A DNA stretch of 64,000 nucleotides from Billgrantia sulfidoxydans (GTDB lineage Bacteria; Pseudomonadota; Gammaproteobacteria; Pseudomonadales; Halomonadaceae). The notes beneath the pieces are model-generated. The model was not told where the DNA came from and ran no database searches. It saw nothing but the letters and a program-made list of their open reading frames with translations. A program made the translations under genes and the position numbers. Location of the stretch: assembly GCF_017868775.1 (NCBI RefSeq), contig NZ_CP053381.1:3162001-3226000 (forward strand). The letters run 5' to 3'. Numbering within the stretch: the first letter of the stretch is position 1; every line of letters starts with the position of its first letter. Shown piece after piece: positions 1 through 64,000 of the stretch.

Positions 1-329
1 ACCACGCTCAGGAGATCGACGACGCTGTGGTCGCGGCCTGCGCACGGCTCAAGCAAGCCGGCGTGACGCTGCTCAACCAGAGCGTGCTGCTGCGCGGCGT
101 CAACGATTCGGTGGCGGCGTTGGCCCAGCTCTCCGAGCGGCTGTTCGATGCCGGCGTGCTGCCCTACTACCTGCACGTGCTCGACCCGGTGGCGGGTGCG
201 GCTCACTTCGACGTGCCCGACGAAGAGGCCCGCGAACTGGTCGCGGGCCTCAGGGAGGAGCTGCCGGGCTTCTTGCTCCCCCGCCTGGTCAGGGAAATCC
301 CCGGCGAAGCGAGCAAGACGCCGCTGTAG
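1..329 (+). CDS. epmB: EF-P beta-lysylation protein EpmB, C-terminal part
   Basis: The reading frame is open from base 3 and ends at 329, so only the last ~109 residues of a protein that begins outside the window are present. The fragment has the segment LLNQSVLLRGVND followed by LPYYLHVLDPVAGAAHFDVP, which matches the C-terminal part of lysine 2,3-aminomutase-like radical SAM proteins. EpmB converts (S)-alpha-lysine to (R)-beta-lysine, which EpmA then attaches to elongation factor P. The radical SAM cysteines lie outside the window. A KamA-type catabolic aminomutase is the alternative, but the short C-terminus fits EpmB better. It converges with leuA, 55 bases away. Confidence 0.85.
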   Translation, partial: HAQEIDDAVVAACARLKQAGVTLLNQSVLLRGVNDSVAALAQLSERLFDAGVLPYYLHVLDPVAGAAHFDVPDEEARELVAGLREELPGFLLPRLVREIPGEASKTPL

Positions 330-384
330 GACCCAGACCGTCGACGGCAGGGCAAGCCAGCCTAGCGGGCTGACGCAACGCCAA

Positions 385-2091
385 TTACGCCAGCGTCGCC
401 GCCGTCACATTGGCCGCCGCCGGCTCGTTGGAGACATGCCGGTTGATGGCGCTCATCACTGCCTTCATCGAGGCGCTGGTGATGCTCTCGTCGGTCCCCA
501 CGCCGAACACCGCCTTGCCGTCGATGCGCACCTCCACGTAGGCAATCGCCTCGGCGTCGGCGCCCTGGCCGCGGGAGTGTTCGTGGTAGTCGATGATCTC
601 CACGTCATGGCCGGCCGCCGCCAGGGCCTTGATGAAGGCTGCTAGCGGGCCGTTACCCTCGCCGTCGATGGCGCGCCGCTCGCCGCGCTCCTCGATGGTC
701 GCCTCGAGCTTGACCCTGGGGCTGTCGGGCTCGGAGGAGAGGCGATGATTGACCATGGCATAGGGTGAGGTTCGCGCCAGGTACTCGTCGGCGAAGGCCT
801 GGTAGATCATCTGCGAGGTGATCTCCTTGCCGGTACGGTCGGCCACCTCCTGCACCACCTGGCTGAACTCGATCGAGAGCCGGCGCGGCAGCTCGATGCC
901 GTGCTCCTGTTCGAGCAGGTAGGAGACCCCGCCCTTGCCCGACTGGCTGTTGACGCGAATCACCGCCTCGTAGCTGCGGCCGACATCCATCGGGTCGATG
1001 GGCAGGTAGGGTACCTCCCACATGGCGTCCGGATTGGCGCGACGCTCGGCCATGCCCTTCTTGATCGCATCCTGGTGGGAGCCGGAGAAGGCGGTGAAGA
1101 CCAGATCGCCGACGTAGGGATGGCGCGGGTGTACCGGCAGCTGGTTGCAGTACTCCACCTCGCGCATGATCGGTGTGATGTTGGAGAAGTCGAGCCCCGG
1201 ATGCACGCCCTGGGTGTAGAGGTTCATGGCCAGCGTCACGATGTCGACGTTGCCGGTACGCTCGCCGTTACCGAACAGGGTGCCCTCGACGCGGTCGGCG
1301 CCCGCCATCACGGTGAGCTCGGCTGCCGCCACGCCGGTGCCACGGTCGTTGTGGGGATGCACGCTGACGATCAGGTGGTCGCGGTTCTTCACGTGGCGAC
1401 AGAACCACTCGACCTGGTCGGCGTAGTTGTTGGGCGTGGCCGCCTCCACCGTGGCCGGCAGGTTGACGATCATCTTCTTCCCGGCGCTGGCGCCGTAGGC
1501 CTCCATCACCGCCTCGACCACCTCCTTGGCGAAGTCCATCTCGGTGGTGGTGAAGAGTTCCGGCGAGTACTGGAAGGTCCAGTTGGTTTCCGGCGCCGCC
1601 TCCATCAGCTCGCGAATCTGGGCGGTGGCGTCCACGGCGATGCCGATGCACTCCTCCTTGCTGACGTTGAACACCACGCGGCGGAACACCGGGTCGGTGG
1701 CGTTGTAGACGTGCACGATGGCGTTCTTGGCCCCCTTCAGCGACTCGAAGGTGCGCTCGATCAGGTGTGGGCGCGCCTGGGTCAGCACCTGGATGGTGAC
1801 GTCGTCCGGCACCTTGTTCTGCTCGATCAGCGCGCGCACGAAGTCGAAGTCGGTCTGCGACGCCGAGGGGAAGCCGACCTCGATCTCCTTGAAGCCGATC
1901 TTCACCAGCAGGTCGAAGAAGCGCTGCTTGCGCTCCTGGTCCATGGGGTCGATCAGCGCCTGGTTGCCGTCGCGCAGGTCGACGCTGCACCACTGCGGCG
2001 GCGACTCGATGCGGCGATTCGGCCACTGGCGGTCGGGCAGGTCGACGGCGACGAAGGGGCGGTACTTGGCGGCGGGGTTGTCGAGCATCAT
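385..2091 (-). CDS. leuA: 2-isopropylmalate synthase
   Basis: 568 residues. It condenses 3-methyl-2-oxobutanoate with acetyl-CoA, the first committed step of leucine synthesis. Visible motifs are [17 protein letters not shown] near residue 35 (DRE-TIM metallolyase entry with metal-binding Asp), [12 protein letters not shown] (metal-binding HxH) and [11 protein letters not shown]. The last ~150 residues form the leucine-binding regulatory domain. The length matches the long LeuA class of Pseudomonas and actinobacteria rather than E. coli LeuA. Start chosen at the first of two ATGs, nine bases after GGGAG. A leucine-rich leader peptide and terminator lie upstream, so attenuation is the likely control in addition to feedback inhibition. 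Confidence 0.97.
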
Positions 2092-2137
2092 GGTGGCGGT
2101 CTCCCTGGCTGGCGGCTCTGGTTCGGACAGGCGGCGT

Positions 2138-2269
2138 TCAGAAACGACGACGCCCCGGCTGCGTGGCGCATACCGGGGCGTCGTGGCAATGGACGAGACG
2201 GATCTCGCGACCGATGGCGGTCACGGCGAAACGACGTACGTAGCGTGAAACAATTCGGGTGGTTGACAT
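2138..2269 (-). CDS. small ORF upstream of leuA (possible second leader or small protein)
   Basis: A 43-codon frame begins [14 protein letters not shown] and is preceded by GAGG seven bases before ATG. It lies between the leuL terminator and leuA, and its last 15 codons lie within a 12-bp perfect hairpin. It has eight arginines and only one leucine, so it is not a second leucine-sensing peptide. It may be a translated small protein, a device that keeps ribosomes on the leuA 5' leader, or chance. No family recognised. Confidence 0.35.
2147..2184 (-). promoter_or_regulatory. 12-bp perfect GC-rich hairpin in leuA leader
   Basis: On the minus strand ACGACGCCCCGG pairs perfectly with CCGGGGCGTCGT across a 14-base loop, 56 bases before the leuA ATG. 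Only a short TTT follows, so it is a poor intrinsic terminator. It could be a pause, RNA-stability or second attenuation element. The structure is seen directly; the role is inferred. Confidence 0.55.
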
Positions 2270-2293
2270 TTCGGTACCTCGACTGACCTGGAC

Positions 2294-2318
2294 AAAAACG
2301 CGATGCGCAACGCATCGC
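2294..2318 (-). terminator. leuA attenuator terminator
   Basis: On the minus strand GCGATGCG pairs with CGCATCGC around a 3-base loop and is followed by CG and five T's. It lies 8 bases after the stop codon of the leucine-rich leader peptide and more than 200 bases before leuA. This is the position expected for the terminator of a translation-coupled attenuator. Confidence 0.8.
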
Positions 2319-2325
2319 CCGACAC

Positions 2326-2382
2326 TCAAAGGCCGGCTAGTAGTCGTAGGTTCAGGCTGAGGTAGCAAAATGTCGTGTTCAT
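2326..2382 (-). CDS. leuL: leu operon leader peptide
   Basis: An 18-residue peptide, MNTTFCYLSLNLRLLAGL, contains six leucines in its last eleven residues. Three of them use CTA, a codon expected to be rare in a GC-rich genome. GGGG lies just before the ATG, and a terminator hairpin with a T-run follows. In leucine attenuation, ribosome stalling at Leu codons when charged tRNA-Leu is scarce prevents terminator formation and lets transcription reach leuA. The peptide, codons and hairpin are seen; the mechanism follows from enterobacterial leuL and is inferred here. The alternative antiterminator pairing was not worked out. Confidence 0.82.
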   Translation of the reverse strand: MNTTFCYLSLNLRLLAGL

Positions 2383-2388
2383 GCCCCC

Positions 2389-2418
2389 TAGAAAATCAGC
2401 ATGGCCGACGCTTGTCAA
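2389..2418 (-). promoter_or_regulatory. putative leuA promoter
   Basis: On the minus strand a perfect TTGACA (2418-2413) is followed after 18 bases by TTTCTA, a weak -10. It sits just ahead of the leader peptide and overlaps the stop codon of the upstream emfourin gene. The -35 is convincing and the -10 is not. Confidence 0.45.
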
Positions 2419-2756
2419 GGCCCGCCTCCCCTTTCCGCTTCGGTATCGGCCCGCTGCCACCACGCCACGAGCTCCCGGGGCAACGCTTCCTCGGCCACTG
2501 TCAGGGCCCACAGCGAAGCGCCATCGGCATCCTCCACGCTCAGGGAGAAGCGGCGCCGGTCGGCGCCGGGCGATGCCACCTGCCCGGCCCCGGCTTCCGC
2601 GCCGCACAGCAATCGCCACAGCTCGTCGCGCTGCGCCTCGCTGTAGCGGGCGCAGTCGATGCAGCGTGGCTGCGACAGGCCGGGAAAGTGAGCCACGCCC
2701 CCTTCGCGGCGCAGCCGGACCACACTGCCCGACGTCAGGCGAGGCGGCCGGCTCAC
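2415..2756 (-). CDS. emfourin-like protealysin inhibitor
   Basis: 113 residues from the preferred GTG start. That GTG overlaps the stop of the upstream metalloprotease gene as GTGA, suggesting translational coupling. An ATG 24 bases further upstream would give 121 residues. The core VVRLRREGGVAHFPGL, the Asp-Cys-Ala-Arg stretch and a C-terminal Trp-Trp resemble emfourin, the small slow-binding protein inhibitor encoded beside protealysin in Serratia. Such proteins inhibit M4 proteases of the protealysin type. No signal peptide is seen, which fits a cytoplasmic partner that guards against premature protease activity. The assignment rests on size, recognisable sequence and its place directly after an M4 protease. 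Confidence 0.72.
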   Translation of the reverse strand: MSRPPRLTSGSVVRLRREGGVAHFPGLSQPRCIDCARYSEAQRDELWRLLCGAEAGAGQVASPGADRRRFSLSVEDADGASLWALTVAEEALPRELVAWWQRADTEAERGGGP

Positions 2757-3796
2757 GTCAATACCCCCACGCCTCGCCAACCTTCGCGCACCGCCCCGGC
2801 CTCCGTACTCGCCGCGCCATAGCGGCGCTCGGCGTTGTCCAGCGTCAGCATGGCGAAGGCGGCGAAGTCGCTATCCTGCTCCAGTCGCCGGTCGACGAGC
2901 GTGTCGTACCAGATTCGACCGGCCCGCTCCCAGGCATGGCCACCCAGCGCCATGGCCGCAAGGTGGAAGGCCCGGTTGGGAATGCCCGAATTGATGTGCA
3001 CCCCGCCATTGTCCGCCTCGGTGACCACGAAAGCGTCCATGTGGCCGGGCTGAGGGTCGCGCCCCAGCAGCGGGTCGTCGTAGGCGCTCCCCGGGTTCGC
3101 CATGGAGCGCAGCGCCCGACCGGCGACCCGCTCGGTGAACAGCCCCTTGCCGATCAGCCAGTCCGCCTCGTCGACGCTCTGCCCCAGTTCGCGCTGCTTG
3201 GCCAGGCTGCCGAACACGTCGCACAGCGACTCGTTGAGCGCACCGGATTGGCCCGCGTAGGCCAGCGCCGCCTCGTGCTGGATGACGCCATGGGTCAGCT
3301 CATGGGCGACGATGTCCAGCGCCACGGTGAAGCGATTGAACAGCTCGCCGTCGCCATCACCGAACACCATCTGGCGTCCGTCCCAGAAGGCGTTCTCGTA
3401 GTCCTTCCCGTAATGCACCGTGGCCAGCAGCGCCATGCCGTCATCGTCGATGGAGTGTCGCTCGAAGGCCTCCCAGAACAGCCGGTAGGTCGCCCCCAGC
3501 CCGTGATAGGCCTCGTCGACGGCCGGGTCGCCGCTGTCGCCCTCCCCTTCGCGCCTCACCAGCCTGCCGGGCAGGATCTGGTGCTGCTCGGCGTCATGCA
3601 CGTAGCGGGCCGACTCACCGCGCCGGGCGCTGCCCTGCGGCAGTGGCACGCCACCCGCACGGGCGCGGAACTGACGGTCAGCCAGCAGGGTCTGTCGAGC
3701 GCTCTCGCTGAGGCGGGCCGAACCGGCGCTGGCGATGCGCTCGAGCACGTAGGGCGGCAGAAAGTGCCTGGCACCGGCGGGTGACAAGTCGGTCAT
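2753..3796 (-). CDS. protealysin-like M4 neutral metalloprotease
   Basis: 347 residues from the second in-frame ATG, chosen because GGAGAGG lies just upstream; the first ATG at 3829 has no such site. The zinc motif HELTH is at about residues 165-169, the third ligand Glu in ALNESLCD near 189, and the catalytic His segment DNGGVHINSGIPN follows. The N-terminus lacks a signal peptide and carries FLPPYVLERIA, typical of the short propeptide of protealysin precursors, unlike the long propeptide of thermolysin. Protealysin-type enzymes cleave intracellular or host proteins and leave the cell without a classical signal. The overlapping downstream gene encodes the likely inhibitor. Confidence 0.9.
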   Translation of the reverse strand: MTDLSPAGARHFLPPYVLERIASAGSARLSESARQTLLADRQFRARAGGVPLPQGSARRGESARYVHDAEQHQILPGRLVRREGEGDSGDPAVDEAYHGLGATYRLFWEAFERHSIDDDGMALLATVHYGKDYENAFWDGRQMVFGDGDGELFNRFTVALDIVAHELTHGVIQHEAALAYAGQSGALNESLCDVFGSLAKQRELGQSVDEADWLIGKGLFTERVAGRALRSMANPGSAYDDPLLGRDPQPGHMDAFVVTEADNGGVHINSGIPNRAFHLAAMALGGHAWERAGRIWYDTLVDRRLEQDSDFAAFAMLTLDNAERRYGAASTEAGAVREGWRGVGVLT

Positions 3797-3861
3797 CCTT
3801 TTCCTCTCCTCCACATCCGGCTCGCCCATCGAGCCTGTTTGATTAGAGCATAGCGGAAGCG

Positions 3862-4695
3862 TTACTCCCCGCGCCGCCCCAGCATTGCCTCCATGCGGGC
3901 CAGCTGGTCGCTCAGCGCCCGCACGTCGTTGCGCAGGCCATGCAGCTCGGCGGCTTCCCCCTCGCCGCTCTCCAACTGCACCTGAATGCTCTCCTTCTGC
4001 ATCACGTCGAGCACGATGCCGATCATCATGTTGAGAAAAATGAAGGCATTCAGAAAGATAAAGGTAAGAAAGTAGATCCAGGCGTAGGGGTAGTGCTCCA
4101 TGGTCGGGTAGAGCACCGCCGTGGCCCAGCTCTCGAAGGTGGCGACCTGGAACAGGGTCAGCATGGCCAGCGAGATATTACCCCACAGCTTCTCATCGAC
4201 GCTGGCGAACAGAAAACTGCCGATGGCACCGTAGATGTAGAAGATGATGAACATCAGCAACGCCACGTAACCCATGCGCGGGATCGATTTGAACAGCGCC
4301 GCGATCAGCATGCGCAACTCGGGAATCATCGAGACCAGACGCAGCACGCGGAAGATGCGCAGCAGCCGCGCCAGCAGCACCATCTCGGAATCGTCCAGGG
4401 GGATCAGGCTGGCGGTGACGATCAGGAAGTCGAAGACGTTCCAGCCGCGCTTGAAGAAGTCGCGCAGGCGCTTCTCCGCCGCCATGCGGATCAGGATTTC
4501 CACCAGGAAGAATACCGTCACCGCCGTGTCGAGCAGCAGCAGCCACTCCTGGAAGGGGCTGACCTCTTCCTCGTAGGTCTTGGCACCGATCAGCAGGGCC
4601 GAGACGACGATGATGGTGATTACCGTCAGCTCAAAGGCCTTGTGGGCACGCAGTCGCTCGAAGCGGTCGCGCCAGGTTTCGAAAGAAGCGCTCAT
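3862..4695 (-). CDS. voltage-gated sodium channel, NaChBac family
   Basis: 277 residues with six membrane segments. S4 is arginine-rich (RLLRIFRVLRL, near residue 115). The pore loop TFESWATAVLYP near residue 190 matches the bacterial sodium-channel selectivity filter (TLESWAS in NaChBac), including the Glu that coordinates Na+. After S6 (FLNMMIGIVLDVM) comes a charged neck and a heptad-rich C-terminal coiled coil that would hold the tetramer together. Such channels let Na+ into the inner membrane of marine and alkaliphilic bacteria and are linked to pH homeostasis, motility and chemotaxis. It stands alone between the protease and a divergent SDR gene. Confidence 0.9.
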   Translation of the reverse strand: MSASFETWRDRFERLRAHKAFELTVITIIVVSALLIGAKTYEEEVSPFQEWLLLLDTAVTVFFLVEILIRMAAEKRLRDFFKRGWNVFDFLIVTASLIPLDDSEMVLLARLLRIFRVLRLVSMIPELRMLIAALFKSIPRMGYVALLMFIIFYIYGAIGSFLFASVDEKLWGNISLAMLTLFQVATFESWATAVLYPTMEHYPYAWIYFLTFIFLNAFIFLNMMIGIVLDVMQKESIQVQLESGEGEAAELHGLRNDVRALSDQLARMEAMLGRRGE

Positions 4696-4947
4696 TGGAA
4701 ATTCTCGAAAGTACCTTGGACAGGAATCCGAAGTGACAGAAGCCGAACCGCCGGCGGCAGACCAGGCGACACCAGCGGTCGAGGCGGCGTGATGGTATCA
4801 CGAGCGCGAAACGAAGAGAGCACACGGCCGGTGGCCTCACCAGTTCTTACGACAGCGAAACCTTTATTCACTCTCCCCGCCTTGTCCAGTCGGTTGCGCG
4901 CTGCCTACCTTCAAGACATCACGTGCACAGGAAAAGGAGTCCGGCAC

Positions 4948-5802
4948 ATGAGCCAAGAGAAACAGCCAGCTCAAGAGCAAGCCCACCAGCCCGGCGCCGA
5001 GTACAAGATGGAGCCGAGACCGGAATATATTCGCGAGAGCTACCGCGGCGCCGACAAGCTCAGGGACAAGGTGGCGATCATCACTGGCGGCGACAGTGGC
5101 ATCGGCCGTGCCGTGGCGGTGCACTACGCCCGCGAAGGCGCCGACTGCGTCATCGTGCACCTGGAGGAGGATACCGACGCTCGCGAAACGCAGTCCCTGA
5201 TCGAAGCGGAAGGCCGCCGCTGCCTGGTACTCAAGGGCGACGTGGGAGAACCGACGTTCTGCCAGGACATCGTCGATCGCACCCTCAACGAGTTCGGCAA
5301 GCTCAACATCGTGGTACACAACTCGGCTGAGCAGTACGACTGGGACGACATCACCGACATTCCCGACGAGCAGCTGCAGCGCACCTTCCAGACCAACGTC
5401 TTCAGTCACTTCTACCTGACCAAGGCGGCCCTGCCCCACATGCACGAGGGCGACACGATCATCTGCACCTCGTCGATCAACGCCTTCAAGGGCAACCCTT
5501 CGCTGATCGATTACACCGCCACCAAGGGCGCCATCCAGGGGCTGGTGCGCTCGCTGGCGGTGCCGCTCGCCGAGAAGGGGATCCGGATCAATGCCGTGGC
5601 GCCGGGTCCGGTGTGGACACCGCTGATCCCGGCCAGCTTCCCCGCCGAGAAGGTCGCCTCCTTCGGCGGCCAGGTGCCGATGAACCGCGCCGGGCAGCCT
5701 TCCGAGATGGGACCGGCTTACGTCTACCTGGCCAGCGAGGAGTCTTCCTACATGAGCGGCCAGACGCTGCATCTCAACGGCGGCGTGGTGCTCAATACCT
5801 GA
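4948..5802 (+). CDS. SDR family oxidoreductase, general-stress type (YghA/YhdF-like)
   Basis: 284 residues starting at the ATG seven bases after AAGGAG. A hydrophilic tail of ~45 residues precedes the Rossmann fold. The cofactor motif TGGDSGIGRAVA is near residue 52, the NNAG-equivalent is HNSAEQ, the catalytic Ser is in CTSSINAFKG and the YxxxK is YTATKGA. This is the extended-N-terminus classical SDR group that includes E. coli YghA and Bacillus stress dehydrogenases. Substrate is unknown; NADP-dependent aldehyde or ketone reduction is likely. It is monocistronic with a strong hairpin behind it. Confidence 0.88.
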   Translation: MSQEKQPAQEQAHQPGAEYKMEPRPEYIRESYRGADKLRDKVAIITGGDSGIGRAVAVHYAREGADCVIVHLEEDTDARETQSLIEAEGRRCLVLKGDVGEPTFCQDIVDRTLNEFGKLNIVVHNSAEQYDWDDITDIPDEQLQRTFQTNVFSHFYLTKAALPHMHEGDTIICTSSINAFKGNPSLIDYTATKGAIQGLVRSLAVPLAEKGIRINAVAPGPVWTPLIPASFPAEKVASFGGQVPMNRAGQPSEMGPAYVYLASEESSYMSGQTLHLNGGVVLNT

Positions 5803-5825
5803 GCCGGTCTTTCGCCGGAAAGCGC

Positions 5826-5852
5826 GACGCCCGCCTCTCGGAGGCGGGCGTC
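5826..5852 (+). terminator. GC-rich hairpin after SDR gene
   Basis: GACGCCCGCCT pairs perfectly with AGGCGGGCGTC around a 5-base loop, 23 bases after the SDR stop. There is no T-run, so it would be a weak intrinsic terminator or a 3'-end stabiliser between two convergent genes. Confidence 0.6.
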
Positions 5853-5879
5853 GTCATGTCGCTCAAGCGGTCGGCGAAC

Positions 5880-6137
5880 TCATGTCGTCAGTTCGGCGGG
5901 GTTCAGCAACCCGGCGAGCTCCTGGGCGTAGTGGGCGGCCTCACGGCCGCGCGGCGTCAGATAGCCACCGTCGGCCTGGGTCACCAGGCCCTTGGCGTGC
6001 AGCCGCGTGGCGGCGGCGACCGCTTCCGGCGCGGCATTGGAGTGCACCTTGATGCCCTCCTGGCTGGTGTCGAGGTTGTACAGGCAGAGCAGGTTCAGCT
6101 CGTCCAGCAGCTCGGCGGTGAAATGCGCTTGGGCCAT
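5880..6137 (-). CDS. TIGR02647 family protein
   Basis: 85 residues, start supported by GGAG seven bases upstream. The sequence LLDELNLLCLYNLDTSQEG and the motif GYLTPRGREAA match a small conserved family common in Pseudomonas and Halomonas. The C-terminal half resembles a winged-helix end (GLVTQADGGYLTPRG). Function is unknown. It lies downstream of serB in the same orientation, with a 93-base gap. Confidence 0.8.
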   Translation of the reverse strand: MAQAHFTAELLDELNLLCLYNLDTSQEGIKVHSNAAPEAVAAATRLHAKGLVTQADGGYLTPRGREAAHYAQELAGLLNPAELTT

Positions 6138-6230
6138 GGCGTTCTCCGATGTGATCAGATCTTTCGAGACAGGCTCTTCAAGTCATCTTCGAAGGTACGC
6201 CACTTCCCCTTGCTTCACCAGTACTGCCGG

Positions 6231-7451
6231 TCAACCCGCCCGACTGTCGTCCTCCAGATCCCCCTCGCGATAGCCCATCAGGTAGAGCACGGCATCGATA
6301 CCCAGGGTCGAGATCGACTGGCGCGCCTGGCTGCGCACCAGCGGCTTGGCGCGAAAGGCGATGCCGAGCCCGGCGGCGGCGAGCATCTTGAGATCGTTGG
6401 CGCCGTCGCCCACGGCGATGGTCTGCTCCATGGCGAGTCCTTCGCGGGCGGCGATCTCGTGCAACAGCTCGGCCTTGCGGCTGGCGTCGAGGATCGGCTC
6501 GCGAACCTCGCCGGTGACCTTGCCGTTCTCGATGACGAGCTCGTTGGCGTGGACCTCGTCGAAGCCGAGCTTCTCCTGCAGGTGGCGGGCGAAGTAGGTG
6601 AAGCCGCCGGAGAGGATCGCGGTGCGATAGCCGAGCCGCTTCAAGTGCTTCATCAGGCGCTCGACGCCGTCCATCAGCGGAAGCTCCTCGGCGATCTCGA
6701 CGAGCACCGCTTCGTCGAGCCCCTTGAGCTTGGCCATGCGCTCACGGAAGCTCTGCTGAAAGTCGAGCTCGCCGCGCATGGCGCGCTCGGTGACTGCGGC
6801 AACGTCCTCGTAGACGCCATGGCGGCGCGCCAGCTCGTCGATCACCTCGGCCTGGATCAGGGTCGAGTCCATGTCGAAGCAGACCAGGCGGCGATGGCGA
6901 CGCCAGATCGAATCTTCCTGGATGGCGATATCGACCCCGTGCATGGCCCCCAAGGCCAGGGCCTTTTCGCGCAGGATATCGAGATCGACCTCCTCGCCGC
7001 GCAGCCAGCACTCGACGCAGGCGCCGAAGGGGGGGACGCCGCCGTCCAGCGCCTCGCGACCGGAGAGGCGGTGGATCAGCTCCACGGTCAGGCCGTGCTC
7101 GGCGGTGAGCGCGCCGACCTCGGCCAGGATGCCGGCGGGCAGGTGCGGCGCGAGCAGGGTCAGGATCAGCCGCGGCTCGCTGGCCTGCACGCTCCAGCGC
7201 TGATAATCCTCGGCGCTGACCTGGATCGCCTGCACGTCGAGTCCCAGACTATCGCCCGCCTGGTTGAGCGCGCTCTCCAGGTCGCTGTCGCGGTCGAGCC
7301 CGACCAGCGCTTCCAGCGAGACCATGCCGAAGGTCACGCTCTGGTTGATGTCGAGCAGCCGTGCGCCGCTGCGCGCCAGGGCCTGGCCCAGGCCGGCCAG
7401 CTGGCCGGGTCGTGCCGCGCCGGTGGCGCGGATCAGCAGTCGTCGTGTCAT
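6231..7451 (-). CDS. serB: phosphoserine phosphatase
   Basis: 406 residues; the ATG overlaps the parC stop as ATGA. It carries two ACT-like domains in the first ~180 residues, then a HAD phosphatase domain. HAD motif I CFDMDSTL is near residue 193 (nucleophile Asp), motif II is ILSGGFTYF and motif IV is [11 protein letters not shown]. It dephosphorylates O-phosphoserine, the last step of serine synthesis. The long form with N-terminal ACT domains is usual for Pseudomonas-type SerB. The coupling to parC is a tight spacing, not a functional link. Confidence 0.96.
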
Positions 7452-9700
7452 TCCCCACTCTCCAGGCGATCCACTTTCTGCAGGCCGCGGGGCAGCTTGC
7501 TGCCGCGTCGACCGCGTTCGCCGCGATAATAGTCCAGATCGGCGTCCTTGAGGGTCAGGTGGCGCTTGCCGGCATGCACGATCAGCCCCGCCCCCGCGGG
7601 CAGCAGCGCGATGTCGCGCACCAGTTCCTCGCGCCGCGCGGCACGGGCGCCGGGAATGTCGATCATCTTGTTGCCCTTGCCCTTGGCCAGCTCGGGCAGT
7701 TGCTCCAGCGGGAACAACAGCAGCCGCCCCTCGTTGGAGACCGCCGCCACCCAGATGTCCTCGCCCTCGGGCACGCGTACCGGCGCCATGACCCGGCAGC
7801 CCTTGGGCACCGAGAGCACCGCCTTGCCCGACTTGTTCTTGCCGATCAGCTCCTCGAGCCTGGCCACGAAGCCGTAGCCGCCGTCGCTGGCGAGCAGGTA
7901 GCGGGTCTCGGGCGGGGCCAGCATCAGCCCGGCCATGTGCGCACCGGCGACCACGTTGACCCGGCCGGTGACCGGCTCGCCCTGGCTGCGGGCGCTGGGC
8001 AGGTTGTGGGCGGCCAGTGTATAGGCGCGGCCGGTGTCGTCGAGCAGCACCAGCGGCTGGTTGGTCTTGCCGCGCCCGGCCAGGGCGAAGCGGTCGCCGG
8101 ACTTGTAGGAGAGTCCTTCCGGGTCGATGTCGTGGCCCTTGGCGGCACGGATCCAGCCCTTCTCGGAGAGCACCACGGTGATGGGGTCGGCGCCCATCAG
8201 CTCGACCTCGGAGAGCGCCTTGGCCTCCTCGCGCTCGACGATGGGCGAACGGCGCTCGTCGCCGTGCTCGCGGGCGGCCTCGCGCAGCTCCTCCTCGATC
8301 AGGTCGGTGAGCTTGGCCTCGCTGCCGAGCAGTTCCTTGAGGCGCTTGCGCTCGGCTTCGAGCGCGTCCTGCTCCCCGCGGATCTTCATCTCCTCGAGCT
8401 TGGCCAGGTGGCGCAGACGCAGCTCGAGGATGGCCTCGGCCTGGCGGTCGGAGAGGCCGAAGGCGGCCATCAGCGCGCTCTTGGGCTCGTCCTCCTCGCG
8501 GATGATGCGGATCACCTCGTCGATGTTGAGGTAGGCGGCGAGCAGGCCTTCGAGGATGTGCAGGCGATCCTCGACCTTGCCCAGGCGATGCTCCAGGCGC
8601 CGACGCACGGTCTTGCGCCGGAAGGTGAGCCATTCGCCAAGCAGCTCGGGCAGCGGCATCACCCGCGGCCGGCCGTCGAGGCCGATCACGTTGAGGTTGA
8701 CGCGAATGTTCTTCTCGAGGTCGGTGGTGGCGAACAGGTGTGCCATCATCGCCTCGATATCGACACGGTTGGAGCGCGGCTCGATCACCAGCCGGGTCGG
8801 CTCCTCGTGGGTCGATTCGTCGCGCAGGTCGTCGACCATGGGCAGCTTCTTGGCCTGCATCTGGGCGGCGATCTGCTCGAGCACCTTGGAGCCGCTGACC
8901 TGATAGGGCAGCGCGGTGACCACCACCTTGCCCTCCTCCATCACGTAGCGCGCGCGCAGCTTCACCGAGCCGCGTCCGCTCTCGTAGAGTTTGCGCAGGT
9001 CGTCGCGGGAGGTGATGATCTCGGCCGCGGTGGGGAAGTCCGGCGCCGGCAGGTGCTGCATCAGGTCGGCGGTGGTGGCCTCTGGATGGCGCAGCAGGTG
9101 GCAGGTGGCCTCGACCACTTCGTTCACGTTGTGCGGCGGAATGTCGGTGGCCATGCCCACGGCGATGCCGGTGCCGCCGTTGAGCAGCACGTGGGGCAGG
9201 CGCGCCGGCAGCACCACCGGCTCGTTCATGGTGCCGTCGAAGTTGGGGGTCCAGTCGACGGTGCCCTGGCCCAGCTCGGCGAGCAGCACCTCGGCAAACT
9301 TGGAGAGCCGCGATTCGGTGTAGCGCATCGCCGCGAACGACTTGGGATCGTCGGGGCTGCCCCAGTTGCCCTGGCCGTCCACCAGCGGGTAGCGGTAGCT
9401 GAACGGCTGGGCCATCAGCACCATCGCCTCGTAGCAGGCGCTGTCGCCATGAGGGTGGAACTTGCCCAGCACGTCGCCGACGGTACGCGCCGACTTCTTG
9501 TACTTGGCGCTGGCGTTCAGCGCCAGCTCGCGCATGGCGTAGACGATGCGCCGCTGCACCGGCTTCATGCCGTCGCCGATGTGGGGCAGCGCCCGGTCGA
9601 GGATGACGTACATCGAGTAGTCGAGGTACGCCTTCTCGGTGTATTCGCGCAGCGAGAGGCGCTCGACGTCGCCCTCCGCCACCTGGATATCCATGGTCAT
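7448..9700 (-). CDS. parC: DNA topoisomerase IV subunit A
   Basis: 750 residues, the usual length. With ParE it decatenates daughter chromosomes. The catalytic Tyr is at about residue 127 in [10 protein letters not shown]. The quinolone-determining segment [12 protein letters not shown] keeps the wild-type Ser (~87) and Glu (~91), so no target-site quinolone resistance is visible. The C-terminal beta-pinwheel follows residue ~490. The start ATG has no clear Shine-Dalgarno; an alternative ATG lies two codons in. The parE-parC gap contains a heptamer repeat. serB overlaps its stop. Confidence 0.97.
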
Positions 9701-9810
9701 GGGGTTAGCGCCCTATCTGCCATCATGGAAAAATCGCGGGCCGTGCCCGCACGAAACGTTCTGGAAGAGTTTCGAGATGCGGGCTTCGGGCTTCGAACCC
9801 CGCAGCCCGC

Positions 9811-9871
9811 AGCTCGTAGCTCGTAGCTCGTAGCTCGTAGCTCGTAGCTCGTAGCTCGTAGCTCGTAGCTC
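9811..9871. repeat. heptanucleotide tandem repeat (AGCTCGT)n between parE and parC
   Basis: The unit AGCTCGT is repeated head to tail about 8.7 times without a mismatch. It begins inside the TGA of parE and fills the first ~60 bases of the parE-parC gap. On the transcribed strand the unit reads ACGAGCT. The number is likely to vary by replication slippage. It does not enter the coding part of parE except for the stop codon. Confidence 0.97.
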
Positions 9872-11750
9872 AGACTTCGATATCCGCCAAGTTGCCATAA
9901 TCTTCGAGCCAGCTCTTGCGGTCGGCGGCGCGCTTCTTGGCCAGCAGCATGTCCATCATCTCCATGGTGCCGTCGCCGACTTCGCGAGTGAGCTGCACCA
10001 GGCGTCGGGTCTCCACCGCCATGGTGGTCTCGCGCAACTGCAGCGGGCTCATCTCGCCGAGACCCTTGAAGCGCTGCACGTTGGGCGTGCCGCGCTTGCC
10101 CTCGAGCCGACGCAGGATCGCCGCCTTCTCGCTCTCGTCCAGGGCGTAGTGCACTTCCTTGCCCAAGTCGATGCGGTAGAGCGGCGGCATGGCGACGTAG
10201 ACGTGGCCGGCATCGACCAGCGCCGGGAAGTGGCGCACGAACAGCGCGCACAGCAGCGTGGCGATGTGCAGGCCGTCGGAGTCGGCGTCGGCGAGAATGC
10301 AGATCTTGTGGTAGCGCAGTTGGCTGAGATCGTCACTGCCCGGGTCCATGCCCACTGCCACGGCGATGTCGTGGACCTCCTGGGAGCCGTAGATGTCGTG
10401 GCTGTCGACCTCCCAGGTATTGAGGATCTTGCCACGCAGCGGCAGGATCGCCTGGGTCTCGCGGTTGCGCGCCTGCTTGGCGCTGCCGCCGGCCGAGTCG
10501 CCCTCGACCAGGAACAGCTCGCCCTGGGCCGGGTCCTGGCCGGAGCAGTCGGCCAGCTTGCCGGGTAGCGCGGGGCCGGCGGTGACCTTCTTGCGCGCCA
10601 CCTTCTTGGCGCTCTTCTGGCGCCGCTGGGCGGCGCTGATGACCAGCTCGGCCAGCGTCTCGGCCTGGTCGACATGGTGGTTGAGCCACAGCGAGAAGGC
10701 GTCCTTCACCACGCTGGAGACGAAGGCCGCCACGGTGCGCGACGAGAGGCGCTCCTTGGTCTGGCCGGCGAACTGCGGGTCGAGCATCTTCACCGAGAGC
10801 ACGTAGGCGACCCGCTCCCACAGGTCCTCGGCGGTGAGCTTGACGCCCCGCGGCAGCAGGTTGCGGTATTCGCAGAACTCGCGCAGCGCCTCGAGCAGGC
10901 CCGAACGCAGGCCGTTGACGTGGGTGCCGCCCTGGGGCGTAGGGATCAGGTTGACGTAGCTTTCCATCAGCGTCTCGCCGCCTTCCGGGAGCCACTGTAC
11001 CGCCCAGTCCACCGCCTGCTCGTCGTCGGCGAAGTGGCCTATCAAGGGCGAGGCCGGCAACACTTCGAAGCCGTCGGTGGCCTGGGCCAGGTAGTCGCGC
11101 AGGCCGTCCTCGTACTGCCAGACGCTTTCGGCGCCGTCGGCTTCCACCAGGGTGACCTTGAGACCCGGGCACAACACCGCCTTGGCCCGCAGCAAGTGCT
11201 TGAGCCGCCCCATGGCCAGCCGCGGGCTGTCGAAATAGGACTCGTCGGGCCAGAAGCGCACCAGGGTGCCGGTGGTGCGTTTGGCCACGCTGCCGATCTC
11301 GGCCAGTTCCGACACCTTGTCTCCGTGCTCGAAGGCCATGGCGTGGCGGGCGCCGTCGCGCGACACCTCGACCTCCAGGCGCCGCGACAGCGCATTGACC
11401 ACCGATACCCCGACGCCGTGCAGGCCGCCGGAGAAACGGTAGCTGGACTGGGAGAACTTGCCGCCGGCGTGCAGCCGGGTAAGGATCAACTCGATCCCGG
11501 AGACGCCGTGCTCGGGATGGATGTCGATCGGCATGCCGCGGCCGTCGTCGGCCACTTCGATACCGCCATCCTCCAGCAGGCGCACGGTGACTTCCCGTGC
11601 ATGGCCGGCCAGCGCCTCGTCGACGCTGTTGTCGATGACTTCCTGGGCCAGGTGGTTGGGGCGGGTGGTGTCGGTGTACATGCCGGGGCGCTTGCGCACC
11701 GGATCGAGACCGGAGAGTACTTCGATTGAGCTGGCACTGTACTGTGTCAT
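9870..11750 (-). CDS. parE: DNA topoisomerase IV subunit B
   Basis: 626 residues. The ATP-binding GHKL domain has the Mg-binding Asn in VIDNSVDEAL near residue 41 and GLHGVGVSVVNALS. The TOPRIM domain has VEGDSAGGSA near 415 and DADSDGLHI. It powers the strand passage carried out with ParC. The start ATG is preceded by GGGAC. Its stop TGA forms the first bases of the heptamer repeat. It follows yqiA at 79 bases, as in enterobacteria. Confidence 0.97.
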   Translation of the reverse strand: MTQYSASSIEVLSGLDPVRKRPGMYTDTTRPNHLAQEVIDNSVDEALAGHAREVTVRLLEDGGIEVADDGRGMPIDIHPEHGVSGIELILTRLHAGGKFSQSSYRFSGGLHGVGVSVVNALSRRLEVEVSRDGARHAMAFEHGDKVSELAEIGSVAKRTTGTLVRFWPDESYFDSPRLAMGRLKHLLRAKAVLCPGLKVTLVEADGAESVWQYEDGLRDYLAQATDGFEVLPASPLIGHFADDEQAVDWAVQWLPEGGETLMESYVNLIPTPQGGTHVNGLRSGLLEALREFCEYRNLLPRGVKLTAEDLWERVAYVLSVKMLDPQFAGQTKERLSSRTVAAFVSSVVKDAFSLWLNHHVDQAETLAELVISAAQRRQKSAKKVARKKVTAGPALPGKLADCSGQDPAQGELFLVEGDSAGGSAKQARNRETQAILPLRGKILNTWEVDSHDIYGSQEVHDIAVAVGMDPGSDDLSQLRYHKICILADADSDGLHIATLLCALFVRHFPALVDAGHVYVAMPPLYRIDLGKEVHYALDESEKAAILRRLEGKRGTPNVQRFKGLGEMSPLQLRETTMAVETRRLVQLTREVGDGTMEMMDMLLAKKRAADRKSWLEDYGNLADIEV

Positions 11751-11829
11751 GCGTGTCCCAAAGCCATTACGAATTCGATTGCGCTCCCAGCAGGCCTGCC
11801 CCTTCCCTGAAAGCCCGGCTGCGTCTGCG

Positions 11830-12465
11830 TCATTGCCCCGGTGGCCCGGCAGTCACGCGCCTCGGTGGCAGGCAGTGTCCGCCATGGGCGAGCACGGCCG
11901 GCAGGTACCTCTCCAGCATGCCGAAGACATGGTCGCCGCCGGGGTGCAGGACGGTCCGGGCGCCGCGGTAGAGGGCGAAGGCATCCGCCGGATCGAGCGT
12001 CTCGTCGGCGGTTCCCAGCAGCAGCAGGTAGCGCTCGGGGCACACGCGCTGCGGCGTCAGTTCGACCAGCTCCTCTCGATGCGCCGCCTCGATGACGAAA
12101 CGCTCGTCGGTATGCTCGTTGACGAAGGCCTCGCCTACCCACTCCCCCACCAGCCGCGCCGGCCGCACCGCGGGATTGACCAGCACCGCCGGGAGGTCGT
12201 GGCGCTCGGCCAGGCAGGTCACCAGGAAGCCGCCCAGGGAGCTGCCGACTAGCAGCGGACTCGGCCCCAGCGTGTTCAACTGCGCTTCGGCCATCTCCAG
12301 CGCGGCCGCAGGACGATGCGGCAGCTGAGGCGTCTCGCAGGGCAGCGCCAGCTCCGTGCAGGCGGCCCGTATCAGCGCCGCCTTGGGCGAGCCATAGCCG
12401 CTGTTGAAGCCATGCAGGTAGAGCAGGCCGCTGGCGGGCAGCGGCGCCAATGGTGCGCTCAGCAT
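11830..12465 (-). CDS. yqiA: YqiA/YcfP family alpha/beta hydrolase (esterase)
   Basis: 211 residues. LLYLHGFNSG near the N-terminus forms the oxyanion hole. The nucleophile Ser is in VGSSLGGF near residue 75, an acid is likely in LLGTADETLD, and His in HPGGDHVF. E. coli YqiA hydrolyses short acyl esters such as palmitoyl-CoA and is encoded directly before parE, as here. The Shine-Dalgarno is weak, but the conserved start of the fold leaves little room for another start. The C-terminus is slightly longer than E. coli YqiA. Confidence 0.9.
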   Translation of the reverse strand: MLSAPLAPLPASGLLYLHGFNSGYGSPKAALIRAACTELALPCETPQLPHRPAAALEMAEAQLNTLGPSPLLVGSSLGGFLVTCLAERHDLPAVLVNPAVRPARLVGEWVGEAFVNEHTDERFVIEAAHREELVELTPQRVCPERYLLLLGTADETLDPADAFALYRGARTVLHPGGDHVFGMLERYLPAVLAHGGHCLPPRRVTAGPPGQ

Positions 12466-12521
12466 ACCGAACGAACTGTATACATTGCCAGCCCTTCCAC
12501 GCTAACCCGTTTCTCCCTGCT

Positions 12522-14201
12522 TCAACGATCGCTCTCCCGCTCGGCCTCCCAGACCGCTTCGAGCAGCGCTCGGGTGGAGGCATCCATCTTCTCGTGGCCA
12601 TGGTGGTCGGCCAGCATGCGCTCGGTTTCACCGGCGATCTGCTTGCCCAGCTCCACGCCCCACTGGTCGAAGGGGTTGATGCCCCAGATGGTAGCCTGCA
12701 CGAACACCTTGTGCTCGTAGAGGGCGATCAGCGCTCCCAGGGTGGCCGGGGTCAGGCGGTCGAGCAGCAGCGTGGTGGAGGGCTGGTTGCCGCGGTAGCG
12801 CTTGTGGCCGGGACGCTCACCCGGTTCGTCGATGGCGTCATCGCCGAGCATCAGCAGGCGCGACTGGGCGAAGCAGTTGGCCAGGGTCAGGCGATGCTGC
12901 CCCATCAGGTGCCGGCGGGTTGCCGCATCCTCGACGTCGTCGTAGCGCTTGAGCGGGGCGATGAAGTCGCACACCACCGGCTGGGTACCCTGGTGCAGCA
13001 GCTGGTAGAAGGCGTGCTGGGCGTTGGGGCCGAGCTGCCCCCACAGCACCGGGCAGGTGGAGTAGCTCACCTGGCGCCCGTCGTGGGTGGCCGACTTGCC
13101 GTTGGACTCCATCTCGAGCTGCTCGAGGTAGGCGGCGAAGTGCTCCAGGCGGCCGTCGTAGGGCAGGATCGAGTGGGCGCGGATGTCGAGGAAGTTGACG
13201 TTCCAGATCCCCGCCAGCGCCAGCAGCACCGGCAGGTTGTCGCCGAGAGGCGCCTGGGCGAAGTGCTCGTCCATGGCGTGGGCGCCGGCGAGCAGCTCGC
13301 GGAAGTTGGCCATACCGATCACCAGCGCAATGGGCAGGCCAATCGCTCCCCACAGCGAATAGCGACCGCCGACCCACTCCCAGAACAGCAGCTGGTTGGC
13401 CTCGGCGATGCCCCACTCGCTCATCTTGTCGGGCTTGGCCGAGACGCCGACGAAGTGCTGACGCATGACCATGTCCTCGTCGACCCCCTGGATGCCATCG
13501 TTCACCAGGCGCGCCATCAGCCAGTCGCGGGCGGTGCGCGCGTTGGACAGGGTATCGATGGTGGTGAACGACTTGGACGAAATCACGAACAGCGTGGTCT
13601 CGGGGTTGAAGCGGGTGAGATAGTCGGCGAGCTGCGAGCCGTCCATGGTGGAGGCGAAGTGCACCTCGACATGGTGCGCATCGGCGGGTCGGTAGTCGGC
13701 CAGCGCATGGGTCACCATCAGCGGGCCGAGATCGGAGCCGCCCACGCCCAGGTTGACCACATCGTGAATCGGCCGACCGGTAGCGCCGCGCCACTGGCGG
13801 GCGTGGAGGCGTGCGACCATGGTCGCCATGCGGTCCAGCGTGGCGTGAACGCCCGGGACCACGTCCTCGCCGTCGACGGCCAGGGAGGCCTCCGGGGGCA
13901 GACGCAGCGCCGTGTGCAGCGCCGGACGATCCTCGCTGACGTTGACGTGATCGCCACTCAGCAGGGCCTGAATGCCCTCGGGCACGCCGGCTTCGCGGGC
14001 CAGGTCGAGCAGCAGCGCAAGCGTGGTGTCGCTCCAGCGCTGTTTCGACAGGTCGAGGGTCAGCCCCGCCGCCTGCTGCGTGAAGGCGCGCCCCCGCGCC
14101 TGGTCGAGGAACAGCTCGCGCAGGTGGGTGGGGCGCATCTCCTCGGCGTGCTCCATCAGCCGCTGCCAGGCGCCAGTCTGGTCGATCGGGGTGTGGTTCA
14201 T
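12522..14201 (-). CDS. pgi: glucose-6-phosphate isomerase
   Basis: 559 residues; start at the ATG seven bases after GGAGG, rather than an upstream in-frame ATG that adds 25 poorly coding residues. It interconverts glucose-6-phosphate and fructose-6-phosphate. Signature segments are VVNLGVGGSDLGPLMV (phosphate-binding), FVISSKSFTT, VLWGQLGPNAQHAFYQLLHQG and INPFDQWGVELGK, which contains the catalytic Lys. The length is near the ~549 residues of E. coli Pgi. It is divergent from cmoA with a 232-base gap. Confidence 0.97.
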   Translation of the reverse strand: MNHTPIDQTGAWQRLMEHAEEMRPTHLRELFLDQARGRAFTQQAAGLTLDLSKQRWSDTTLALLLDLAREAGVPEGIQALLSGDHVNVSEDRPALHTALRLPPEASLAVDGEDVVPGVHATLDRMATMVARLHARQWRGATGRPIHDVVNLGVGGSDLGPLMVTHALADYRPADAHHVEVHFASTMDGSQLADYLTRFNPETTLFVISSKSFTTIDTLSNARTARDWLMARLVNDGIQGVDEDMVMRQHFVGVSAKPDKMSEWGIAEANQLLFWEWVGGRYSLWGAIGLPIALVIGMANFRELLAGAHAMDEHFAQAPLGDNLPVLLALAGIWNVNFLDIRAHSILPYDGRLEHFAAYLEQLEMESNGKSATHDGRQVSYSTCPVLWGQLGPNAQHAFYQLLHQGTQPVVCDFIAPLKRYDDVEDAATRRHLMGQHRLTLANCFAQSRLLMLGDDAIDEPGERPGHKRYRGNQPSTTLLLDRLTPATLGALIALYEHKVFVQATIWGINPFDQWGVELGKQIAGETERMLADHHGHEKMDASTRALLEAVWEAERESDR

Positions 14202-14433
14202 AGCAATCCTCCTTGACGTTGCGGGAACACCGCGTCGTTGACGGCCAGCGTGAGACGGGCGACATCCTTCGCCCACAGGCTAGCCTTGTATCCGCCTGTA
14301 AATCCACAGCGTAAATGCAACGCGTGGCGATGCACGGCAGCGGCGCTGTCTCGCCGCCGCGCGGCGCGCCATCCGTGCAGCCGGCCAGCGGCCGGCGTAG
14401 AATATCGGCCTGATCCACGTAACCGGCCTGCTC

Positions 14434-15177
14434 ATGAGTGACGCATCTTATCGCGACGCGATCTTTTCCACACCCCTGGACCGGGTCGCGCGCTTCTCCT
14501 TCGACGAACGGGTGGTGGCCTGCTTCCCCGACATGATTCGCCGCTCGGTGCCCGGCTACGGCCAGATACTCGGCATGCTGGGGCTGATCGCCGGGCGCCA
14601 TCTTCGCCACGGCGCCCATGTCTACGACCTGGGCTGCTCGCTGGGTGCCGCCAGCCTGGCACTGGCCGGCCAGTTGCCGGCGGACGCCTTTCGCCTCACC
14701 GCGGTGGACATCTCGCCGGCCATGGTCGCCCGCGCCCGTGAGACCCTCGCCGCCGAGTGTCCCGAGCACGCCATCGAGGTCATCGAGGGCGACATTCGCA
14801 CCCTCGACTACCGGCCCTCGGGCATGGTGATCCTCAACTTCACCCTGCAGTTCCTGCCACCCGAGGATCGCGAGGCGCTGCTGGTTCGCCTGTTCGAAGC
14901 GCTGGAGCCTGGCGGCGTGCTGGTACTTTCCGAAAAAGTGATCGACCCCGACGAGCGCGACAACGCCTGGCGGGTGGAGCGCTACCACGACTTCAAGCGC
15001 GCCAACGGCTACAGCGAACTCGAGATCAGCCAGAAGCGCACGGCGCTGGAGAACGTGCTGGTGCCGGACACCCTCGCGGCGCACCATGCGCGCCTGGCCC
15101 GGGCCGGCTTTCCACGCTCGCTGACCTGGTTCCAGTACCTCAACTTCGCCTCGCTGATCGCGTTCAAGGAGGCCTGA
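14434..15177 (+). CDS. cmoA: carboxy-S-adenosyl-L-methionine synthase
   Basis: 247 residues, the same length as E. coli CmoA. It makes carboxy-SAM from SAM and prephenate for the wobble-uridine modification cmo5U34. The Rossmann motif [15 protein letters not shown] near residue 62, [11 protein letters not shown] and [11 protein letters not shown] match the family. Arg and Tyr in the C-terminal part ([16 protein letters not shown]) belong to the dimer interface and ligand pocket. No clear Shine-Dalgarno is seen before the ATG. cmoB follows after one base, so the two form an operon. Confidence 0.97.
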
Positions 15178-15178
15178 G

Positions 15179-16171
15179 GTGGCGATACCCGCTGATCAGC
15201 GACCGCTCTATCGCGCCTTCATCGACCAAGGCCTGGATGCTTGGCTCGCCCGCCTGCCGGAACAGTTGGCCCAAGGGCTCGACCGCAAGCGCTATGGCGA
15301 CCTGCCGGCCTGGGAGAAGGCGGTGGCCAAGCTGCCCGCCCTGCCCGAGGCACGCGACGTCCAGTTGGATACCGATACGGTGACGGTGGATTGCGCGCTC
15401 GACGACAGCCGGCGGCGCCAGTGCGAGAACCTGCTGAGGAAGCTATCGCCGTGGCGCAAGGGCCCCTACCGGCTCGCCGGCATTCACATCGACACCGAAT
15501 GGCGCTCCGATTGGAAGTGGCGGCGGGTGGCGCCGCACCTCACCGACCTGCGCGGCCGGCGCGTGCTCGACGTGGGCGGCGGCAGCGGCTACCACGCCTG
15601 GCGCATGGCCGGCGCGGGGGCCGCCTTCGTGCTGGTGATCGACCCTTCGCCGCGCTTCTACTACCAGTTCCAGGCCCTGCGCCACTTCGTCGGTGACGCC
15701 GACGGGGGACGCACCCACTTCCTCCCGGTGGGCATCGAAGACGTGCCCGAGCGGCTCGCCTTCTTCGACACGGTGTTCTCCATGGGCGTGCTCTACCACC
15801 GCCCCTCGCCGCTGGAGCACCTGTTGCAGCTCAAGGAGGCTCTGCGCCCAGGCGGCGAGCTGGTGCTCGAGACGCTAGTGGTGGAGGGCGACGAAACCAC
15901 GGTGCTGCTGCCCGGCGAGCGCTACGCCGCCATGCCCAACGTCTACTTCCTGCCCTCTTCCGCAGCGCTGTGCCAGTGGCTCGAGCGCTGCGGCTTCGTT
16001 GACGTACGGGTAGTGGACGAGGCCCCCACCACGCTGGACGAGCAGCGCTCCACCGAGTGGATGACCTTCCAGTCGCTGGCCGACTTTCTCGACCCGGCCG
16101 ACCCGACGCGCACCCGCGAGGGCTATCCCGCGCCGCGACGGTCAGTGGTGATGGCAACGAGACCAGCGTAG
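15179..16171 (+). CDS. cmoB: tRNA 5-oxyacetyluridine(34) synthase CmoB
   Basis: 330 residues from a GTG start, nine bases after AAGGAGG inside the end of cmoA. CmoB transfers the carboxymethyl group of carboxy-SAM to 5-hydroxyuridine 34 of tRNAs. The SAM-fold motif VLDVGGGSGYHAWRMAGAGA near residue 125, VIDPSPRFYYQFQA and FSMGVLYHRPSPLEHL are characteristic. The N-terminal ~100 residues form the family-specific helical region. Length fits E. coli CmoB (323). Confidence 0.97.
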   Translation: MAIPADQRPLYRAFIDQGLDAWLARLPEQLAQGLDRKRYGDLPAWEKAVAKLPALPEARDVQLDTDTVTVDCALDDSRRRQCENLLRKLSPWRKGPYRLAGIHIDTEWRSDWKWRRVAPHLTDLRGRRVLDVGGGSGYHAWRMAGAGAAFVLVIDPSPRFYYQFQALRHFVGDADGGRTHFLPVGIEDVPERLAFFDTVFSMGVLYHRPSPLEHLLQLKEALRPGGELVLETLVVEGDETTVLLPGERYAAMPNVYFLPSSAALCQWLERCGFVDVRVVDEAPTTLDEQRSTEWMTFQSLADFLDPADPTRTREGYPAPRRSVVMATRPA

Positions 16172-16186
16172 CGAGCAGATGCTGCG

Positions 16187-16603
16187 TCAGGGAGTCTCGG
16201 CTTCCATTTCGAGGCTTTCCGCCGCCAGGTCGCCGAGGATCGGACACTCCGGGCGCTCGTCGCCATGGCAGTGCTTCACCAGGTGCTCCAGGGTACGGCG
16301 CATGCCCTGCAGCTTCTTGATCTTGCCATCCAGCTCCTCGATGTGCGCCTGGGCGACGGCCTTGACGTCGGCACTGGCCCGATGGCGGTCCTGCCACAGG
16401 GCGAGCAGGTTACCCATCTGCTCCACCGAGAAGCCCAGGTCACGGGCCCGGGAGATGAAACGCAGCGCGTGAACGTCCTTCTCGCTGAAGATCCGATACC
16501 CCGACTCCGTCCGTTTGGCCGGGGCAATGAGGCCGATACTCTCGTAGTAGCGAATCATCTTTTCCGAGATGCCGGATGCCTTCGACGCTTGACCGATATT
16601 CAT
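16187..16603 (-). CDS. cueR: Cu(I)-responsive MerR-type regulator CueR
   Basis: 138 residues. The N-terminus MNIGQASKASGISEKMIRYYE is the MerR winged helix-turn-helix; a long dimerisation helix follows. The metal loop CHGDERPEC near residues 110-118 has the two cysteines seven residues apart expected of Cu(I)/Ag(I)/Au(I)-sensing CueR. The C-terminal extension is slightly longer than in E. coli. It is divergent from copZ-copA, and matching operators with the MerR-type long spacer lie in front of copZ and copA. It converges with cmoB. Confidence 0.94.
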   Translation of the reverse strand: MNIGQASKASGISEKMIRYYESIGLIAPAKRTESGYRIFSEKDVHALRFISRARDLGFSVEQMGNLLALWQDRHRASADVKAVAQAHIEELDGKIKKLQGMRRTLEHLVKHCHGDERPECPILGDLAAESLEMEAETP

Positions 16604-16670
16604 CGGGTGCCTCCTCTTTCAGGAACTTGGCGCGAGAGATGCCCCGATTGCCGGGAACGCTTGTCAGCGC

Positions 16671-16701
16671 TTGACCTTACAACAATGGGAAGGTTTATGC
16701 T
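16671..16701 (+). promoter_or_regulatory. CueR-type promoter of copZ
   Basis: TTGACC (16671-16676) and TATGCT (16696-16701) are separated by 19 bases, the long spacer typical of MerR-family promoters. Within the spacer region, ACCTTAC and GGAAGGT (16674-16694) form the near-palindromic CueR operator around seven bases. CueR bound to copper is expected to twist the spacer and activate transcription. Confidence 0.88.
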
Positions 16702-16731
16702 GTCCAGCACACCCACCACGAGGAAGCGCTC

Positions 16732-16929
16732 ATGCCGAAATTCAACGTGCCGGACATGTCATGTAACCACTGCGTCTCGACGATCTCCACCGCCATCGAA
16801 TCCGTGGACAGCGGGGCCAGCCTGGAATTCGACCTGGCGAATCGCCAAGTCAGCGTGAACAGCAGCGCGCCGGTCGAGGCGATCCAGGCAGCCATCGAAG
16901 CGGCCGGCTACCCCAATCAGGTGGCCTAG
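16732..16929 (+). CDS. copZ: CopZ-like copper chaperone (single HMA domain)
   Basis: 65 residues, one ferredoxin-like heavy-metal-associated domain. The Cu(I) site is MSCNHC near residue 9. GAGG precedes the ATG by eight bases. Proteins of this kind carry cytosolic Cu(I) to the P-type ATPase and to copper-sensing regulators. It has its own CueR operator upstream, and copA, with a second operator, follows after 68 bases. Confusion with a MerP-like mercury protein is unlikely given the cytoplasmic form and the neighbours. Confidence 0.9.
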   Translation: MPKFNVPDMSCNHCVSTISTAIESVDSGASLEFDLANRQVSVNSSAPVEAIQAAIEAAGYPNQVA

Positions 16930-16936
16930 CGCCATT

Positions 16937-16957
16937 ACCTTCCCATGACTGGAAGGT
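16937..16957 (+). promoter_or_regulatory. CueR operator upstream of copA
   Basis: ACCTTCC-N7-GGAAGGT is a perfect inverted repeat identical in layout to the E. coli copA operator. A MerR-type promoter would place the -35 at ATTACC, and the -10 nineteen bases on at TGAGAC, which is weak. copA may therefore depend on both this site and read-through from copZ. Confidence 0.85.
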
Positions 16958-16997
16958 TTGAGACATAGTAACCCTCATCGCAACGGAGGCACAAGGC

Positions 16998-19559
16998 ATG
17001 TCGAGCAACGAGGCCGCCTTGGCGGTTCGTAATGATTCCAGCGGCAGCGAAACGTATTCCGTGGCCATCGAAGGCATGAGCTGCGCCTCCTGCGTCGGCC
17101 GGGTCGAGAAGGCGATCCGCGGTGTGCCAGGAGTCGTCGACGCTTCCGTCAACCTGGCCACGCAGCGCGCCCAGGTGGAGTTCGCTTCCGGTCAGACGGA
17201 TATCGCCGGTGTCGTGCAGGCGGTCAATGCCGCAGGCTATCCCGCCTCAAGCGAGACCATCGAGCTGTCGGTCGAGGGCATGAGTTGTGCCTCCTGCGTC
17301 GGCCGCGTGGAGCGCAAGCTCGCCGGCGTGCCCGGGGTACTCGAGGCCAGCGTCAACCTGGCCACGGCGACAGCCACCGTGAAAGTGGTGGCAGGGGCCG
17401 TCACCGCGCCGCGTCTGATCGAGGCCGTGAAGGCGGCGGGCTACGACGCCGAGGCCGCCAGCGACGCACCGGATCGCAGTGATCGCGAGCGCGAGGCCCG
17501 TGAACGGGAGATCGCCGAACTGAAGCGCGCGGTCGCCATCGCCACAGTATTCACGCTGCCACTCTTCGTGCTGGAGATGGGCTCGCACTTAATACCAGGG
17601 CTTCATCACTGGCTGCAGATGAGCCTGGGCCAGCAGAACCTGTTCTACCTGTTCTTCGTTCTGGCCTCGATCGTGCAGTTCGGTCCCGGCCTGCGCTTCT
17701 ACCAGAAGGGCTGGCCCGCCCTGATGCGCGGCGGCCCCGACATGAACTCGCTGGTGATGCTGGGCACCACCGCGGCCTGGGGCTATTCGGTGGTGGCCAC
17801 CTTCCTGCCACAGGTGCTGCCTGCCGGCACCGTGAACGTCTACTTCGAGGCTTCGGCGGTGATCATCACGCTGATCCTCGTCGGCCGCTATTTCGAGGCC
17901 ATCGCCAAGGGCCGCACCAGCGAGGCCATCAAGGCGTTGATGAAGCTCCAGGCCAAGACCGCCCGCGTGGTTCGCGACGGTGAGGAAATGGAGATCGGCA
18001 TCGACGCCGTGCGCCAGGGCGACATCGTGCTGGTACGCCCCGGCGAGAAGATCCCGGTGGATGGCCAGGTGATCGACGGCAGCTCCTTCGTTGACGAGTC
18101 GATGATCACCGGCGAACCCGTACCGGTGCGCAAGGAAGCCGGCGCGGACGTGGTCGGCGGCACTCTCAACAAGGTGGGCAGCTTCAGCTTCCGCGCCACC
18201 AAGGTCGGCGCCGACACCCTGCTGGCCCAGATCGTGCGCATGGTCGAGCAGGCCCAGGGCTCGAAGCTGCCGATCCAGGCCATGGTGGATAAGGTCACTA
18301 CCTACTTCGTCCCGGCGGTGATCGCCGCGGCCCTGGCCACCATTGGCGTCTGGCTGGTCTTCGGCCCCGCCCCCGCGCTGACCTTCGCCCTGGTCAACGG
18401 CGTGGCGGTGCTGATCATCGCTTGCCCGTGTGCCATGGGCCTGGCCACCCCCACCTCCATCATGGTGGGAACCGGCAAGGCCGCGAAGATGGGCGTGCTG
18501 TTCCGCAAGGGCGAAGCCCTGCAGTCGCTGCGCGACGCCAAGGTGATCGCGCTGGACAAGACCGGCACCCTGACCAAGGGCCGGCCCGAGCTCACCGACC
18601 TGGTCGTGGCCAAGGACTTCGACGAGGTCGATACCCTGCGCCTAGTGGCCTCCGTCGAGCGTCAGTCGGAGCACCCCATCGCCGAGGCGATCGCCAGCGC
18701 GGCCAAGGCCCGCGGGCTGGAGCCCGGTGCCATCCAGGGCTTCGAGGCCATTCCCGGTTTCGGCGTCACGGCCCGGGTCGATGGGCGCCGGGTGGACGTC
18801 GGTGCCGACCGCTACATGCGCCAGTTGGGCCTGGACGTGGAGACCTTCGCCGAGAGCGCACACCGGCTCGCTGACGAGGGCAAGTCGCCGCTGTACGCCG
18901 CCATCGATGGCCGCCTGGCCGCGATCATCGCCGTCGCCGACCCGATCAAGGAGTCCACGCCGGCCGCCATCCGCGCGCTGCACGCCGAGGGTCTGCAGGT
19001 CGCGATGATCACCGGCGACAACAGGCGCACCGCCGATGCCATCGCCCGCCGCCTCGGCATCGACAAGGTGGTGGCCGAGGTCCTGCCCGACGGCAAGGTG
19101 GATGCGGTGAAGCAACTGCAGGCCGAAGGCGGCCTGGTGGCCTTCGTCGGCGACGGCATCAACGATGCCCCGGCGCTGGCCCAGGCCGACGTGGGGATCG
19201 CCATCGGCACCGGCACCGATATCGCCATCGAATCCGCCGAGGTGGTGCTGATGTCCGGCGACCTGCGCAACGTGCCCAACGCCATTGCGCTGTCCCGGGC
19301 CACCATCCGCAACATCAAGCAGAACCTGTTCTGGGCCTTCGCCTACAACACCGTGCTGATCCCGGTGGCCGCCGGCGCGCTGTTTCCCGCCTTCGGGATT
19401 CTGCTCTCGCCGATCTTCGCCGCCGTGGCCATGGCCGCCTCGAGCATCTGCGTGCTCACCAACGCGCTGCGCCTCAAGGGCTTCCAGCCGCCGATCGCGC
19501 TCGATGCGGATGAGGCCGCAGCGCCGGAGGTGGAGGTCGCTAGCCGGGCTGGCGCGTGA
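16998..19559 (+). CDS. copA: Cu(I)-exporting P1B-type ATPase
   Basis: 853 residues with two N-terminal HMA domains, each with GMSCASC (near residues 27 and 95), then eight membrane segments. The transport-site CPC is in [13 protein letters not shown] near residue 475, the phosphorylated Asp in DKTGTLTKG near 520, the HP motif in SEHPIAEA and the hinge in [12 protein letters not shown] near 719. It pumps Cu(I) from cytosol to periplasm. Start chosen at the ATG after GGAGG (CGGAGGCACAAGGC). It converges with an MFS gene only four bases away. CueR control is indicated by the upstream operator. Confidence 0.97.
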
Positions 19560-19563
19560 GGCG

Positions 19564-20820
19564 TCACGGCGCGTCCTGGGTGGCCAACGGCTCCTCGACG
19601 GCTCGCCTGGTCGCCCAGGCGAAGCCGAGCAGCCCCACGATCGGGCCGGGGACGAGCAGCCAGGCGGCGTGCAGCCCCACGCGCTCGAACAGCGTCGTCG
19701 TGGCGGCAATGGAGACCACGGTAATGGCAAAGCCGATGGAGTTCTGGATGGCCAATGCGGCACCGACCAGCTCGCGCGGGCAGGCCTGAGCCGAGAGGGC
19801 GGAGAATTGCGGCGAGTCCGCGATGACGGTCGCCCCCCATACCAGCAGCAGCAGGCCCAGCGCGACGGCCGGCAGCGCCTGCCAGAACAGCGCGAACACC
19901 AGGGCACAGACGCCCGAGGAGGCCAGGGCGCCCAGCGCCACCCTGGCGCTGCCGATGCGCTGCGACAGCCACCCGCCGACGATGCAGCCCAGCGCCCCGA
20001 CCCCGATGATGGTAAACGCCATCCCGGAGACTCCCACCGCACCGTACCGGCTGGCCAGCACCGTCTGCGATACCAGCAGCGGCACCACCGTCCAGAAGGC
20101 GTAGAGCTCCCACATGTGGCCGAAGTAGCCCAGCGCGGCCGCGCGGAAGCGATGGATCCGGAACGCGTCCAGCACCGTGGGCCTCTGCCCTGTCTCGGTG
20201 CCCGAGGATGCCTTGCGCTGGCGGGCATCCGGCAGGTGAGGTCCGTCGCCCAGCCAGCGGATCATCACCGCCCCGAGCAGGGCAAGCCCGGACGAGGCAA
20301 GAATGATCGTCTGCCAGGGAAGCTCGGCCCCCACCTCCCGCAGCCCGTGGGGCAGCGCCGTACCCAGCGTCAGCATGGCCACCAGCTGTGCCAACGCCTG
20401 GCCGGTACGCTCCGGCGCCCAGCTGACGATCAGCTTCATGCCTACCGGATAGATGCCCGCCAACGACAGCCCGACCAGGAAACGCAACACCAGGGCACTG
20501 GCCAACCCCTCCGACAGCAGGGCGAAACCGGCGTTGAACAGGGCGCCGGCCAGCGCACAGCAGACGAAGATCCGGCTGGCGCGATAGCGATCCGCCAGAC
20601 CGCCGAGGGCCATCGTCAGCGTGCCGAGGATGAAGCCGACCTGCACCGCGCTGGTCAGCCAGCCGATATCGGCGGCGCTGACGTGCCAGGTGCGCATCAG
20701 GTCGTCCGCCGCGCTGTTGGCACTGAACCACAGCGAGGTACCGAACAGCTGGGCGATGGCGATCGTCGCCACGGGCCACGTATCGCTTCGGGTGCTCTCC
20801 TCGACGTTGCCTGACGCCAT
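19564..20820 (-). CDS. MFS transporter
   Basis: 418 residues with about twelve hydrophobic segments. Start taken at the internal ATG of MASGNVEES because the region before it is poorly hydrophobic and lies in a non-conserved extension. The loop between helices 2 and 3, [13 protein letters not shown], is the MFS motif A, and [14 protein letters not shown] is the helix 5 motif. A cytoplasmic loop rich in charged residues sits between helices 6 and 7. The substrate cannot be told from sequence; proximity to copA does not imply a role in copper. Confidence 0.85.
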
Positions 20821-21053
20821 TGTGGTTCTCCGGGTCGCTCGAGCCAGGCACCGACACGACCCGGCGATGGTCAAGGCACCGCCGGTGCGATCCCAGGGGC
20901 ACGCAGCCCGGATCCCCGGCAAGCCTCGAGACGGAAGCCTGCGCAGCGACTACCGCTCAGTCCAGCTTCATTGGCCGCTACGCCGTGCCGTCAATGCTGG
21001 CAGAATCCCGACCTCCCGTACATCAGCAGAATTCTGGTAACCGCCGCCAGGCC

Positions 21054-22373
21054 CTAGACCCCGAACGGATAGGTATCCGGTGCCTCCTCCGGGTGCCACT
21101 GCTCGCCCCTGTCGAACGGCTCCACGGCGCGGGTCTCGTCGACATGGAAAACGGCGTCGAACTGCCGGGCCATTGATGCCTTGAAGTAGTGGCTGATGCG
21201 CTCCGACTCGGGGCGGTAGATCACGCCGATGGCGCGCTCCCACAGCGGCTCCTTCAGGGGCGCCGCACCCTCGCCCAGCGGCAGGTAGAAGTCGCCGCGG
21301 CCGCTGTCGTGGAACAGCCGCTCGACGCTGCCCTCCATCGAGGGCCGCACCTTGCGATGCTCCACCGGGCCGTCCCAGTCGCGGGCCGCCGAGACGAAGC
21401 CGCTATGGGTGGTAAAGCCCACCAATAGCGCCTGATCGGTACCGAAGCGATGGCGCACCAGCTGGCCGACATTGTGCTGGCCGCGATGCCAGCCCATGTC
21501 GGTGAACGCGGCATCGCCCAGGTGGGAGTTGTGCGCCCACACCACCAGCTTGCCCTGCCCGCCCTGGCGGCGCAGGTGCTCACGCAGCTCGGCGATGGTA
21601 TCGGTCATGTGCTCGTCGCGCAGGTTCCAAGTATCCACCCGCGAGCCGAACATGGCCCGATAGTAGTGTTCCGCATTGACCACCACGCGGGCGTTCTGCT
21701 CGGCGAAGAACTGCTCGTCGCGAGGGCGTCGGCCGTCCCCATGCAGGTAGTTGCCGGACTTCTCGAGCAGGTCGGCGAGCAGGCGCACGGCGGCATCCTC
21801 GCAGATGCGGCTGAGGCCGAAGGCGGCATCGTGACCGTAGCGCACCGGGTCGCCACCGTGGTCGAGGCAGCCGTAGCCCTCGCGGGCGATGCGCGCCTGC
21901 TCCGGGTCGATGCCCTCGAGGTACTCGATCACCGCCTCCGCCGAGCGGTGCAGGCTGTAGACGTCGAGGCCGTGGAAACCCACCTGCTCATCGGCATGCT
22001 TGCCGGCATTGTGCTCCGCGAGCCAGCCGATGAAGTCGCGCACGTCGGTGTTGCGCCACATCCACTGCGGAAACCGCTGGAAATCGTCGAAGGCGCTTTT
22101 GAGCGTGTCATCACCTTCGCCGCGGACGTAGCGATTGAGGCGCAGCGCATCGGGCCAGTCGGCCTCGACGATCACCGCCTCGAAGCCCTTCTCGCGGATC
22201 AGGCGCCGAGTGATCTCGGCGCGCATACGGTAGAACTCGGCGGTGCCGTGGGAGGCCTCGCCGAGCAGCACCAGTGAGCGCTCACCCACCTCGTCGAGCA
22301 GGCGGTCGTAGTCGCTGCTCCGTCCGGCGAGCGGCACGGCATGGTCGCGAACGTAGTCCTGGGGAGTCGTCAT
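21054..22373 (-). CDS. erythromycin esterase family protein
   Basis: 439 residues. GEASHGTAEFYRMRAEIT near residue 40, EADWPDALRLNRYVRG near 73 and WAHNSHLGDAAF near 280 carry the His and Glu residues shared by the Ere/ChaN-like fold. The family includes macrolide esterases EreA/EreB and many chromosomal proteins of unknown substrate. Nothing here indicates true macrolide resistance; most chromosomal members of this length are uncharacterised hydrolases. A GAGG-type site lies close to the ATG. The ~230 bases between it and the MFS gene show no feature I can name. Confidence 0.85.
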   Translation of the reverse strand: MTTPQDYVRDHAVPLAGRSSDYDRLLDEVGERSLVLLGEASHGTAEFYRMRAEITRRLIREKGFEAVIVEADWPDALRLNRYVRGEGDDTLKSAFDDFQRFPQWMWRNTDVRDFIGWLAEHNAGKHADEQVGFHGLDVYSLHRSAEAVIEYLEGIDPEQARIAREGYGCLDHGGDPVRYGHDAAFGLSRICEDAAVRLLADLLEKSGNYLHGDGRRPRDEQFFAEQNARVVVNAEHYYRAMFGSRVDTWNLRDEHMTDTIAELREHLRRQGGQGKLVVWAHNSHLGDAAFTDMGWHRGQHNVGQLVRHRFGTDQALLVGFTTHSGFVSAARDWDGPVEHRKVRPSMEGSVERLFHDSGRGDFYLPLGEGAAPLKEPLWERAIGVIYRPESERISHYFKASMARQFDAVFHVDETRAVEPFDRGEQWHPEEAPDTYPFGV

Positions 22374-22454
22374 CTCGCACCTCCTCCATGAAGGTCCATG
22401 GTTACTCCCTGAACTCTAGAAACCCCCTCCGCTTGCACTCAAGGTCTGGTGGGG

Positions 22455-23129
22455 TCAGCGACGCAGGATCACCAGCCAGCGCCCCAGGTTCAGGATGCTC
22501 GCCAGCGAGGCGGCCACGTAGGTGAAGGCGCAGGCGGTCAGCACGTGGCGGGCGCCGGGCATGTCGTAGGGCGGCACGTACTCGCGCAGCAGCGGCAGGG
22601 CGCGATTGAAGCTGGCGTCGAACTCCACCGGCAGGGTCACCAGATGCACCACCGCCGCGGTGCCGAAGCTGATTACCGCCGCCACGATCACGATGGCCAG
22701 CCCCCCGGGCAGGCGGGTCAGGATGAACAGGAAAGGGGCAGCCATCATCAGCAGCGCGCCGATCTTCTCGGCCCGCTGCGCCACGCCGACCATGCGCGCC
22801 CGGGCGATCAGCGGGGCGTACCCCTCGTGGTGCTGGATGGCATGGCCCACCTCATGGGCGGCCACGGTCACTGCCGTCAGCGAGCGTCCCTCGTAGTGCT
22901 CGCGGGAGAGTCGCACCCGGCGCGCCTCCGGGTCGTAATGGTCGCCCTGGTCGGTCATCTCCACCTTGACCCCCTCGATGCCCAGGCGACGCAGCAGATG
23001 ATCGGCCAGTTCGGCACCGGTACCGGGATAATCGTCGCGCCCACGGGAGTGCCGCGACAGCACCCACTTGGCCCACACGTTGGGCAGCACGAAGATGGCC
23101 AGCAGAAAGACGATCAGCAGCACGATCAT
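22455..23129 (-). CDS. YugP-type zinc metallopeptidase (membrane)
   Basis: 224 residues. The chain begins with a membrane helix (MIVLLIVFLLAIFVLPNVWA), then has VAAHEVGHAIQHHEG near residue 90, the HExxH zinc motif, and further hydrophobic segments. This matches the neutral zinc metallopeptidase_2 (YugP) family of integral membrane peptidases. The natural substrate is unknown; membrane-protein quality control is a common suggestion. It is monocistronic, with the Ntn-hydrolase gene 137 bases upstream in the same direction. Confidence 0.88.
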   Translation of the reverse strand: MIVLLIVFLLAIFVLPNVWAKWVLSRHSRGRDDYPGTGAELADHLLRRLGIEGVKVEMTDQGDHYDPEARRVRLSREHYEGRSLTAVTVAAHEVGHAIQHHEGYAPLIARARMVGVAQRAEKIGALLMMAAPFLFILTRLPGGLAIVIVAAVISFGTAAVVHLVTLPVEFDASFNRALPLLREYVPPYDMPGARHVLTACAFTYVAASLASILNLGRWLVILRR

Positions 23130-23220
23130 GGCGTTCGGGGTCTCTTTGGGCGTCTTGACGTTGGACGTAGCGTACCCGGTTCGGGTTCATGCTGTCGCGC
23201 TGCGCCCGACGCACCAACGA

Positions 23221-23250
23221 CGCAGCCCCGGCCAGTTGGCCGGGGCTGCG
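23221..23250 (-). terminator. GC-rich hairpin after the Ntn-hydrolase gene
   Basis: CGCAGCCCCGGCC pairs perfectly with GGCCGGGGCTGCG around AGTT, 17 bases beyond the Ntn-hydrolase stop. No strong T-run follows, but the 13-bp stem is very stable and marks the transcript end. Confidence 0.75.
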
Positions 23251-23266
23251 CGGGGTCTAGCCGATA

Positions 23267-23755
23267 TCAGGTCGTCGCGGGTTCCGGCTTTGCCTCGACA
23301 TCCCGCATCATCGTCGCGAAGGGTACGCCGGCCCGGGTCGCGGGCGTGACGGACTGCACCTCACCGCCGCTGTCATGGTCGCGGGTCTTGGCATATTCCA
23401 CCGCCTCGACGGCGCTCTTGCCGTGGTCGATGGCAGCCAGCGCCCACTTCCAGCCGGTGCCGTAGGCGACGGGGCCGTTGACCGGAATCCGCACCAGCTT
23501 GTTGAACATCTCGAAGACGCCGTCGGGCCCGGCAATGATCATCTCGACCCTCGTCACGTGCGGCTTGTCGTTACGCGGCGCCCCGGCATTGAGCCACTCC
23601 ATGACCTCCCACCACTCCTGCTGCTCGCCGGCGAAGGCGACCCACTCGCCGTTGTCGAGCTGGAACAGCTTCTGCGCATGGTTGTAGGTCGAGCCGTTAA
23701 CACTGATCAGCGAATCCGTCGCCAGCGTGGTCCCATCCCATACGATCGTGGTCAT
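23267..23755 (-). CDS. Ntn-hydrolase / proteasome-beta-like protein (HslV/Anbu-related)
   Basis: 162 residues. After Met comes TTIVWDGTTLATDS, the proteasome-superfamily start in which Thr2 becomes the N-terminal nucleophile; the Asp-containing DGTTLATDS corresponds to the active-site region. A Lys further on (NHAQKLFQL) fits the catalytic Lys. The glycine-rich VAYGTGWKWALAAIDHGKSAVEAVEYA is typical of the family. HslV has an HslU ATPase partner; none is near here. Similar lone proteins occur in phages and chromosomes without known role. RBS AGAGG lies eight bases before the ATG. Confidence 0.78.
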   Translation of the reverse strand: MTTIVWDGTTLATDSLISVNGSTYNHAQKLFQLDNGEWVAFAGEQQEWWEVMEWLNAGAPRNDKPHVTRVEMIIAGPDGVFEMFNKLVRIPVNGPVAYGTGWKWALAAIDHGKSAVEAVEYAKTRDHDSGGEVQSVTPATRAGVPFATMMRDVEAKPEPATT

Positions 23756-23919
23756 GCGAGTACCTCTTCTGAAACGTGCCGAGCCTCAACGAGAAATTAA
23801 CGAAGCCCTGGCGTCAGGCGCAGGGTAGAAGCGAAAAACGCAAGAAATCGACACACAGAATAACGAATTTGTAACCCGCCAAAGCGATGGACTAGCGCCG
23901 GAGCCGGCCTCAGCTCGAG

Positions 23920-25002
23920 CTATGCATGCGACGCCCGGCGCACCCGCTCGAGCCCCTCCTCGGCGATCAGCCCTTGGGTGAAGGCGTGCTCGGCCATGGC
24001 AAGACTGTCTTCGGCCAGCACCAGGTCGCAGCCGGTATGGCGAATCTCCTCGCGCAGCGCATCGATGGCGCGCTCGCGCTCGGGTCGGCGCTCCACCCGC
24101 CGGATGTAGACCGCCCGGATCCGCTCGGGATATTCGTGCACGATACGCGCATAGACCTCGGGGTCGTGCTGGCCGCTGTCGCCGACCAGTACACAGGGCA
24201 GCTCGTCGCGCATCGACAGCATGTGCTGGATCAGGTCGTACTTGTGATCCTCGGCACGCCGCGGCCACGGCTTGCGCCAGGAGATGCCCCACTCGCGCAG
24301 GAACAGGATGGGCCCCACGGGGATGCGGTTGAGCTGGAAGAACTCCTCGAGCATCTCGTAGATGCTCCAAGGCCCGCGCGAGACGTAGAGAATCGGCCGC
24401 TTGGCCTGGCCGCTGCCACCGACGTGCAGCGCCTGGTAGAAGTCGGCTACGCCGGGAAAGGCCATGCGCTGGTGCGCCCGCTTGACGAACAGCCGGTGCA
24501 GCATGCGCAGCTTGTTGGCCACGCCGGTGTACATCACCGTGTCGTCGATGTCGCTGATGATCAGCAGGTCGGCCTCGGCCGGGGGGATGTAGACCTCGGC
24601 GAACGACTGTACCGGCTCGATGTCCGGTAGCACCACGTGCAGTTCGGCGTGATGCCAGGCGCTGTCCTGCGGCAGGGCGTGCGCGAGCGGCATGTGCACG
24701 TCGAAGTAGCCGTCGCGGTCGGTGGTCACGGTGGTGACGTTCTGCCCCAGGGTCACCTCGACGGTGACCGCAGGGAGCCCATGGCGGAAGAGGCGCCGCA
24801 CGATGTCGGCCAGGTCGCGCAGAACGCCATAGCGCGGAATCAGCTCGCCCAGCGCGGCCTGGCGGAACACCCGCCCCATGAGGAAGGCCTCGTGGCGGGA
24901 GCCGTAGCCGCGGTAGGGGTGCACGACGTAGCCACCACGCCCGCGGTCACGCTTCATCGGGCGGGCGGCAATGCGCAGCAAGCGCCTGACGAAGCCCGTC
25001 AT
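23920..25002 (-). CDS. App1 family phosphatase (DUF2183)
   Basis: 360 residues. The HAD-like motif LIISDIDDTVMYTG near residue 150 supplies the DxDxT nucleophile; YVSRGPWSIYEMLEEFF and LVGDSGQHDPEVYARI are the later family motifs. In yeast App1p the domain is an Mg-dependent phosphatidate phosphatase. The N-terminal ~140 residues form a separate beta-rich domain (VTVEVTLGQNVTTVTTDRDGYF). The bacterial substrate is not established; phosphatidate or inositol lipid is a guess from the family. No signal peptide is seen. Confidence 0.87.
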   Translation of the reverse strand: MTGFVRRLLRIAARPMKRDRGRGGYVVHPYRGYGSRHEAFLMGRVFRQAALGELIPRYGVLRDLADIVRRLFRHGLPAVTVEVTLGQNVTTVTTDRDGYFDVHMPLAHALPQDSAWHHAELHVVLPDIEPVQSFAEVYIPPAEADLLIISDIDDTVMYTGVANKLRMLHRLFVKRAHQRMAFPGVADFYQALHVGGSGQAKRPILYVSRGPWSIYEMLEEFFQLNRIPVGPILFLREWGISWRKPWPRRAEDHKYDLIQHMLSMRDELPCVLVGDSGQHDPEVYARIVHEYPERIRAVYIRRVERRPERERAIDALREEIRHTGCDLVLAEDSLAMAEHAFTQGLIAEEGLERVRRASHA

Positions 25003-25097
25003 TCACCCTCCGGCGAGGCGCCAGCTGGCGGGAAGCCACTCGAACGGTACGCTATCGGCCGATCCTGGCAGTACGGCATGTCTCCTCCCTGACACTC

Positions 25098-25127
25098 GAC
25101 AGGGCCCGGCAAGCGCCGAGCCCTGTC
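25098..25127 (-). terminator. terminator of cysDN
   Basis: GACAGGGC pairs with GCCCTGTC, with inner CGGC/GCCG pairing, about 55 bases beyond the cysN stop. The stem is strong; the T-run is absent. Confidence 0.65.
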
Positions 25128-25181
25128 CCTAGTGTGGAGGATAATGCCGCCAGTTCAACCGTCTATGGTCGGCCTGGCCGA

Positions 25182-26621
25182 TCAGCGCAGCAGGTCGCGA
25201 ACGTCCTTCGCTTCCCAATGCGGGAAATGCTTGCGAATCAGCGCATTGAGTTCCAGTTCGAAGGTCGGCCAGTCGACCTCGCGGCGCGGCTGCCCTGCCG
25301 CCTCGGCAGCGCCGCGCACCATGCCCGCCCCCACGGTGACGTTGGAGAGCCGGTCGATGACGATGAAACTCCCGGTGCCGGGGCTCTGGTCGTAGGCGTC
25401 GAGCGGTACCTCGGCGGTCAATTCGACCCGGCAGCGGGCGATGGCGTTCAGCTCCAGGCGCTCGGCCTCGTGCCGCTCCAGGGTGTTGACGTCGACCTGG
25501 TGGTGAATCGCACTCACGCGCCCGGCCACCGAGCGTCCGGCCAGGCGGATGTCATACTGCCGACCGGGCGCCAAGGGCTGTTCGTGCATCCACACGATGT
25601 CGGCATCGAAGGCGTTGGTCAGGGTGACCTCGGCATCCTCGGCGACGATCCAGTCGCCACGGGAGATATCGATCTCGTCCTCGAGGGTCACGGTGACGGC
25701 CTGCCCCGGCCACGCCGCCTCCAGGTCGCCATCGAAAGTGACGACCCGTTCGATGCGGCTGGTCTTGCCCGAGGGCAGCGCCTTGATCGCCAGGCCCGGG
25801 CGCAGCACACCGGCCTCCAGCGTGCCGGCATAGCCGCGGAAGTCGAGGTTGGGCCGGTTGACGTACTGCACCGGGAAGCGCAGGTCGACCAGGTTGCGGT
25901 CGCGGCTCACCTCCACGGACTCCAGCAGTTCCAGCAGCGCCGGTCCCGCTTCGCCGTCGATCTGGTACCAGGGCGTGCGGTCGCTGCGGTTGACCACGTT
26001 GTCGCCCTCCAGCGCCGACATCGGCACGAAATGCAGGTCCTTGACCGAGAGTTGCTCGGCGAAGCGCCGGTAGTCGGCGACGATCTCGTCGAAGCGCGCC
26101 TCGTCGAAGCCCACCAGGTCCATCTTGTTCACCGCGATGACCAGGTGCTTGATGCCCAGCAGATCGGCAATGAAGCTGTGACGCCGGGTCTGGGTCTGCA
26201 CGCCGTAGCGGGCGTCGATCAGGATGATCGCCAGGTTGGCGGTGGAGGCCCCGGTGGCCATGTTGCGGGTGTACTGCTCGTGCCCCGGCGTATCGGCGAT
26301 GATGAACTTGCGCTTGTCGGTGGAGAAGAAGCGGTAGGCCACGTCGATGGTGATGCCCTGCTCGCGCTCCGACTGCAGGCCATCAACCAGCAGCGCCAGG
26401 TCCACGGCATCGCCGGTGGTGCCGCTCTTCTTGGAGTCGCGGGTCAACGCCGCCAGGTGATCGTCGAAGATCATCTTGGAGTCGTGCAGCAGCCGGCCGA
26501 TCAGGGTCGACTTGCCGTCGTCGACGCTGCCGCAGGTGATGAAGCGCAGCAGGTCCTTGTTCTCGTGCTCGTGCAGGTACTGCTCGATGTTGTCGGCGAT
26601 CAGTGTCGATTGGTGTGCCAT
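25182..26621 (-). CDS. cysN: sulfate adenylyltransferase subunit 1 (GTPase)
   Basis: 479 residues. It is an EF-Tu-like GTPase that drives ATP sulfurylase. GTP motifs are [15 protein letters not shown] (G1, near residue 31), [16 protein letters not shown] (G3) and VNKMDLV (G4), followed by two beta-barrel domains. With CysD it forms APS from sulfate and ATP. There is no fused APS kinase (CysC) domain, so this is the short CysN form. Its ATG shares one base with the cysD stop (TGATG). Confidence 0.97.
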
Positions 26622-27592
26622 CAGAAGTACCCCTCGCGCTTCTTCTTCTCCATCGAGCCCGCCTGGTCATGGTCGATGGCCCGGCCGCTGCGCTCGCTAG
26701 TGCGGGTCAGCAGCATCTCCTGGATGATCTCGGGCAGGGTGTCGGCCCTGGACTCCACCGCGCCGGTCAGCGGGTAGCAGCCCAGGGTGCGGAAGCGCAC
26801 CCACTTCTCCTCGGGCACCTCGCCGGGGGCGAGCGGCATCCGCTCGTCGTCGACCATCACCAGCATGCCGTCGCGCTCCACCACCGGGCGCGGGGCGGCG
26901 TAGTAGAGCGGCACGATGGGAATCTGCTCGAGGTAGATGTACTGCCAGATGTCCAGCTCGGTCCAGTTGGAGAGCGGGAAGGCGCGGATCGACTCGCCCT
27001 TGTTGACCCGGGCGTTGTAGAGGTTCCACAGCTCGGGACGCTGGTTCTTGGGGTCCCAGCGGTGGAACTTGTCGCGGAACGAGAACACCCGCTCCTTGGC
27101 GCGGCTGGCCTCCTCGTCGCGACGCGCGCCGCCGAAGGCGGCATCGAAGCCGTACTTGTCCAGCGCCTGCTTGAGCGCCTGGGTCTTCATCACGTCGGTA
27201 TAGCCGCTGGAGCCGTGATCGAAGGGGTTGATGCCCGCGGCGCGCCCCTCTTCGTTGATGTGCTCGATCAGCTCCATGCCCACCTCACCGGCCATGCGGT
27301 CGCGGAAGGCGATCATCTCGCGGAACTTCCAGGTGGTGTTGATGTGCATCAGCGGGAACGGCGGCGGCCCGGGGTAGAAGGCCTTGCGCGCCAAATGCAG
27401 CATCACCGAGGAGTCCTTGCCGATGGAGTAGAGCATCACCGGGTTACGGAACTCGGCGGCCACCTCGCGGATGATATGGATCGATTCGGCTTCGAGCTGC
27501 TGGAGATGGGTCAGCCGGCGCGGCGACAGGGAGGCCGGCGAGTCGGAAGCCGGGGGCGCCGGCTTGTGCTCGGGAGCTTTGAGACTGGTCAT
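26621..27592 (-). CDS. cysD: sulfate adenylyltransferase subunit 2
   Basis: 323 residues, the catalytic half of ATP sulfurylase. The PP-loop-like [17 protein letters not shown] is near residue 58, and [20 protein letters not shown] is a conserved adenylation segment. The first ~25 residues are a low-complexity Pro/Ala tail absent from E. coli CysD. A GAGG lies upstream of the ATG. The ~100-base AT-rich region before it is the likely CysB-responsive promoter, but no clear CysB site was recognised. Confidence 0.96.
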
Positions 27593-27711
27593 CGGCCCGG
27601 ATACCTCGCATGACGATGGGCATTAGAATCATGCGCACAGGGTAACGCCGGGCTAATAATAACGTAAAAGAATGATTGCCTATCTTTTTAGATCAAAAAC
27701 GAATCGAAGCA

Positions 27712-28449
27712 TCAAAGATCGATGCGCTCGATCCAGGTCAACCACTCGTCGCTGCGCAGGTCGACGATCCGAAAGCCCGGGCGCGACGCCTCATCGATGG
27801 CGAAGCCGTCGGAGCCAGCCAGGAACTGATCGGTGGTCGAAGGGCAGCCGTAGACCATGACCTCGCCACGCTCCAGCCGCTGGCGGCCGGCGAAGGCCTG
27901 GTGGATGTGACCGCAGAGAATGGCCTTGACCTGCGTGAACGGCGCCAGCGCCTGCCACAGGGCGTCACGATCCTTGAGCCCGATCTCGTCGAGCCAGGCC
28001 GAGCCCACCGGAAGCGGCGGATGATGCATGACCAGCAGCGTGGGGCGCTCGTCCTGGCTCAGGCGCTCGACCAGCGCCTCGATCCGCTCCGCGCCCAGTT
28101 CGCCATGGGCATGCCCCTTGACCCAGGTATCGGCGACCAACAGCCGCCAGTCGCCCAGGTCGATGTCGTCGTGGATGGCCTTGATGTCCCGCATCAGATC
28201 CTGCTGGTCGTGGTTGCCGCCCAGCCAGAACCAGGGGCACTCCAGCCTCGAGAGCACCCGATGGGCATGCTGGTAGGAGGCTGCCGTCTCGTCCTGACTG
28301 ACATCGCCGCTGACAATGACCGCGTCGGGGCGTTCGGCGCGCACCGCCGCCACCACCGACTCGAGCTGGCGCAGAGGGAAGCCGGCCCGCGAGCGGGCAT
28401 CGGGGTCGGCATGCAGGTGGCAGTCGCTGAGCTGGACCAGCCGCATCAT
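27712..28449 (-). CDS. cpdA: 3',5'-cyclic-AMP phosphodiesterase (class III)
   Basis: 245 residues. Metallophosphoesterase motifs are seen in order: QLSDCHLHAD, VSGDVSQDET, WLGGNHDQ, LLVMHHPPLP and ILCGHIHQA, supplying the two-metal site. It hydrolyses cAMP and so tunes CRP signalling. The start is the first of two tandem ATGs; it overlaps the stop of the DUF1249 gene as ATGA. Longer upstream ATGs lie inside that gene. The order nudF-yqiB-cpdA is the enterobacterial one, but yqiA and parE, next in E. coli, are 16 kb away here. Confidence 0.94.
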   Translation of the reverse strand: MMRLVQLSDCHLHADPDARSRAGFPLRQLESVVAAVRAERPDAVIVSGDVSQDETAASYQHAHRVLSRLECPWFWLGGNHDQQDLMRDIKAIHDDIDLGDWRLLVADTWVKGHAHGELGAERIEALVERLSQDERPTLLVMHHPPLPVGSAWLDEIGLKDRDALWQALAPFTQVKAILCGHIHQAFAGRQRLERGEVMVYGCPSTTDQFLAGSDGFAIDEASRPGFRIVDLRSDEWLTWIERIDL

Positions 28450-28895
28450 CCCGGCAGTTCCGTCACGTTGGTAGGGTGGCCGTGCTCCAGGCCATGGGCC
28501 AGCCACTCTCCCAGGAAACGGTTGAGCTGCAGCTTCTCGTCGGGCTGGAACATGCGCACGTTGGGATAGCGGTAGCGCCCGTTGAAGTGGCGCTCGCGCT
28601 GGAAGTCCGTGACCTCGGCCATGCGCACGTCATGGTACAGGTGCACACGCATGCAGGGCGGCTCGATGACCGCATCCATCAGGCCGCTCTGGCTCACGCG
28701 GGCGATGGTGGTATAGGGCGCCCGCTCCAGCACCGACAGCCACAGGGTACCGAATCGGCCACGCCCACCGGTCAGCTCGAGCTCACGCGTCTCGCCCGCC
28801 CCCAGATCGCCCAGCAACCGAACCAGGCGCAGGTAGTTGGCGCTGCATTCCCCCTGCAGGCCCTTCAGATCGGTGACATAGGCGGTTCTCGCCAC
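28446..28895 (-). CDS. yqiB: DUF1249 family protein YqiB
   Basis: 149 residues. The sequence around NYLRLVRLLGDL, the basic core RVHLYHDVRMAEVTDFQRERHFNGRYRYPN and MFQPDEKLQLNRFLGEWLAHGL are typical of this conserved gammaproteobacterial family of unknown function. It is locked between nudF (one base upstream) and cpdA (4-base overlap), so it is co-transcribed with both. Confidence 0.93.
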   Translation of the reverse strand: MARTAYVTDLKGLQGECSANYLRLVRLLGDLGAGETRELELTGGRGRFGTLWLSVLERAPYTTIARVSQSGLMDAVIEPPCMRVHLYHDVRMAEVTDFQRERHFNGRYRYPNVRMFQPDEKLQLNRFLGEWLAHGLEHGHPTNVTELPG

Positions 28896-28896
28896 G

Positions 28897-29541
28897 CTAC
28901 CCCCTTGCTCGTAGAGATGCTCGTTCAGCCGCCAACCAGTAGAAGGCGATCAGACACATGGCATTGTCGAGTCGCCCAGCCTGCAAGAGTTCCCAGGCCT
29001 GATGAAACGGTAACACGTGAACGCGGATGTCCTCATGCTCTTCGTCCAGGCCATGCACGCCGCCCAGCCCGTCACAGTCGACCAGCGCGCAGAACAGCGT
29101 CACTCGCTCCGAGCAGGCGCCCGGGCTCGGATAGTAGGTATGCAGTTCGACCAGGTCAATGACCTCGCAGCCGGCTTCCTCCATGGCTTCCCGCCGGGCC
29201 ACCTCGGCCGCGCTCTCACCCTCCTCGACCAGGCCGGCGACGATCTCGAGCTTCCACGGCGACTCGGGGTCGTCCAGCGCCCCGGCACGGATCTGCTCGA
29301 CCAGCACCACGCAGTCGCGCTCCACGTCGTAGAGCAGCACGCCGACGGCATCATGCCGAACGTGCACCTCGCGCACCACCGTACCACTCCAGCCGCCCTC
29401 GAACAGGCGGTGGCGCAGGTGCACCTCGTCCAGGCGGAAGAACCCCTGATGCAGGCAGCGACGCTCGTTCAGCTCGACATCGGTACCGCTGAAGCTGGGC
29501 AGGCGGGCGGCGTCCCGGCCGCTATCGTGATTATCGGTCAT
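28897..29541 (-). CDS. nudF: ADP-ribose pyrophosphatase
   Basis: 214 residues from the ATG five bases after GGAGG; an upstream in-frame ATG adds 19 unlikely residues. The Nudix box GLVEEGESAAEVARREAMEEAG lies near residues 113-134 and keeps the metal-binding Glu residues. The segment YPSPGACSERVTLF is typical of NudF. It hydrolyses ADP-ribose to AMP and ribose-5-phosphate. First gene of nudF-yqiB-cpdA. Confidence 0.94.
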   Translation of the reverse strand: MTDNHDSGRDAARLPSFSGTDVELNERRCLHQGFFRLDEVHLRHRLFEGGWSGTVVREVHVRHDAVGVLLYDVERDCVVLVEQIRAGALDDPESPWKLEIVAGLVEEGESAAEVARREAMEEAGCEVIDLVELHTYYPSPGACSERVTLFCALVDCDGLGGVHGLDEEHEDIRVHVLPFHQAWELLQAGRLDNAMCLIAFYWLAAERASLRARG

Positions 29542-29645
29542 GCAAACCTCCGAGTCTGCGATGGCGACCATTATCGTGACCGGAGCCGAATCTGCCAACC
29601 GCCGCCTGCCGAACCCGCACGCCCCGGGCGCGCGGGAACGTCGCC

Positions 29646-30281
29646 TCAGAGCCGGGACAGCAGCGCCCTGGCCTCCTCGCGCAGTGCCTCGTCCGAGGCC
29701 TGGCGATCCTTGCGCGCGGTACCGTCGACGGCACGCTGGGCGTGCTCGCGCGCCTCATCGCGGCGCCCCTCGTCCTCGAGGAAGGCAGCATAGTAGTAGT
29801 TGACGTCGATACCCTCGGGGCGGATCTCCAGCGCGCGCTGGAACATGCGCTCGGCGGTCTCGCTGTTGCCGAACCCGATCGGCCTGCCCGGCGCGCGGTC
29901 GTATAAGGCGCCCAGGGTCACGTAGGCCGAGCCGTTGCCTCCCTGCGGGTCGAGCTCGATGGCGCGCTCCAGGGCATCGCGCGCCGAGCGGGCGCTGCCC
30001 AGCGCCCCCAGGCCGCTGCGCTCGCGCGCATACGACGCCTCGATGATGCCGTACCAGATCAGCGGCTGGGCCTCGCCGGCATTGGCCTCGGTCAGCTGCT
30101 CGGCTTCGCTGGCCAGCGACTTGAGCGCGCTGCGACGCTGCCCCTCGGCCTGCTGCGTGTTGATCCGCTCCCAGCGCTGCTTGAGCGCCTCCACCTCGTT
30201 CTCCCAGGCCAGGGCGCCGGAAAAGGGCGCGAGCAGCAGACCTGCCCCCAGGGCGGCGGCGAGAAACTGACGTCGTGGCAT
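29646..30281 (-). CDS. exported TPR-containing protein
   Basis: 211 residues. The N-terminus MPRRQFLAAALGAGLLLAPF is a signal peptide; the Arg-Arg-x-Phe-Leu start resembles a twin-arginine signal, with cleavage likely after GALA near residue 25. The rest is helical repeats: SARDALERAIELDPQGGN and AERMFQRALEIRPEGIDVN match tetratricopeptide repeats. It probably acts as a periplasmic scaffold; partners are unknown. It is divergent from greB with a ~200-base gap. Confidence 0.8.
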   Translation of the reverse strand: MPRRQFLAAALGAGLLLAPFSGALAWENEVEALKQRWERINTQQAEGQRRSALKSLASEAEQLTEANAGEAQPLIWYGIIEASYARERSGLGALGSARSARDALERAIELDPQGGNGSAYVTLGALYDRAPGRPIGFGNSETAERMFQRALEIRPEGIDVNYYYAAFLEDEGRRDEAREHAQRAVDGTARKDRQASDEALREEARALLSRL

Positions 30282-30485
30282 GTCCAGACTCCTTCCTTCA
30301 TTCGCTTGTTATTGGCTGATGACTTCTTGACGGTGGCGCGCGGCACCGCTTCCGGCAATGTAACGAACGTTTGAATGATTCGCCAGTCCGATCACCGCCT
30401 CGGTGCTGGCCCACCGGGGGTCAATGGCGTATGTTGCCCTTTCGCCGCATGAACCTACTCGCCGCAAGAATGCAGGAGCGACGCC

Positions 30486-31034
30486 ATGAAGGGCCGTAAC
30501 ATGACGCGCTGGCGCGACCCCGCCAAGGACCCGCGCCAGGAACCCAGGAGCAACCTGATCACTGCCGAGGGGGCCGAGCGCCTGCGCGGTATTCTCGATC
30601 ACCTTTCCCGGGTCAAGCGCCCCGCCCTCTCGGCCAAGGTGGGCGAAGCCGCGGCGCTGGGCGACCGCAGCGAGAACGCCGACTACACCTACAACAAGAA
30701 GGAACTCAACCGGGTCATCGCCCGCATCCGCTACCTGACCAAGCGGCTCGACGAGCTGCAGGTGGTGGATCGCCTGCCGACGGATACCGGCAGGGTCTAT
30801 TTCGGCGCCTTCGTCACGCTCGAGGACGAGGAAGGCGAGGAGATGCGCATCCGCATCGTCGGCCACGACGAGACCGACACCGCCAAGCGCTGGATCAGCG
30901 TCGACGCCCCGCTGGCCAAGGCACTGCTGGGCAAGGCGCTGGACGACGAGGTCACGGTCAAGGCGCCGGCGGGCGATACGACCTACCTGATCACGGAGAT
31001 CGCCTATCGGGATTCTGCCACGCGGGCCCGATAA
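30486..31034 (+). CDS. greB: transcription elongation factor GreB
   Basis: 182 residues. The coiled-coil tip GDRSENADYTYNKKELN near residue 60 carries the acidic residues that stimulate RNA polymerase transcript cleavage; the sequence is GreB-type rather than GreA-type. The C-terminal FKBP-like domain has IVGHDETD and the end of the family fold. GGAG lies eight bases before the ATG; a second ATG five codons in is possible. The 3' end overlaps the convergent rsmC by 31 bases. Confidence 0.95.
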   Translation: MKGRNMTRWRDPAKDPRQEPRSNLITAEGAERLRGILDHLSRVKRPALSAKVGEAAALGDRSENADYTYNKKELNRVIARIRYLTKRLDELQVVDRLPTDTGRVYFGAFVTLEDEEGEEMRIRIVGHDETDTAKRWISVDAPLAKALLGKALDDEVTVKAPAGDTTYLITEIAYRDSATRAR

Positions 31035-32014
31035 ACCCGAAACCGCCGATCGTCGGCCAGGACATCGAACCCACCGAAGGCGCACTCGAGCAGGTCCGGA
31101 TAGGGCAGGAAGGCGTTGGCCACTATCAGCAGCGTCCCACCCGGCAGCAGATGCGCGGGCGCCTCGCGGATCAGGCGCCCGGCCGGGCCGTAGTCGATGC
31201 TGCGCTCCTGATGAAACGGCGGGTTGCTGACGATGGCGGCGAAGCGGCGCCCATCGAGCGCCGAGTAGACGTCGCTGGACAGCGCCCGCCCTTCGAGCCC
31301 ATTGGCCGCCAGGGTGCGCCGGGTGGCTTCCACCGCGAAGGCGTTGACGTCGACCGCCGTGACCCGGTGACCGCGGCGCGCCAGCCAGGCGGCGAGGATG
31401 CCATCGCCGCAGCCCATGTCGAGCACGTCCTGCGCCTTGTCAGGCCCCGGCAGTTCCGCTTCGAGCCGCTCGAGCAGCAGCCGGGTGCCCTCATCCAGCT
31501 TACCGTGACCGAACACGCCGGGATGGCTGACGAGCGTCAGCCCCTCGGCTTCGAAGGTGGTCCAGGCGGCATCCGGGTCGATGCCGACTTTGCCGAGGCG
31601 CGTCTCGAACAGGATGCAGCGCCGCGCGCTGTCGAGCTTGCGACAGCCCAGCCCCAATGCCGCCAGCACCTTGAGCACGCGCTTGATGCCGCCCTGGTTC
31701 TCGCCCACCAGCTGCAGCGGCGTTCCGGCCGGCAGATTAGCGCACAGCCACAACAGCCACCATTCGCCCAGGGCATGGGTCTTGGGCCAGAACAGCACCG
31801 CCCCGGGCGGCGCGCCGACGGCATCGCCGGCGAACGGCGAGGAGGCCGGGCGGCCGCGACCCTGCCAGGCCTGCAGCACGCCATGGTCGGCGCTCAGGAC
31901 GCTGCCCTGCCCCGCCTCGAGCCAGACATCGCGCGGCGGCGCCACCCACAGCCAGCCGCGATAGTCGGCCTGCTGGCGTTCCAGCAGTTGGCAGACCGGC
32001 GTTTCGGCACTCAT
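31004..32014 (-). CDS. rsmC: 16S rRNA (guanine1207-N2)-methyltransferase RsmC
   Basis: 336 residues from the ATG that overlaps the upstream methyltransferase stop as ATGA. It has two tandem Rossmann domains. The N-terminal one is degenerate, and the C-terminal one has VLDMGCGDGILAAWLARRG near residue 195 and the catalytic IVSNPPFH near 265. RsmC methylates G1207 of 16S rRNA in the 30S subunit. Its 3' end runs 31 bases into greB on the other strand. Confidence 0.92.
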   Translation of the reverse strand: MSAETPVCQLLERQQADYRGWLWVAPPRDVWLEAGQGSVLSADHGVLQAWQGRGRPASSPFAGDAVGAPPGAVLFWPKTHALGEWWLLWLCANLPAGTPLQLVGENQGGIKRVLKVLAALGLGCRKLDSARRCILFETRLGKVGIDPDAAWTTFEAEGLTLVSHPGVFGHGKLDEGTRLLLERLEAELPGPDKAQDVLDMGCGDGILAAWLARRGHRVTAVDVNAFAVEATRRTLAANGLEGRALSSDVYSALDGRRFAAIVSNPPFHQERSIDYGPAGRLIREAPAHLLPGGTLLIVANAFLPYPDLLECAFGGFDVLADDRRFRVYRARVAESR

Positions 32015-32820
32015 CGAACGTTCCCCTCGGTCGGCAGATCGCCTTCCTTCACCAGCGTATAGAGCAGGTAGCGGCCCAGTCGCCAGTGCGGTTCGACCTG
32101 GCAGTAGCGCCGCTCCAATGCCACCAGCCGCTGCCAGTCGTCCTCGCTGGCCGGCGGGTGACGCAGGTAATCGTGGAACACACGGATGCCCGCCACAGCG
32201 CGAATCGACAGCCGGCATTGGCGGCTCCAGGCGACGATCCGGTCATGGCTCAACGGGGAGATGGGGGTCAACCGCTGGCGCTTGCCGGTGCCCTCGAGGC
32301 GATCGTCCAGCGCCTTCTGCAGGTTGCCCTTGACCACGTTGGAGAAACGCAGCGCATCGCGATTGAACACCATCAGCGACAGCTGACCGCCCGGAGCGAG
32401 CCCATCCGCCAGGGTGGCGAGAGCCGCACGCGGGTCGCTGAGCCACTCCAGCACGGCGTGGCAGGCGATCAGCGGCCAGGGGCCGGGCGTGCGCTCCGGC
32501 AACGCCTGCAGCGGCGCCCGCATGAAGCTCACCGGCAGCCCCTCGAGCGACTGGCGCGCCTGTTCGAGCATGTCGCCGGCCGGCTCCAGCAGGGTGACCG
32601 GGTGGCCGCGCCGGGCGAACCAGGCGGAGAGTTGCCCCAGCCCACCCCCCACGTCCAGCAGCGGCTGGCCATCGAGTTCGAGCATCTCGGGCAGCAACGC
32701 ATCGAGCATGGCCAGGCGCAGCGCACCGCGCGGCCCACCGTAAAGGCTGCCGGCGAACTTCTCGACCAGGCCGTCGAAGTGACGGTCACCGGCAGGCGAA
32801 AGCGGAGTGGAATCGGTCAT
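32011..32820 (-). CDS. cmoM: tRNA 5-carboxymethoxyuridine methyltransferase CmoM
   Basis: 269 residues. The start HFDGLVEKFAGSLYGGPRGALRLA and the SAM motif LLDVGGGLGQLSAWFARRG near residue 53 match CmoM (formerly SmtA) of E. coli. CmoM methylates cmo5U34 to mcmo5U34 in some tRNAs, so it finishes the pathway of cmoA and cmoB located 16 kb away in the same window. The last residues DDWQRLVALERRYCQVEPHW correspond to the family C-terminus. It is coupled to rsmC by a 4-base overlap. Confidence 0.9.
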   Translation of the reverse strand: MTDSTPLSPAGDRHFDGLVEKFAGSLYGGPRGALRLAMLDALLPEMLELDGQPLLDVGGGLGQLSAWFARRGHPVTLLEPAGDMLEQARQSLEGLPVSFMRAPLQALPERTPGPWPLIACHAVLEWLSDPRAALATLADGLAPGGQLSLMVFNRDALRFSNVVKGNLQKALDDRLEGTGKRQRLTPISPLSHDRIVAWSRQCRLSIRAVAGIRVFHDYLRHPPASEDDWQRLVALERRYCQVEPHWRLGRYLLYTLVKEGDLPTEGNVR

Positions 32821-32853
32821 GGCGGAACTGCGACAGAGGGTGTGGCGCGCATT

Positions 32854-34362
32854 CTACCCGTCCTGCCAAGGTCTGGGCAGGTGTCGTGCCCAACGCGCCT
32901 CGGCCTCGACCTGCGCCGCCAGCGCCAGCAGGCGATGCTCGTCCCCCATGGCGCCGATCACCTGCACACCGACCGGCAGGCCATCCGGTGTCACGTGCAG
33001 CGGCAGCGACATGGCCGGCTGGCCGGTCAGGTTGGCCAGCTGGGTATAGGGAGTGCGCGATAGCGCATCGCGCGCCAGGTGCCCGAGCATGCCCGCCTTG
33101 AGCGCCAGCCCCGCCAGGCCGGGAATCGCCAGCAGCCCCATCAGGCGCTCTTGCACGCGTGGCGGATAGAGTTCCCCCAGGCGCGGCGCCGGCGCCGCGG
33201 TCACCGGCAGCAGCAGCGCGTCGTAGCGGCGATGGAAGGCTCCCATGGCGCGCGCCGCCGCGTTCCAGTCGCGCTTGGCCAGCTCGTAGTCGCGCACCGG
33301 CAGGCAGCGTCCCAGGCGGGCAATGGCGCGGGTGGAGGGCTCAACGTCCAGGCGAGGGACGGGCACGCCGGTCTCGCGGGAGATCCAGGCCAGGTCGGCC
33401 GTCAAGTGTCCCAGGTAGAGCGTCAGGTAGGCGTTGGCCAGGCGCTCGCCGTCGATCGGCGGCTCGGCCCACTCGACATGATGGCCCAGCCCTTCGAGCA
33501 TGCCTGCCGCGGCCTCCACCGCCCGGCGCACCTCGGGATCGAGCACGCTGCCCAGTGGCCTGCCCAGCGGCTCGCCGAGCGATACCGCCACGCGCAGCGG
33601 AGCGGGCGGACGCTCGAGCGCCGCAAGATAGCCCGTTTCGCGCCTGACCGGGTACGGTGCCCCCTCGTCCATGCCGTTGATGGCGTCGAGCAGCGCGGCG
33701 CTGTCCCGCACCGACCGGGTCACGGCGTGCTCCACCACGGCACCCTGCCACACCTCGGCGTGCAGCGGCCCCTGCGGCACCCGCCCGCGCGACGGCTTGA
33801 GGCCGAACAGGCCGCAATAGCTGGCGGGAATGCGGATCGAGCCGCCGCCGTCGCCGGCCATGGCCAGCGGCACCAGCCCCGCGGCAACCGCTGCCGCCGC
33901 CCCGCCGCTGGAGCCGCCGGGCGAGTGCGACGGCTGCCAGGGGTTGATCGGATGCGGGAAGGCCCGCGGCTCGGTGATCCCCATCAACCCCAGCTCGGGC
34001 GTCGCCGTCTGGCCGAGAATGGCAAGACCCGCCTGGCGCAACCGAACCACCAGGGTCGAGTCCACCGGCGGCTTCCACTCGGCCAGGGCCGCGCTGCCGA
34101 AGGCCAGCGGCTCGCCCTCGATCGCCATCAGCAGGTCCTTGGTCAGGGTCGGCACCCCGGCGAACGGCGCCGCCGGATCGACGCCGCCGGCCTCTTGCCG
34201 GGCACGCTCGAAGCGCATGCGCACTACCGCCTGAAGCCGCGGGTTGTCGCGCTCGATGGCACGGCAGGCGGTGTCGAACACCTCCTCGCGACTCACCTCG
34301 CCGCTGCGTATCAGCTCGGCCAGCCCCAAGGCATCGTGCCGTCGGTACTCATCGATTTCCAT
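32854..34362 (-). CDS. amidase (amidase signature family)
   Basis: 502 residues. The Ser-cisSer-Lys triad is visible: Lys75 in PTLTKDLL, cis-Ser in [14 protein letters not shown] near 152, and the nucleophile Ser in [12 protein letters not shown] near 175. The family hydrolyses carboxylic amides, acylated amino acids or nylon oligomers; the substrate cannot be told here. It lacks GatA-specific context (no gatB/gatC). It is the last core gene before the tRNA. Confidence 0.88.
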
Positions 34363-34463
34363 GCGCGCTTCCTGCTACTGAAGACAAGCTCGATGATGGC
34401 CGTTCGGCTTCAGGCTTGGCAACACACGCAGGGCAATCGGTTTATCTCGATGCCACAAGCGCT

Positions 34464-34469
34464 TATAAT
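34464..34469 (+). promoter_or_regulatory. -10 box of tRNA-Arg promoter
   Basis: A perfect TATAAT lies 13 bases before the tRNA. TTTATC, seventeen bases upstream of it, is a weak -35. Confidence 0.7.
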
Positions 34470-34482
34470 GCGCAGCCGTGCG

Positions 34483-34559
34483 GCCCCCATAGCTCAGCTG
34501 GATAGAGCGTCCCCCTCCTAAGGGGAAGGTCCCAGGTTCGAATCCTGGTGGGGGCGCCA
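34483..34559 (+). tRNA. tRNA-Arg (anticodon CCU)
   Basis: The cloverleaf is complete: acceptor GCCCCCA pairs with TGGGGGC, the D arm is GCTC/GAGC, and the anticodon stem TCCCC/GGGGA encloses loop CTCCTAA with anticodon CCT. The T arm is CCAGG/CCTGG with loop TTCGAAT. CCA is encoded. It reads AGG codons. tRNA 3' ends of this type are common integration sites, and an integrase remnant lies directly downstream. Confidence 0.97.
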
Positions 34560-34567
34560 ATTATATC

Positions 34568-34604
34568 AGCCACTTGCTGAGCATCTTACGCTCAGCAAGT
34601 GGCT
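34568..34604. terminator. 14-bp perfect hairpin after the tRNA
   Basis: AGCCACTTGCTGAG pairs with CTCAGCAAGTGGCT around nine bases, eight bases after the tRNA. It lacks a T-run. It may end the tRNA transcript or belong to the recombination site of the element inserted here. Confidence 0.6.
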
Positions 34605-34689
34605 CCTCTACCGCCCCGACCCCAACAGCGACCCCAACACGATGTCTCGCTAGGCAATACAGCATGGCTGCGGCTGGGTGTGAGCGTGG

Positions 34690-34873
34690 CGACTACCTGC
34701 CCCACGGCTTCCGCTCAAGCTTCCACGACTTGATCAGCGGACACCACCGACAACCCCGAGGCCTCGCTGAGATGGCGCTGGCCCACACCATCGAGAATAA
34801 CGTAGCGGCTGCCTATAGAGGCGGTGACCTGTTCAAGAAAGGGCAGCCAATCATGCAGGAAAGGGGAAATTAA
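34690..34873 (+). pseudogene. C-terminal remnant of a P4-type tyrosine integrase
   Basis: The frame reads YLPHGFRSSFHDLI, then LAEMALAHTIENNVAAAYRGGDLF, before a stop. This is the end of the catalytic domain of P4-family site-specific recombinases: HGFR contains the His-x-x-Arg pair and AAYRGGDL the nucleophilic Tyr. Everything upstream, about 350 residues in intact members, is missing. The upstream 80 bases are out of context. A tRNA-adjacent integrase end is the typical trace of an integrative element. Confidence 0.85.
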
Positions 34874-35040
34874 ATTTCCTTAACTGACGAGGTGTAAATC
34901 AAGCGTGTGCTAGGAGTCGACGCTGAATGAAATGCAGGCATATTCTGACCAAAGCTACTGAACAACCACACGGGAATTCCGGCAGAACCAATTAATTACC
35001 GTCCAAGGAAGTCTCACAAAGTACAATTTTCCATTGACTA

Positions 35041-35069
35041 TTGACGCCAGGTAGGCTGCGGGGAATACT
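35041..35069 (+). promoter_or_regulatory. putative promoter of the 88-aa orphan gene
   Basis: TTGACG and AATACT are separated by 17 bases, 48 bases before the ATG at 35117. The preceding ~170 bases (34874-35040) are AT-rich and hold no gene I can see. Confidence 0.55.
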
Positions 35070-35116
35070 ACTTGCGAACTGGGGCATTCAGCACCAGCCT
35101 ACTTAGGAAAGTACGA

Positions 35117-35383
35117 ATGAACAATACCATTGTCATCCCGTGTACAGACCAGTGCGACCCTGAATGCAAAGGTGAGCAGACATTCTATCTCGACGTTGTC
35201 GGGCTCACCCAAGAGCAAGTTGACGCCATTGTGCTAACAGAGGGCTGCGTTACGTTGCACCTATCTCACGAGCAGATGAAAATTAATCATTTAAGTGCAA
35301 ACGACCCTTCATATTGCCCCATTGAGAAAGGGGTAAAGGTGGACTTGTCCCTAGACACGGTTTGCGTTAACTATGCACAATAG
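35117..35383 (+). CDS. hypothetical protein, cysteine-containing, AT-rich
   Basis: 88 residues from the ATG eight bases after AGGA; an ATG 15 codons upstream lacks a good site. The sequence starts MNNTIVIPCTDQCDPECKG and has six cysteines in total (four in the first 35 residues, two more near the C-terminus), which might bind metal. No family recognised. It has its own promoter-like sequence and a strong hairpin behind, so it looks like a real single gene. Base composition is much lower in GC than the core chromosome. Confidence 0.6.
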   Translation: MNNTIVIPCTDQCDPECKGEQTFYLDVVGLTQEQVDAIVLTEGCVTLHLSHEQMKINHLSANDPSYCPIEKGVKVDLSLDTVCVNYAQ

Positions 35384-35437
35384 AGAACCAATCAAAGCAT
35401 TTTATTTTACAAGCCACATCTCGAAATCACGTTAAAA

Positions 35438-35468
35438 CCTGTCACAGCGAAATTTTCGCTGTGACAGG
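35438..35468. terminator. bidirectional terminator between orphan gene and res-like gene
   Basis: CCTGTCACAGCGAAA pairs perfectly with TTTCGCTGTGACAGG around a single T. It is followed by a T-rich stretch on the plus strand, and on the minus strand by TTTTAAC. It sits between convergent genes and can end transcripts from both sides. Confidence 0.88.
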
Positions 35469-35484
35469 ACAGCCCTTTTATTTT

Positions 35485-38400
35485 TTAAGCCACATAACAA
35501 TCATTCGTTTGGCCTGCCACCACCTGCATCAGGCTATCCAGGTAGTTGGAATCCGACATGAACAATACGTGCTTGGCACGCAGTTCATCCGAAGTCATCC
35601 CCCAGTGGCTCACAATCCACTCCCGTGTAGTGCTGGAAGGCGCCAGGATGACGCTTTCCAGCTCGACATGCTCACTTTTCAGGCGCCGTTCCACATCCTT
35701 GATGCGCTCCCCAAACTCGATCTTCTCGTCCTTCGGCCCGGTATGGCGGAGCCCATGAGGGTCAACGAAAACGATGCGCTGCCTGTCGTCCTGCACATGC
35801 CAGAGGATGAAGTCGGGGTAGAACCCACCCGCCTCGAAGAAGCCAATGCCCTGCTTGACCAGGTTGCGCAGCAGGTATAGCTGTTCGCCACGTTCCGCTA
35901 TTGCCTGCTGGTTTCGCTCCAGCCACTTTTTCAGATCCTCGACGAAGCGGAACTCACTGTCGTTCAGGGCAACGGGTTCGACGCGGATACGGCTGTCCTT
36001 ACCCAGGTGCAGCAGCGGGTTGTAGAGATGAGCACCGATTTGCACGGCGCTGATGCCATTGGACTTGGACGACCGATACATACCCTGGCGCTGCTTCTCG
36101 ATGGCCTCCTTCATCTGCTTGATGTCGTCGATCAACGCTGATTCACTGCCGTCGACGATTAGCTGATACTCCTTGGTATCCGGCAGGTTGCCTCGGGCAT
36201 CCTCGAGCGCGACCAGCTCCATGCGCGGCTCCAGATAGGCTCGGCGGTGGTAGTTGAAGACCCGGTCCATCAGCAGCGATAGGAGCTCCAGCGCCATGCT
36301 CTGGTAGCGCTGGAAGTTGTCGGCATGCAGCTTCCACTGGTCCTCGGGGACCAGCAGCCTGTACCACACCCGGCTCTTCAGCAGCGCCGGCAATCGGCCG
36401 GTATCGATGAGCAGGTTGGCATAGCTGCGGGATCGCCTGTAACGCTCCAGGTCTCGCTCAAGGGCGGCCATGTCCAGGAACAGCAGGCGCTCGTCATCGA
36501 AGTAGCGCTCGTGCTGCTTGGCCTGGCCTGGCTTGGCCATTACGTCCTTCACGCCCGAGGCCTGAAGGCTTTCGACCCGAGGGTAGCGGTCGAGCTCTAT
36601 CTTGCGCTCCTTGAGCACGATATCCGGCGTCAGGCCCAGCTCATGACGGAAACCGCTACCGACGGTAGCCACAGGGTGTCCGAAGCGCACCAAGGGGCCG
36701 TCGCGGTAAAAGCTGTAGGCCTGCTTGGTGTCCTGCCGGACCTTAGGACGCAGCATCTTCAACGACTTGCCAACGTCCTCCATCACGTTCAGCTTGAGCG
36801 TATGGATCTCGGGTTGGTCGTTGCCCGGCAGGTCTTCATCCTTCAGGAAGTCACGGAAGGTCGCCATGAAGTCGGCACCGACGCCGAAGACGTTGAGTGT
36901 CTCGAGCAAATAGAGGTGCTTGGGAGCCAGCACCGGATCGAGCCGGCTGGAGCGCATCAGGCTCATGTCTCGGCCTTTCAAGCGTACACCGCGACCGAAC
37001 AGCTGGATGATCTGCGAGCCCTCCTTCTTGCCGGTGTTCATCAGGCCCATGCTAGAGACACGCCAGCAGTTCCAGCCCTCGATGAACTTCTTGGAGCCGA
37101 TCAGCAGGTTAACCGGCGAGCTATCGCGAGTAACCTCGGAGAAAATGGGATTGGCCAGTTCCGACTTGCGGACTTGCAGATGCTGGATTTTGTAATCCTC
37201 AAGGTGCTCGGCCAGCCCCAGAGCATCACCCACGTTGATCAGGCCGAAGGGCTTCTCCGCCTCCCCCACCTTGAGCAGTAGCTCGCCGGAGTCACCGGTG
37301 ATTCGGTCGACGTTCAGCGTACCGCCGCCTGGGGCATGGAAGGTATGGGTAAGGATGTCGCGGTAGAGCTCTTCGACGGTCGGTCCTAGGGCCTTGAGCC
37401 AGGGAAAGCTACCCGAGAAGATCTCGTTGCCTTGCTTGTCGATCAGCCCGGTAGTTTCTGCGTCACCTTCAAAGACGGCGCTGAGCGCCCGGCGCGCTTC
37501 ATCCTTCTCCCCAAGGAACCAGGCCAGAAAGCCCAAGACCTGAGCGATATCGGAAGCACGCTCCTTGTAGTTCTTGGCAGTCTCCTTGCTGCCGTCGTCC
37601 TTGACCACGCTGGCCCCGACGAACACCCATAGCGGCGCGGCCAGGTTCCACTGGGTCAGCTGGCCGTGTTCTTCCTGGTAGTAGCGCTGCTGCTGGTAGA
37701 AAGCCAGCAGTGCCGCCGTGAGGTAGGTGTAGCGCTGCTGTGTCTCCTTCTCCGGCAGGTTGAAGATTCGGTAGTCCTTGCCGTAGCCATCTTCGTAGAA
37801 GTAGCGGTAACCATAATCGAACAGGATGCTCTTGGCGTAGGTCTCCTCCACCGCAGCATCCTTGGCGGCCACCACGGCCTCCTTGAAGGTGGCCGAGTAC
37901 TCGAAGGTAAAGCCACGCCCGGCCAGCTTGTTGCGATGCGACAGCCAGCCTTTCTCTTCGCTCGCCGACCCCAGCCCGCGGTGCCCTTCATCGACCAGCA
38001 GCAGGTTGCCATCGCCGAAGCTGTCCACCGCCATGGTCTTCTTGCCCTGCTCGATGCCGAGCTTGGTGATTTCGGTCACGGCAACACGGCTCAGCGCTTT
38101 CCGCTCGCCGCTGAACAGGTCACCACCGTCCTGGCTCAGGCGCTCCGCCTCCAGGCTGGATTCACGGCACTCCAGCAGGTGCTGCTCACTGAGGCGCTCA
38201 TTGGGCGTAATCAGAATGATCTGACCATAGTCGGCGATACGGTGATGCTTGCGAGCGTAATGCCGGAACTGACGCACGTTGGTGTGCATCAGCAGCGTCT
38301 TGCCCGAGCCCGTGGCATTTTGCAAGCACAGCTTGTTGAGGTCATCGTCCTCATAGGGACCGATGCCCGTCTGGTAGCCCTGCCCCTGCCAGTACCTATT

Positions 38401-38856
38401 GAACCGCTCGACCTGGCGGTTGAGGCTGGCCTTGAGCGCCTCACGATCGCGGAAGTATTCATGGAGGTAGATCTCGACGAACAGCAGGGTCAGCCACTGG
38501 AAGTATTTCCAATCGACCTCGGTCTCCCTCTGCTGATTGAGGGCATCGGTGTGCTCAACGATGTTGGCGTCGAAGCGCTTCAGATCCTCCTCACCGTACT
38601 TCCAGGTGGGCTGATAGCTGCCCAGCAAGGCGTGGAGGTAGTGGTGGTGGCGATCGCCGGTCAGCCCGGGATCACTCCCCTTGAGCGTCTTGCTGAGCAG
38701 GGTAATCGGACGTACCCGGCTGCCGCCGTCCCGGTACTGCTCCAACGGGTCGATACCGAAGCGCGTCAGCACCCACTGGTTGAGCACCAGCTTCTTGAGG
38801 AAGTCGGTCTTGGCACTAAGTTGCTTGATCTTGGTCTGGCGTGGCCTCCCTGCCAT
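35485..38856 (-). CDS. type III restriction Res-like helicase with C-terminal nuclease-like region
   Basis: 1123 residues. It is an SF2 helicase: Walker A NATGSGKTLLM at 180-190, Walker B LLLVDEGHRGL near 289, motif III YSATF near 321, and motif VI QLFGRGVRLKG near 618. The end (about residues 1010-1040) carries YPDFILW then IVFVDPHGL. This matches the PD-(D/E)xK nuclease of Res-like proteins except that the expected Lys of the DxK pair is His, so cleavage activity is uncertain. It is longer than classical type III Res (~970). Its ATG shares one base with the stop of the 64-aa gene, making it the last gene of the mod-kinase-small-res operon. Confidence 0.85.
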   Translation of the reverse strand: MAGRPRQTKIKQLSAKTDFLKKLVLNQWVLTRFGIDPLEQYRDGGSRVRPITLLSKTLKGSDPGLTGDRHHHYLHALLGSYQPTWKYGEEDLKRFDANIVEHTDALNQQRETEVDWKYFQWLTLLFVEIYLHEYFRDREALKASLNRQVERFNRYWQGQGYQTGIGPYEDDDLNKLCLQNATGSGKTLLMHTNVRQFRHYARKHHRIADYGQIILITPNERLSEQHLLECRESSLEAERLSQDGGDLFSGERKALSRVAVTEITKLGIEQGKKTMAVDSFGDGNLLLVDEGHRGLGSASEEKGWLSHRNKLAGRGFTFEYSATFKEAVVAAKDAAVEETYAKSILFDYGYRYFYEDGYGKDYRIFNLPEKETQQRYTYLTAALLAFYQQQRYYQEEHGQLTQWNLAAPLWVFVGASVVKDDGSKETAKNYKERASDIAQVLGFLAWFLGEKDEARRALSAVFEGDAETTGLIDKQGNEIFSGSFPWLKALGPTVEELYRDILTHTFHAPGGGTLNVDRITGDSGELLLKVGEAEKPFGLINVGDALGLAEHLEDYKIQHLQVRKSELANPIFSEVTRDSSPVNLLIGSKKFIEGWNCWRVSSMGLMNTGKKEGSQIIQLFGRGVRLKGRDMSLMRSSRLDPVLAPKHLYLLETLNVFGVGADFMATFRDFLKDEDLPGNDQPEIHTLKLNVMEDVGKSLKMLRPKVRQDTKQAYSFYRDGPLVRFGHPVATVGSGFRHELGLTPDIVLKERKIELDRYPRVESLQASGVKDVMAKPGQAKQHERYFDDERLLFLDMAALERDLERYRRSRSYANLLIDTGRLPALLKSRVWYRLLVPEDQWKLHADNFQRYQSMALELLSLLMDRVFNYHRRAYLEPRMELVALEDARGNLPDTKEYQLIVDGSESALIDDIKQMKEAIEKQRQGMYRSSKSNGISAVQIGAHLYNPLLHLGKDSRIRVEPVALNDSEFRFVEDLKKWLERNQQAIAERGEQLYLLRNLVKQGIGFFEAGGFYPDFILWHVQDDRQRIVFVDPHGLRHTGPKDEKIEFGERIKDVERRLKSEHVELESVILAPSSTTREWIVSHWGMTSDELRAKHVLFMSDSNYLDSLMQVVAGQTNDCYVA

Positions 38857-39050
38857 CAGTGCGACTCCCGGTCCTGCTCATTCTGCTCGCCCACACGCTT
38901 CGTAGGCGCATCTTCGCCCACCAGCACGGGCTTGCCGTCTTGCCAGATCACGGCGTACTGGCCGAGGCGACGTTTACGCTCCAGGGTGTCGGCGACTGCG
39001 GTACGGAGGCTATCCAGCATCTCCTGAGTATCCGGTGCCAGCTGAGTCAT
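38856..39050 (-). CDS. small acidic/basic protein coupled to zeta-like kinase (possible antitoxin or adaptor)
   Basis: 64 residues: [20 protein letters not shown], then [20 protein letters not shown], ending in a charged tail. The gene overlaps the kinase stop (ATGA) and the res start (TGATG). Small proteins with the [17 protein letters not shown] pattern recur beside zeta-like kinases in my memory of other genomes, which suggests an antitoxin role. This is inference; no structure or assay is known to me. Confidence 0.7.
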
Positions 39051-39637
39051 GGCCGTGCCTCCTTGACGAGTAGGTTGTAGTGGCGATCATCGAGAATATG
39101 GCGCTCGTCCCCGGTCTGTTCAAAGACCGGCTCCGGGGTGCCGCCGGCATTCATGAAGCAGCGCGCACGGGAAACGGAGGGCGCGTAGAGCGTCAGCAGG
39201 TTGTGTAGGCTGCGTGGGAAGCGGCGCTGAATGTCCTTCAGTGGGATATCGTGTCCACCATGAGATACTCGCTCTGCCACACGCAGACGTGACATCTCCG
39301 CCGAGGGGAGTGCCAGGTAGACCAGCTCGACCCGCCAGCCTGTTGCCAGCAGCCGCTTCACCAGGCTCAAGTAGCCTCGCCCCGAGAGTGTCGTCTCGAA
39401 GGCGAAATCCTCACCCTCCTCGATCGCGTCTTCGATCTCGCGTAGAAAAATCCGACTGGCGGTGAGAAGCTCCCGCTCCGGCGCCAGGGGAGAGAGACCA
39501 GCGGCGATCAGGTCGGCGTTGATGAACCGCGCACATTTGGCCACCTGGGGCAGGTAGTGAAGCGCAAACGTCGTTTTGCCAGCCCCATTAGGGCCGGCAA
39601 CAATCCAGCAGGTAGGAGCGCTGGCTTCAGAGTTCAT
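39047..39637 (-). CDS. zeta-toxin-like P-loop kinase
   Basis: 196 residues from the ATG that overlaps the methyltransferase 3' end by 11 bases. Walker A is [17 protein letters not shown] near residue 12. [15 protein letters not shown], then [19 protein letters not shown], match the zeta-toxin/AAA kinase family, in which the Asp and Arg act on UDP-N-acetylglucosamine. Zeta toxins phosphorylate that cell-wall precursor and are restrained by an epsilon antitoxin. No epsilon-like gene is seen; the coupled 64-aa protein is the best candidate partner. The interlocked genes imply a shared role with the methyltransferase and helicase. Confidence 0.78.
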
Positions 39638-42600
39638 CGTCACATCCCTCCCACATGCGGGCATGGAAGGTCTCTTCCAGGCTGTGTACGCGGCTACGCG
39701 CACTGCCGGTCAGGTTCAAGCCGTGCGGGCCGTTGATGTAGATAGCATCGAACTCACTGTCGGTGGTGCCGATCTTGTATTTTTCCAGCAGCGCTTCCAG
39801 CACCGCGGCATCCTTCTCAGGGTCGTCGGTCAGCTTACGCCACACCACCAGCACCTTGGCCAGGTCCTCGTCGCTGCCCGGGATACGGCGCACGTGCCCT
39901 TCCACCTGGCGAATCCAGTAGGCACCGTCTTCGTTCTCTCGCAGGCCTTCTGCCTTGAGACGCGTGTTCTGGTCCTCCGGCAGCTCGGGGTCTTCCTCGC
40001 GAGTGAAGCGGGCGATATAGGTACGCGGCTTGTCGAGGTGAGTGACATGCAGACCGATCAGCCAATTGAACGTTTCGACCAGGTCGACGGCGGTTTCGCG
40101 GGTCTCGTCGCTGCCGGGCTGCTTGACCTTCAGCGTGTAGCCTTCGGGGTCACGGAACCACTCGGTATTGAGCAGGCTGGCTGAGCCGCGGGTCTCCACA
40201 TCGAGCAGATACTTGAGGGTATAGTCACGGCGCAGCTCGGCATTCTGCTCCATCAGCGCATCGCGCTGGGGGTTATCGTCCAGCTCGAGATTGTTGAGAG
40301 TATCGTCGTAGCTCTCAAGGCGGAGGTATTTGAAGCATTGAGCCACGCCATTCAACTCCCCTTTGTCATCCTCTAACGGGGCCCCACCTTTCCAATCCTG
40401 TGAATATGCCGACTTCACAAGCCTAGGCTTAATTACATCCGAAAAATACTCACCCATCTCCACCAAGAAATATTTCTTCCCACCCTCCCCCAATCTCTTG
40501 CTATTTATTACAGATACACCCGTGGTGCCAGAGCCGGAAAAATAATCTATCACCCAACCATTTTTTCCAAAATACGAGAGCAGCCTGCCTATATCCTTCA
40601 CATCTTTCGGGTTGTCAAAAACCCGATCCCCCATGATCGCCTCAAATGCATTGTTAGTATTTTGCGCATAGCTCCAAAAGACACTCCCCATCACTTGGCG
40701 CGAGTTCTCAAAAAGATAATACACTACACCTGGCACGGTTTTCTCATCACGGCCAAAAGATATTTCGCCTCTATCATACTTATCCCAAAAGGTTTCGGGC
40801 TTAGAATACCTCCACCCACTCTTTGGGATTTTTACGGGCAGCTTTGTTTGAGGGTGCAACACCTCATACCTTGGCCCCTTACCACCTGGCCAGTTTATAT
40901 TCCCATCATCCCTATACGGCCCCCTCAAAGACATCTTGGGATATTTTGACAAAATACTTTTTGTTTCCGAGTCTTTAACCGATGACACGAAAAACTTCCA
41001 TTCTTCATGGATTTTTCCCAAGTCATTCCCAACCCTTTTTTTTATTCTCTCAAACTCGGCCTTCGCCTCATCCACCCCCGCCTTAAGCTCTCTGAGTTTC
41101 CTGCCTGACTTATCCAAACCTTCTTTATCTAAGCAATAAACCGCCATATATTCATGGCCAACCGAAAAATACTTGGCATCGTTTTTTCTGTTTCTATCCC
41201 AAACCAACCTAGCAAGGCGGTTGCTCGAGCCAAAAACCTCATCCGCCAAGAGACCAAAATTCTGAATCTCTACATCATCAAAGCTTACGACAACAAAAGC
41301 ATCTTTAGTCATCAAGTGCAAGCTAGATGAAATCCTGTCATAAAGCATCGCGAGCCAGCTTGAATCTTTATAGCTATCCTTGTAAACAAACCCGTCATCG
41401 CCAGTATTGTAAGGCGGGTCAATATAGCAAACCGGCATGGACTTCTCGAATGTTCTTTCAGCCATCCTTATTGCTTGAAAATTATCGGACTGAACAAGTA
41501 TGCCATCCAAGCTGGAGAAAGAGACACCAGAGCGAGACAGTATGTCTATTTTGAGTTTTTCCGAAAGAAGACCAGTATCTACCATCAGAAACTTGAACTT
41601 ACTACTCGACAAAATTCCTGCGGGGCCTTCACCATCTAAAACCTCATCCAGCTCATTCAGATCAACAGAGCAGTACTTTTCCCACTGCCTCCTTTGCTCC
41701 TCATTGCTTGAAATATCGACAACAAGATCCTCGCATCCCTTTAAAATATCTAAAGAAATGCAATAATCAGAACTTAAAACAAATTTTTTCTTAAGCCACA
41801 GCTTCCGCTGAAAATTCTCCAGCTGTGACAGAAATATGATAATCTGCTTGGCGATCTTACGTAGTACCTGAATCTTCTTCAGCTGCTGCTCAACGATCAG
41901 CACATCAGCATTGTCGATATCGTCAAGGCGCAGGATCTCGTTCTTGATATAGAAATCTAGCTCGCGCGATAGGAATCCACCCAGGTCCTTGTGGATAAAA
42001 TAGTCCATGGTATTTCTGGCTGTGTACTGCTGCAGGTACTTGCCCAGCAGAGTGCGCTCTTTCTGCTTGTCCGTCGGCGCCCGGGTAGCAAGCCCTTCTC
42101 GGAAGGCAGCTACGCCATCGGTGAGGCGCAGCGCCGCCATGATGAACTCTTCAGCCTCCTCGAGGCGCTTTTTCTGCCAGGTGCCGCTCTGGCCCGTCTT
42201 TTCCGGGTCGGGCCGGTACTCGAACTGCAGCACGAGGTCGGCGCCCTCCAGGCGCACCGGCTCGTCGTGGTGGATGATGAAGAAGCGCTCGGTGCTCTCC
42301 TTCACATCGTTGTGCTCACCCTCGGTAGCATCGACCACACGGCAGTGCACCTTGAGCGCGGCGTCCACTGAATCGAAGCCCAGGCCACCCTGTGCGGCGG
42401 AACCATGTAGCTTCTTCAGGGCCTCGTTGAGGTTGAAGGTGAAGTTGGCCAGCGTCTCGGAGGACTTGACGTAGTACTGGTCCTTGTTGGCCCAGTGAAG
42501 GTAGACCTCTCGCCCATCGTAGGGCACCGCATAGGGGGCGGCCCGGCTGTCGTTCTCGGCGACGTGATGGCGACGACTCATGAAGTCGCCTTTGTCGTAG

Positions 42601-42977
42601 TAGCGGGAGAAGAAGCGGTAGAGGTGGTCGTAGATGTCCGCCGAGGCGTTTTGCTCGCGCTTGGCAACATCGTAGGCGGCACGTGCCTGCTTCACCGCCG
42701 GGGCGCTATCCGGGTCCGGAGCCCCCAGCTCCTCGGCCTGACGCCGCTTCTCCTCGATCTCCTGGCGCATCGTTGCCAGCTGCTCTTCGCCCTGCTCGGC
42801 AAACGCCTCCTCGATCGCCTGGGCCAGGTCTTCCCGGATGAACCGGGAGAGTTGGTCGCTCTTGGCATGCATGATGCGGTAGAGCCCGAAGTCCAACTCC
42901 GGCTTGTCGAGCTGGAACAGCTCGTGCAAGAGGTCGATGAAACGTTGCCTTCGGTCGTCCGTGGTTGCTACAGCCAT
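39627..42977 (-). CDS. site-specific DNA methyltransferase, type III Mod-like (beta class)
   Basis: 1116 residues. The catalytic motif DPPYNTG is at 520-526 and the SAM-binding YFSGSGTTG near 815. This IV-before-I order marks beta-class amino-methyltransferases such as type III Mod enzymes, making N6-methyladenine or N4-methylcytosine. It is about 450 residues longer than classical Mod, with a long helical N-terminus. DNA coding for about residues 375-870 is distinctly AT-rich, with different codon use from both ends, so the core has probably been replaced by recombination. First gene of the overlapping operon with kinase, 64-aa protein and Res. No good Shine-Dalgarno before the ATG. Confidence 0.88.
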
Positions 42978-43115
42978 TGGTCAGTACTCATCAGCTCGCG
43001 AAACCGACATGAATCACTATGAAATTCAAGCAGTTAAAGAATCACGACCAGGCGACGAGGCCTGGCCAGTGGAGATTCGTATGGTGCTGATGATACTCGG
43101 TGGAGGTGCCAGGCT

Positions 43116-44030
43116 CTAGGAGAGGCGGCTCCGCCACACGGGGCACTGCAGCCAGCCGTCGGGGAAGCCCATGCTTCCAGGGTCGATGGCATAGCGCTCG
43201 ATCAGAGCCGCCAGCCTCTCTCGAAAGTGGTGATGGCGGCTGATCACATCGAGCACATAGGCAAGCATCGTTACAGTGTTGTATAGCTTACGCTGCGCCG
43301 TTTCGTCTCTGAACTTGACCAGGCTGTCCCCCAGTGGCTCCGGGTTGCGTGGCAATGTGAACTTCACCGTCAGCTCGCGGTTCCACACCCGGGCGTGGTG
43401 GGCACAGTGGTTGCGGACTACGTTCAGGTGGTGGCAGAAGGAAGTCAAGATACGCTCATCCAAGCCGTAGGGCCTAGCGATGGCGTTGCGGTCATCACTA
43501 TGAGCGAGGTGCTTGAGCCACTTCGAGAGCTGGCCAAAGCTCATGATCTCTACCACCGCCCATACAGGCGGCAGGGGCTCGTCGTACCGAGAGCGGAAGT
43601 GCTCGATGAACACCTCGCGATTGCTTTGCACATCCTTGAGAAGGCCGGCCAACCCGCTCCGATAGTTCCAGCGGCTGGAGTCCGTAAACAGCGAGGTCTG
43701 CATCAGCGCATGCGGTCCATGACGGTGCCCCATCTGATAGGCAAAGTGGCCGCGCAACGACACCTCGACCCTTTCAATGGCGTCAAGCAGCAACAAGCGC
43801 AGCTCACGATCGAACAGGTAGTGGTCCAGCACCGTCTCGAACTGGGTCCCAGGGCGGAAGGTATGACTATCGTGGTCCGCCTCATAGGGAAGCCAGTAGG
43901 CGGCGAGCCGATAGTAGTTCAGGTGGGCCAGATAGTGTTCGGCTCGGGCTTCGTCCCGAACCTGCATCCCCCGCTCGCGAAGTCGCGCAAGCTGGTCGGC
44001 ATAGCTAAGGGCTGGTTTTTCGTATCTCAT
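43116..44030 (-). CDS. Abi_2 family protein (HEPN-type abortive infection)
   Basis: 304 residues, starting at MRYEKPALSYADQLARL, the usual family beginning; a slightly earlier ATG adds nine residues that overlap the terminator. The Abi_2 family includes AbiD/AbiF of Lactococcus. LNYYRLAAYWLP near residue 40 and VVRNHCAHHARVWNRE near 210 are family hallmarks. The RNHCAH string fits the Rx4H motif of HEPN ribonucleases. Such proteins kill or arrest the cell during phage infection. It lies between the SNF2 and methyltransferase genes, in the same direction. No Shine-Dalgarno was found. Confidence 0.85.
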   Translation of the reverse strand: MRYEKPALSYADQLARLRERGMQVRDEARAEHYLAHLNYYRLAAYWLPYEADHDSHTFRPGTQFETVLDHYLFDRELRLLLLDAIERVEVSLRGHFAYQMGHRHGPHALMQTSLFTDSSRWNYRSGLAGLLKDVQSNREVFIEHFRSRYDEPLPPVWAVVEIMSFGQLSKWLKHLAHSDDRNAIARPYGLDERILTSFCHHLNVVRNHCAHHARVWNRELTVKFTLPRNPEPLGDSLVKFRDETAQRKLYNTVTMLAYVLDVISRHHHFRERLAALIERYAIDPGSMGFPDGWLQCPVWRSRLS

Positions 44031-44040
44031 TGATCGCACA

Positions 44041-44090
44041 AAAAAGTAACCCCCCATGGTGCGCTGATCTGACGGGAAGCGTGGGGGGTG
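44041..44090 (-). terminator. intrinsic terminator after SNF2 gene
   Basis: On the minus strand ACCCCCCA pairs with TGGGGGGT around a 25-base loop and is followed by TACTTTTTTG. It lies ~90 bases beyond the SNF2 stop and just before the Abi start, so Abi may need its own promoter or read-through. Confidence 0.7.
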
Positions 44091-44178
44091 TTGTTACATA
44101 CAAGTTTAGGCAGTTGACCCGCCAAGGTCAACCGGCCAAGACGACCTTCGAGGCCAAGTCCTTGGGCCCGCATGCCCT

Positions 44179-47058
44179 TCACGTCAGCTCCCAACGGATC
44201 AGGAATAGCCGATGAGCCTGGCTCTTGCGGTGCATCTGGCGTTCCAGGGCATCGATGAGCGCGTCGCGCTTCTCCTCGATATCGTCTTGCACGTCGAAGA
44301 TCGCCTGACGGTCGCGGCGCTGCTGACGCTCAAGCGTCTTGAGCGCTTCCTGCGCGGCCTTCTGCTCCTCAAGGGTCTCGGCGGTGCGTGAGCGGCGCTT
44401 GGCATCCTTGATCTTGGCCCGCGTGTCCTCCAGCTGCGCTTCACTGGAGGCGACCTGATCATCGGCCCAGGCCTCCAGTTTGTCGCGCTCGCGCTGGAAG
44501 TAGCTGTGATTCTCCTCAAGTACACGGCTAAGGGTGGCATCCAGCTGCCGCTTGGCCAGCGCAGGGAGCTCCTGAGGGGGTTCGGGTGCGCTATCGGGCC
44601 CTACCTCAGCCGTCACATTGAAGAGCCGCTCACAGGCCTCCTGGTCAAGGTGTGTGCCATCGTCGGCCAGGGCGGTGAAGACGAGGTGCTCCTCATGCTG
44701 GAAGCTGTCCAGCTCGAGCAGATTCAGCTCCAGCCATCCACTGCGGGTGGTGAGCTGTTCGAGTACCGAGATTCGCAGGGGGTGACCGGACAGCTTGAAG
44801 CGCAGGGTAGCGACCGGCGTCTCCCGGCGGCGGCCGCTATCGAGCACATGCTCGCCCAGCGGATGTGTCAGCCGATAGACGTGGGCATGCTCGGGCGGCT
44901 TTATGCCCTTTCCCTTGCGAATCAGCCAGTAGTCACCGGCGGGCACGCTCTCTACCGGAGAGGCCTCCAGGTGAAAGGTCAGGCTGCTATCTCTGAACTT
45001 GGCCTGCTCCGCCAGGCAGTGGCGGGTCAACTTCCAGAACAGCTTGCCGGTGCGGTCGAGCTGAGCCTCGGCCTTGTCACGCTGAACGCGCAGTAGGTCG
45101 TGGATCTGTTCGTCGAAATGCTCGAGCAGCTTGCTCTCCGTCTCCTTCATGCGGGCATCGATATCGGCCTCCAACTGCTCACGCAGCTCGGCGAAAGCCG
45201 CCTCGATGGCATCCGGCGTGCGGCAGGTAGCGTAGATATCGGCAATGCGCTTCTCCACATCCACACCCGACTCCAGCCGGCCGAGAATTTCATCGGAAGC
45301 ACCGAACAGACCATCGAACAGCTGGAACTTCTCGCTCAGCAGTTCGAGCACGCGCTTGTCGGCCTCGTTGCGCTGGTTGAGGAAATTAACCACCACCACA
45401 TCGAATTGCTGGCCGTAGCGGTGACAGCGACCTATGCGCTGCTCCACACGCTGAGGGTTCCAGGGCAGGTCGTAGTTCACCACCAGGTTGCAGAACTGAA
45501 GGTTGACGCCTTCGGCGGCCGCCTCGGTAGCCACCAGGATCTGCGCCTTGTCTCGGAAGTGGTCGATGATGGCAGTACGGCGGTCAATGGCGGGACTGCC
45601 CGTCACTCGGTCGCTACCAGCATGCTCCGCAAGCCAGCGTTGGTAGATGCCTGTCACCCCTGGGCTGTTGTTGGTGCCGCTGAAGGTCACAACCTGATCG
45701 GCAAAGCCGTTCCGCTCCAGAAACCGGCTTAGGTACTCCAGCGTGCGCCGGGATTCGGTGAACACCACCGCCTTGCGCGGTGCCCCCATCTCATCCATGC
45801 GAGCGAAGCCTGTTTCCAGCGCGGTAACCAGCGCATAGGACTTGGCATCCTCGTGAATCCCCCGAGCCAGGTTCAGATACTGCTCGATTTCGGCGATCTC
45901 ACCCTGCAAGCGAGTGGGATTGACCTCTTGTTCCAGATACCGGGCATCGGCCTCCTCCACGTCTTCGGCTTCCGCAGCTTCCAAAAGCTCCTCATCGAGC
46001 GACTCATCGGCCAGCAGCCGCTCCAGCCAGTCCTGTTCGACCTGATGACGGTTCTGCAACGACTCGAGTCGCTCCTTGAGGGTCTCCAGCGTCTGGATAA
46101 TGGCCGTGGTAGAGGACGCCAGCAGCTTGCGTATGACCAATGTCACGAGGTGGCGTTGCCGCGTGGGCACGCCATAGCTGTCTTCCCGCGCCAGATAGCC
46201 GGAGACTAGATGGTAGAGACGCTGCTCATCCTGGGACGGGGTGAAGGGGATCGTCAGCGCCTTGCGCTCTGTGTACTGCACATACTCCAGCACCTGGCGA
46301 CGCAGGGTGCGTTTGGCAAACTCCTCCAGCCGGCGGCGCAATCCCTCAATGTCATTACCACCACGCATGAACTGGCGGCGAAAGCTGATGGCGTCGCCAA
46401 ACAACTGGTCATCGATCACCGTGGAGAGGCCATAGAGCTCAAGCAGTGAATTCTGCAATGGCGTGGCGGTGAGCAGCAGCTTCCGGCTGCCGGCGAAGGC
46501 ACGCTTGATGGCCTGCCCGGTGCGATGACTCTCGCGGTGGGCGTTACGCAGCTTGTGGGCCTCGTCAATTACCACCAGGTCCCAGGGGATGGTGCGCAGC
46601 TGAGGTTCCAGCTTGGCCGCGAAGTGGTAGGACATCACGCTGATGACGTCCTGATCCAACGGATCGTAGATCCCCTGATCACGCTGCTGCTTGTAGGTGC
46701 GGGCATCCAGCACCTGAGTGGGCAAGTGGAACTTCTCGGCCAGCTCGGTCGCCCATTGCTTGCGCAGGGCGGCCGGTGCAATCACCAGCAAGCGACGCCG
46801 ACGCTCCGCCCAGTACTGGCAAATCACCAGCGCCGCTTCGATGGTCTTACCCAGCCCCACCTCATCAGCGAGTAGTACCCCCTTAGTCAGCGGGTTCTGC
46901 AGGGCGAAAAGGGCCGCATCGATCTGATGCGGGTTGAGATCGACCGAGGCATCGAATAGCGAAGCAGCCAGTCGGTCAACGTCTCCCCCCCTGCGCTGCC
47001 GAGTGAGCTCATAGGCGAAGTACTTGGCGTGGTAGTCGGTGATGCGCTCAGTGGTCAT
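44179..47058 (-). CDS. SNF2/RapA-like helicase
   Basis: 959 residues from MTTERITDYHAKYF (an ATG 21 bases upstream is also possible). SWI2/SNF2 motifs are LADEVGLGKTIEAAL near residue 67, VVIDEAHKLRN near 165, LLTATPLQNS, then VATEAAAEGVNLQF and RVEQRIGRCHRYGQ for motifs V-VI. The final ~150 residues are a long coiled coil. Proteins of this kind translocate on DNA and appear as DrmD in DISARM, and beside Mod/Res pairs. No DrmA, DrmB (DUF1998) or DrmC is present here. Lies upstream of abi and mod on the same strand. Confidence 0.85.
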   Translation of the reverse strand: MTTERITDYHAKYFAYELTRQRRGGDVDRLAASLFDASVDLNPHQIDAALFALQNPLTKGVLLADEVGLGKTIEAALVICQYWAERRRRLLVIAPAALRKQWATELAEKFHLPTQVLDARTYKQQRDQGIYDPLDQDVISVMSYHFAAKLEPQLRTIPWDLVVIDEAHKLRNAHRESHRTGQAIKRAFAGSRKLLLTATPLQNSLLELYGLSTVIDDQLFGDAISFRRQFMRGGNDIEGLRRRLEEFAKRTLRRQVLEYVQYTERKALTIPFTPSQDEQRLYHLVSGYLAREDSYGVPTRQRHLVTLVIRKLLASSTTAIIQTLETLKERLESLQNRHQVEQDWLERLLADESLDEELLEAAEAEDVEEADARYLEQEVNPTRLQGEIAEIEQYLNLARGIHEDAKSYALVTALETGFARMDEMGAPRKAVVFTESRRTLEYLSRFLERNGFADQVVTFSGTNNSPGVTGIYQRWLAEHAGSDRVTGSPAIDRRTAIIDHFRDKAQILVATEAAAEGVNLQFCNLVVNYDLPWNPQRVEQRIGRCHRYGQQFDVVVVNFLNQRNEADKRVLELLSEKFQLFDGLFGASDEILGRLESGVDVEKRIADIYATCRTPDAIEAAFAELREQLEADIDARMKETESKLLEHFDEQIHDLLRVQRDKAEAQLDRTGKLFWKLTRHCLAEQAKFRDSSLTFHLEASPVESVPAGDYWLIRKGKGIKPPEHAHVYRLTHPLGEHVLDSGRRRETPVATLRFKLSGHPLRISVLEQLTTRSGWLELNLLELDSFQHEEHLVFTALADDGTHLDQEACERLFNVTAEVGPDSAPEPPQELPALAKRQLDATLSRVLEENHSYFQRERDKLEAWADDQVASSEAQLEDTRAKIKDAKRRSRTAETLEEQKAAQEALKTLERQQRRDRQAIFDVQDDIEEKRDALIDALERQMHRKSQAHRLFLIRWELT

Positions 47059-47138
47059 CCCTGCACCCTGCTCTAGCATGAGGTAACGTCACACTTTGTA
47101 ACGTACACGAAGCGATATCAAGGCACCTTTGGCAGGGG

Positions 47139-48368
47139 CTACACTAGCTTGAACGGCTCGATGTCGCGGAAGATGCCGGTCTTGGTCATGTCGCGGCGCA
47201 GAGCAAAAGCCTCCAGAGCAGCCACCGGGTCCACCTGGTCCAGCCTGCCGAAGTGAATCCTGCCCCACTGTTCTCGGTTGACCTTCACGCTGAACAGATA
47301 CTGGTCGCGCTCGCCGCCGGTGGCAGAATCAGTGACCTGGCGATAGCCGGAGACCCTCGCCTCCTGCACGGCGGGCAAGCGGGCGAACACCGCACCCAGC
47401 ACGCGAAAGGCGATGCCGTGGACGTGGTCCCGATAAAGCTCACGCTGCCGGGTATCGCTGAGCCGGCGGGACGTGGGCCTGATCTGCTTGGCGGGCATGG
47501 TCCAGTAGCGGTCTGGCATCTCGTCCTCACATGGGAGGTCGATATCCACGGCAATGGTGCTGGCGTCGCTGCCCAGGTCGAAGTCGATGGCGGTTTCACG
47601 CGGCCAGTCGATTTCCTCCAGGCGTTCGCGCAGCGTCTGCTCCATGGCGTTCGGGTCGTGCAGCACGCCTTCCCCTTCGCGAAGGTGGCGTGCAAACTCG
47701 GCCTCGTCGTGCTTCGCCTTGCGCCATTCCCAGTCGCGGTAGGCCTGATCAAAGGCCGCTTGTCGGCGCCGGTTCTCCTCCACGACGTGCCGCCTGGCGG
47801 GCGGCCACAGCCGGTGCCACCAGGCAAGCTGACGCAGCACCAGTGGAGCCGGCGGTGCCTCGGTGAAGTCTCGCGTGACGTAGCCGGTGATATCCGGATG
47901 GGGTGTCTCCTCGTGGAGCCGCCCCAGGCGGTCCAGGTCGGCATTGAGACGCTCGCAGTGCTGTGCCAGCTGCTCGCGCAGAGACTCCCCGGCATGCCGC
48001 CGCAGCACCCGCGCCTCGTCGTCGCTCATGGGCGTGCCGTCCCCGTGGGCAAAGTGGATGCCGCCATCACCGTCGATATCCAGCCGGATGGGCAGCGACT
48101 CGCCCTGAGCTAGCAGCGCCTCCAGGCTCGCAGCGGGGCTGGAGCGGCCGGCGCCGCTGCTCCCATTCCCAGCCGAACGGCCCCGGGCGTTGAGCTTCTG
48201 GCGATAGGCGAGCCCGGTGCCGGGAATGCCCGCGTGGCCGTAAACGCCCCTCGGCCCCACGCTGAGGCTTGCGCCCCGCGGGCCCACCGAAAGCCCGAGG
48301 CCCCGCTTGCTCAAGTTGAGGCGGATACCCGGTGCGAGGGTGATACGGCGCTGGAAGCGAAATGCCAT
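47139..48368 (-). CDS. DUF4236-domain protein with long unknown C-terminus
   Basis: 409 residues, start supported by GGAG before ATG. The first ~55 residues ([20 protein letters not shown], then [19 protein letters not shown]) are a DUF4236 domain, a small beta domain of unknown role. The remaining ~350 residues include a Gly/Ser linker, a [20 protein letters not shown] segment and a charged helical region not recognised. It lies 80 bases upstream of SNF2 in the same direction and may be co-transcribed with the defence genes. Confidence 0.75.
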
Positions 48369-48450
48369 GGTTCTCCTTAGGTATTGCGCTAGTACAAACT
48401 GCTGATAGCCTATCAGCTTCTCGGACTGGGCATGCAGGACATCAACGGCG

Positions 48451-49542
48451 ATGGAAACAATCGAACAGCTGCACAGCGACCCACGCCCTTTGGTCAGCCT
48501 GGCCAACGTAAGCGCAGTGACGGGCGAGTCTCTTGGAGAGTTGCTACTTCGACTGGCTGGCAACGACATACCTCTATTTATGGAGCGGCCAGAGGAAGCG
48601 CGCATTTTTTGTGTTACTCAATCGCTGCCTATGCCCCACCGTGAAGCAACATACCCAGAAGCCATTTTAAGCCCATCTAGAGGCTTGAACCCTCCTGGAT
48701 TCATGACTCCAAAACGAGGTGAGACTCACATAGATGCCTCTCACTTCAACTATCTTGTATTAACGAGCGCTGATTACGCCCCCCTGACCGAAGGGGGCTC
48801 AAGACTATCAGTCAAGCTGTTCAGACAAACTGCCTACATTGACAAGGGAGGTGATGAACCGATTACAGTCAACGCGAGCGATTATTATAGAGAACATTTA
48901 CCTAAAGCCAGCCCACTGGAAAAAATGAAGGCACAATTTTCGTGTTGCTATCAAAACAAAGAATGGCCTTCTACATTTAAATTTACTAGCGTGACTATAA
49001 ATTCAGAAGAGCTTTTAGTATCGAGAACCTCGCTTCTGGATCGCGTCTTAAGCTATAGTAAACAAAGCACCTGTCTCCTTCCTGAGCTTCAATGTCATCT
49101 TCAGCCATGGAAAAGTGACTTACTTCTTGCGCTCAACAAGGCGGCTTTTAAAGTTCACTCAAACGACAATGAAAATAAAATATTTAGCAAGGAGCAAGTA
49201 ATGGCAGCCATCAACGAACAAATTAATGGTAGCAGACCATCAGATACCACCCTCAGCAGGCTAGCCACCCTGCTCCGCCACGATCGTCAACCAGCCAACT
49301 ACAGAAAGGCGGTCAACAGCAATTCCACAAACAAATATCCACCACATTTCACACCGCAACTCATTTACCTTAATGAAAAAAGCGAAAAATACTACACCGA
49401 CTACCAAGGTTCGAAAAATCAAACGCTGCCAAGTGCCAAAGCTGTCCAACTTGAGTTACAGGAGGACGGAGTTATTAGCAAAGACACCGCCATCAGAGTA
49501 GCAAGCGCCCTGATCCCAAGACTAAGACACTCGACTCTCTAA
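48451..49542 (+). CDS. hypothetical protein (AT-rich island orphan)
   Basis: 363 residues; no family recognised. The N-terminal third ([20 protein letters not shown], then [14 protein letters not shown]) could be a small DNA-binding or regulatory domain. A long central region follows, and the C-terminus has [20 protein letters not shown] then a helical end ([19 protein letters not shown]). Base composition is AT-rich and unlike the neighbouring DUF4236 gene, from which it diverges. Its end overlaps the convergent yfjJ-like gene by 21 bases. Codon structure and length support a real gene. Confidence 0.65.
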
Positions 49543-50598
49543 ACTCTGAAGCTTTCTTGGTCGCCCCCTTCTTCTTTCCGGTTTAGCATTTTTACAAGCT
49601 GAGCGAAACCACGTTCGCTCCCCTGGCGCCTCAGCTGCCATGACGTAGTCAGTCTTAACCATATAGTCAACTACCAGACCCACAAAGGCTGAATACTTTG
49701 CATCATCGTAATAGTCGAGTGTGCCTATGCCTAAATACCGATAATGGCTCTTGTGTCGATTACAATTATAGTATCGACCTTCGCCCTCTGACACGATTTG
49801 GTTTCTCCAGTGATCCCCCAACATCTTGGCAAGGGTAATGTCCTCGCGGTGCTTGGACCCGTCACATAGAGCGATGACATGGAAGTGAAAGCCACTCAGT
49901 AGCCCATATTCCAGCTTCGCCATGTAACCCACCACTCCCCGTATAGGCACGCCACGCAACAAATCTTGACGAAACCGTTCCCAGTCTTCTTTTACGTCCC
50001 CCAGCGCCGTCCTGAAGTCATCGAGGTCTACGTACTTCCCTTTTCGATAGCTGAGATCCAAGCGCAGCACCTCTAGCCTGGCATACTTGGCCCTTAAGCC
50101 GTTGACAAGTTTCTGAGCACCTTTCATGCGAGCCTGCTTAGCTCTCTCAAGCCTGCGCATGTACTGCCTCATACCCGCCCCACGGCACTCCTTTCGGATC
50201 ATAGCAACAGCGGCATTTAATCTATCCACCTGCTCATAAGGGTCATAGTTATAAAGATTATCTATCCTAAAGTCCTCCGCTGCGTCATGATAGACTCTCA
50301 CATAGGGATGACTATTCATGAGCTGGACACAAGAAAACTGGTTATGTCGGCTGTTTTCAATCAGTCGCTTCAGCATCTTCCCTGTCAGACTCCAGGACCT
50401 AATACATGGAGCGCGCCCCTCTTTCTCAAACACATCAAAAAGTTCTTCATCCGTTCTAAACAATCGCTCGACTACTGCTCTTACCTCCTTAAAGTAGGTT
50501 AGCACCTCCTCATCGAGGTTGCTCTCTGCCTCGTCCCTGACATGGTCTAAATCAAATTCGCAGCCAGGCCACTGCACCTCTGTCTCGTCGTAACACAT
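49522..50598 (-). CDS. YagK/YfjJ-type protein (inovirus Gp2 family, HUH-like)
   Basis: 358 residues. The core LLSGFHFHVIALCDGSKHRE has a His-x-His motif, followed by LGDHWRNQIVSEGEGRYYNCN and YLGIGTLDYYDDAKYSAFVG. This matches the YagK_YfjJ C-terminal domain found in CP4-57-like elements and inovirus replication proteins; the HxH is reminiscent of HUH relaxase/Rep enzymes. It probably nicks DNA for rolling-circle-type replication of the element. RBS GAGAGG precedes the ATG. A hairpin sits directly before it. Confidence 0.8.
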   Translation of the reverse strand: MCYDETEVQWPGCEFDLDHVRDEAESNLDEEVLTYFKEVRAVVERLFRTDEELFDVFEKEGRAPCIRSWSLTGKMLKRLIENSRHNQFSCVQLMNSHPYVRVYHDAAEDFRIDNLYNYDPYEQVDRLNAAVAMIRKECRGAGMRQYMRRLERAKQARMKGAQKLVNGLRAKYARLEVLRLDLSYRKGKYVDLDDFRTALGDVKEDWERFRQDLLRGVPIRGVVGYMAKLEYGLLSGFHFHVIALCDGSKHREDITLAKMLGDHWRNQIVSEGEGRYYNCNRHKSHYRYLGIGTLDYYDDAKYSAFVGLVVDYMVKTDYVMAAEAPGERTWFRSACKNAKPERRRGRPRKLQSLESRVS

Positions 50599-50621
50599 TG
50601 CCTCTCATGCCTCTCATTAAT

Positions 50622-50648
50622 GGTAGCCACATCTTATTGGTGGCTACC
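50622..50648. other. 9-bp hairpin between yfjI and yfjJ
   Basis: GGTAGCCAC pairs with GTGGCTACC around a nine-base loop, 24 bases before the yfjJ-like ATG. The rest of the 178-base gap is AT-rich and without a gene. It may be a leader hairpin or a nick/origin structure for the HUH-like protein. Confidence 0.5.
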
Positions 50649-50776
50649 AACCCTGACAGTAAAAAAACCTAATAACATATACTCCAAAATAAAAACCTTA
50701 AAATAGAGCCCAATATTCCGCCTGTTTACAGGCACGAATTCCACATTCTAAACAACCAGAGAGAAATAAGTTAATG

Positions 50777-52303
50777 TCAATACCTCCTCCCTGAAAAAGA
50801 ACCCCCTACCGACATCGCGGCCACATAATCAAAAGTAAGCCAAGGGAAGAAATCCAAACATACCGTATTCCCCGAGAAGTATTGAACAACGCTTTGTTTT
50901 TGGACAAGCCGATCAATAGCCGCATTTAGCCTTTTCGAATTTCGAAGCGATTCTGGCACTACAACTCTTCTAACAGTGTTCTTTTTGATGTAGCGAATCC
51001 CCATGCTGCGTTTTTTGTCAATCCACTCCTGCAGGAGCACCTCGTCTCTTTCTTCTTGAGAGGCCTGATTGAAAATCTCTCGATGCTGTTTGACAAAATA
51101 CATAGCCAAGTGCAAAGAGTGATCTATCACAGCTGAGTTGATTTTTTCTTGAGGGCCTTGCTCAAATACGCTTAACAAGCATGCGAGCCGCAAGATTTTT
51201 TCTCCAAGCTTCGAGCCATAGCCATCATGACCCTCGAATATCCCCCCTGGATTCATCTCATGCTCAATAGCATTGTTGATCATTACCATTTTCTCCTCTG
51301 CATCTTCATCTAGTTGCACAACTATTCTGGCCTTTTCTCCCGAGAGGATTCCAGGAAGCATTCTGACATAAGCATCTAGCTTCTCATAATAATCAGAATA
51401 AATGGTGCTTCTGTTGACACTTTCCTCCTTTGCTTTATATCGCCTTCCAATAGTCGACTCAGGCCGTGCCATAAAAGTCCTAGCAAAGAAGCCAGATGCT
51501 TCCATTACCTCACCATATTTACTGAAGTACTCTTCGAAGACTCCTGGCTGAACATCTATGCTGACTGTAAGCCTGCCATTTACCACAACGCTAGACTCAG
51601 ATGTCTTCCTTGTAATCTTAACTGTCTCCCCACTATACAAACATAGCACGGCCGGACTTTTTATTGCTGAGCTTTTAAGAACCACACCCCCTTCACCTGA
51701 GGCAATAGCTGCATACTTGCATCCTTTACTCATGCGATCAACAAAAGCTTCTGCTGAAGAGTCAGTATGGATAATTTGCATATCACTGGGTGGCTGGGGC
51801 TTTTCCTCATGCAATGCCTTTAACTGAGCTTCAGCATCTTTAGTACACTCCTCCTTACCAAGAAGCCTCTTAATCTTTTTTTTCAAAAAACGCTTTTTCT
51901 CCTCAAAAATCTCTAGCTCTAGAGAGTAATCACGCTGGCGCTTTTCACTTTGCTCGTCAAGCTCCTTCTGAAATTCATAAATCGGCTTGTAGGCCGCACT
52001 TTCTACAGCAGTTTTCCTCTCTCCACTTTTGGCAAGCGTAATGAAATAGCATGATATTGGAACCACTTCTCCACGTGGCGTCTGAACATCAACGAGATGT
52101 TGCAGGCCTATAGAGAGCGCAGAAAGTAGCTTGGCAATAATAAGTCCTCTAGGTGCTTGAATCTCTTGCTGCAGCTCATCCGCCACCTTTTCTATTAATG
52201 TGTTACCATGAGTTTTCCGAACTTCTTTTTGAAATCCATAGTCTGCAAGGATAATACGACTATTTTGTATAGCATACCTGATATCATCATACCCAGACAT
52301 CAT
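50777..52303 (-). CDS. YfjI family protein (DUF3987)
   Basis: 508 residues. The region ITLAKSGERKTAVESAAYKPI near residue 92 corresponds to the P-loop of DUF3987 proteins. A coiled stretch rich in Lys/Glu (EEKKRFLKKKIKRLL) follows, and then IHTDSSAEAFVDRM and the conserved SGEGGVVL. YfjI-type proteins occur in CP4-57 and other integrative elements and resemble helicase/primase-associated proteins; function is unproven. It overlaps alpA by 4 bases (ATGA), so the two are one operon. Base composition is AT-rich. Confidence 0.85.
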   Translation of the reverse strand: MMSGYDDIRYAIQNSRIILADYGFQKEVRKTHGNTLIEKVADELQQEIQAPRGLIIAKLLSALSIGLQHLVDVQTPRGEVVPISCYFITLAKSGERKTAVESAAYKPIYEFQKELDEQSEKRQRDYSLELEIFEEKKRFLKKKIKRLLGKEECTKDAEAQLKALHEEKPQPPSDMQIIHTDSSAEAFVDRMSKGCKYAAIASGEGGVVLKSSAIKSPAVLCLYSGETVKITRKTSESSVVVNGRLTVSIDVQPGVFEEYFSKYGEVMEASGFFARTFMARPESTIGRRYKAKEESVNRSTIYSDYYEKLDAYVRMLPGILSGEKARIVVQLDEDAEEKMVMINNAIEHEMNPGGIFEGHDGYGSKLGEKILRLACLLSVFEQGPQEKINSAVIDHSLHLAMYFVKQHREIFNQASQEERDEVLLQEWIDKKRSMGIRYIKKNTVRRVVVPESLRNSKRLNAAIDRLVQKQSVVQYFSGNTVCLDFFPWLTFDYVAAMSVGGSFSGRRY

Positions 52304-52545
52304 CGCCCCCTCACACTCTCCTCTCGTTTTTTTATACAGGACTCAATCCACTCCTCGACTTCTGACTCCACCCAGGCAACTGATGATGCTCCAATACTGA
52401 CTTGGCGGGGAAATTCAGGATCATAGTGAGGGCACTTAGCATCTAGCTTATTGTAAATGCTTGACCGAGAAAGCCCTGTCCTTTCCATCACTTGCTTCAG
52501 CTTCAGAAGCACCCTTGGTTGATGACTACCAATGTAATTGCTCAT
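52300..52545 (-). CDS. alpA: AlpA family phage transcriptional regulator
   Basis: 81 residues starting MSNYIGSHQ. LLKLKQVMERTGLSRSSIYNKL is the AlpA helix-turn-helix, and PRQVSIGASSVAWVESEVEEWI the conserved remainder. In E. coli CP4-57, AlpA activates excision of the element through the integrase intA. Here the integrase is a remnant 18 kb away, so AlpA may control only yfjI and yfjJ. An in-frame upstream ATG adds 25 unlikely residues. Confidence 0.88.
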   Translation of the reverse strand: MSNYIGSHQPRVLLKLKQVMERTGLSRSSIYNKLDAKCPHYDPEFPRQVSIGASSVAWVESEVEEWIESCIKKREESVRGR

Positions 52546-52624
52546 TGAAAAAATCCTTGTTGACCGACAGGGCAAGGATGGCAAAGGAAGGTGATCGGCG
52601 AAATTGTTAAGAGCTGTCAAAAGG

Positions 52625-52638
52625 TGTCAGGTCTGACA
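52625..52638. promoter_or_regulatory. 14-bp palindrome upstream of alpA
   Basis: TGTCAGGTCTGACA is nearly a perfect palindrome (TGTCAG/CTGACA around GT), 80 bases upstream of alpA. It could be an operator for AlpA or another regulator. Confidence 0.4.
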
Positions 52639-52675
52639 AATACCATGAAAAGCGGCGTAGGCATGGCCCCTTCAT

Positions 52676-52709
52676 CTGCTACTTCCGCTACTAGTAGCGG
52701 AAGTAGCAG
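52676..52709. repeat. 34-bp perfect palindrome between alpA and the recombination block
   Basis: The half-site CTGCTACTTCCGCTACT is followed at once by its exact reverse complement, with no loop. It lies in a ~260-base gap between divergent transcription units (alpA leftwards, the plus-strand recombination genes rightwards). It may be an operator, an origin or a recombination site. Confidence 0.9.
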
Positions 52710-52806
52710 GGGTATCGAGCCCCTATCCCAATATTTTACAGGCCTATATCACCCCTATGAGCTGAGCCCTCCTTGGGCTTGACCTACCAGCACAGGAGAT
52801 GTCGAT

Positions 52807-53124
52807 ATGCCCCCACCCTGCTCGCGCTGTGCTTCCCAGCGCATCATCAATCTCGAGACTACTCGCAAGCTGGGCACGGCTGTCGGTGCGCTGGCCGGCT
52901 CCCTCAGGGGGGCCTATGCGTCGCTCTACTCTCCTGGTCGGCTGCTGGTGGCCTCGACCCAGTTCCCTCTCAGTCGAGTCGCCACTGCGGTAGTGGCTGC
53001 CACGACGGGAGGAATCGCGGGAGCCACCGCCGGGAATCAGATGATCCAGAGCCTGTTTCCGCCCGGCGAGGGCACGCCCTGGCTATGCCTGGGCTGCGGC
53101 CACGCTTTCCGCGTTATCGACTAA
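52807..53124 (+). CDS. hypothetical protein with two CxxC pairs and glycine-rich hydrophobic centre
   Basis: 105 residues, start six bases after AGGAGATG. Cys residues at the start (CSRC) and near the end (CLGCGHAF) form a likely zinc ribbon. Between them are LGTAVGALAGSL and VATAVVAATTGGIAGATAGN, which could insert in the membrane or form a Gly-zipper. It heads the plus-strand block and is followed by a good terminator. No family recognised. Confidence 0.65.
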   Translation: MPPPCSRCASQRIINLETTRKLGTAVGALAGSLRGAYASLYSPGRLLVASTQFPLSRVATAVVAATTGGIAGATAGNQMIQSLFPPGEGTPWLCLGCGHAFRVID

Positions 53125-53147
53125 CTCGTTTACATCCTTCCTCTACC

Positions 53148-53170
53148 ACCGGCGATCTGCCGGTTTTTTT
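53148..53170 (+). terminator. intrinsic terminator
   Basis: ACCGGC pairs with GCCGGT around GATCT and is followed by seven T's (one shared with the stem end). It ends the transcript of the 105-aa gene. Confidence 0.88.
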
Positions 53171-53187
53171 CGTCAAGGAGCATTTCC

Positions 53188-54156
53188 ATGGCACACCAAA
53201 TCGAACACATGGCCTACGTCGGCGATACTCCCTGGCACGGCCTGGGGCAGCAGTTATCGCGTAATCAACCGCTCGAGGTCTGGAGGCAGCAGGCCGGCAT
53301 GGACTGGCACATTGAAGAATCGCCGGTGCGCTTCATTGCCGATGGCGCCGGGCACCTGGGCAGCATCCACTCCTTCCCGGAGCAGAAGGTGCTTTATCGC
53401 TCGGACACCCGAGCACCGCTGTCGGTAGTCTCCCAGCGCTACAAGGTGGTGCAGCCCGAAGAGGTGCTGGAGTTCTACCGCGACCTGACCGAGTACGCCG
53501 GCTATGAGCTGGAGACCGCCGGGGTGCTCAAGGGCGGGCGCAAGTTCTGGGCCCTGGCCCGTAGTGGCCTGGGTACGGCGCTGAAGGGGCAGGATCAGGT
53601 CAACGCCTACCTCTTGCTGGCCACGTCCTGTGACGGGTCGCTGGCCACGGTGGCCACGCCGACCTCGGTGCGGGTGGTCTGCAACAACACCTTGACCATC
53701 GCCGTGGACGGCATGAGCCAGGGAGTAAAGGTGCCTCACAGCACGGAGTTCAACCCTCAGCGGGTCAAGCAACAGCTGGGCATCTCGGTCTCGCAGTGGG
53801 ACGACTTCATGTACCGCATGAAGACCCTGGCCGAGCGCAAGGTCAGCCAGGAGGAAGTGAAGACCTACTTCCAGGCGGTGATCTGCAACGCCGAGGTACC
53901 GATGGACGATCCTTCCAAGCTGCCCAACTACCGGGCACTGAACCGCGTTCAGAAGCTCTATCACGATGAAGGGCGTGGTTCGCAGCTATGCACGGCGCAG
54001 GGCACCGCCTGGGGCCTGCTCAACGCCATCACCGAGTACGTAGATCACGAGAAGCGTGCGCGCAGCAATGACTACCGCATGGATTCCGCCTGGTTCGGCC
54101 AGGGGGCGAGCCTCAAGGATAAGGCGCTCGAATCCGCCATGGCCCTGGTGGCCTGA
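53188..54156 (+). CDS. DUF932 family phage/plasmid-like protein
   Basis: 322 residues, start seven bases after AAGGAG. MAHQIEHMAYVGDTPWHGLG and the cores RYKVVQPEEVLEFYRDL and VRVVCNNTLTIA are hallmarks of the DUF932/TIGR03299 family found in phages, plasmids and integrative elements, often near ERF and YqaJ recombination genes, as here. Function is unknown; a link to homologous recombination is inferred from context. Confidence 0.88.
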   Translation: MAHQIEHMAYVGDTPWHGLGQQLSRNQPLEVWRQQAGMDWHIEESPVRFIADGAGHLGSIHSFPEQKVLYRSDTRAPLSVVSQRYKVVQPEEVLEFYRDLTEYAGYELETAGVLKGGRKFWALARSGLGTALKGQDQVNAYLLLATSCDGSLATVATPTSVRVVCNNTLTIAVDGMSQGVKVPHSTEFNPQRVKQQLGISVSQWDDFMYRMKTLAERKVSQEEVKTYFQAVICNAEVPMDDPSKLPNYRALNRVQKLYHDEGRGSQLCTAQGTAWGLLNAITEYVDHEKRARSNDYRMDSAWFGQGASLKDKALESAMALVA

Positions 54157-54225
54157 GTCTCACCTGAGATGACGTCCCCCTTGCGGTCCCGTCCACCAGG
54201 TTCTTTTTCCCCTTTCACGGCATAG

Positions 54226-54253
54226 CGCCCGACCCCACCAGGTCGGGCGTTTT
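54226..54253 (+). terminator. intrinsic terminator after DUF932 gene
   Basis: CGCCCGACC pairs with GGTCGGGCG around CCACCA and is followed by TTTT, 70 bases after the stop. Confidence 0.85.
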
Positions 54254-54269
54254 CGATTCTGGAGGTCCC

Positions 54270-54455
54270 ATGCCACTGCCCCTCTCACTGGAGGCCTGTC
54301 GGGCGCTGACGCAGCTGACCCGCCAACTGCTTGGTGCTGGCCAAAAGCAAACCCAGACCCACGTGATGGCTCATGGCCAGGTGTTCCGCGTGGTCGTGTC
54401 GTTGGAGCCGGTCCCTGCCGATCAGCTCCAGGATGTCTTCAAGCACTATCAGTAA
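54270..54455 (+). CDS. small hypothetical protein
   Basis: 61 residues, start after GGAGG. It has a helical N-terminus (EACRALTQLTRQLLGAGQ) and a short beta-like HVMAHGQVFRVVVSLE. No family recognised. It lies twelve bases before the ERF gene, so it is likely translated from the same mRNA. Confidence 0.6.
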   Translation: MPLPLSLEACRALTQLTRQLLGAGQKQTQTHVMAHGQVFRVVVSLEPVPADQLQDVFKHYQ

Positions 54456-54466
54456 AAGGAGGTCAC

Positions 54467-55261
54467 ATGACCACACCCAGCCAACCTTCACGTAGCAAGG
54501 CCAACGGCCGGGCTCCGGCTACCCGCCAGACCTCAGTCCCAGTCACCGAGGCAGTACCGGTTCCGGCGTCACCGCTGCAGGAAAGCACCGCGATCATCCA
54601 GGTGATCGAGCGTGCTGCCCTCAACCCCGAAGTCGACATCGACAAGATGGAGCGCCTGCTGCAGATGCAGGAGCGCGTCCTCGACCGCCAGGCGCTGATG
54701 GCCTATAGCGCCGCCATGGCGGCGATGCAGACGGAACTGCCGAGCATCGTCGAACGCGGCCAGGGCAACAACGGCGCCTACGCCACGCTGGAGGACATCG
54801 TCGACACCGTGCGCCCCATCATGCAGCACCACGGCTTTGCGGTGAGCTTCCGTATCCAGACCCAGGAGCGCGGCATCCAGGTCACCGGGGTGCTGATGCA
54901 CAAGGACGGCCACCGCGAGGAGACCAGCATGCTGCTGCCGGCCGATACCAGCGGCAGCAAGAACGCCGTGCAGGCCTTCGGCTCCTCGACCAGCTACGGC
55001 AAGCGCTACGTGCTGTGTGCACTGCTCAACATCACCACCCGGGGCCAGGACGACAACGGTCATGGTGCGGCGCCGCCAATGAAGGTGGTCACTCCGTTCC
55101 AGGCGAGTCAGCTCCAGCAGTTGATCAGTGCCTGCCCCGTGACTACTCAGGAGTGGTTCGTCGGCAAGTACGGCGACGTGGCGCAGGTGCCACGCAGCGA
55201 CTTCGACAAGCTGCGTGCCTCCTTGCAGAAACGCGCCGTGCCCCAGCGTCAACGTCACTGA
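54467..55261 (+). CDS. ERF family single-strand annealing protein
   Basis: 264 residues with a perfect AAGGAGG before the ATG. The family core runs from MAAMQTELPSIVERGQGNN to DTSGSKNAVQAFGSSTSYGKRY. The SYGKRY element is the ERF signature of P22 Erf-like annealases. They coat single-stranded DNA and anneal complementary strands in phage recombination. The first ~45 residues are a Pro/Ala/Thr tail. Together with the YqaJ exonuclease 112 bases downstream it forms a Red-like pair. Confidence 0.9.
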   Translation: MTTPSQPSRSKANGRAPATRQTSVPVTEAVPVPASPLQESTAIIQVIERAALNPEVDIDKMERLLQMQERVLDRQALMAYSAAMAAMQTELPSIVERGQGNNGAYATLEDIVDTVRPIMQHHGFAVSFRIQTQERGIQVTGVLMHKDGHREETSMLLPADTSGSKNAVQAFGSSTSYGKRYVLCALLNITTRGQDDNGHGAAPPMKVVTPFQASQLQQLISACPVTTQEWFVGKYGDVAQVPRSDFDKLRASLQKRAVPQRQRH

Positions 55262-55321
55262 CCCACCACCGAGCCCATTCACCCCTACCACCATCACCCA
55301 ATCCATGACGCCTGCATAAAC

Positions 55322-55343
55322 CGGCGAGGGTAATCCCTCGCCG
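55322..55343 (+). other. hairpin in ERF-YqaJ gap
   Basis: CGGCGAGGG pairs with CCCTCGCCG around TAAT. There is no T-run, so it is a weak terminator or stability element before the YqaJ gene. Confidence 0.55.
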
Positions 55344-55373
55344 CTATGCCGTGGTGTTAGAAGGAGGTTTGTC

Positions 55374-55985
55374 ATGCAGATCCTGACACTGGAACAGGGC
55401 ACGCCCGAGTGGCATGCCGCCCGTCTTGGCATCGTCACCATGTCCGAGCTGAAGACCCTGCTGGTCAATGGCAAGGGGCCGGAAGGCTTCGGAGCCGGTG
55501 CCATCAGTTACATGCATCAGCTGATCGGGGAGCGTATCACCGGTGAGCCCTCGGATGCCTTTCAGGGCAATGCGCACACTCAGCGAGGCCATGAACTTGA
55601 GCCTATCGCCAGGGAGCTTTATCACGAGGCCACCGGCCTGCCCCGCCTCGAGCAGGTCGGTATCATCCTCAACCACGGGGTGGGCTACTCGCCGGACTGC
55701 CTGGTGGACAGTAACGGCCTGGTCGAGATCAAGACCAAGCTGCCCAAGTACCAGATCGAGCTGCTGCTCGAGGGTGAGCTGCCCCAGGAGCACGTGGCAC
55801 AGTGCCAGGGCGGCCTGTGGGTCAGCGAGCGGGAGTGGATCGACTTCGTCAGCTACTGGCCGGGGATGCCGCTGTTCGTCAAGCGCGCCTATCGCGACGA
55901 GGCGCTGATCCGCACCATCGCCGAGCGCGTGGAGGCGTTCTACGAGGAAATGGAGCGCCGCATGGCCATGGTCATGGTAGCCTGA
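55374..55985 (+). CDS. YqaJ viral recombinase family exonuclease
   Basis: 203 residues, start after AAGGAGG. GTPEWHAARLGIVTMSELK is the usual family start. Nuclease residues are GHELEPIARELY (Glu), YSPDCLVDSNGLVEIKTKL, giving the PD-ExK-like D...ExK, and VAQCQGGLWV. It is related to lambda exonuclease, which resects 5' ends of duplex DNA. Its partner is probably the ERF protein upstream. All key residues are present, so it is likely active. Confidence 0.92.
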   Translation: MQILTLEQGTPEWHAARLGIVTMSELKTLLVNGKGPEGFGAGAISYMHQLIGERITGEPSDAFQGNAHTQRGHELEPIARELYHEATGLPRLEQVGIILNHGVGYSPDCLVDSNGLVEIKTKLPKYQIELLLEGELPQEHVAQCQGGLWVSEREWIDFVSYWPGMPLFVKRAYRDEALIRTIAERVEAFYEEMERRMAMVMVA

Positions 55986-55996
55986 GGAGACACACC

Positions 55997-56508
55997 ATGA
56001 ACCATCGCAAGCTGAGTGCCGGCGAGACCGCCGGCACCTACCGAATCACCGACACGGTGACAGAAGCGGAGCTCCTGAGCATCGTCAAGGCCTTCGCCCG
56101 TCGCCGCCTGGCCAGGGGACGCAAGATCTCCCAGTCAGCGCAGACGTTCGAGTACCTGCAGGTGCTGCTGCAGGACTACGAGCATGAGGTGTCAGTGCGA
56201 TGTTCCTCGATAGCCAGCACCGCGTTATCAGCTTCGAGGAGCTGTTCCGCGGCACCATCGACTCGGCCAGTGTCTACCCTCGGGAGGTGGTGAAACGCGC
56301 CCTGGCGCATAACGCCGCTGCCGTGATCCTGGTCCACAACCACCCCTCGGGCGATCCCGAACCCAGCGATGCGGACCGGCGCATCACCCAGCGCCTGAAA
56401 GAAGCGCTGGGTCTGGTGGAGATTCGGGTCATTGATCATATCGTGGTCGGTAGCAAACGATGTGAGTCCTTTGCGGAACTGGGGTATCTTGAGTCTGCGT
56501 ATAGATAA
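55997..56508 (+). pseudogene. radC: RadC-family (JAB) protein, frameshifted
   Basis: Two frames together make a RadC-like protein. The first starts MNHRKLSAGETAGTYRI and runs to YEHEV. The second continues [20 protein letters not shown], then [36 protein letters not shown], keeping the JAMM metal motif [12 protein letters not shown]. The break lies near 56190, where GTGTCAGT would read GTGTTCAGT, restoring EVFSAMFLD, if one T were added. A one-base deletion or an assembly error explains it. The short N-terminus is typical of plasmid/phage RadC. The second part may still be translated from the ATG at 56200. Confidence 0.85.
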
Positions 56509-56512
56509 AACG

Positions 56513-56541
56513 CCGGTGCCGCCCCATAGGGGCGGCACCGG
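56513..56541 (+). terminator. strong hairpin after radC remnant
   Basis: CCGGTGCCGCCCC pairs perfectly with GGGGCGGCACCGG around ATA, then GACCTTGTAACATTTTTG. It ends the plus-strand recombination block. Confidence 0.85.
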
Positions 56542-56884
56542 GACCTTGTAACATTTTTGTTTCATCGCACTTTGCCAGAAGCGAGGCCTCCTCCGTCTCG
56601 GGCTAAGAGCAAGTTTGAAATTAACAACCGACGGGCGTCAGCGAGCCGCGCAGGGACGGAGCCCGCGATCTTTGTATCATCACTATTGAAAAAACTAGTG
56701 CCTTTTGATTGCATTTTCACCTGTCATATACTACTTGTACGTGCAACTATGAATTCGCGTTTTATCGATTTTCTCACTTACTCAACCGAGTACACTATAT
56801 CAGACCGAACTGTAATCAACGAAAGCACTGGGAACCTAAAACAAGTGATGGACTTGACGAATGACCCTATGGATCAGGACTTTA
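56542..56884. other. non-coding or decayed stretch
   Basis: I see no convincing gene. A promoter-like pair TTGATT/TATACT (spacing 16, about 56707-56734) precedes an ATG at 56749 that opens a 58-codon frame. That frame has no Shine-Dalgarno and runs 41 bases into the convergent DUF2798 gene. Base composition is lower in GC than the block before it. Confidence 0.5.
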
Positions 56885-57139
56885 TCAAACACGCGGGGTC
56901 CGACACGCACTGGGAATTCGGATAAGTTTTGCAGCCGCTTTCTGCACTCGAGGTGCGCCGAGAAGAATTAGCAAGAAGGCAATTGGCCAAGAGATATAGA
57001 AGGCTCGCCACCACCGGCTGAAGAAACCCGCGTCGAGACCGGTATTAATCCATGTAATCAAACATGTCATCAGTGTCACCATATAGATTGACATCAGCAC
57101 GGAAAACACCAAGGGCATCAGCCTAGGCGGAAATATCAT
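56885..57139 (-). CDS. DUF2798 family membrane protein
   Basis: 84 residues, start after GGAGGTGTT. MIFPPRLMPLVFSVLMSIYM, MTCLITWINTGLDAGFF and the second helix AFYISWPIAFLLILLGAPR form two membrane helices. The pattern fits the small DUF2798 inner-membrane family of unknown function. Its context is decayed island sequence. Confidence 0.8.
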   Translation of the reverse strand: MIFPPRLMPLVFSVLMSIYMVTLMTCLITWINTGLDAGFFSRWWRAFYISWPIAFLLILLGAPRVQKAAAKLIRIPSACRTPRV

Positions 57140-57239
57140 AACACCTCCACGCCAAAAATATTTAAAAAAATCATATAGCAACAGCCTAGCGCAAAGCTCC
57201 TCCATCTTCTGGACCACCTAACAGGTTATCTATGCTCTG

Positions 57240-57747
57240 ATCGGTAGATCCTAGGCTTCAGGCGAACCTGATCTAATGGGGATCCTGCATATCGACATCC
57301 TCCGGCTGGGCAGCAATGCCCACGAGCCGCAGGTCTCCAGCCATGTCGCCGATTACAGCCAGCGTGGGGATCAGTGGCGAGAGGTGGATGCCTAGGCATG
57401 CCCATTGTACGACGAGCCTATCCTAGTGGCTGATGACTTCACGGGCAAGCCATCGATATCTAGTGTCACATCCCGTGGCCGGTGTACCGGGTGCAGGAAG
57501 CCGCCTGGATCCTTCTCGACTATGCCCAGCTCAATGCCAGCTACCGCTCGCCAACCGGAACTGAGCGCCACGCCTCACCATCCAAACGGCGCGTTCTTCT
57601 TTGCACGCAAGTACGGTGGCCGCCACAACGTATCGATACGCCCTGTGGCTCCCTGATAGAACTCGAGGACGCGACTCGATGGGACGACTACTACTTGACC
57701 ATAGAGCTACCCCCAAGGGCACCGCACACGTGTCAAGAGCTATACCG
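57240..57747 (+). pseudogene. degenerate coding remnants
   Basis: Several short frames look like broken pieces of one or two genes. ILHIDILRLGSNAHEPQVSS runs 57276-57395. VYRVQEAAWILLDYAQLNAS lies near 57482-57545, with HPNGAFFFARKYGGRHNVSI in another frame at about 57585-57645, and LIELEDATRWDDYYLTIELP after it. The switching of frames with plausible protein-like sequence suggests two or more frameshifts. No family recognised. Confidence 0.45.
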
Positions 57748-58185
57748 TCATACAACCTTACCTAACCTTTCAAAAAATTTCGCACTGGGACAGAAATTTC
57801 GCGCCTCCGCGACAGAAGCTCCTGAGCGCATGGACTTCCAGCAGACACCAACTACTGGACAGTTATTGCAAGCTTCCTCCAAGGCTTCAAGCTGAGACGA
57901 TTCGGTGTTTGAAAAGTCATTCCTCGACACCCCAAACCGACTCATCATCACCGGCATCAGCGTTTCGGCGGGTATCAAACCCCAGCGGCCACCACTGCTC
58001 AGCTGCCTCGCCACTTCTCGCTCGAAATCGACTTCAAGCTTGAAGTCGGCATCCTGAATCATCTTTCGATAGGTTTCGGCAGATCCCTCCTGTATATCGA
58101 GAACCACTTTCGAGAGAGAACTTTTATAGAAAAAATCCGAAACCCTTTGCATGCCAGCCACCAAACAATCGATACGGATATTCAT
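57748..58185 (-). CDS. DUF6455-like protein with cysteine motif
   Basis: 145 residues from MNIRIDCLVAGMQRV; a longer frame starts 37 codons upstream in poor context. The C-terminus has ACNNCPVVGVCW, then NFCPSAKFFERL, the Cys pattern of DUF6455 proteins and probably a metal or iron-sulfur site. The middle (LIPAETLMPVMMSRFGVSRNDF) is helical. Function is unknown. Confidence 0.6.
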   Translation of the reverse strand: MNIRIDCLVAGMQRVSDFFYKSSLSKVVLDIQEGSAETYRKMIQDADFKLEVDFEREVARQLSSGGRWGLIPAETLMPVMMSRFGVSRNDFSNTESSQLEALEEACNNCPVVGVCWKSMRSGASVAEARNFCPSAKFFERLGKVV

Positions 58186-58638
58186 GATGTCCCATCCTCC
58201 AGGTTGGTAAATCAGTGCAAAAAACGCACGCTGCAAAATACTTTCATATCTAACCATCATAGGACGACATGAGATATTTTCTTTGACACAGGTCATTTTT
58301 CTCTCTCAAGGAATAACCGACGCCTTCAACCCCGGTGACCTCTCCTCAGATGGCCATTGACAGGAGACCACGCTCAACACGGGATTCGCTCCCTGGCTGT
58401 ACTTCGTTGACATACTGGACCGGCGGCACACAGCCCAGCGGACCTACGCCCTCCTCGCCTCCATCTCTTCCTGGCCATGCCAGCCCTCTCCACAGTCAGG
58501 TTGGCAGCGTGTCGAGCCGCAACAGGAGGCACCCAGTCTTTGCGACCAAAGTCGCAACCTCATGACTTGCATTGTCGCCGGAAAAATACTTAGATATAGA
58601 AGTATATTCAGCCACACGACAAGAAAGGTGGGTATCCA
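58186..58638. other. intergenic region before catabolic cluster
   Basis: 453 bases without a gene I trust. The frames read across 58335-58565 lack family features. The last ~60 bases hold an inverted repeat and probably the promoter of the reductase gene. Confidence 0.6.
58586..58605 (+). promoter_or_regulatory. possible MarR operator before reductase gene
   Basis: ATACTT-AGATATAG-AAGTAT is a 6-bp inverted repeat with an eight-base spacer, 33 bases before the reductase ATG. TTGCAT lies upstream (58568-58573) as a possible -35. A MarR-family gene is two genes downstream. Binding is not shown. Confidence 0.5.
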
Positions 58639-59616
58639 ATGGCCAGCCCCTCCAACGAACTCCCCATGAGCGAACTGCTCGTCTCCGCACTGGACGCAAT
58701 CGCTGATGGCATCTACCGCATAGAGCTCGTTGACCCCAATGGCGACGACCTTCCCGAATTCGCACCTGGAGCTCATGTGCGCATCGAGACTCCCAGCGGC
58801 CAGATGAGACATTACTCGCTGTGCAACGATCCCGACGAGCAGGAGCGGTATGTCATTGCGGTCAAGCGCGAGGAGGAAGGCACCGGCGGATCGAGGAGCC
58901 TGATTGACGAAACCCGGGTGGGCGATCACCTCAAGGTATCGGCGCCGCGCAACGACTTCGAGCTGACAGGTAACCCCGCTCGCTACATCTTCATCGCCGG
59001 CGGAATCGGCATCACCCCGATTCTCTCAATGATTCATCACCTGCAGGCAACGGGAGGCAAACCCTTCAAGCTCTACTACTTGACGCGCGAGCCGTCGCAA
59101 ACTGCCTTTCTCGAGGAACTCAGCGCCCCCGAGTATCGAGGCAAGGTGGTGATCCATCATGACCATGGCGATCCCGACAACGCCTATGACCTGTGGCCGG
59201 TCCTCGAGCAGCCCAAGGGAGCCCACATCTACTGTTGCGGCCCCCGGGGACTGATGGAGGCGGTTCGCGACATGACCGGCCACTGGACACCCTCCAGTGT
59301 GCACTTCGAGGACTTCGGCGGGAGCCAGACAGCCAGCACAGCAGAGGATACGCCTTTCACCGTACGCCTCCACAAGACCGGCGAGGCGATTCCGGTACCG
59401 GCAGGCGTATCGATCCTCGAGGCATTGAGAGTGAACGGCCATCATGTGCCCTACTCCTGCGAAAGTGGTACCTGCGGCTCCTGCCGAACCCGGCTGTTGG
59501 AAGGTGAGGCGGAGCACCGTGACCTGGTTTTGTCAGAAGCCGAGCGACAGAATCACATCATGGTCTGTGTCTCGCGCGCACGTTCGAAGGAACTGGTAAT
59601 CGATCTAGCGGAATAA
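58639..59616 (+). CDS. phthalate dioxygenase reductase-like (PDR/VanB family) oxidoreductase
   Basis: 325 residues, near the size of phthalate dioxygenase reductase. The order is FMN-binding barrel (MRHYSLCNDPDEQERY near residue 56), NAD domain (IFIAGGIGITPILSMIHH, YCCGPRGLMEAV) and C-terminal plant-type [2Fe-2S] with CESGTCGSCRTRLLEG and a fourth Cys in IMVCVSRAR. It passes electrons from NADH to a Rieske oxygenase. No oxygenase alpha subunit is in the window. AGGTGG precedes the ATG. It is the first gene of a plus-strand catabolic cluster. Confidence 0.9.
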   Translation: MASPSNELPMSELLVSALDAIADGIYRIELVDPNGDDLPEFAPGAHVRIETPSGQMRHYSLCNDPDEQERYVIAVKREEEGTGGSRSLIDETRVGDHLKVSAPRNDFELTGNPARYIFIAGGIGITPILSMIHHLQATGGKPFKLYYLTREPSQTAFLEELSAPEYRGKVVIHHDHGDPDNAYDLWPVLEQPKGAHIYCCGPRGLMEAVRDMTGHWTPSSVHFEDFGGSQTASTAEDTPFTVRLHKTGEAIPVPAGVSILEALRVNGHHVPYSCESGTCGSCRTRLLEGEAEHRDLVLSEAERQNHIMVCVSRARSKELVIDLAE

Positions 59617-59644
59617 TCCATTGCATCACCACGGAGTGCTCACG

Positions 59645-60826
59645 ATGCCAGTACCCCGCTTGAAACTCGGCGTTGCCGGCCTAGGGCGTGGCTTCATGCT
59701 GCTGTTGCCCACCCTCGCGGCCCATCCAGGTATTCGCTTAGTGGCAGCAGCCGATCCACGAGAGGAGGCTCGCCGGCAGTTTAGAGCCGACTTCGGCGCG
59801 AGAACCTATGCCGAGGTCGCCGACCTGTGCGCCGATCCTGACGTGGAAGCGATATATGTCGCCACTCCCCACCAATTTCATCGCGAGCATGTCGAACTGG
59901 CGGCGGCACATGGCAAGCATGCCCTAGTCGAGAAGCCGATGGCACTCTCCCTTGAGGATTGCCAGGCCATGATCGATGCCATGCGCCGCGCCGGACGCTG
60001 GCTAGTCGTCGGACACAGTCATAGCTTCGATGCGCCTTATCTGCGCACTCGCGAGATGATCGACAGCCAAGGGTTCGGGGCGGTGCGCATGATCAGCGCC
60101 CTCAATTACACCGACTTTCTCTACCGCCCCCGCCGTCTGGAAGAGCTGGACACCTCGCAGGGCGGCGGTGTGGTGTTCAGCCAGGCTGCTCATCAGGTCG
60201 ATATCGTGCGTCTGCTCGGCGGCGGGCACGTCAAAAGCGTACGGGCCGCCACTGGAAGCTGGGATCCTGCACGCCCCACGGAAGGCGCCTATAGTGCGCT
60301 ACTCACCTTCAATAACGGTGTCTTTGCCAGCATGACCTACAGCGGATTCGCGCATTTTGATAGCGACGAACTCTGCGGATGGTCTGGCGAACTAGGCCAG
60401 CCTCGAGATCCCGACCAGTACGGCACTGCCAGGGCGAAGCTGGCGAAGATTCAAGGACCCGAAGAGGAAGCCGCTCTCAAGAATACCCGTACCTATGGCG
60501 CCGGCCTATCCCTAGCCAATAGCCAACTACAAGACTCGGCACACAATCATTTTGGCTTCATCCTTGTTTCCTGCGATGGTGCCGACCTTCGTCCCCTACC
60601 GCACGGGGTACAGGTCTATGCTCATACTCGCCGCTATCTTGAAACATTGCCGTCACCGGAGATCCCGAGGCGTGAAGTCCTGGATGAACTGATAGGTGCC
60701 ATACGCCATGACCGTCCCCCCATTCACACCGGCGAATGGGGCATGGCCACGATGGAAGTCTGTTTGGCACTGCTTGAATCCGCACGACATAGACATGAAG
60801 TCACGCTATCTCACCAGCAGGCATGA
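59645..60826 (+). CDS. Gfo/Idh/MocA oxidoreductase, phthalate 4,5-dihydrodiol dehydrogenase-like
   Basis: 393 residues from the ATG after GGAG. NAD-binding GVAGLGRGFMLLLP near residue 7, the catalytic-site HALVEKPMALSLEDC near 97 and GGGVVFSQAAHQVDIVRLLGG are the Gfo/Idh/MocA features. The C-terminal SAHNHFGFILVSCDGADLRP, and GEWGMATMEVCLALLESAR, resemble dihydrodiol dehydrogenases of phthalate catabolism (Pht4/OphB). It would re-aromatise a cis-dihydrodiol made by a ring-hydroxylating dioxygenase. The substrate is not proven; a sugar dehydrogenase is a less likely alternative given the reductase next door. Confidence 0.8.
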   Translation: MPVPRLKLGVAGLGRGFMLLLPTLAAHPGIRLVAAADPREEARRQFRADFGARTYAEVADLCADPDVEAIYVATPHQFHREHVELAAAHGKHALVEKPMALSLEDCQAMIDAMRRAGRWLVVGHSHSFDAPYLRTREMIDSQGFGAVRMISALNYTDFLYRPRRLEELDTSQGGGVVFSQAAHQVDIVRLLGGGHVKSVRAATGSWDPARPTEGAYSALLTFNNGVFASMTYSGFAHFDSDELCGWSGELGQPRDPDQYGTARAKLAKIQGPEEEAALKNTRTYGAGLSLANSQLQDSAHNHFGFILVSCDGADLRPLPHGVQVYAHTRRYLETLPSPEIPRREVLDELIGAIRHDRPPIHTGEWGMATMEVCLALLESARHRHEVTLSHQQA

Positions 60827-60840
60827 CTGAACTGGTGTGT

Positions 60841-60872
60841 TATAATGAAACGTTGGAGTAGGGCAATATTGC
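60841..60872 (+). promoter_or_regulatory. promoter and palindrome before marR
   Basis: TATAAT at 60841-60846 is a perfect -10 box, but the -35 is poor. GCAATATTGC (60863-60872) is a perfect 10-bp palindrome just downstream and close to the Shine-Dalgarno, a plausible autoregulatory operator. Confidence 0.5.
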
Positions 60873-60891
60873 TTTCTTGGAGGACGTCACG

Positions 60892-61377
60892 ATGCCCCGT
60901 ACCAACAATCGGGAAACGCAAACGGTTCTTCGTCATTGGCAAGAGGATGTTCCGGACGATCGCTTGGCCCACTTGATACGCGATGCAGGCCGAGTTCTGA
61001 CAAAGAGCCTACAGACACGCTTGGCCGAGCACTCGGTAAGCTTCGGTCACTGGTCGTTTCTGCGCATCCTCTGGGTAACGGAAGGATTGACGCAACGCGA
61101 GCTCAGTGAACAGGCTGGACTGATGGAGCCCACGACCTTTACCGCCCTGAAAGCAATGGAGGCCAAAGGCCTGATCGAACGCCGACAACTCAATGGTAAC
61201 CGCAAGAACATACATATCTACCTTACGGAAAAAGGGCGTAATCTCAAGAAAACCCTGATCCCACTTGCTGAGGAAGTCAATGATATTGCCGTGCAAGGTG
61301 TCGAATGTGAAGATCTCCGAGTGACGCGGCGCACCTTACTCAAGATCATCAGCAACCTGGCCGAGGCTAACGAATAA
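60892..61377 (+). CDS. MarR family transcriptional regulator
   Basis: 161 residues from the ATG after GGAGG; an upstream TTG frame adds five residues. The winged helix is WVTEGLTQRELSEQAGLMEPTTFTALKAMEAKGLIERRQ, with the recognition helix in GLMEPTTFTALK. The wing is GNRKNIHIYLTEKGR. MarR proteins usually repress and respond to aromatic acids, which fits the flanking catabolic genes. The last ~50 residues form the dimer helices. Confidence 0.88.
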   Translation: MPRTNNRETQTVLRHWQEDVPDDRLAHLIRDAGRVLTKSLQTRLAEHSVSFGHWSFLRILWVTEGLTQRELSEQAGLMEPTTFTALKAMEAKGLIERRQLNGNRKNIHIYLTEKGRNLKKTLIPLAEEVNDIAVQGVECEDLRVTRRTLLKIISNLAEANE

Positions 61378-61423
61378 TTCCTGACCACGACCACTTACAC
61401 ACTCACCACCCTATGGAATAGCG

Positions 61424-62188
61424 ATGAATACCAATAATTCGATCTCAGTTACGGCGACCCAAAGCACAGAATATCTATTGAGGGACCTCGTAGATGCCAA
61501 CCATATCCTTTTCAATGAAGGCGTACTCGATGCCTTCGGACATGTCAGCATCCGGCACCCGGAAAATACCGAACGGTTTCTGCTGGCGCGGAACATGGCA
61601 CCCGGGCTCGTCACGTTGGACGATATCCTGACATTCGATCTCGATGGCACCCCCATCGATGCCGATGACCGGCCCGTCTATCTCGAGCGCTTCATTCATG
61701 GAGAGATCTACCGTGCACGACCGGATGTCATGGCGGTTGTACATAGCCACTCTCCTTCCGTCGTCCCCTTCAGTGCCGTCAAGTCGACTCCTTTGCGGCC
61801 GATGTGCCATATGAGCGGCTTCTTGGGTGCTGGTGCGCCGATCTTCGAGATCCGGGACACGGCAGGCACGGCGACTGACCTGCTGATCCGGGATCGTTCG
61901 CTGGGGGCTTCACTTGCCGATTCCCTGGGAAACGACAATGTCGTACTGATGCGTGGGCATGGCGCGACGGTCACCGGGCCTACCTTGAAGCAAGCAGTCT
62001 ATCGAGCCATCTATGTCGAAGTAAATGCACGGCTTCAAGCTGATGCACTGCGACTTGGCCCCATCGAGTACCTGACACCCGAGGAGGCCAACGCAGCCAG
62101 GGAGGCGACCGAGGGGCAGGTGGAAAGGCCCTGGCAACTATGGAAAATGCGGGCACGCCAGGCTCAAGCCCACCTTGGAGGAGTTTGA
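61424..62188 (+). CDS. class II aldolase/adducin family protein, decarboxylase-like
   Basis: 254 residues. The metal site is seen in VVHSHSPSVVPFS (His-x-His) and LMRGHGATVTG (third His), and the acid in the ERFIHGEIY segment. Family members include fuculose-phosphate aldolase and aromatic acid decarboxylases such as the 3,4-dihydroxyphthalate or 2-hydroxy-3-carboxymuconic semialdehyde decarboxylases. The location beside a dihydrodiol dehydrogenase favours decarboxylation of an aromatic intermediate; the exact substrate is unknown. It lies 46 bases after marR. Confidence 0.82.
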   Translation: MNTNNSISVTATQSTEYLLRDLVDANHILFNEGVLDAFGHVSIRHPENTERFLLARNMAPGLVTLDDILTFDLDGTPIDADDRPVYLERFIHGEIYRARPDVMAVVHSHSPSVVPFSAVKSTPLRPMCHMSGFLGAGAPIFEIRDTAGTATDLLIRDRSLGASLADSLGNDNVVLMRGHGATVTGPTLKQAVYRAIYVEVNARLQADALRLGPIEYLTPEEANAAREATEGQVERPWQLWKMRARQAQAHLGGV

Positions 62189-62281
62189 GGCCTTGGTATA
62201 TCGGAGATACCTCCAACTGCCGACACCATGCTTGATATTCGAGTGACGTCGGCAGTCCCGTAGGCCTCTCACCCTTTCCTT

Positions 62282-63130
62282 TCACATCGATAGACGCATC
62301 GACAGATCAATCGCCTTGAGGTCCTTGGTAAGGGTGCCAAGGGAGATGTAATCGACCCCTGTCCTTGCGATATCGATCAAGGTGGCCTCGGTCACGCCTC
62401 CCGAGGCCTCGAGCGTAACGCGTCCTGCTGCTAAGCTGACTGCCATGCGTATATCCTCGACACAGAAGTTGTCCAACATGATAATGTCGGGCCTCGCCTC
62501 GAGTGCTTGCTTGAATTCCTCTAGGTCTTCGACTTCCACTTCGATCGACCTCTCGGGCGCCAGACGCCTCGCTTGGTCTATCGCCATCGCGATACCCCCA
62601 CAAGCTGAAATATGATTCTCCTTGATAAGAAATGCATCGTACAAGCCCATGCGATGACTATGGCAGCCTCCGCAACATACCGCATATTTCTGAGCCAAAC
62701 GTAATCCTGGTAGCGTCTTCCTTGTATCTAGAAGCTTAGCAGAAGTCCCTTCAATCAATTTGCAAAAAAAACGGCTACGAGTCGCAGTACCCGAGAGAGT
62801 CTGCAGGTAATTGAGTGCCGTTCTTTCCCCTGTCAAAAGTGATCTTGCATTCCCAGCAATATGACAAATCTCTTGACCAACCTCTACCCGATCACCATCT
62901 GTGACGCACCAGTCAATTTTTACCTTAGGATCAATTTGGAAAAAAACCTCATCAACCCAGCCAGCACCACAAACTACAGCTTCCTCCTTTGCTATAATAA
63001 CAGCCTTGCCAATGCAATCACCTGGCACTAATTCAGATGTAATATCACCACTTCCAACATCCTCCCTCAATGCAGCAGCAACATTCCTTTGCATGTCAGC
63101 CTTAAGACTTTTCTTTTCCACCCTATACAT
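62282..63130 (-). CDS. nadC: quinolinate phosphoribosyltransferase (carboxylating)
   Basis: 282 residues. Conserved segments are [47 protein letters not shown] (quinolinate-binding Arg/Lys), [26 protein letters not shown] and IIMLDNF, and all key residues appear intact. It converts quinolinate and PRPP to nicotinate mononucleotide and CO2. Base composition is AT-richer than the core genes. It sits beside genes for aromatic dicarboxylate metabolism rather than nadA or nadB, so it may be an acquired second copy. No Shine-Dalgarno was obvious. Confidence 0.92.
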
Positions 63131-63159
63131 AAATTATACCCATCTATAAAATTAATTTT

Positions 63160-64000
63160 TCAAGATGCCCTAAATGACACAATCAGAGCAACACCCAAAA
63201 CGGTGAAAATGGTGCCGAGAACAACCCATCTATTGAAGACCTCATCGTTTCGCATGTACAATCCTGTAACAAGCAACACAAAAAAAGGGGTCGTCGAAGC
63301 CAAGGGGGCAACAACGGAAACCCTACCCACTTGTAGCGCCATATATAGAAACACGGGACCAAGGCTCGAAAACACGCCTGCGGCTACAAATTTCGCAAGT
63401 TCTTGAGACTTACACCTGAACACACCTGAAGGCCTGTAAGCCACCAGGTATATAGCGAATAGCAACCAAGAAGTTGAGGTCGTTACCGCTGCCGCAGTAA
63501 CTGCGTCCGACCCCATATCGATACCCACCTTTCTAAATACAACTGACACACCGTAAGCCAGTGATGCAGCCAATGGCAACAACAGAAACTGCTTCGGAGC
63601 GCCAGCACATTCCATCGATCCCTGTCCGCTCTGCAAGCCAAGAAGTATACTTCCAACCAGCACCAGAAATACGCCGAAAAGAGCTCCGCCACCTAGACTT
63701 TCACCCAAAAAAACGACTGCCAGAAGCACCGTAAAAATCGGATGTGTCAATGTAATAGGCGTAGTGATATTAGCGCCCAACTTGGCCATGCCCTGAAACT
63801 GAAACAGCCGCCCAAGCAAAGGCGCAAAAATACCAGCGAGCACGAAATACTGCCATTCTCCTGAAGGCGTGACACTACCCTTCTCCCTCAGCAAACTCCA
63901 TGCCCAGAGAAAGCCCACGTTGGTGGTGAGGGTAACCCATAGGGCAGCTAGAGATGATAATGCTTGACCAGCCATCTTGATGAGAACAAATGTGCAAGCG
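63160..64000 (-). CDS. EamA/DMT family transporter, N-terminus outside window
   Basis: At least 279 residues; the frame stays open to the window edge. The first ATG at 63975 is inside what looks like the first membrane helix (TFVLIKMAGQALSSLAALWVT), so the true start lies beyond 64000. About nine or ten helices are seen, with two EamA repeats: VFLGESLGGGALFGVFLVLVG and, near the end, VSVVAPLASTTPFFVLLVTG. DMT permeases export or import small metabolites; a substrate related to nicotinate or aromatic acids is only inferred from the adjacent nadC. AT-rich like nadC. Confidence 0.8.
   Translation of the reverse strand, partial: ACTFVLIKMAGQALSSLAALWVTLTTNVGFLWAWSLLREKGSVTPSGEWQYFVLAGIFAPLLGRLFQFQGMAKLGANITTPITLTHPIFTVLLAVVFLGESLGGGALFGVFLVLVGSILLGLQSGQGSMECAGAPKQFLLLPLAASLAYGVSVVFRKVGIDMGSDAVTAAAVTTSTSWLLFAIYLVAYRPSGVFRCKSQELAKFVAAGVFSSLGPVFLYMALQVGRVSVVAPLASTTPFFVLLVTGLYMRNDEVFNRWVVLGTIFTVLGVALIVSFRAS

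Follow-up and report, generated by a model that had tools for sequence, protein, structure and literature searches.

A SNF2-linked type III restriction-modification (RM) operon, found within the 64,000-nucleotide stretch of DNA analyzed here (the window), probably serves as a chassis whose two gene junctions hold accessory defense cassettes that act as an independent second layer. All six open reading frames of the operon are present on the minus strand, in the order SNF2 helicase, Abi_2 protein, Mod, kinase, 64-aa protein and Res (Table 1). From comparison with related loci, the core looks like a DrmD/RapA-like SNF2 helicase together with the Mod and Res of a type III system, three genes in all, and the SNF2/Mod junction (slot 1) and the Mod/Res junction (slot 2) look like cargo slots that are either empty or filled with interchangeable defense cassettes. 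If this is true, one recognizable chassis flags the sites of interchangeable phage defenses, and reading the slots would reveal new systems.

Table 1. Features of the operon, with positions counted from the first base of the window
Feature	Position	Strand	Remarks
SNF2 helicase, first core gene	44179..47079	-	DrmD/RapA-like; motifs DEVGLGKT, DEAH, QRIGRCHRYGQ
AbiD/Abi_2 HEPN protein, slot 1 cargo (SNF2/Mod junction)	43116..44057	-	RNHCAHH motif (R215, H220)
Abi-bearing segment, absent from L119	43103..44168	.	DNA alignment; 26-27 bp in L119
Mod, second core gene, long type III adenine methyltransferase	39627..42977	-	DPPYN (520-524), FSGSGTTG (813-820)
Mod diverged block, ~residues 400-886, spanning the catalytic and target-recognition part	40319..41778	-	DNA alignment and GC of 0.43-0.50
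Zeta/PezT-fold kinase, 196 aa, probable toxin, slot 2 cargo (Mod/Res junction)	39047..39637	-	
64-aa partner, probable antitoxin, slot 2 cargo	38856..39050	-	
Res, third core gene, type III restriction helicase and predicted nuclease	35485..38856	-	ATGSGKT, DEGH, SAT, QxFGRGVR
Res C-terminal nuclease-like signature PDF...(D/E)P(K/H)G, DPHG in the window	35752..35817	-	Aligned Res sequences

Gene structure and protein families of the operon

The overlaps between Mod and the kinase (11 bases), the kinase and the 64-aa gene (4 bases) and the 64-aa gene and Res (1 base) are real, as originally predicted, and identical overlaps are found in three relatives, L119, L120 and L123. The Abi gene is flanked by gaps of 121 and 138 bp and thus has no translational coupling to its neighbors. 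The SNF2 gene had been placed correctly except for its start: the predicted start at 47058 is the second methionine of a frame that extends to 47079, and either start is equally possible. For the kinase, the mechanical reading frame begins at 39703, and the ATG at 39637 is favored because homologues are ~196 aa long. The kinase is present in a single copy in the 4.49-Mb single-contig genome, and the named matches among the best homologues of the kinase and the small protein are mostly from Halomonas and relatives, which suggests a host within the Halomonadaceae.

Mod matches the PADLOC family MTase_III at 599 bits, the Pfam family N6_N4_Mtase, and the EcoP15I Mod at 6.7e-41. Its sequence contains the motifs of an adenine methylase, and the block that has diverged among relatives suggests a target-recognition region in its center. 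Res matches REase_III (556 bits, PADLOC) and ResIII and contains the SF2 helicase motifs; searched against PDB sequences it gave no match at a limit of 0.01. The nuclease-like signature of Res is present in 16 of 16 aligned sequences, with K in 8 and H in 8; the window and its closest relatives account for five of the 8 H rows. Because the window has DPHG in place of the DPKG found in half of the aligned relatives, Res may or may not be an active nuclease. The Abi protein (Abi_2, 185 bits; AbiD, 244 bits) has both the Abi_2 domain and the HEPN R-x4-H motif, in a form, RNxCAHH, that is common to the window, L128 and L177. The SNF2 protein contains SNF2-rel_dom and Helicase_C domains, and its best PADLOC match is DrmD. 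The prediction of a defense operon in which type III RM accounts for Mod and Res only is supported.

The SNF2-Mod-Res core recurs in other genomes and on plasmids

Searching the genomes of the taxonomic family with Mod yielded matches in 50 of 201, most of them weak and limited to the shared methylase domain. SNF2 is located upstream of Mod in 9 of the 10 long-Mod loci (L002-L011, the window's own included); in the tenth, L006, the contig begins too close for SNF2 to be judged. Among the 369 genomes of the class sample, 9 have a Mod match at 1e-40, own genome included. SNF2 (alignment A8) was found in 22/369 class genomes and 19/398 phylum genomes, with the own genome included in both counts. 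We fetched 32 further SNF2 regions (class list, 13; phylum list, 19), omitting four class genomes fetched earlier and four with SNF2 at a contig edge. The order SNF2-Mod-Res on one strand is complete in 24 of the 32, by gene calls from a simple longest-ORF script and with Res in L182, L191 and L197 identified through weak similarity (50-61 bits). Contig ends interrupt seven loci (L177, L184, L188, L190, L199, L200, L202), and L207 yielded no Mod in the stretch from SNF2 to Res. SNF2 is therefore a regular member of the operon, as had been proposed. Mod-Res pairs with no adjacent SNF2 also exist (L129, L136, L137, L138); SNF2 is thus strongly linked to Mod and Res, and Mod less strongly to SNF2.

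Core loci include both long (~1100 aa) and short (~550 aa) Mod proteins. The window SNF2 is 53-96% identical to the ten other rows of alignment A8 and 38-56% identical to the SNF2 proteins of further loci. Mean column identity is 69% for 11 SNF2 sequences versus 44% for 12 Mod sequences, in row sets that differ. Among 72,556 plasmid records, 47 have an SNF2 match at 1e-100, and SNF2-Mod-Res is present in 3 of the 3 of these that were opened.

Co-occurrence of all six families had been put forward as a check of the original prediction, and it holds for part of the set: SNF2-Mod-Res recurs across many genomes, beyond what chance would give, and the six-family set is rare, with no second case in the loci searched. 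An Abi relative occurs only in L128 and L177 among these loci, neither of which shows the kinase pair, although L177 ends at a contig edge too early for this to be judged; L119, L120 and L123 contain the other five genes and no Abi gene.

Both junctions hold varied cargo

The SNF2/Mod junction exceeds 1 kb in 16 of the 24 complete loci and the Mod/Res junction exceeds 600 bp in 8 of 24; part of this cargo was identified. At the Mod/Res junction we found Fic (L127), RhuM (L131, L182, L193), GmrSD_N with NsnB/NsnC and a 284-aa gene of no family (L132), DUF1016/PDC-S02 (L189, and L203 at 33% similarity) and HEC-01 (L121, and L210 by 36-37% similarity and annotation). GajA/GajB (Gabija) follow Mod at the contig end of L124. 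The SNF2/Mod junction contains AbiD (window, L128), KilA-N with PDDEXK_3 (L131), HTH with HipA (L133), HEC-03 (L135), ietAS (L178), AIPR/AbiU (L180, L198), Dsr2 (L203), GmrSD (L182), Schlafen AlbA_2 (L204), RhuM (L192) and, by similarity, HEC-01 (L064, L184). Scores in bits were 372/201 for GajA/GajB, 481/184 for HEC-01A/B, 207/715 for HEC-03A/B, 343/329 for NsnB/NsnC, 228 for AbiD, 356/1203 for IetA/IetS and 478 for Dsr2. Such genes also occur in SNF2-less relatives: Fic separates Mod from Res in L137 and precedes Mod in L129, and L136 has DUF559 together with AbiJ_NTD4, which passes its cut-off narrowly. Core loci with no cargo are L126, L191, L196, L201, L206 and L211; also cargo-free are L187 and L208 (Mod split into two frames in both) and L130 (Res weakly recognized).

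The 284-aa cargo gene of L132 (7414-8268, minus strand) lies between Mod and GmrSD/NsnBC, and its product has no Pfam or PADLOC match. In L197, the Mod/Res cargo is a 231-aa protein (11460-12155, minus strand) that has no Pfam match and includes the sequence RNALAH, a candidate HEPN site; it is a possible effector.

Cassettes are exchanged at the DNA level

L119 and the window align over 7.6 kb at 87.5% identity, with the SNF2 gene at 88%, and the 1.06 kb containing the Abi gene (window 44168 to 43103) is absent from L119. L120, L121 and L123 lack it as well, the edges of the missing piece differing slightly. The window AbiD is thus an insertion of ~1.06 kb relative to relatives that are ~88% identical.

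In slot 2, the kinase of L121 is replaced by HEC-01A/B from its start codon onward. The final shared base is window 39634, the base after the ATG, and the cargo gene begins at the same ATG as the kinase (position 11510 in L121). The alignment resumes at 39095 with the last 49 bases of the kinase gene, and the 64-aa gene that follows is open and 92% identical to that of the window. In L122, the kinase has a ~200-bp deletion that shifts its frame, and in the short-Mod locus L183 an insert interrupts it, bearing on the opposite strand a 257-aa ORF that is transposase-like by eye; the small gene is open in both loci. Two plasmid loci with cores 63-74% identical differ in the same junction: L210 has a HEC-01-like pair between Mod and Res with a one-base overlap at each junction, and L211 has Mod directly joined to Res by a one-base overlap. 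The base-exact swap in L121 and the plasmid pair with and without cargo make testable the question of whether toxin-antitoxin genes inside restriction operons are a guard, an addiction module or a case of shared expression.

The diverged block of Mod gave no DNA alignment of at least 60 bp to L120-L123, and its flanks are 82-94% identical. L119 aligns to the window along the whole of Mod, including this block. GC content in the middle of Mod (40000-42000) is 0.43-0.50 as compared to ~0.62 on either side. A diverged, low-GC middle between conserved flanks fits a specificity swap.

The kinase has a zeta/PezT fold and occurs in many settings

The kinase matches the Pfam families Zeta_toxin and AAA_33, and its predicted structure (pLDDT 92.7) has as its best PDB fold matches AvrRxo1-ORF1, PezT and zeta. 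It has the zeta/PezT kinase fold with a Walker A motif and a conserved acidic base, which we take to be D42 by analogy, and an alignment of 34 relatives shows no variation in the Walker A, NAD, ETT and RR residues. Because AvrRxo1 acts as an NAD kinase, the substrate of the window kinase could be either NAD or a UDP-sugar. Searched as a profile against PDB sequences, the kinase gave only weak matches to other P-loop proteins. At the limits used, neither PADLOC nor Pfam nor NCBIfam gave a family match for the 64-aa protein, whose model, a long helix with a beta hairpin, is of modest confidence (pLDDT 74, pTM 0.46).

There are at least 8000 relatives of the kinase, and their distribution is patchy (53/398 genomes); 80 of the genome loci studied are the best of at least 109 confirmed. 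Kinase pairs are positioned between Mod and Res in the window, L064, L066, L070, L119, L120, L123, L178 and L181, and broken kinases in L122 and L183. Placing the nine Mod/Res kinases on an 83-row tree takes six label changes, and six are also the number forced by well-supported branches; entry into the Mod/Res junction therefore happened several times, or loss was frequent. The probable type I operons L035, L045, L089 and L105 also contain the kinase pair. In L148, L150 and L152, from the phylum sample, a short type III Mod lies ~300 bp downstream of the kinase; it is 44-47% similar to the L130 Mod, and the kinase position differs from that between Mod and Res.

RM genes were found on the same strand within 2.5 kb of the kinase in 19 of 110 loci by seed similarity, an upper figure in that it includes the window (L144), the seed-supplying loci and L036 and L037, whose seeds are unconfirmed as HsdS, and a lower figure in that the seed set was small and L140-L169 had flanks of 1.5 kb only. 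With this limited seed set no nearby RM gene was detected in the other 91. With self-matches left out, the share of bins filled by RM sequence is 4.3-5.5% up to 4 kb from the kinase and 0.8-1.0% at 4-10 kb; the seeds had been taken from kinase neighborhoods, a choice that favors RM near the kinase.

These distributions bear on the prediction that the six genes form one module, and they do not support it, as AbiD is an insertion missing from close relatives, the kinase is replaced or broken elsewhere, most kinase loci have no detected RM gene, and other cargo occupies the same two slots. A single six-gene system is rejected because cargo comes and goes among relatives. The corresponding mechanism, in which Mod, Res and SNF2 read the methylation state and directly release the kinase and the HEPN protein, is improbable: in its favor are the base-exact 11/4/1 coupling kept in L119, L120 and L123 and the six label changes, by which the Mod/Res placement arose or was lost repeatedly; against it are the AbiD-free close relatives, the replacement (L121), frame-shifting deletion (L122) and transposase-like insert (L183) of the kinase, the 91 kinase loci with no RM gene detected with the seeds used, and the cargo-free chassis (L126, L191, L196, L201, L206, L211).

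The small partner is mostly retained when the kinase is lost

The small partner is found beside an intact kinase in 107 of 108 loci; the profile used was trained on most of the loci in which it was then counted, and outside its training set the figure is 23/24. A kinase was scored as intact when an open frame of at least 130 codons followed the P-loop. L053, L067 and L094, broken by a strict motif rule, have open frames and were counted as intact, and contig ends led to the exclusion of L147 and of L168, in which the start of the kinase is cut off. Nine kinase loci have a stop inside the profile match (L148, L150-L154, L158, L160, L169), of which only L169 fails the 130-codon rule. L164 is the sole intact kinase with no convincing partner. 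Of seven loci whose kinase is dead or replaced, six retain the partner (L049, L121, L122, L167, L169, L183); the seventh, L166, has a broken kinase and no small partner.

A partner that is kept while the kinase dies is the asymmetry that would be expected of a toxin and its antitoxin. Retention of the small gene could instead reflect its coupling to Res. Given the zeta/PezT fold of the kinase, the pair is most likely a toxin-antitoxin pair embedded in an SNF2-linked type III system, and the earlier suggestion of a toxin-type kinase with the 64-aa protein as its probable partner agrees with both the fold and the 107/108 intact loci.

The same asymmetry would suit a selfish addiction module, with the kinase pair punishing loss of the RM operon or of a mobile island and having no role in defense, as would the island-like region in which the operon resides and the occurrence of the chassis on plasmids. 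We consider this unlikely, since most of the slot cargo identified in relatives belongs to anti-phage or toxin families and the kinase pair is present in 0 of the 3 plasmid chassis opened from the 47 matching records. That the kinase instead has a metabolic or repair function, with the small protein as a chaperone or regulator and the embedding incidental, is very unlikely: phosphofructo-2-kinase and polynucleotide kinase domains are likewise similar in fold and the single sequence has no match to PDB sequences at 0.001, but the best fold matches are toxin-antitoxin-type kinases, the distribution is patchy (53/398 genomes), the small partner is constant, breakage is repeated and RM sequence is enriched near the kinase.

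Proposed mechanism

In the chassis model that we favor, Mod would methylate host sites and thereby mark self DNA, and Res, probably aided by the SNF2 motor, would cut unmethylated DNA. The motor may clear DNA or travel along it for Res, a role suggested by its association with Mod and Res, its conservation and the gene order. The AbiD HEPN protein of slot 1 is predicted to be RNase-like and would cleave RNA when triggered; slot 2 would provide a toxic zeta-type kinase and its 64-aa antitoxin. The cassettes share the operon, putatively on a common transcript, and slot 2 also has overlapping frames; they would probably act as an independent second layer. Infection or anti-restriction would halt synthesis of the 64-aa protein, which is presumably labile, and the kinase would then be freed and arrest the cell. 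Alternatively, the kinase may fire when the 64-aa protein is titrated.

A more far-reaching version of this model is possible, and we regard it as doubtful. SNF2-Mod-Res would be a distinct, unnamed three-subunit restriction class in which SNF2 is needed for cutting. The junctions would be specialized docking sites that preserve translational coupling, so that inserted effectors are made in ratio with the restriction enzyme and fire when restriction is blocked, and the zeta-type pair would be a new member of these effectors.

Comparison with known systems

As in EcoP15I-like type III RM, the operon encodes an adenine Mod with DPPY and FxGxG motifs, followed by a Res with a ResIII helicase and a C-terminal PD-(D/E)xK-like site that in the window has H at the lysine position, and PADLOC assigns the two to MTase_III and REase_III. 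It differs from type III RM in the ~1100-aa length of both Mod and Res, in the SNF2 gene before Mod and in the cargo genes at the junctions. DISARM class 1 consists of DrmD with DrmMI, DrmA, DrmB and DrmC. The window resembles it in having an SNF2 protein nearest to DrmD (653 bits in PADLOC, 660 in NCBIfam) beside an adenine methyltransferase. DISARM was rejected: at 659.8 bits the SNF2 protein falls short of the 950 set for DrmD in NCBIfam, the eight proteins scanned include no separate DrmA, DrmB or DrmC, and DrmB (MZB/DUF1998) is not in the operon, the only MZB match of the genome being ~570 kb away (C1:3794301-3794603). MADS was likewise rejected, as the best PADLOC match of the kinase, mad8, reaches just 14.6 bits.

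The kinase fold, catalytic pattern and small partner gene are shared with epsilon-zeta and PezAT. In the known epsilon-zeta/PezAT pairs the antitoxins are upstream and are larger or contain an HTH, whereas the window partner is downstream and is a 64-aa helix with a hairpin, and the kinase is just 196 aa.

Embedding of one defense system in another is an already published theme. PMC12255303 describes DarTG2 within a type I RM operon, the RptR island and guilt-by-embedding, and PMC12629846 describes type I RM with embedded systems, including PrrC. The window is like DarTG2/RptR in having a toxin-antitoxin pair between modification/specificity and restriction genes, and differs in its toxin and in being type III and not type I; SNF2 does not appear in the available text (PMC12255303). 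Hma, defined in PMC8565338 and placed with BREX-related systems in PMC12839542, is likewise a helicase-methyltransferase chassis hosting embedded defenses, and families HEC-01 and HEC-03 (HEC, Hma-embedded candidate, in PMC12988326) are cargo in relatives of the window operon. Hma differs, according to PMC8565338 and PMC12839542, in having an m5C methyltransferase and a DUF499-annotated ATPase, and it was rejected as an assignment because the DUF499 ATPase (HmaC) has no match anywhere in the genome.

In the literature searched we found no name for SNF2-Mod-Res as a unit, which the preprint of Payne et al. 2024 may list as a chassis, and no description of the kinase pair as its cargo; the available text of PMC10853773 contains nothing on this operon.

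Genomic setting

A tRNA-Arg (CCT) gene is located on the 3' side of the operon (34483-34559). Upstream of the operon, 49522-52620 encodes a DUF3987 protein, an AlpA-like regulator and a protein that weakly matches a replication protein. Together, the tRNA and the upstream genes look like a satellite- or integrative-island-like region. No integrase was found among 18 proteins scanned around the operon, and no direct repeats flanking the island were found in 34400-56000 at the settings used. Beside the island, 53188-55261 encodes DUF932 and ERF-type proteins that are phage- or plasmid-like. Upstream of SNF2, 47139-48605 encodes a 488-aa DUF4236 protein whose C-terminus weakly matches a type IV restriction model (2.7e-5). 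The final 21 residues of this protein recur upstream of SNF2 in L121.
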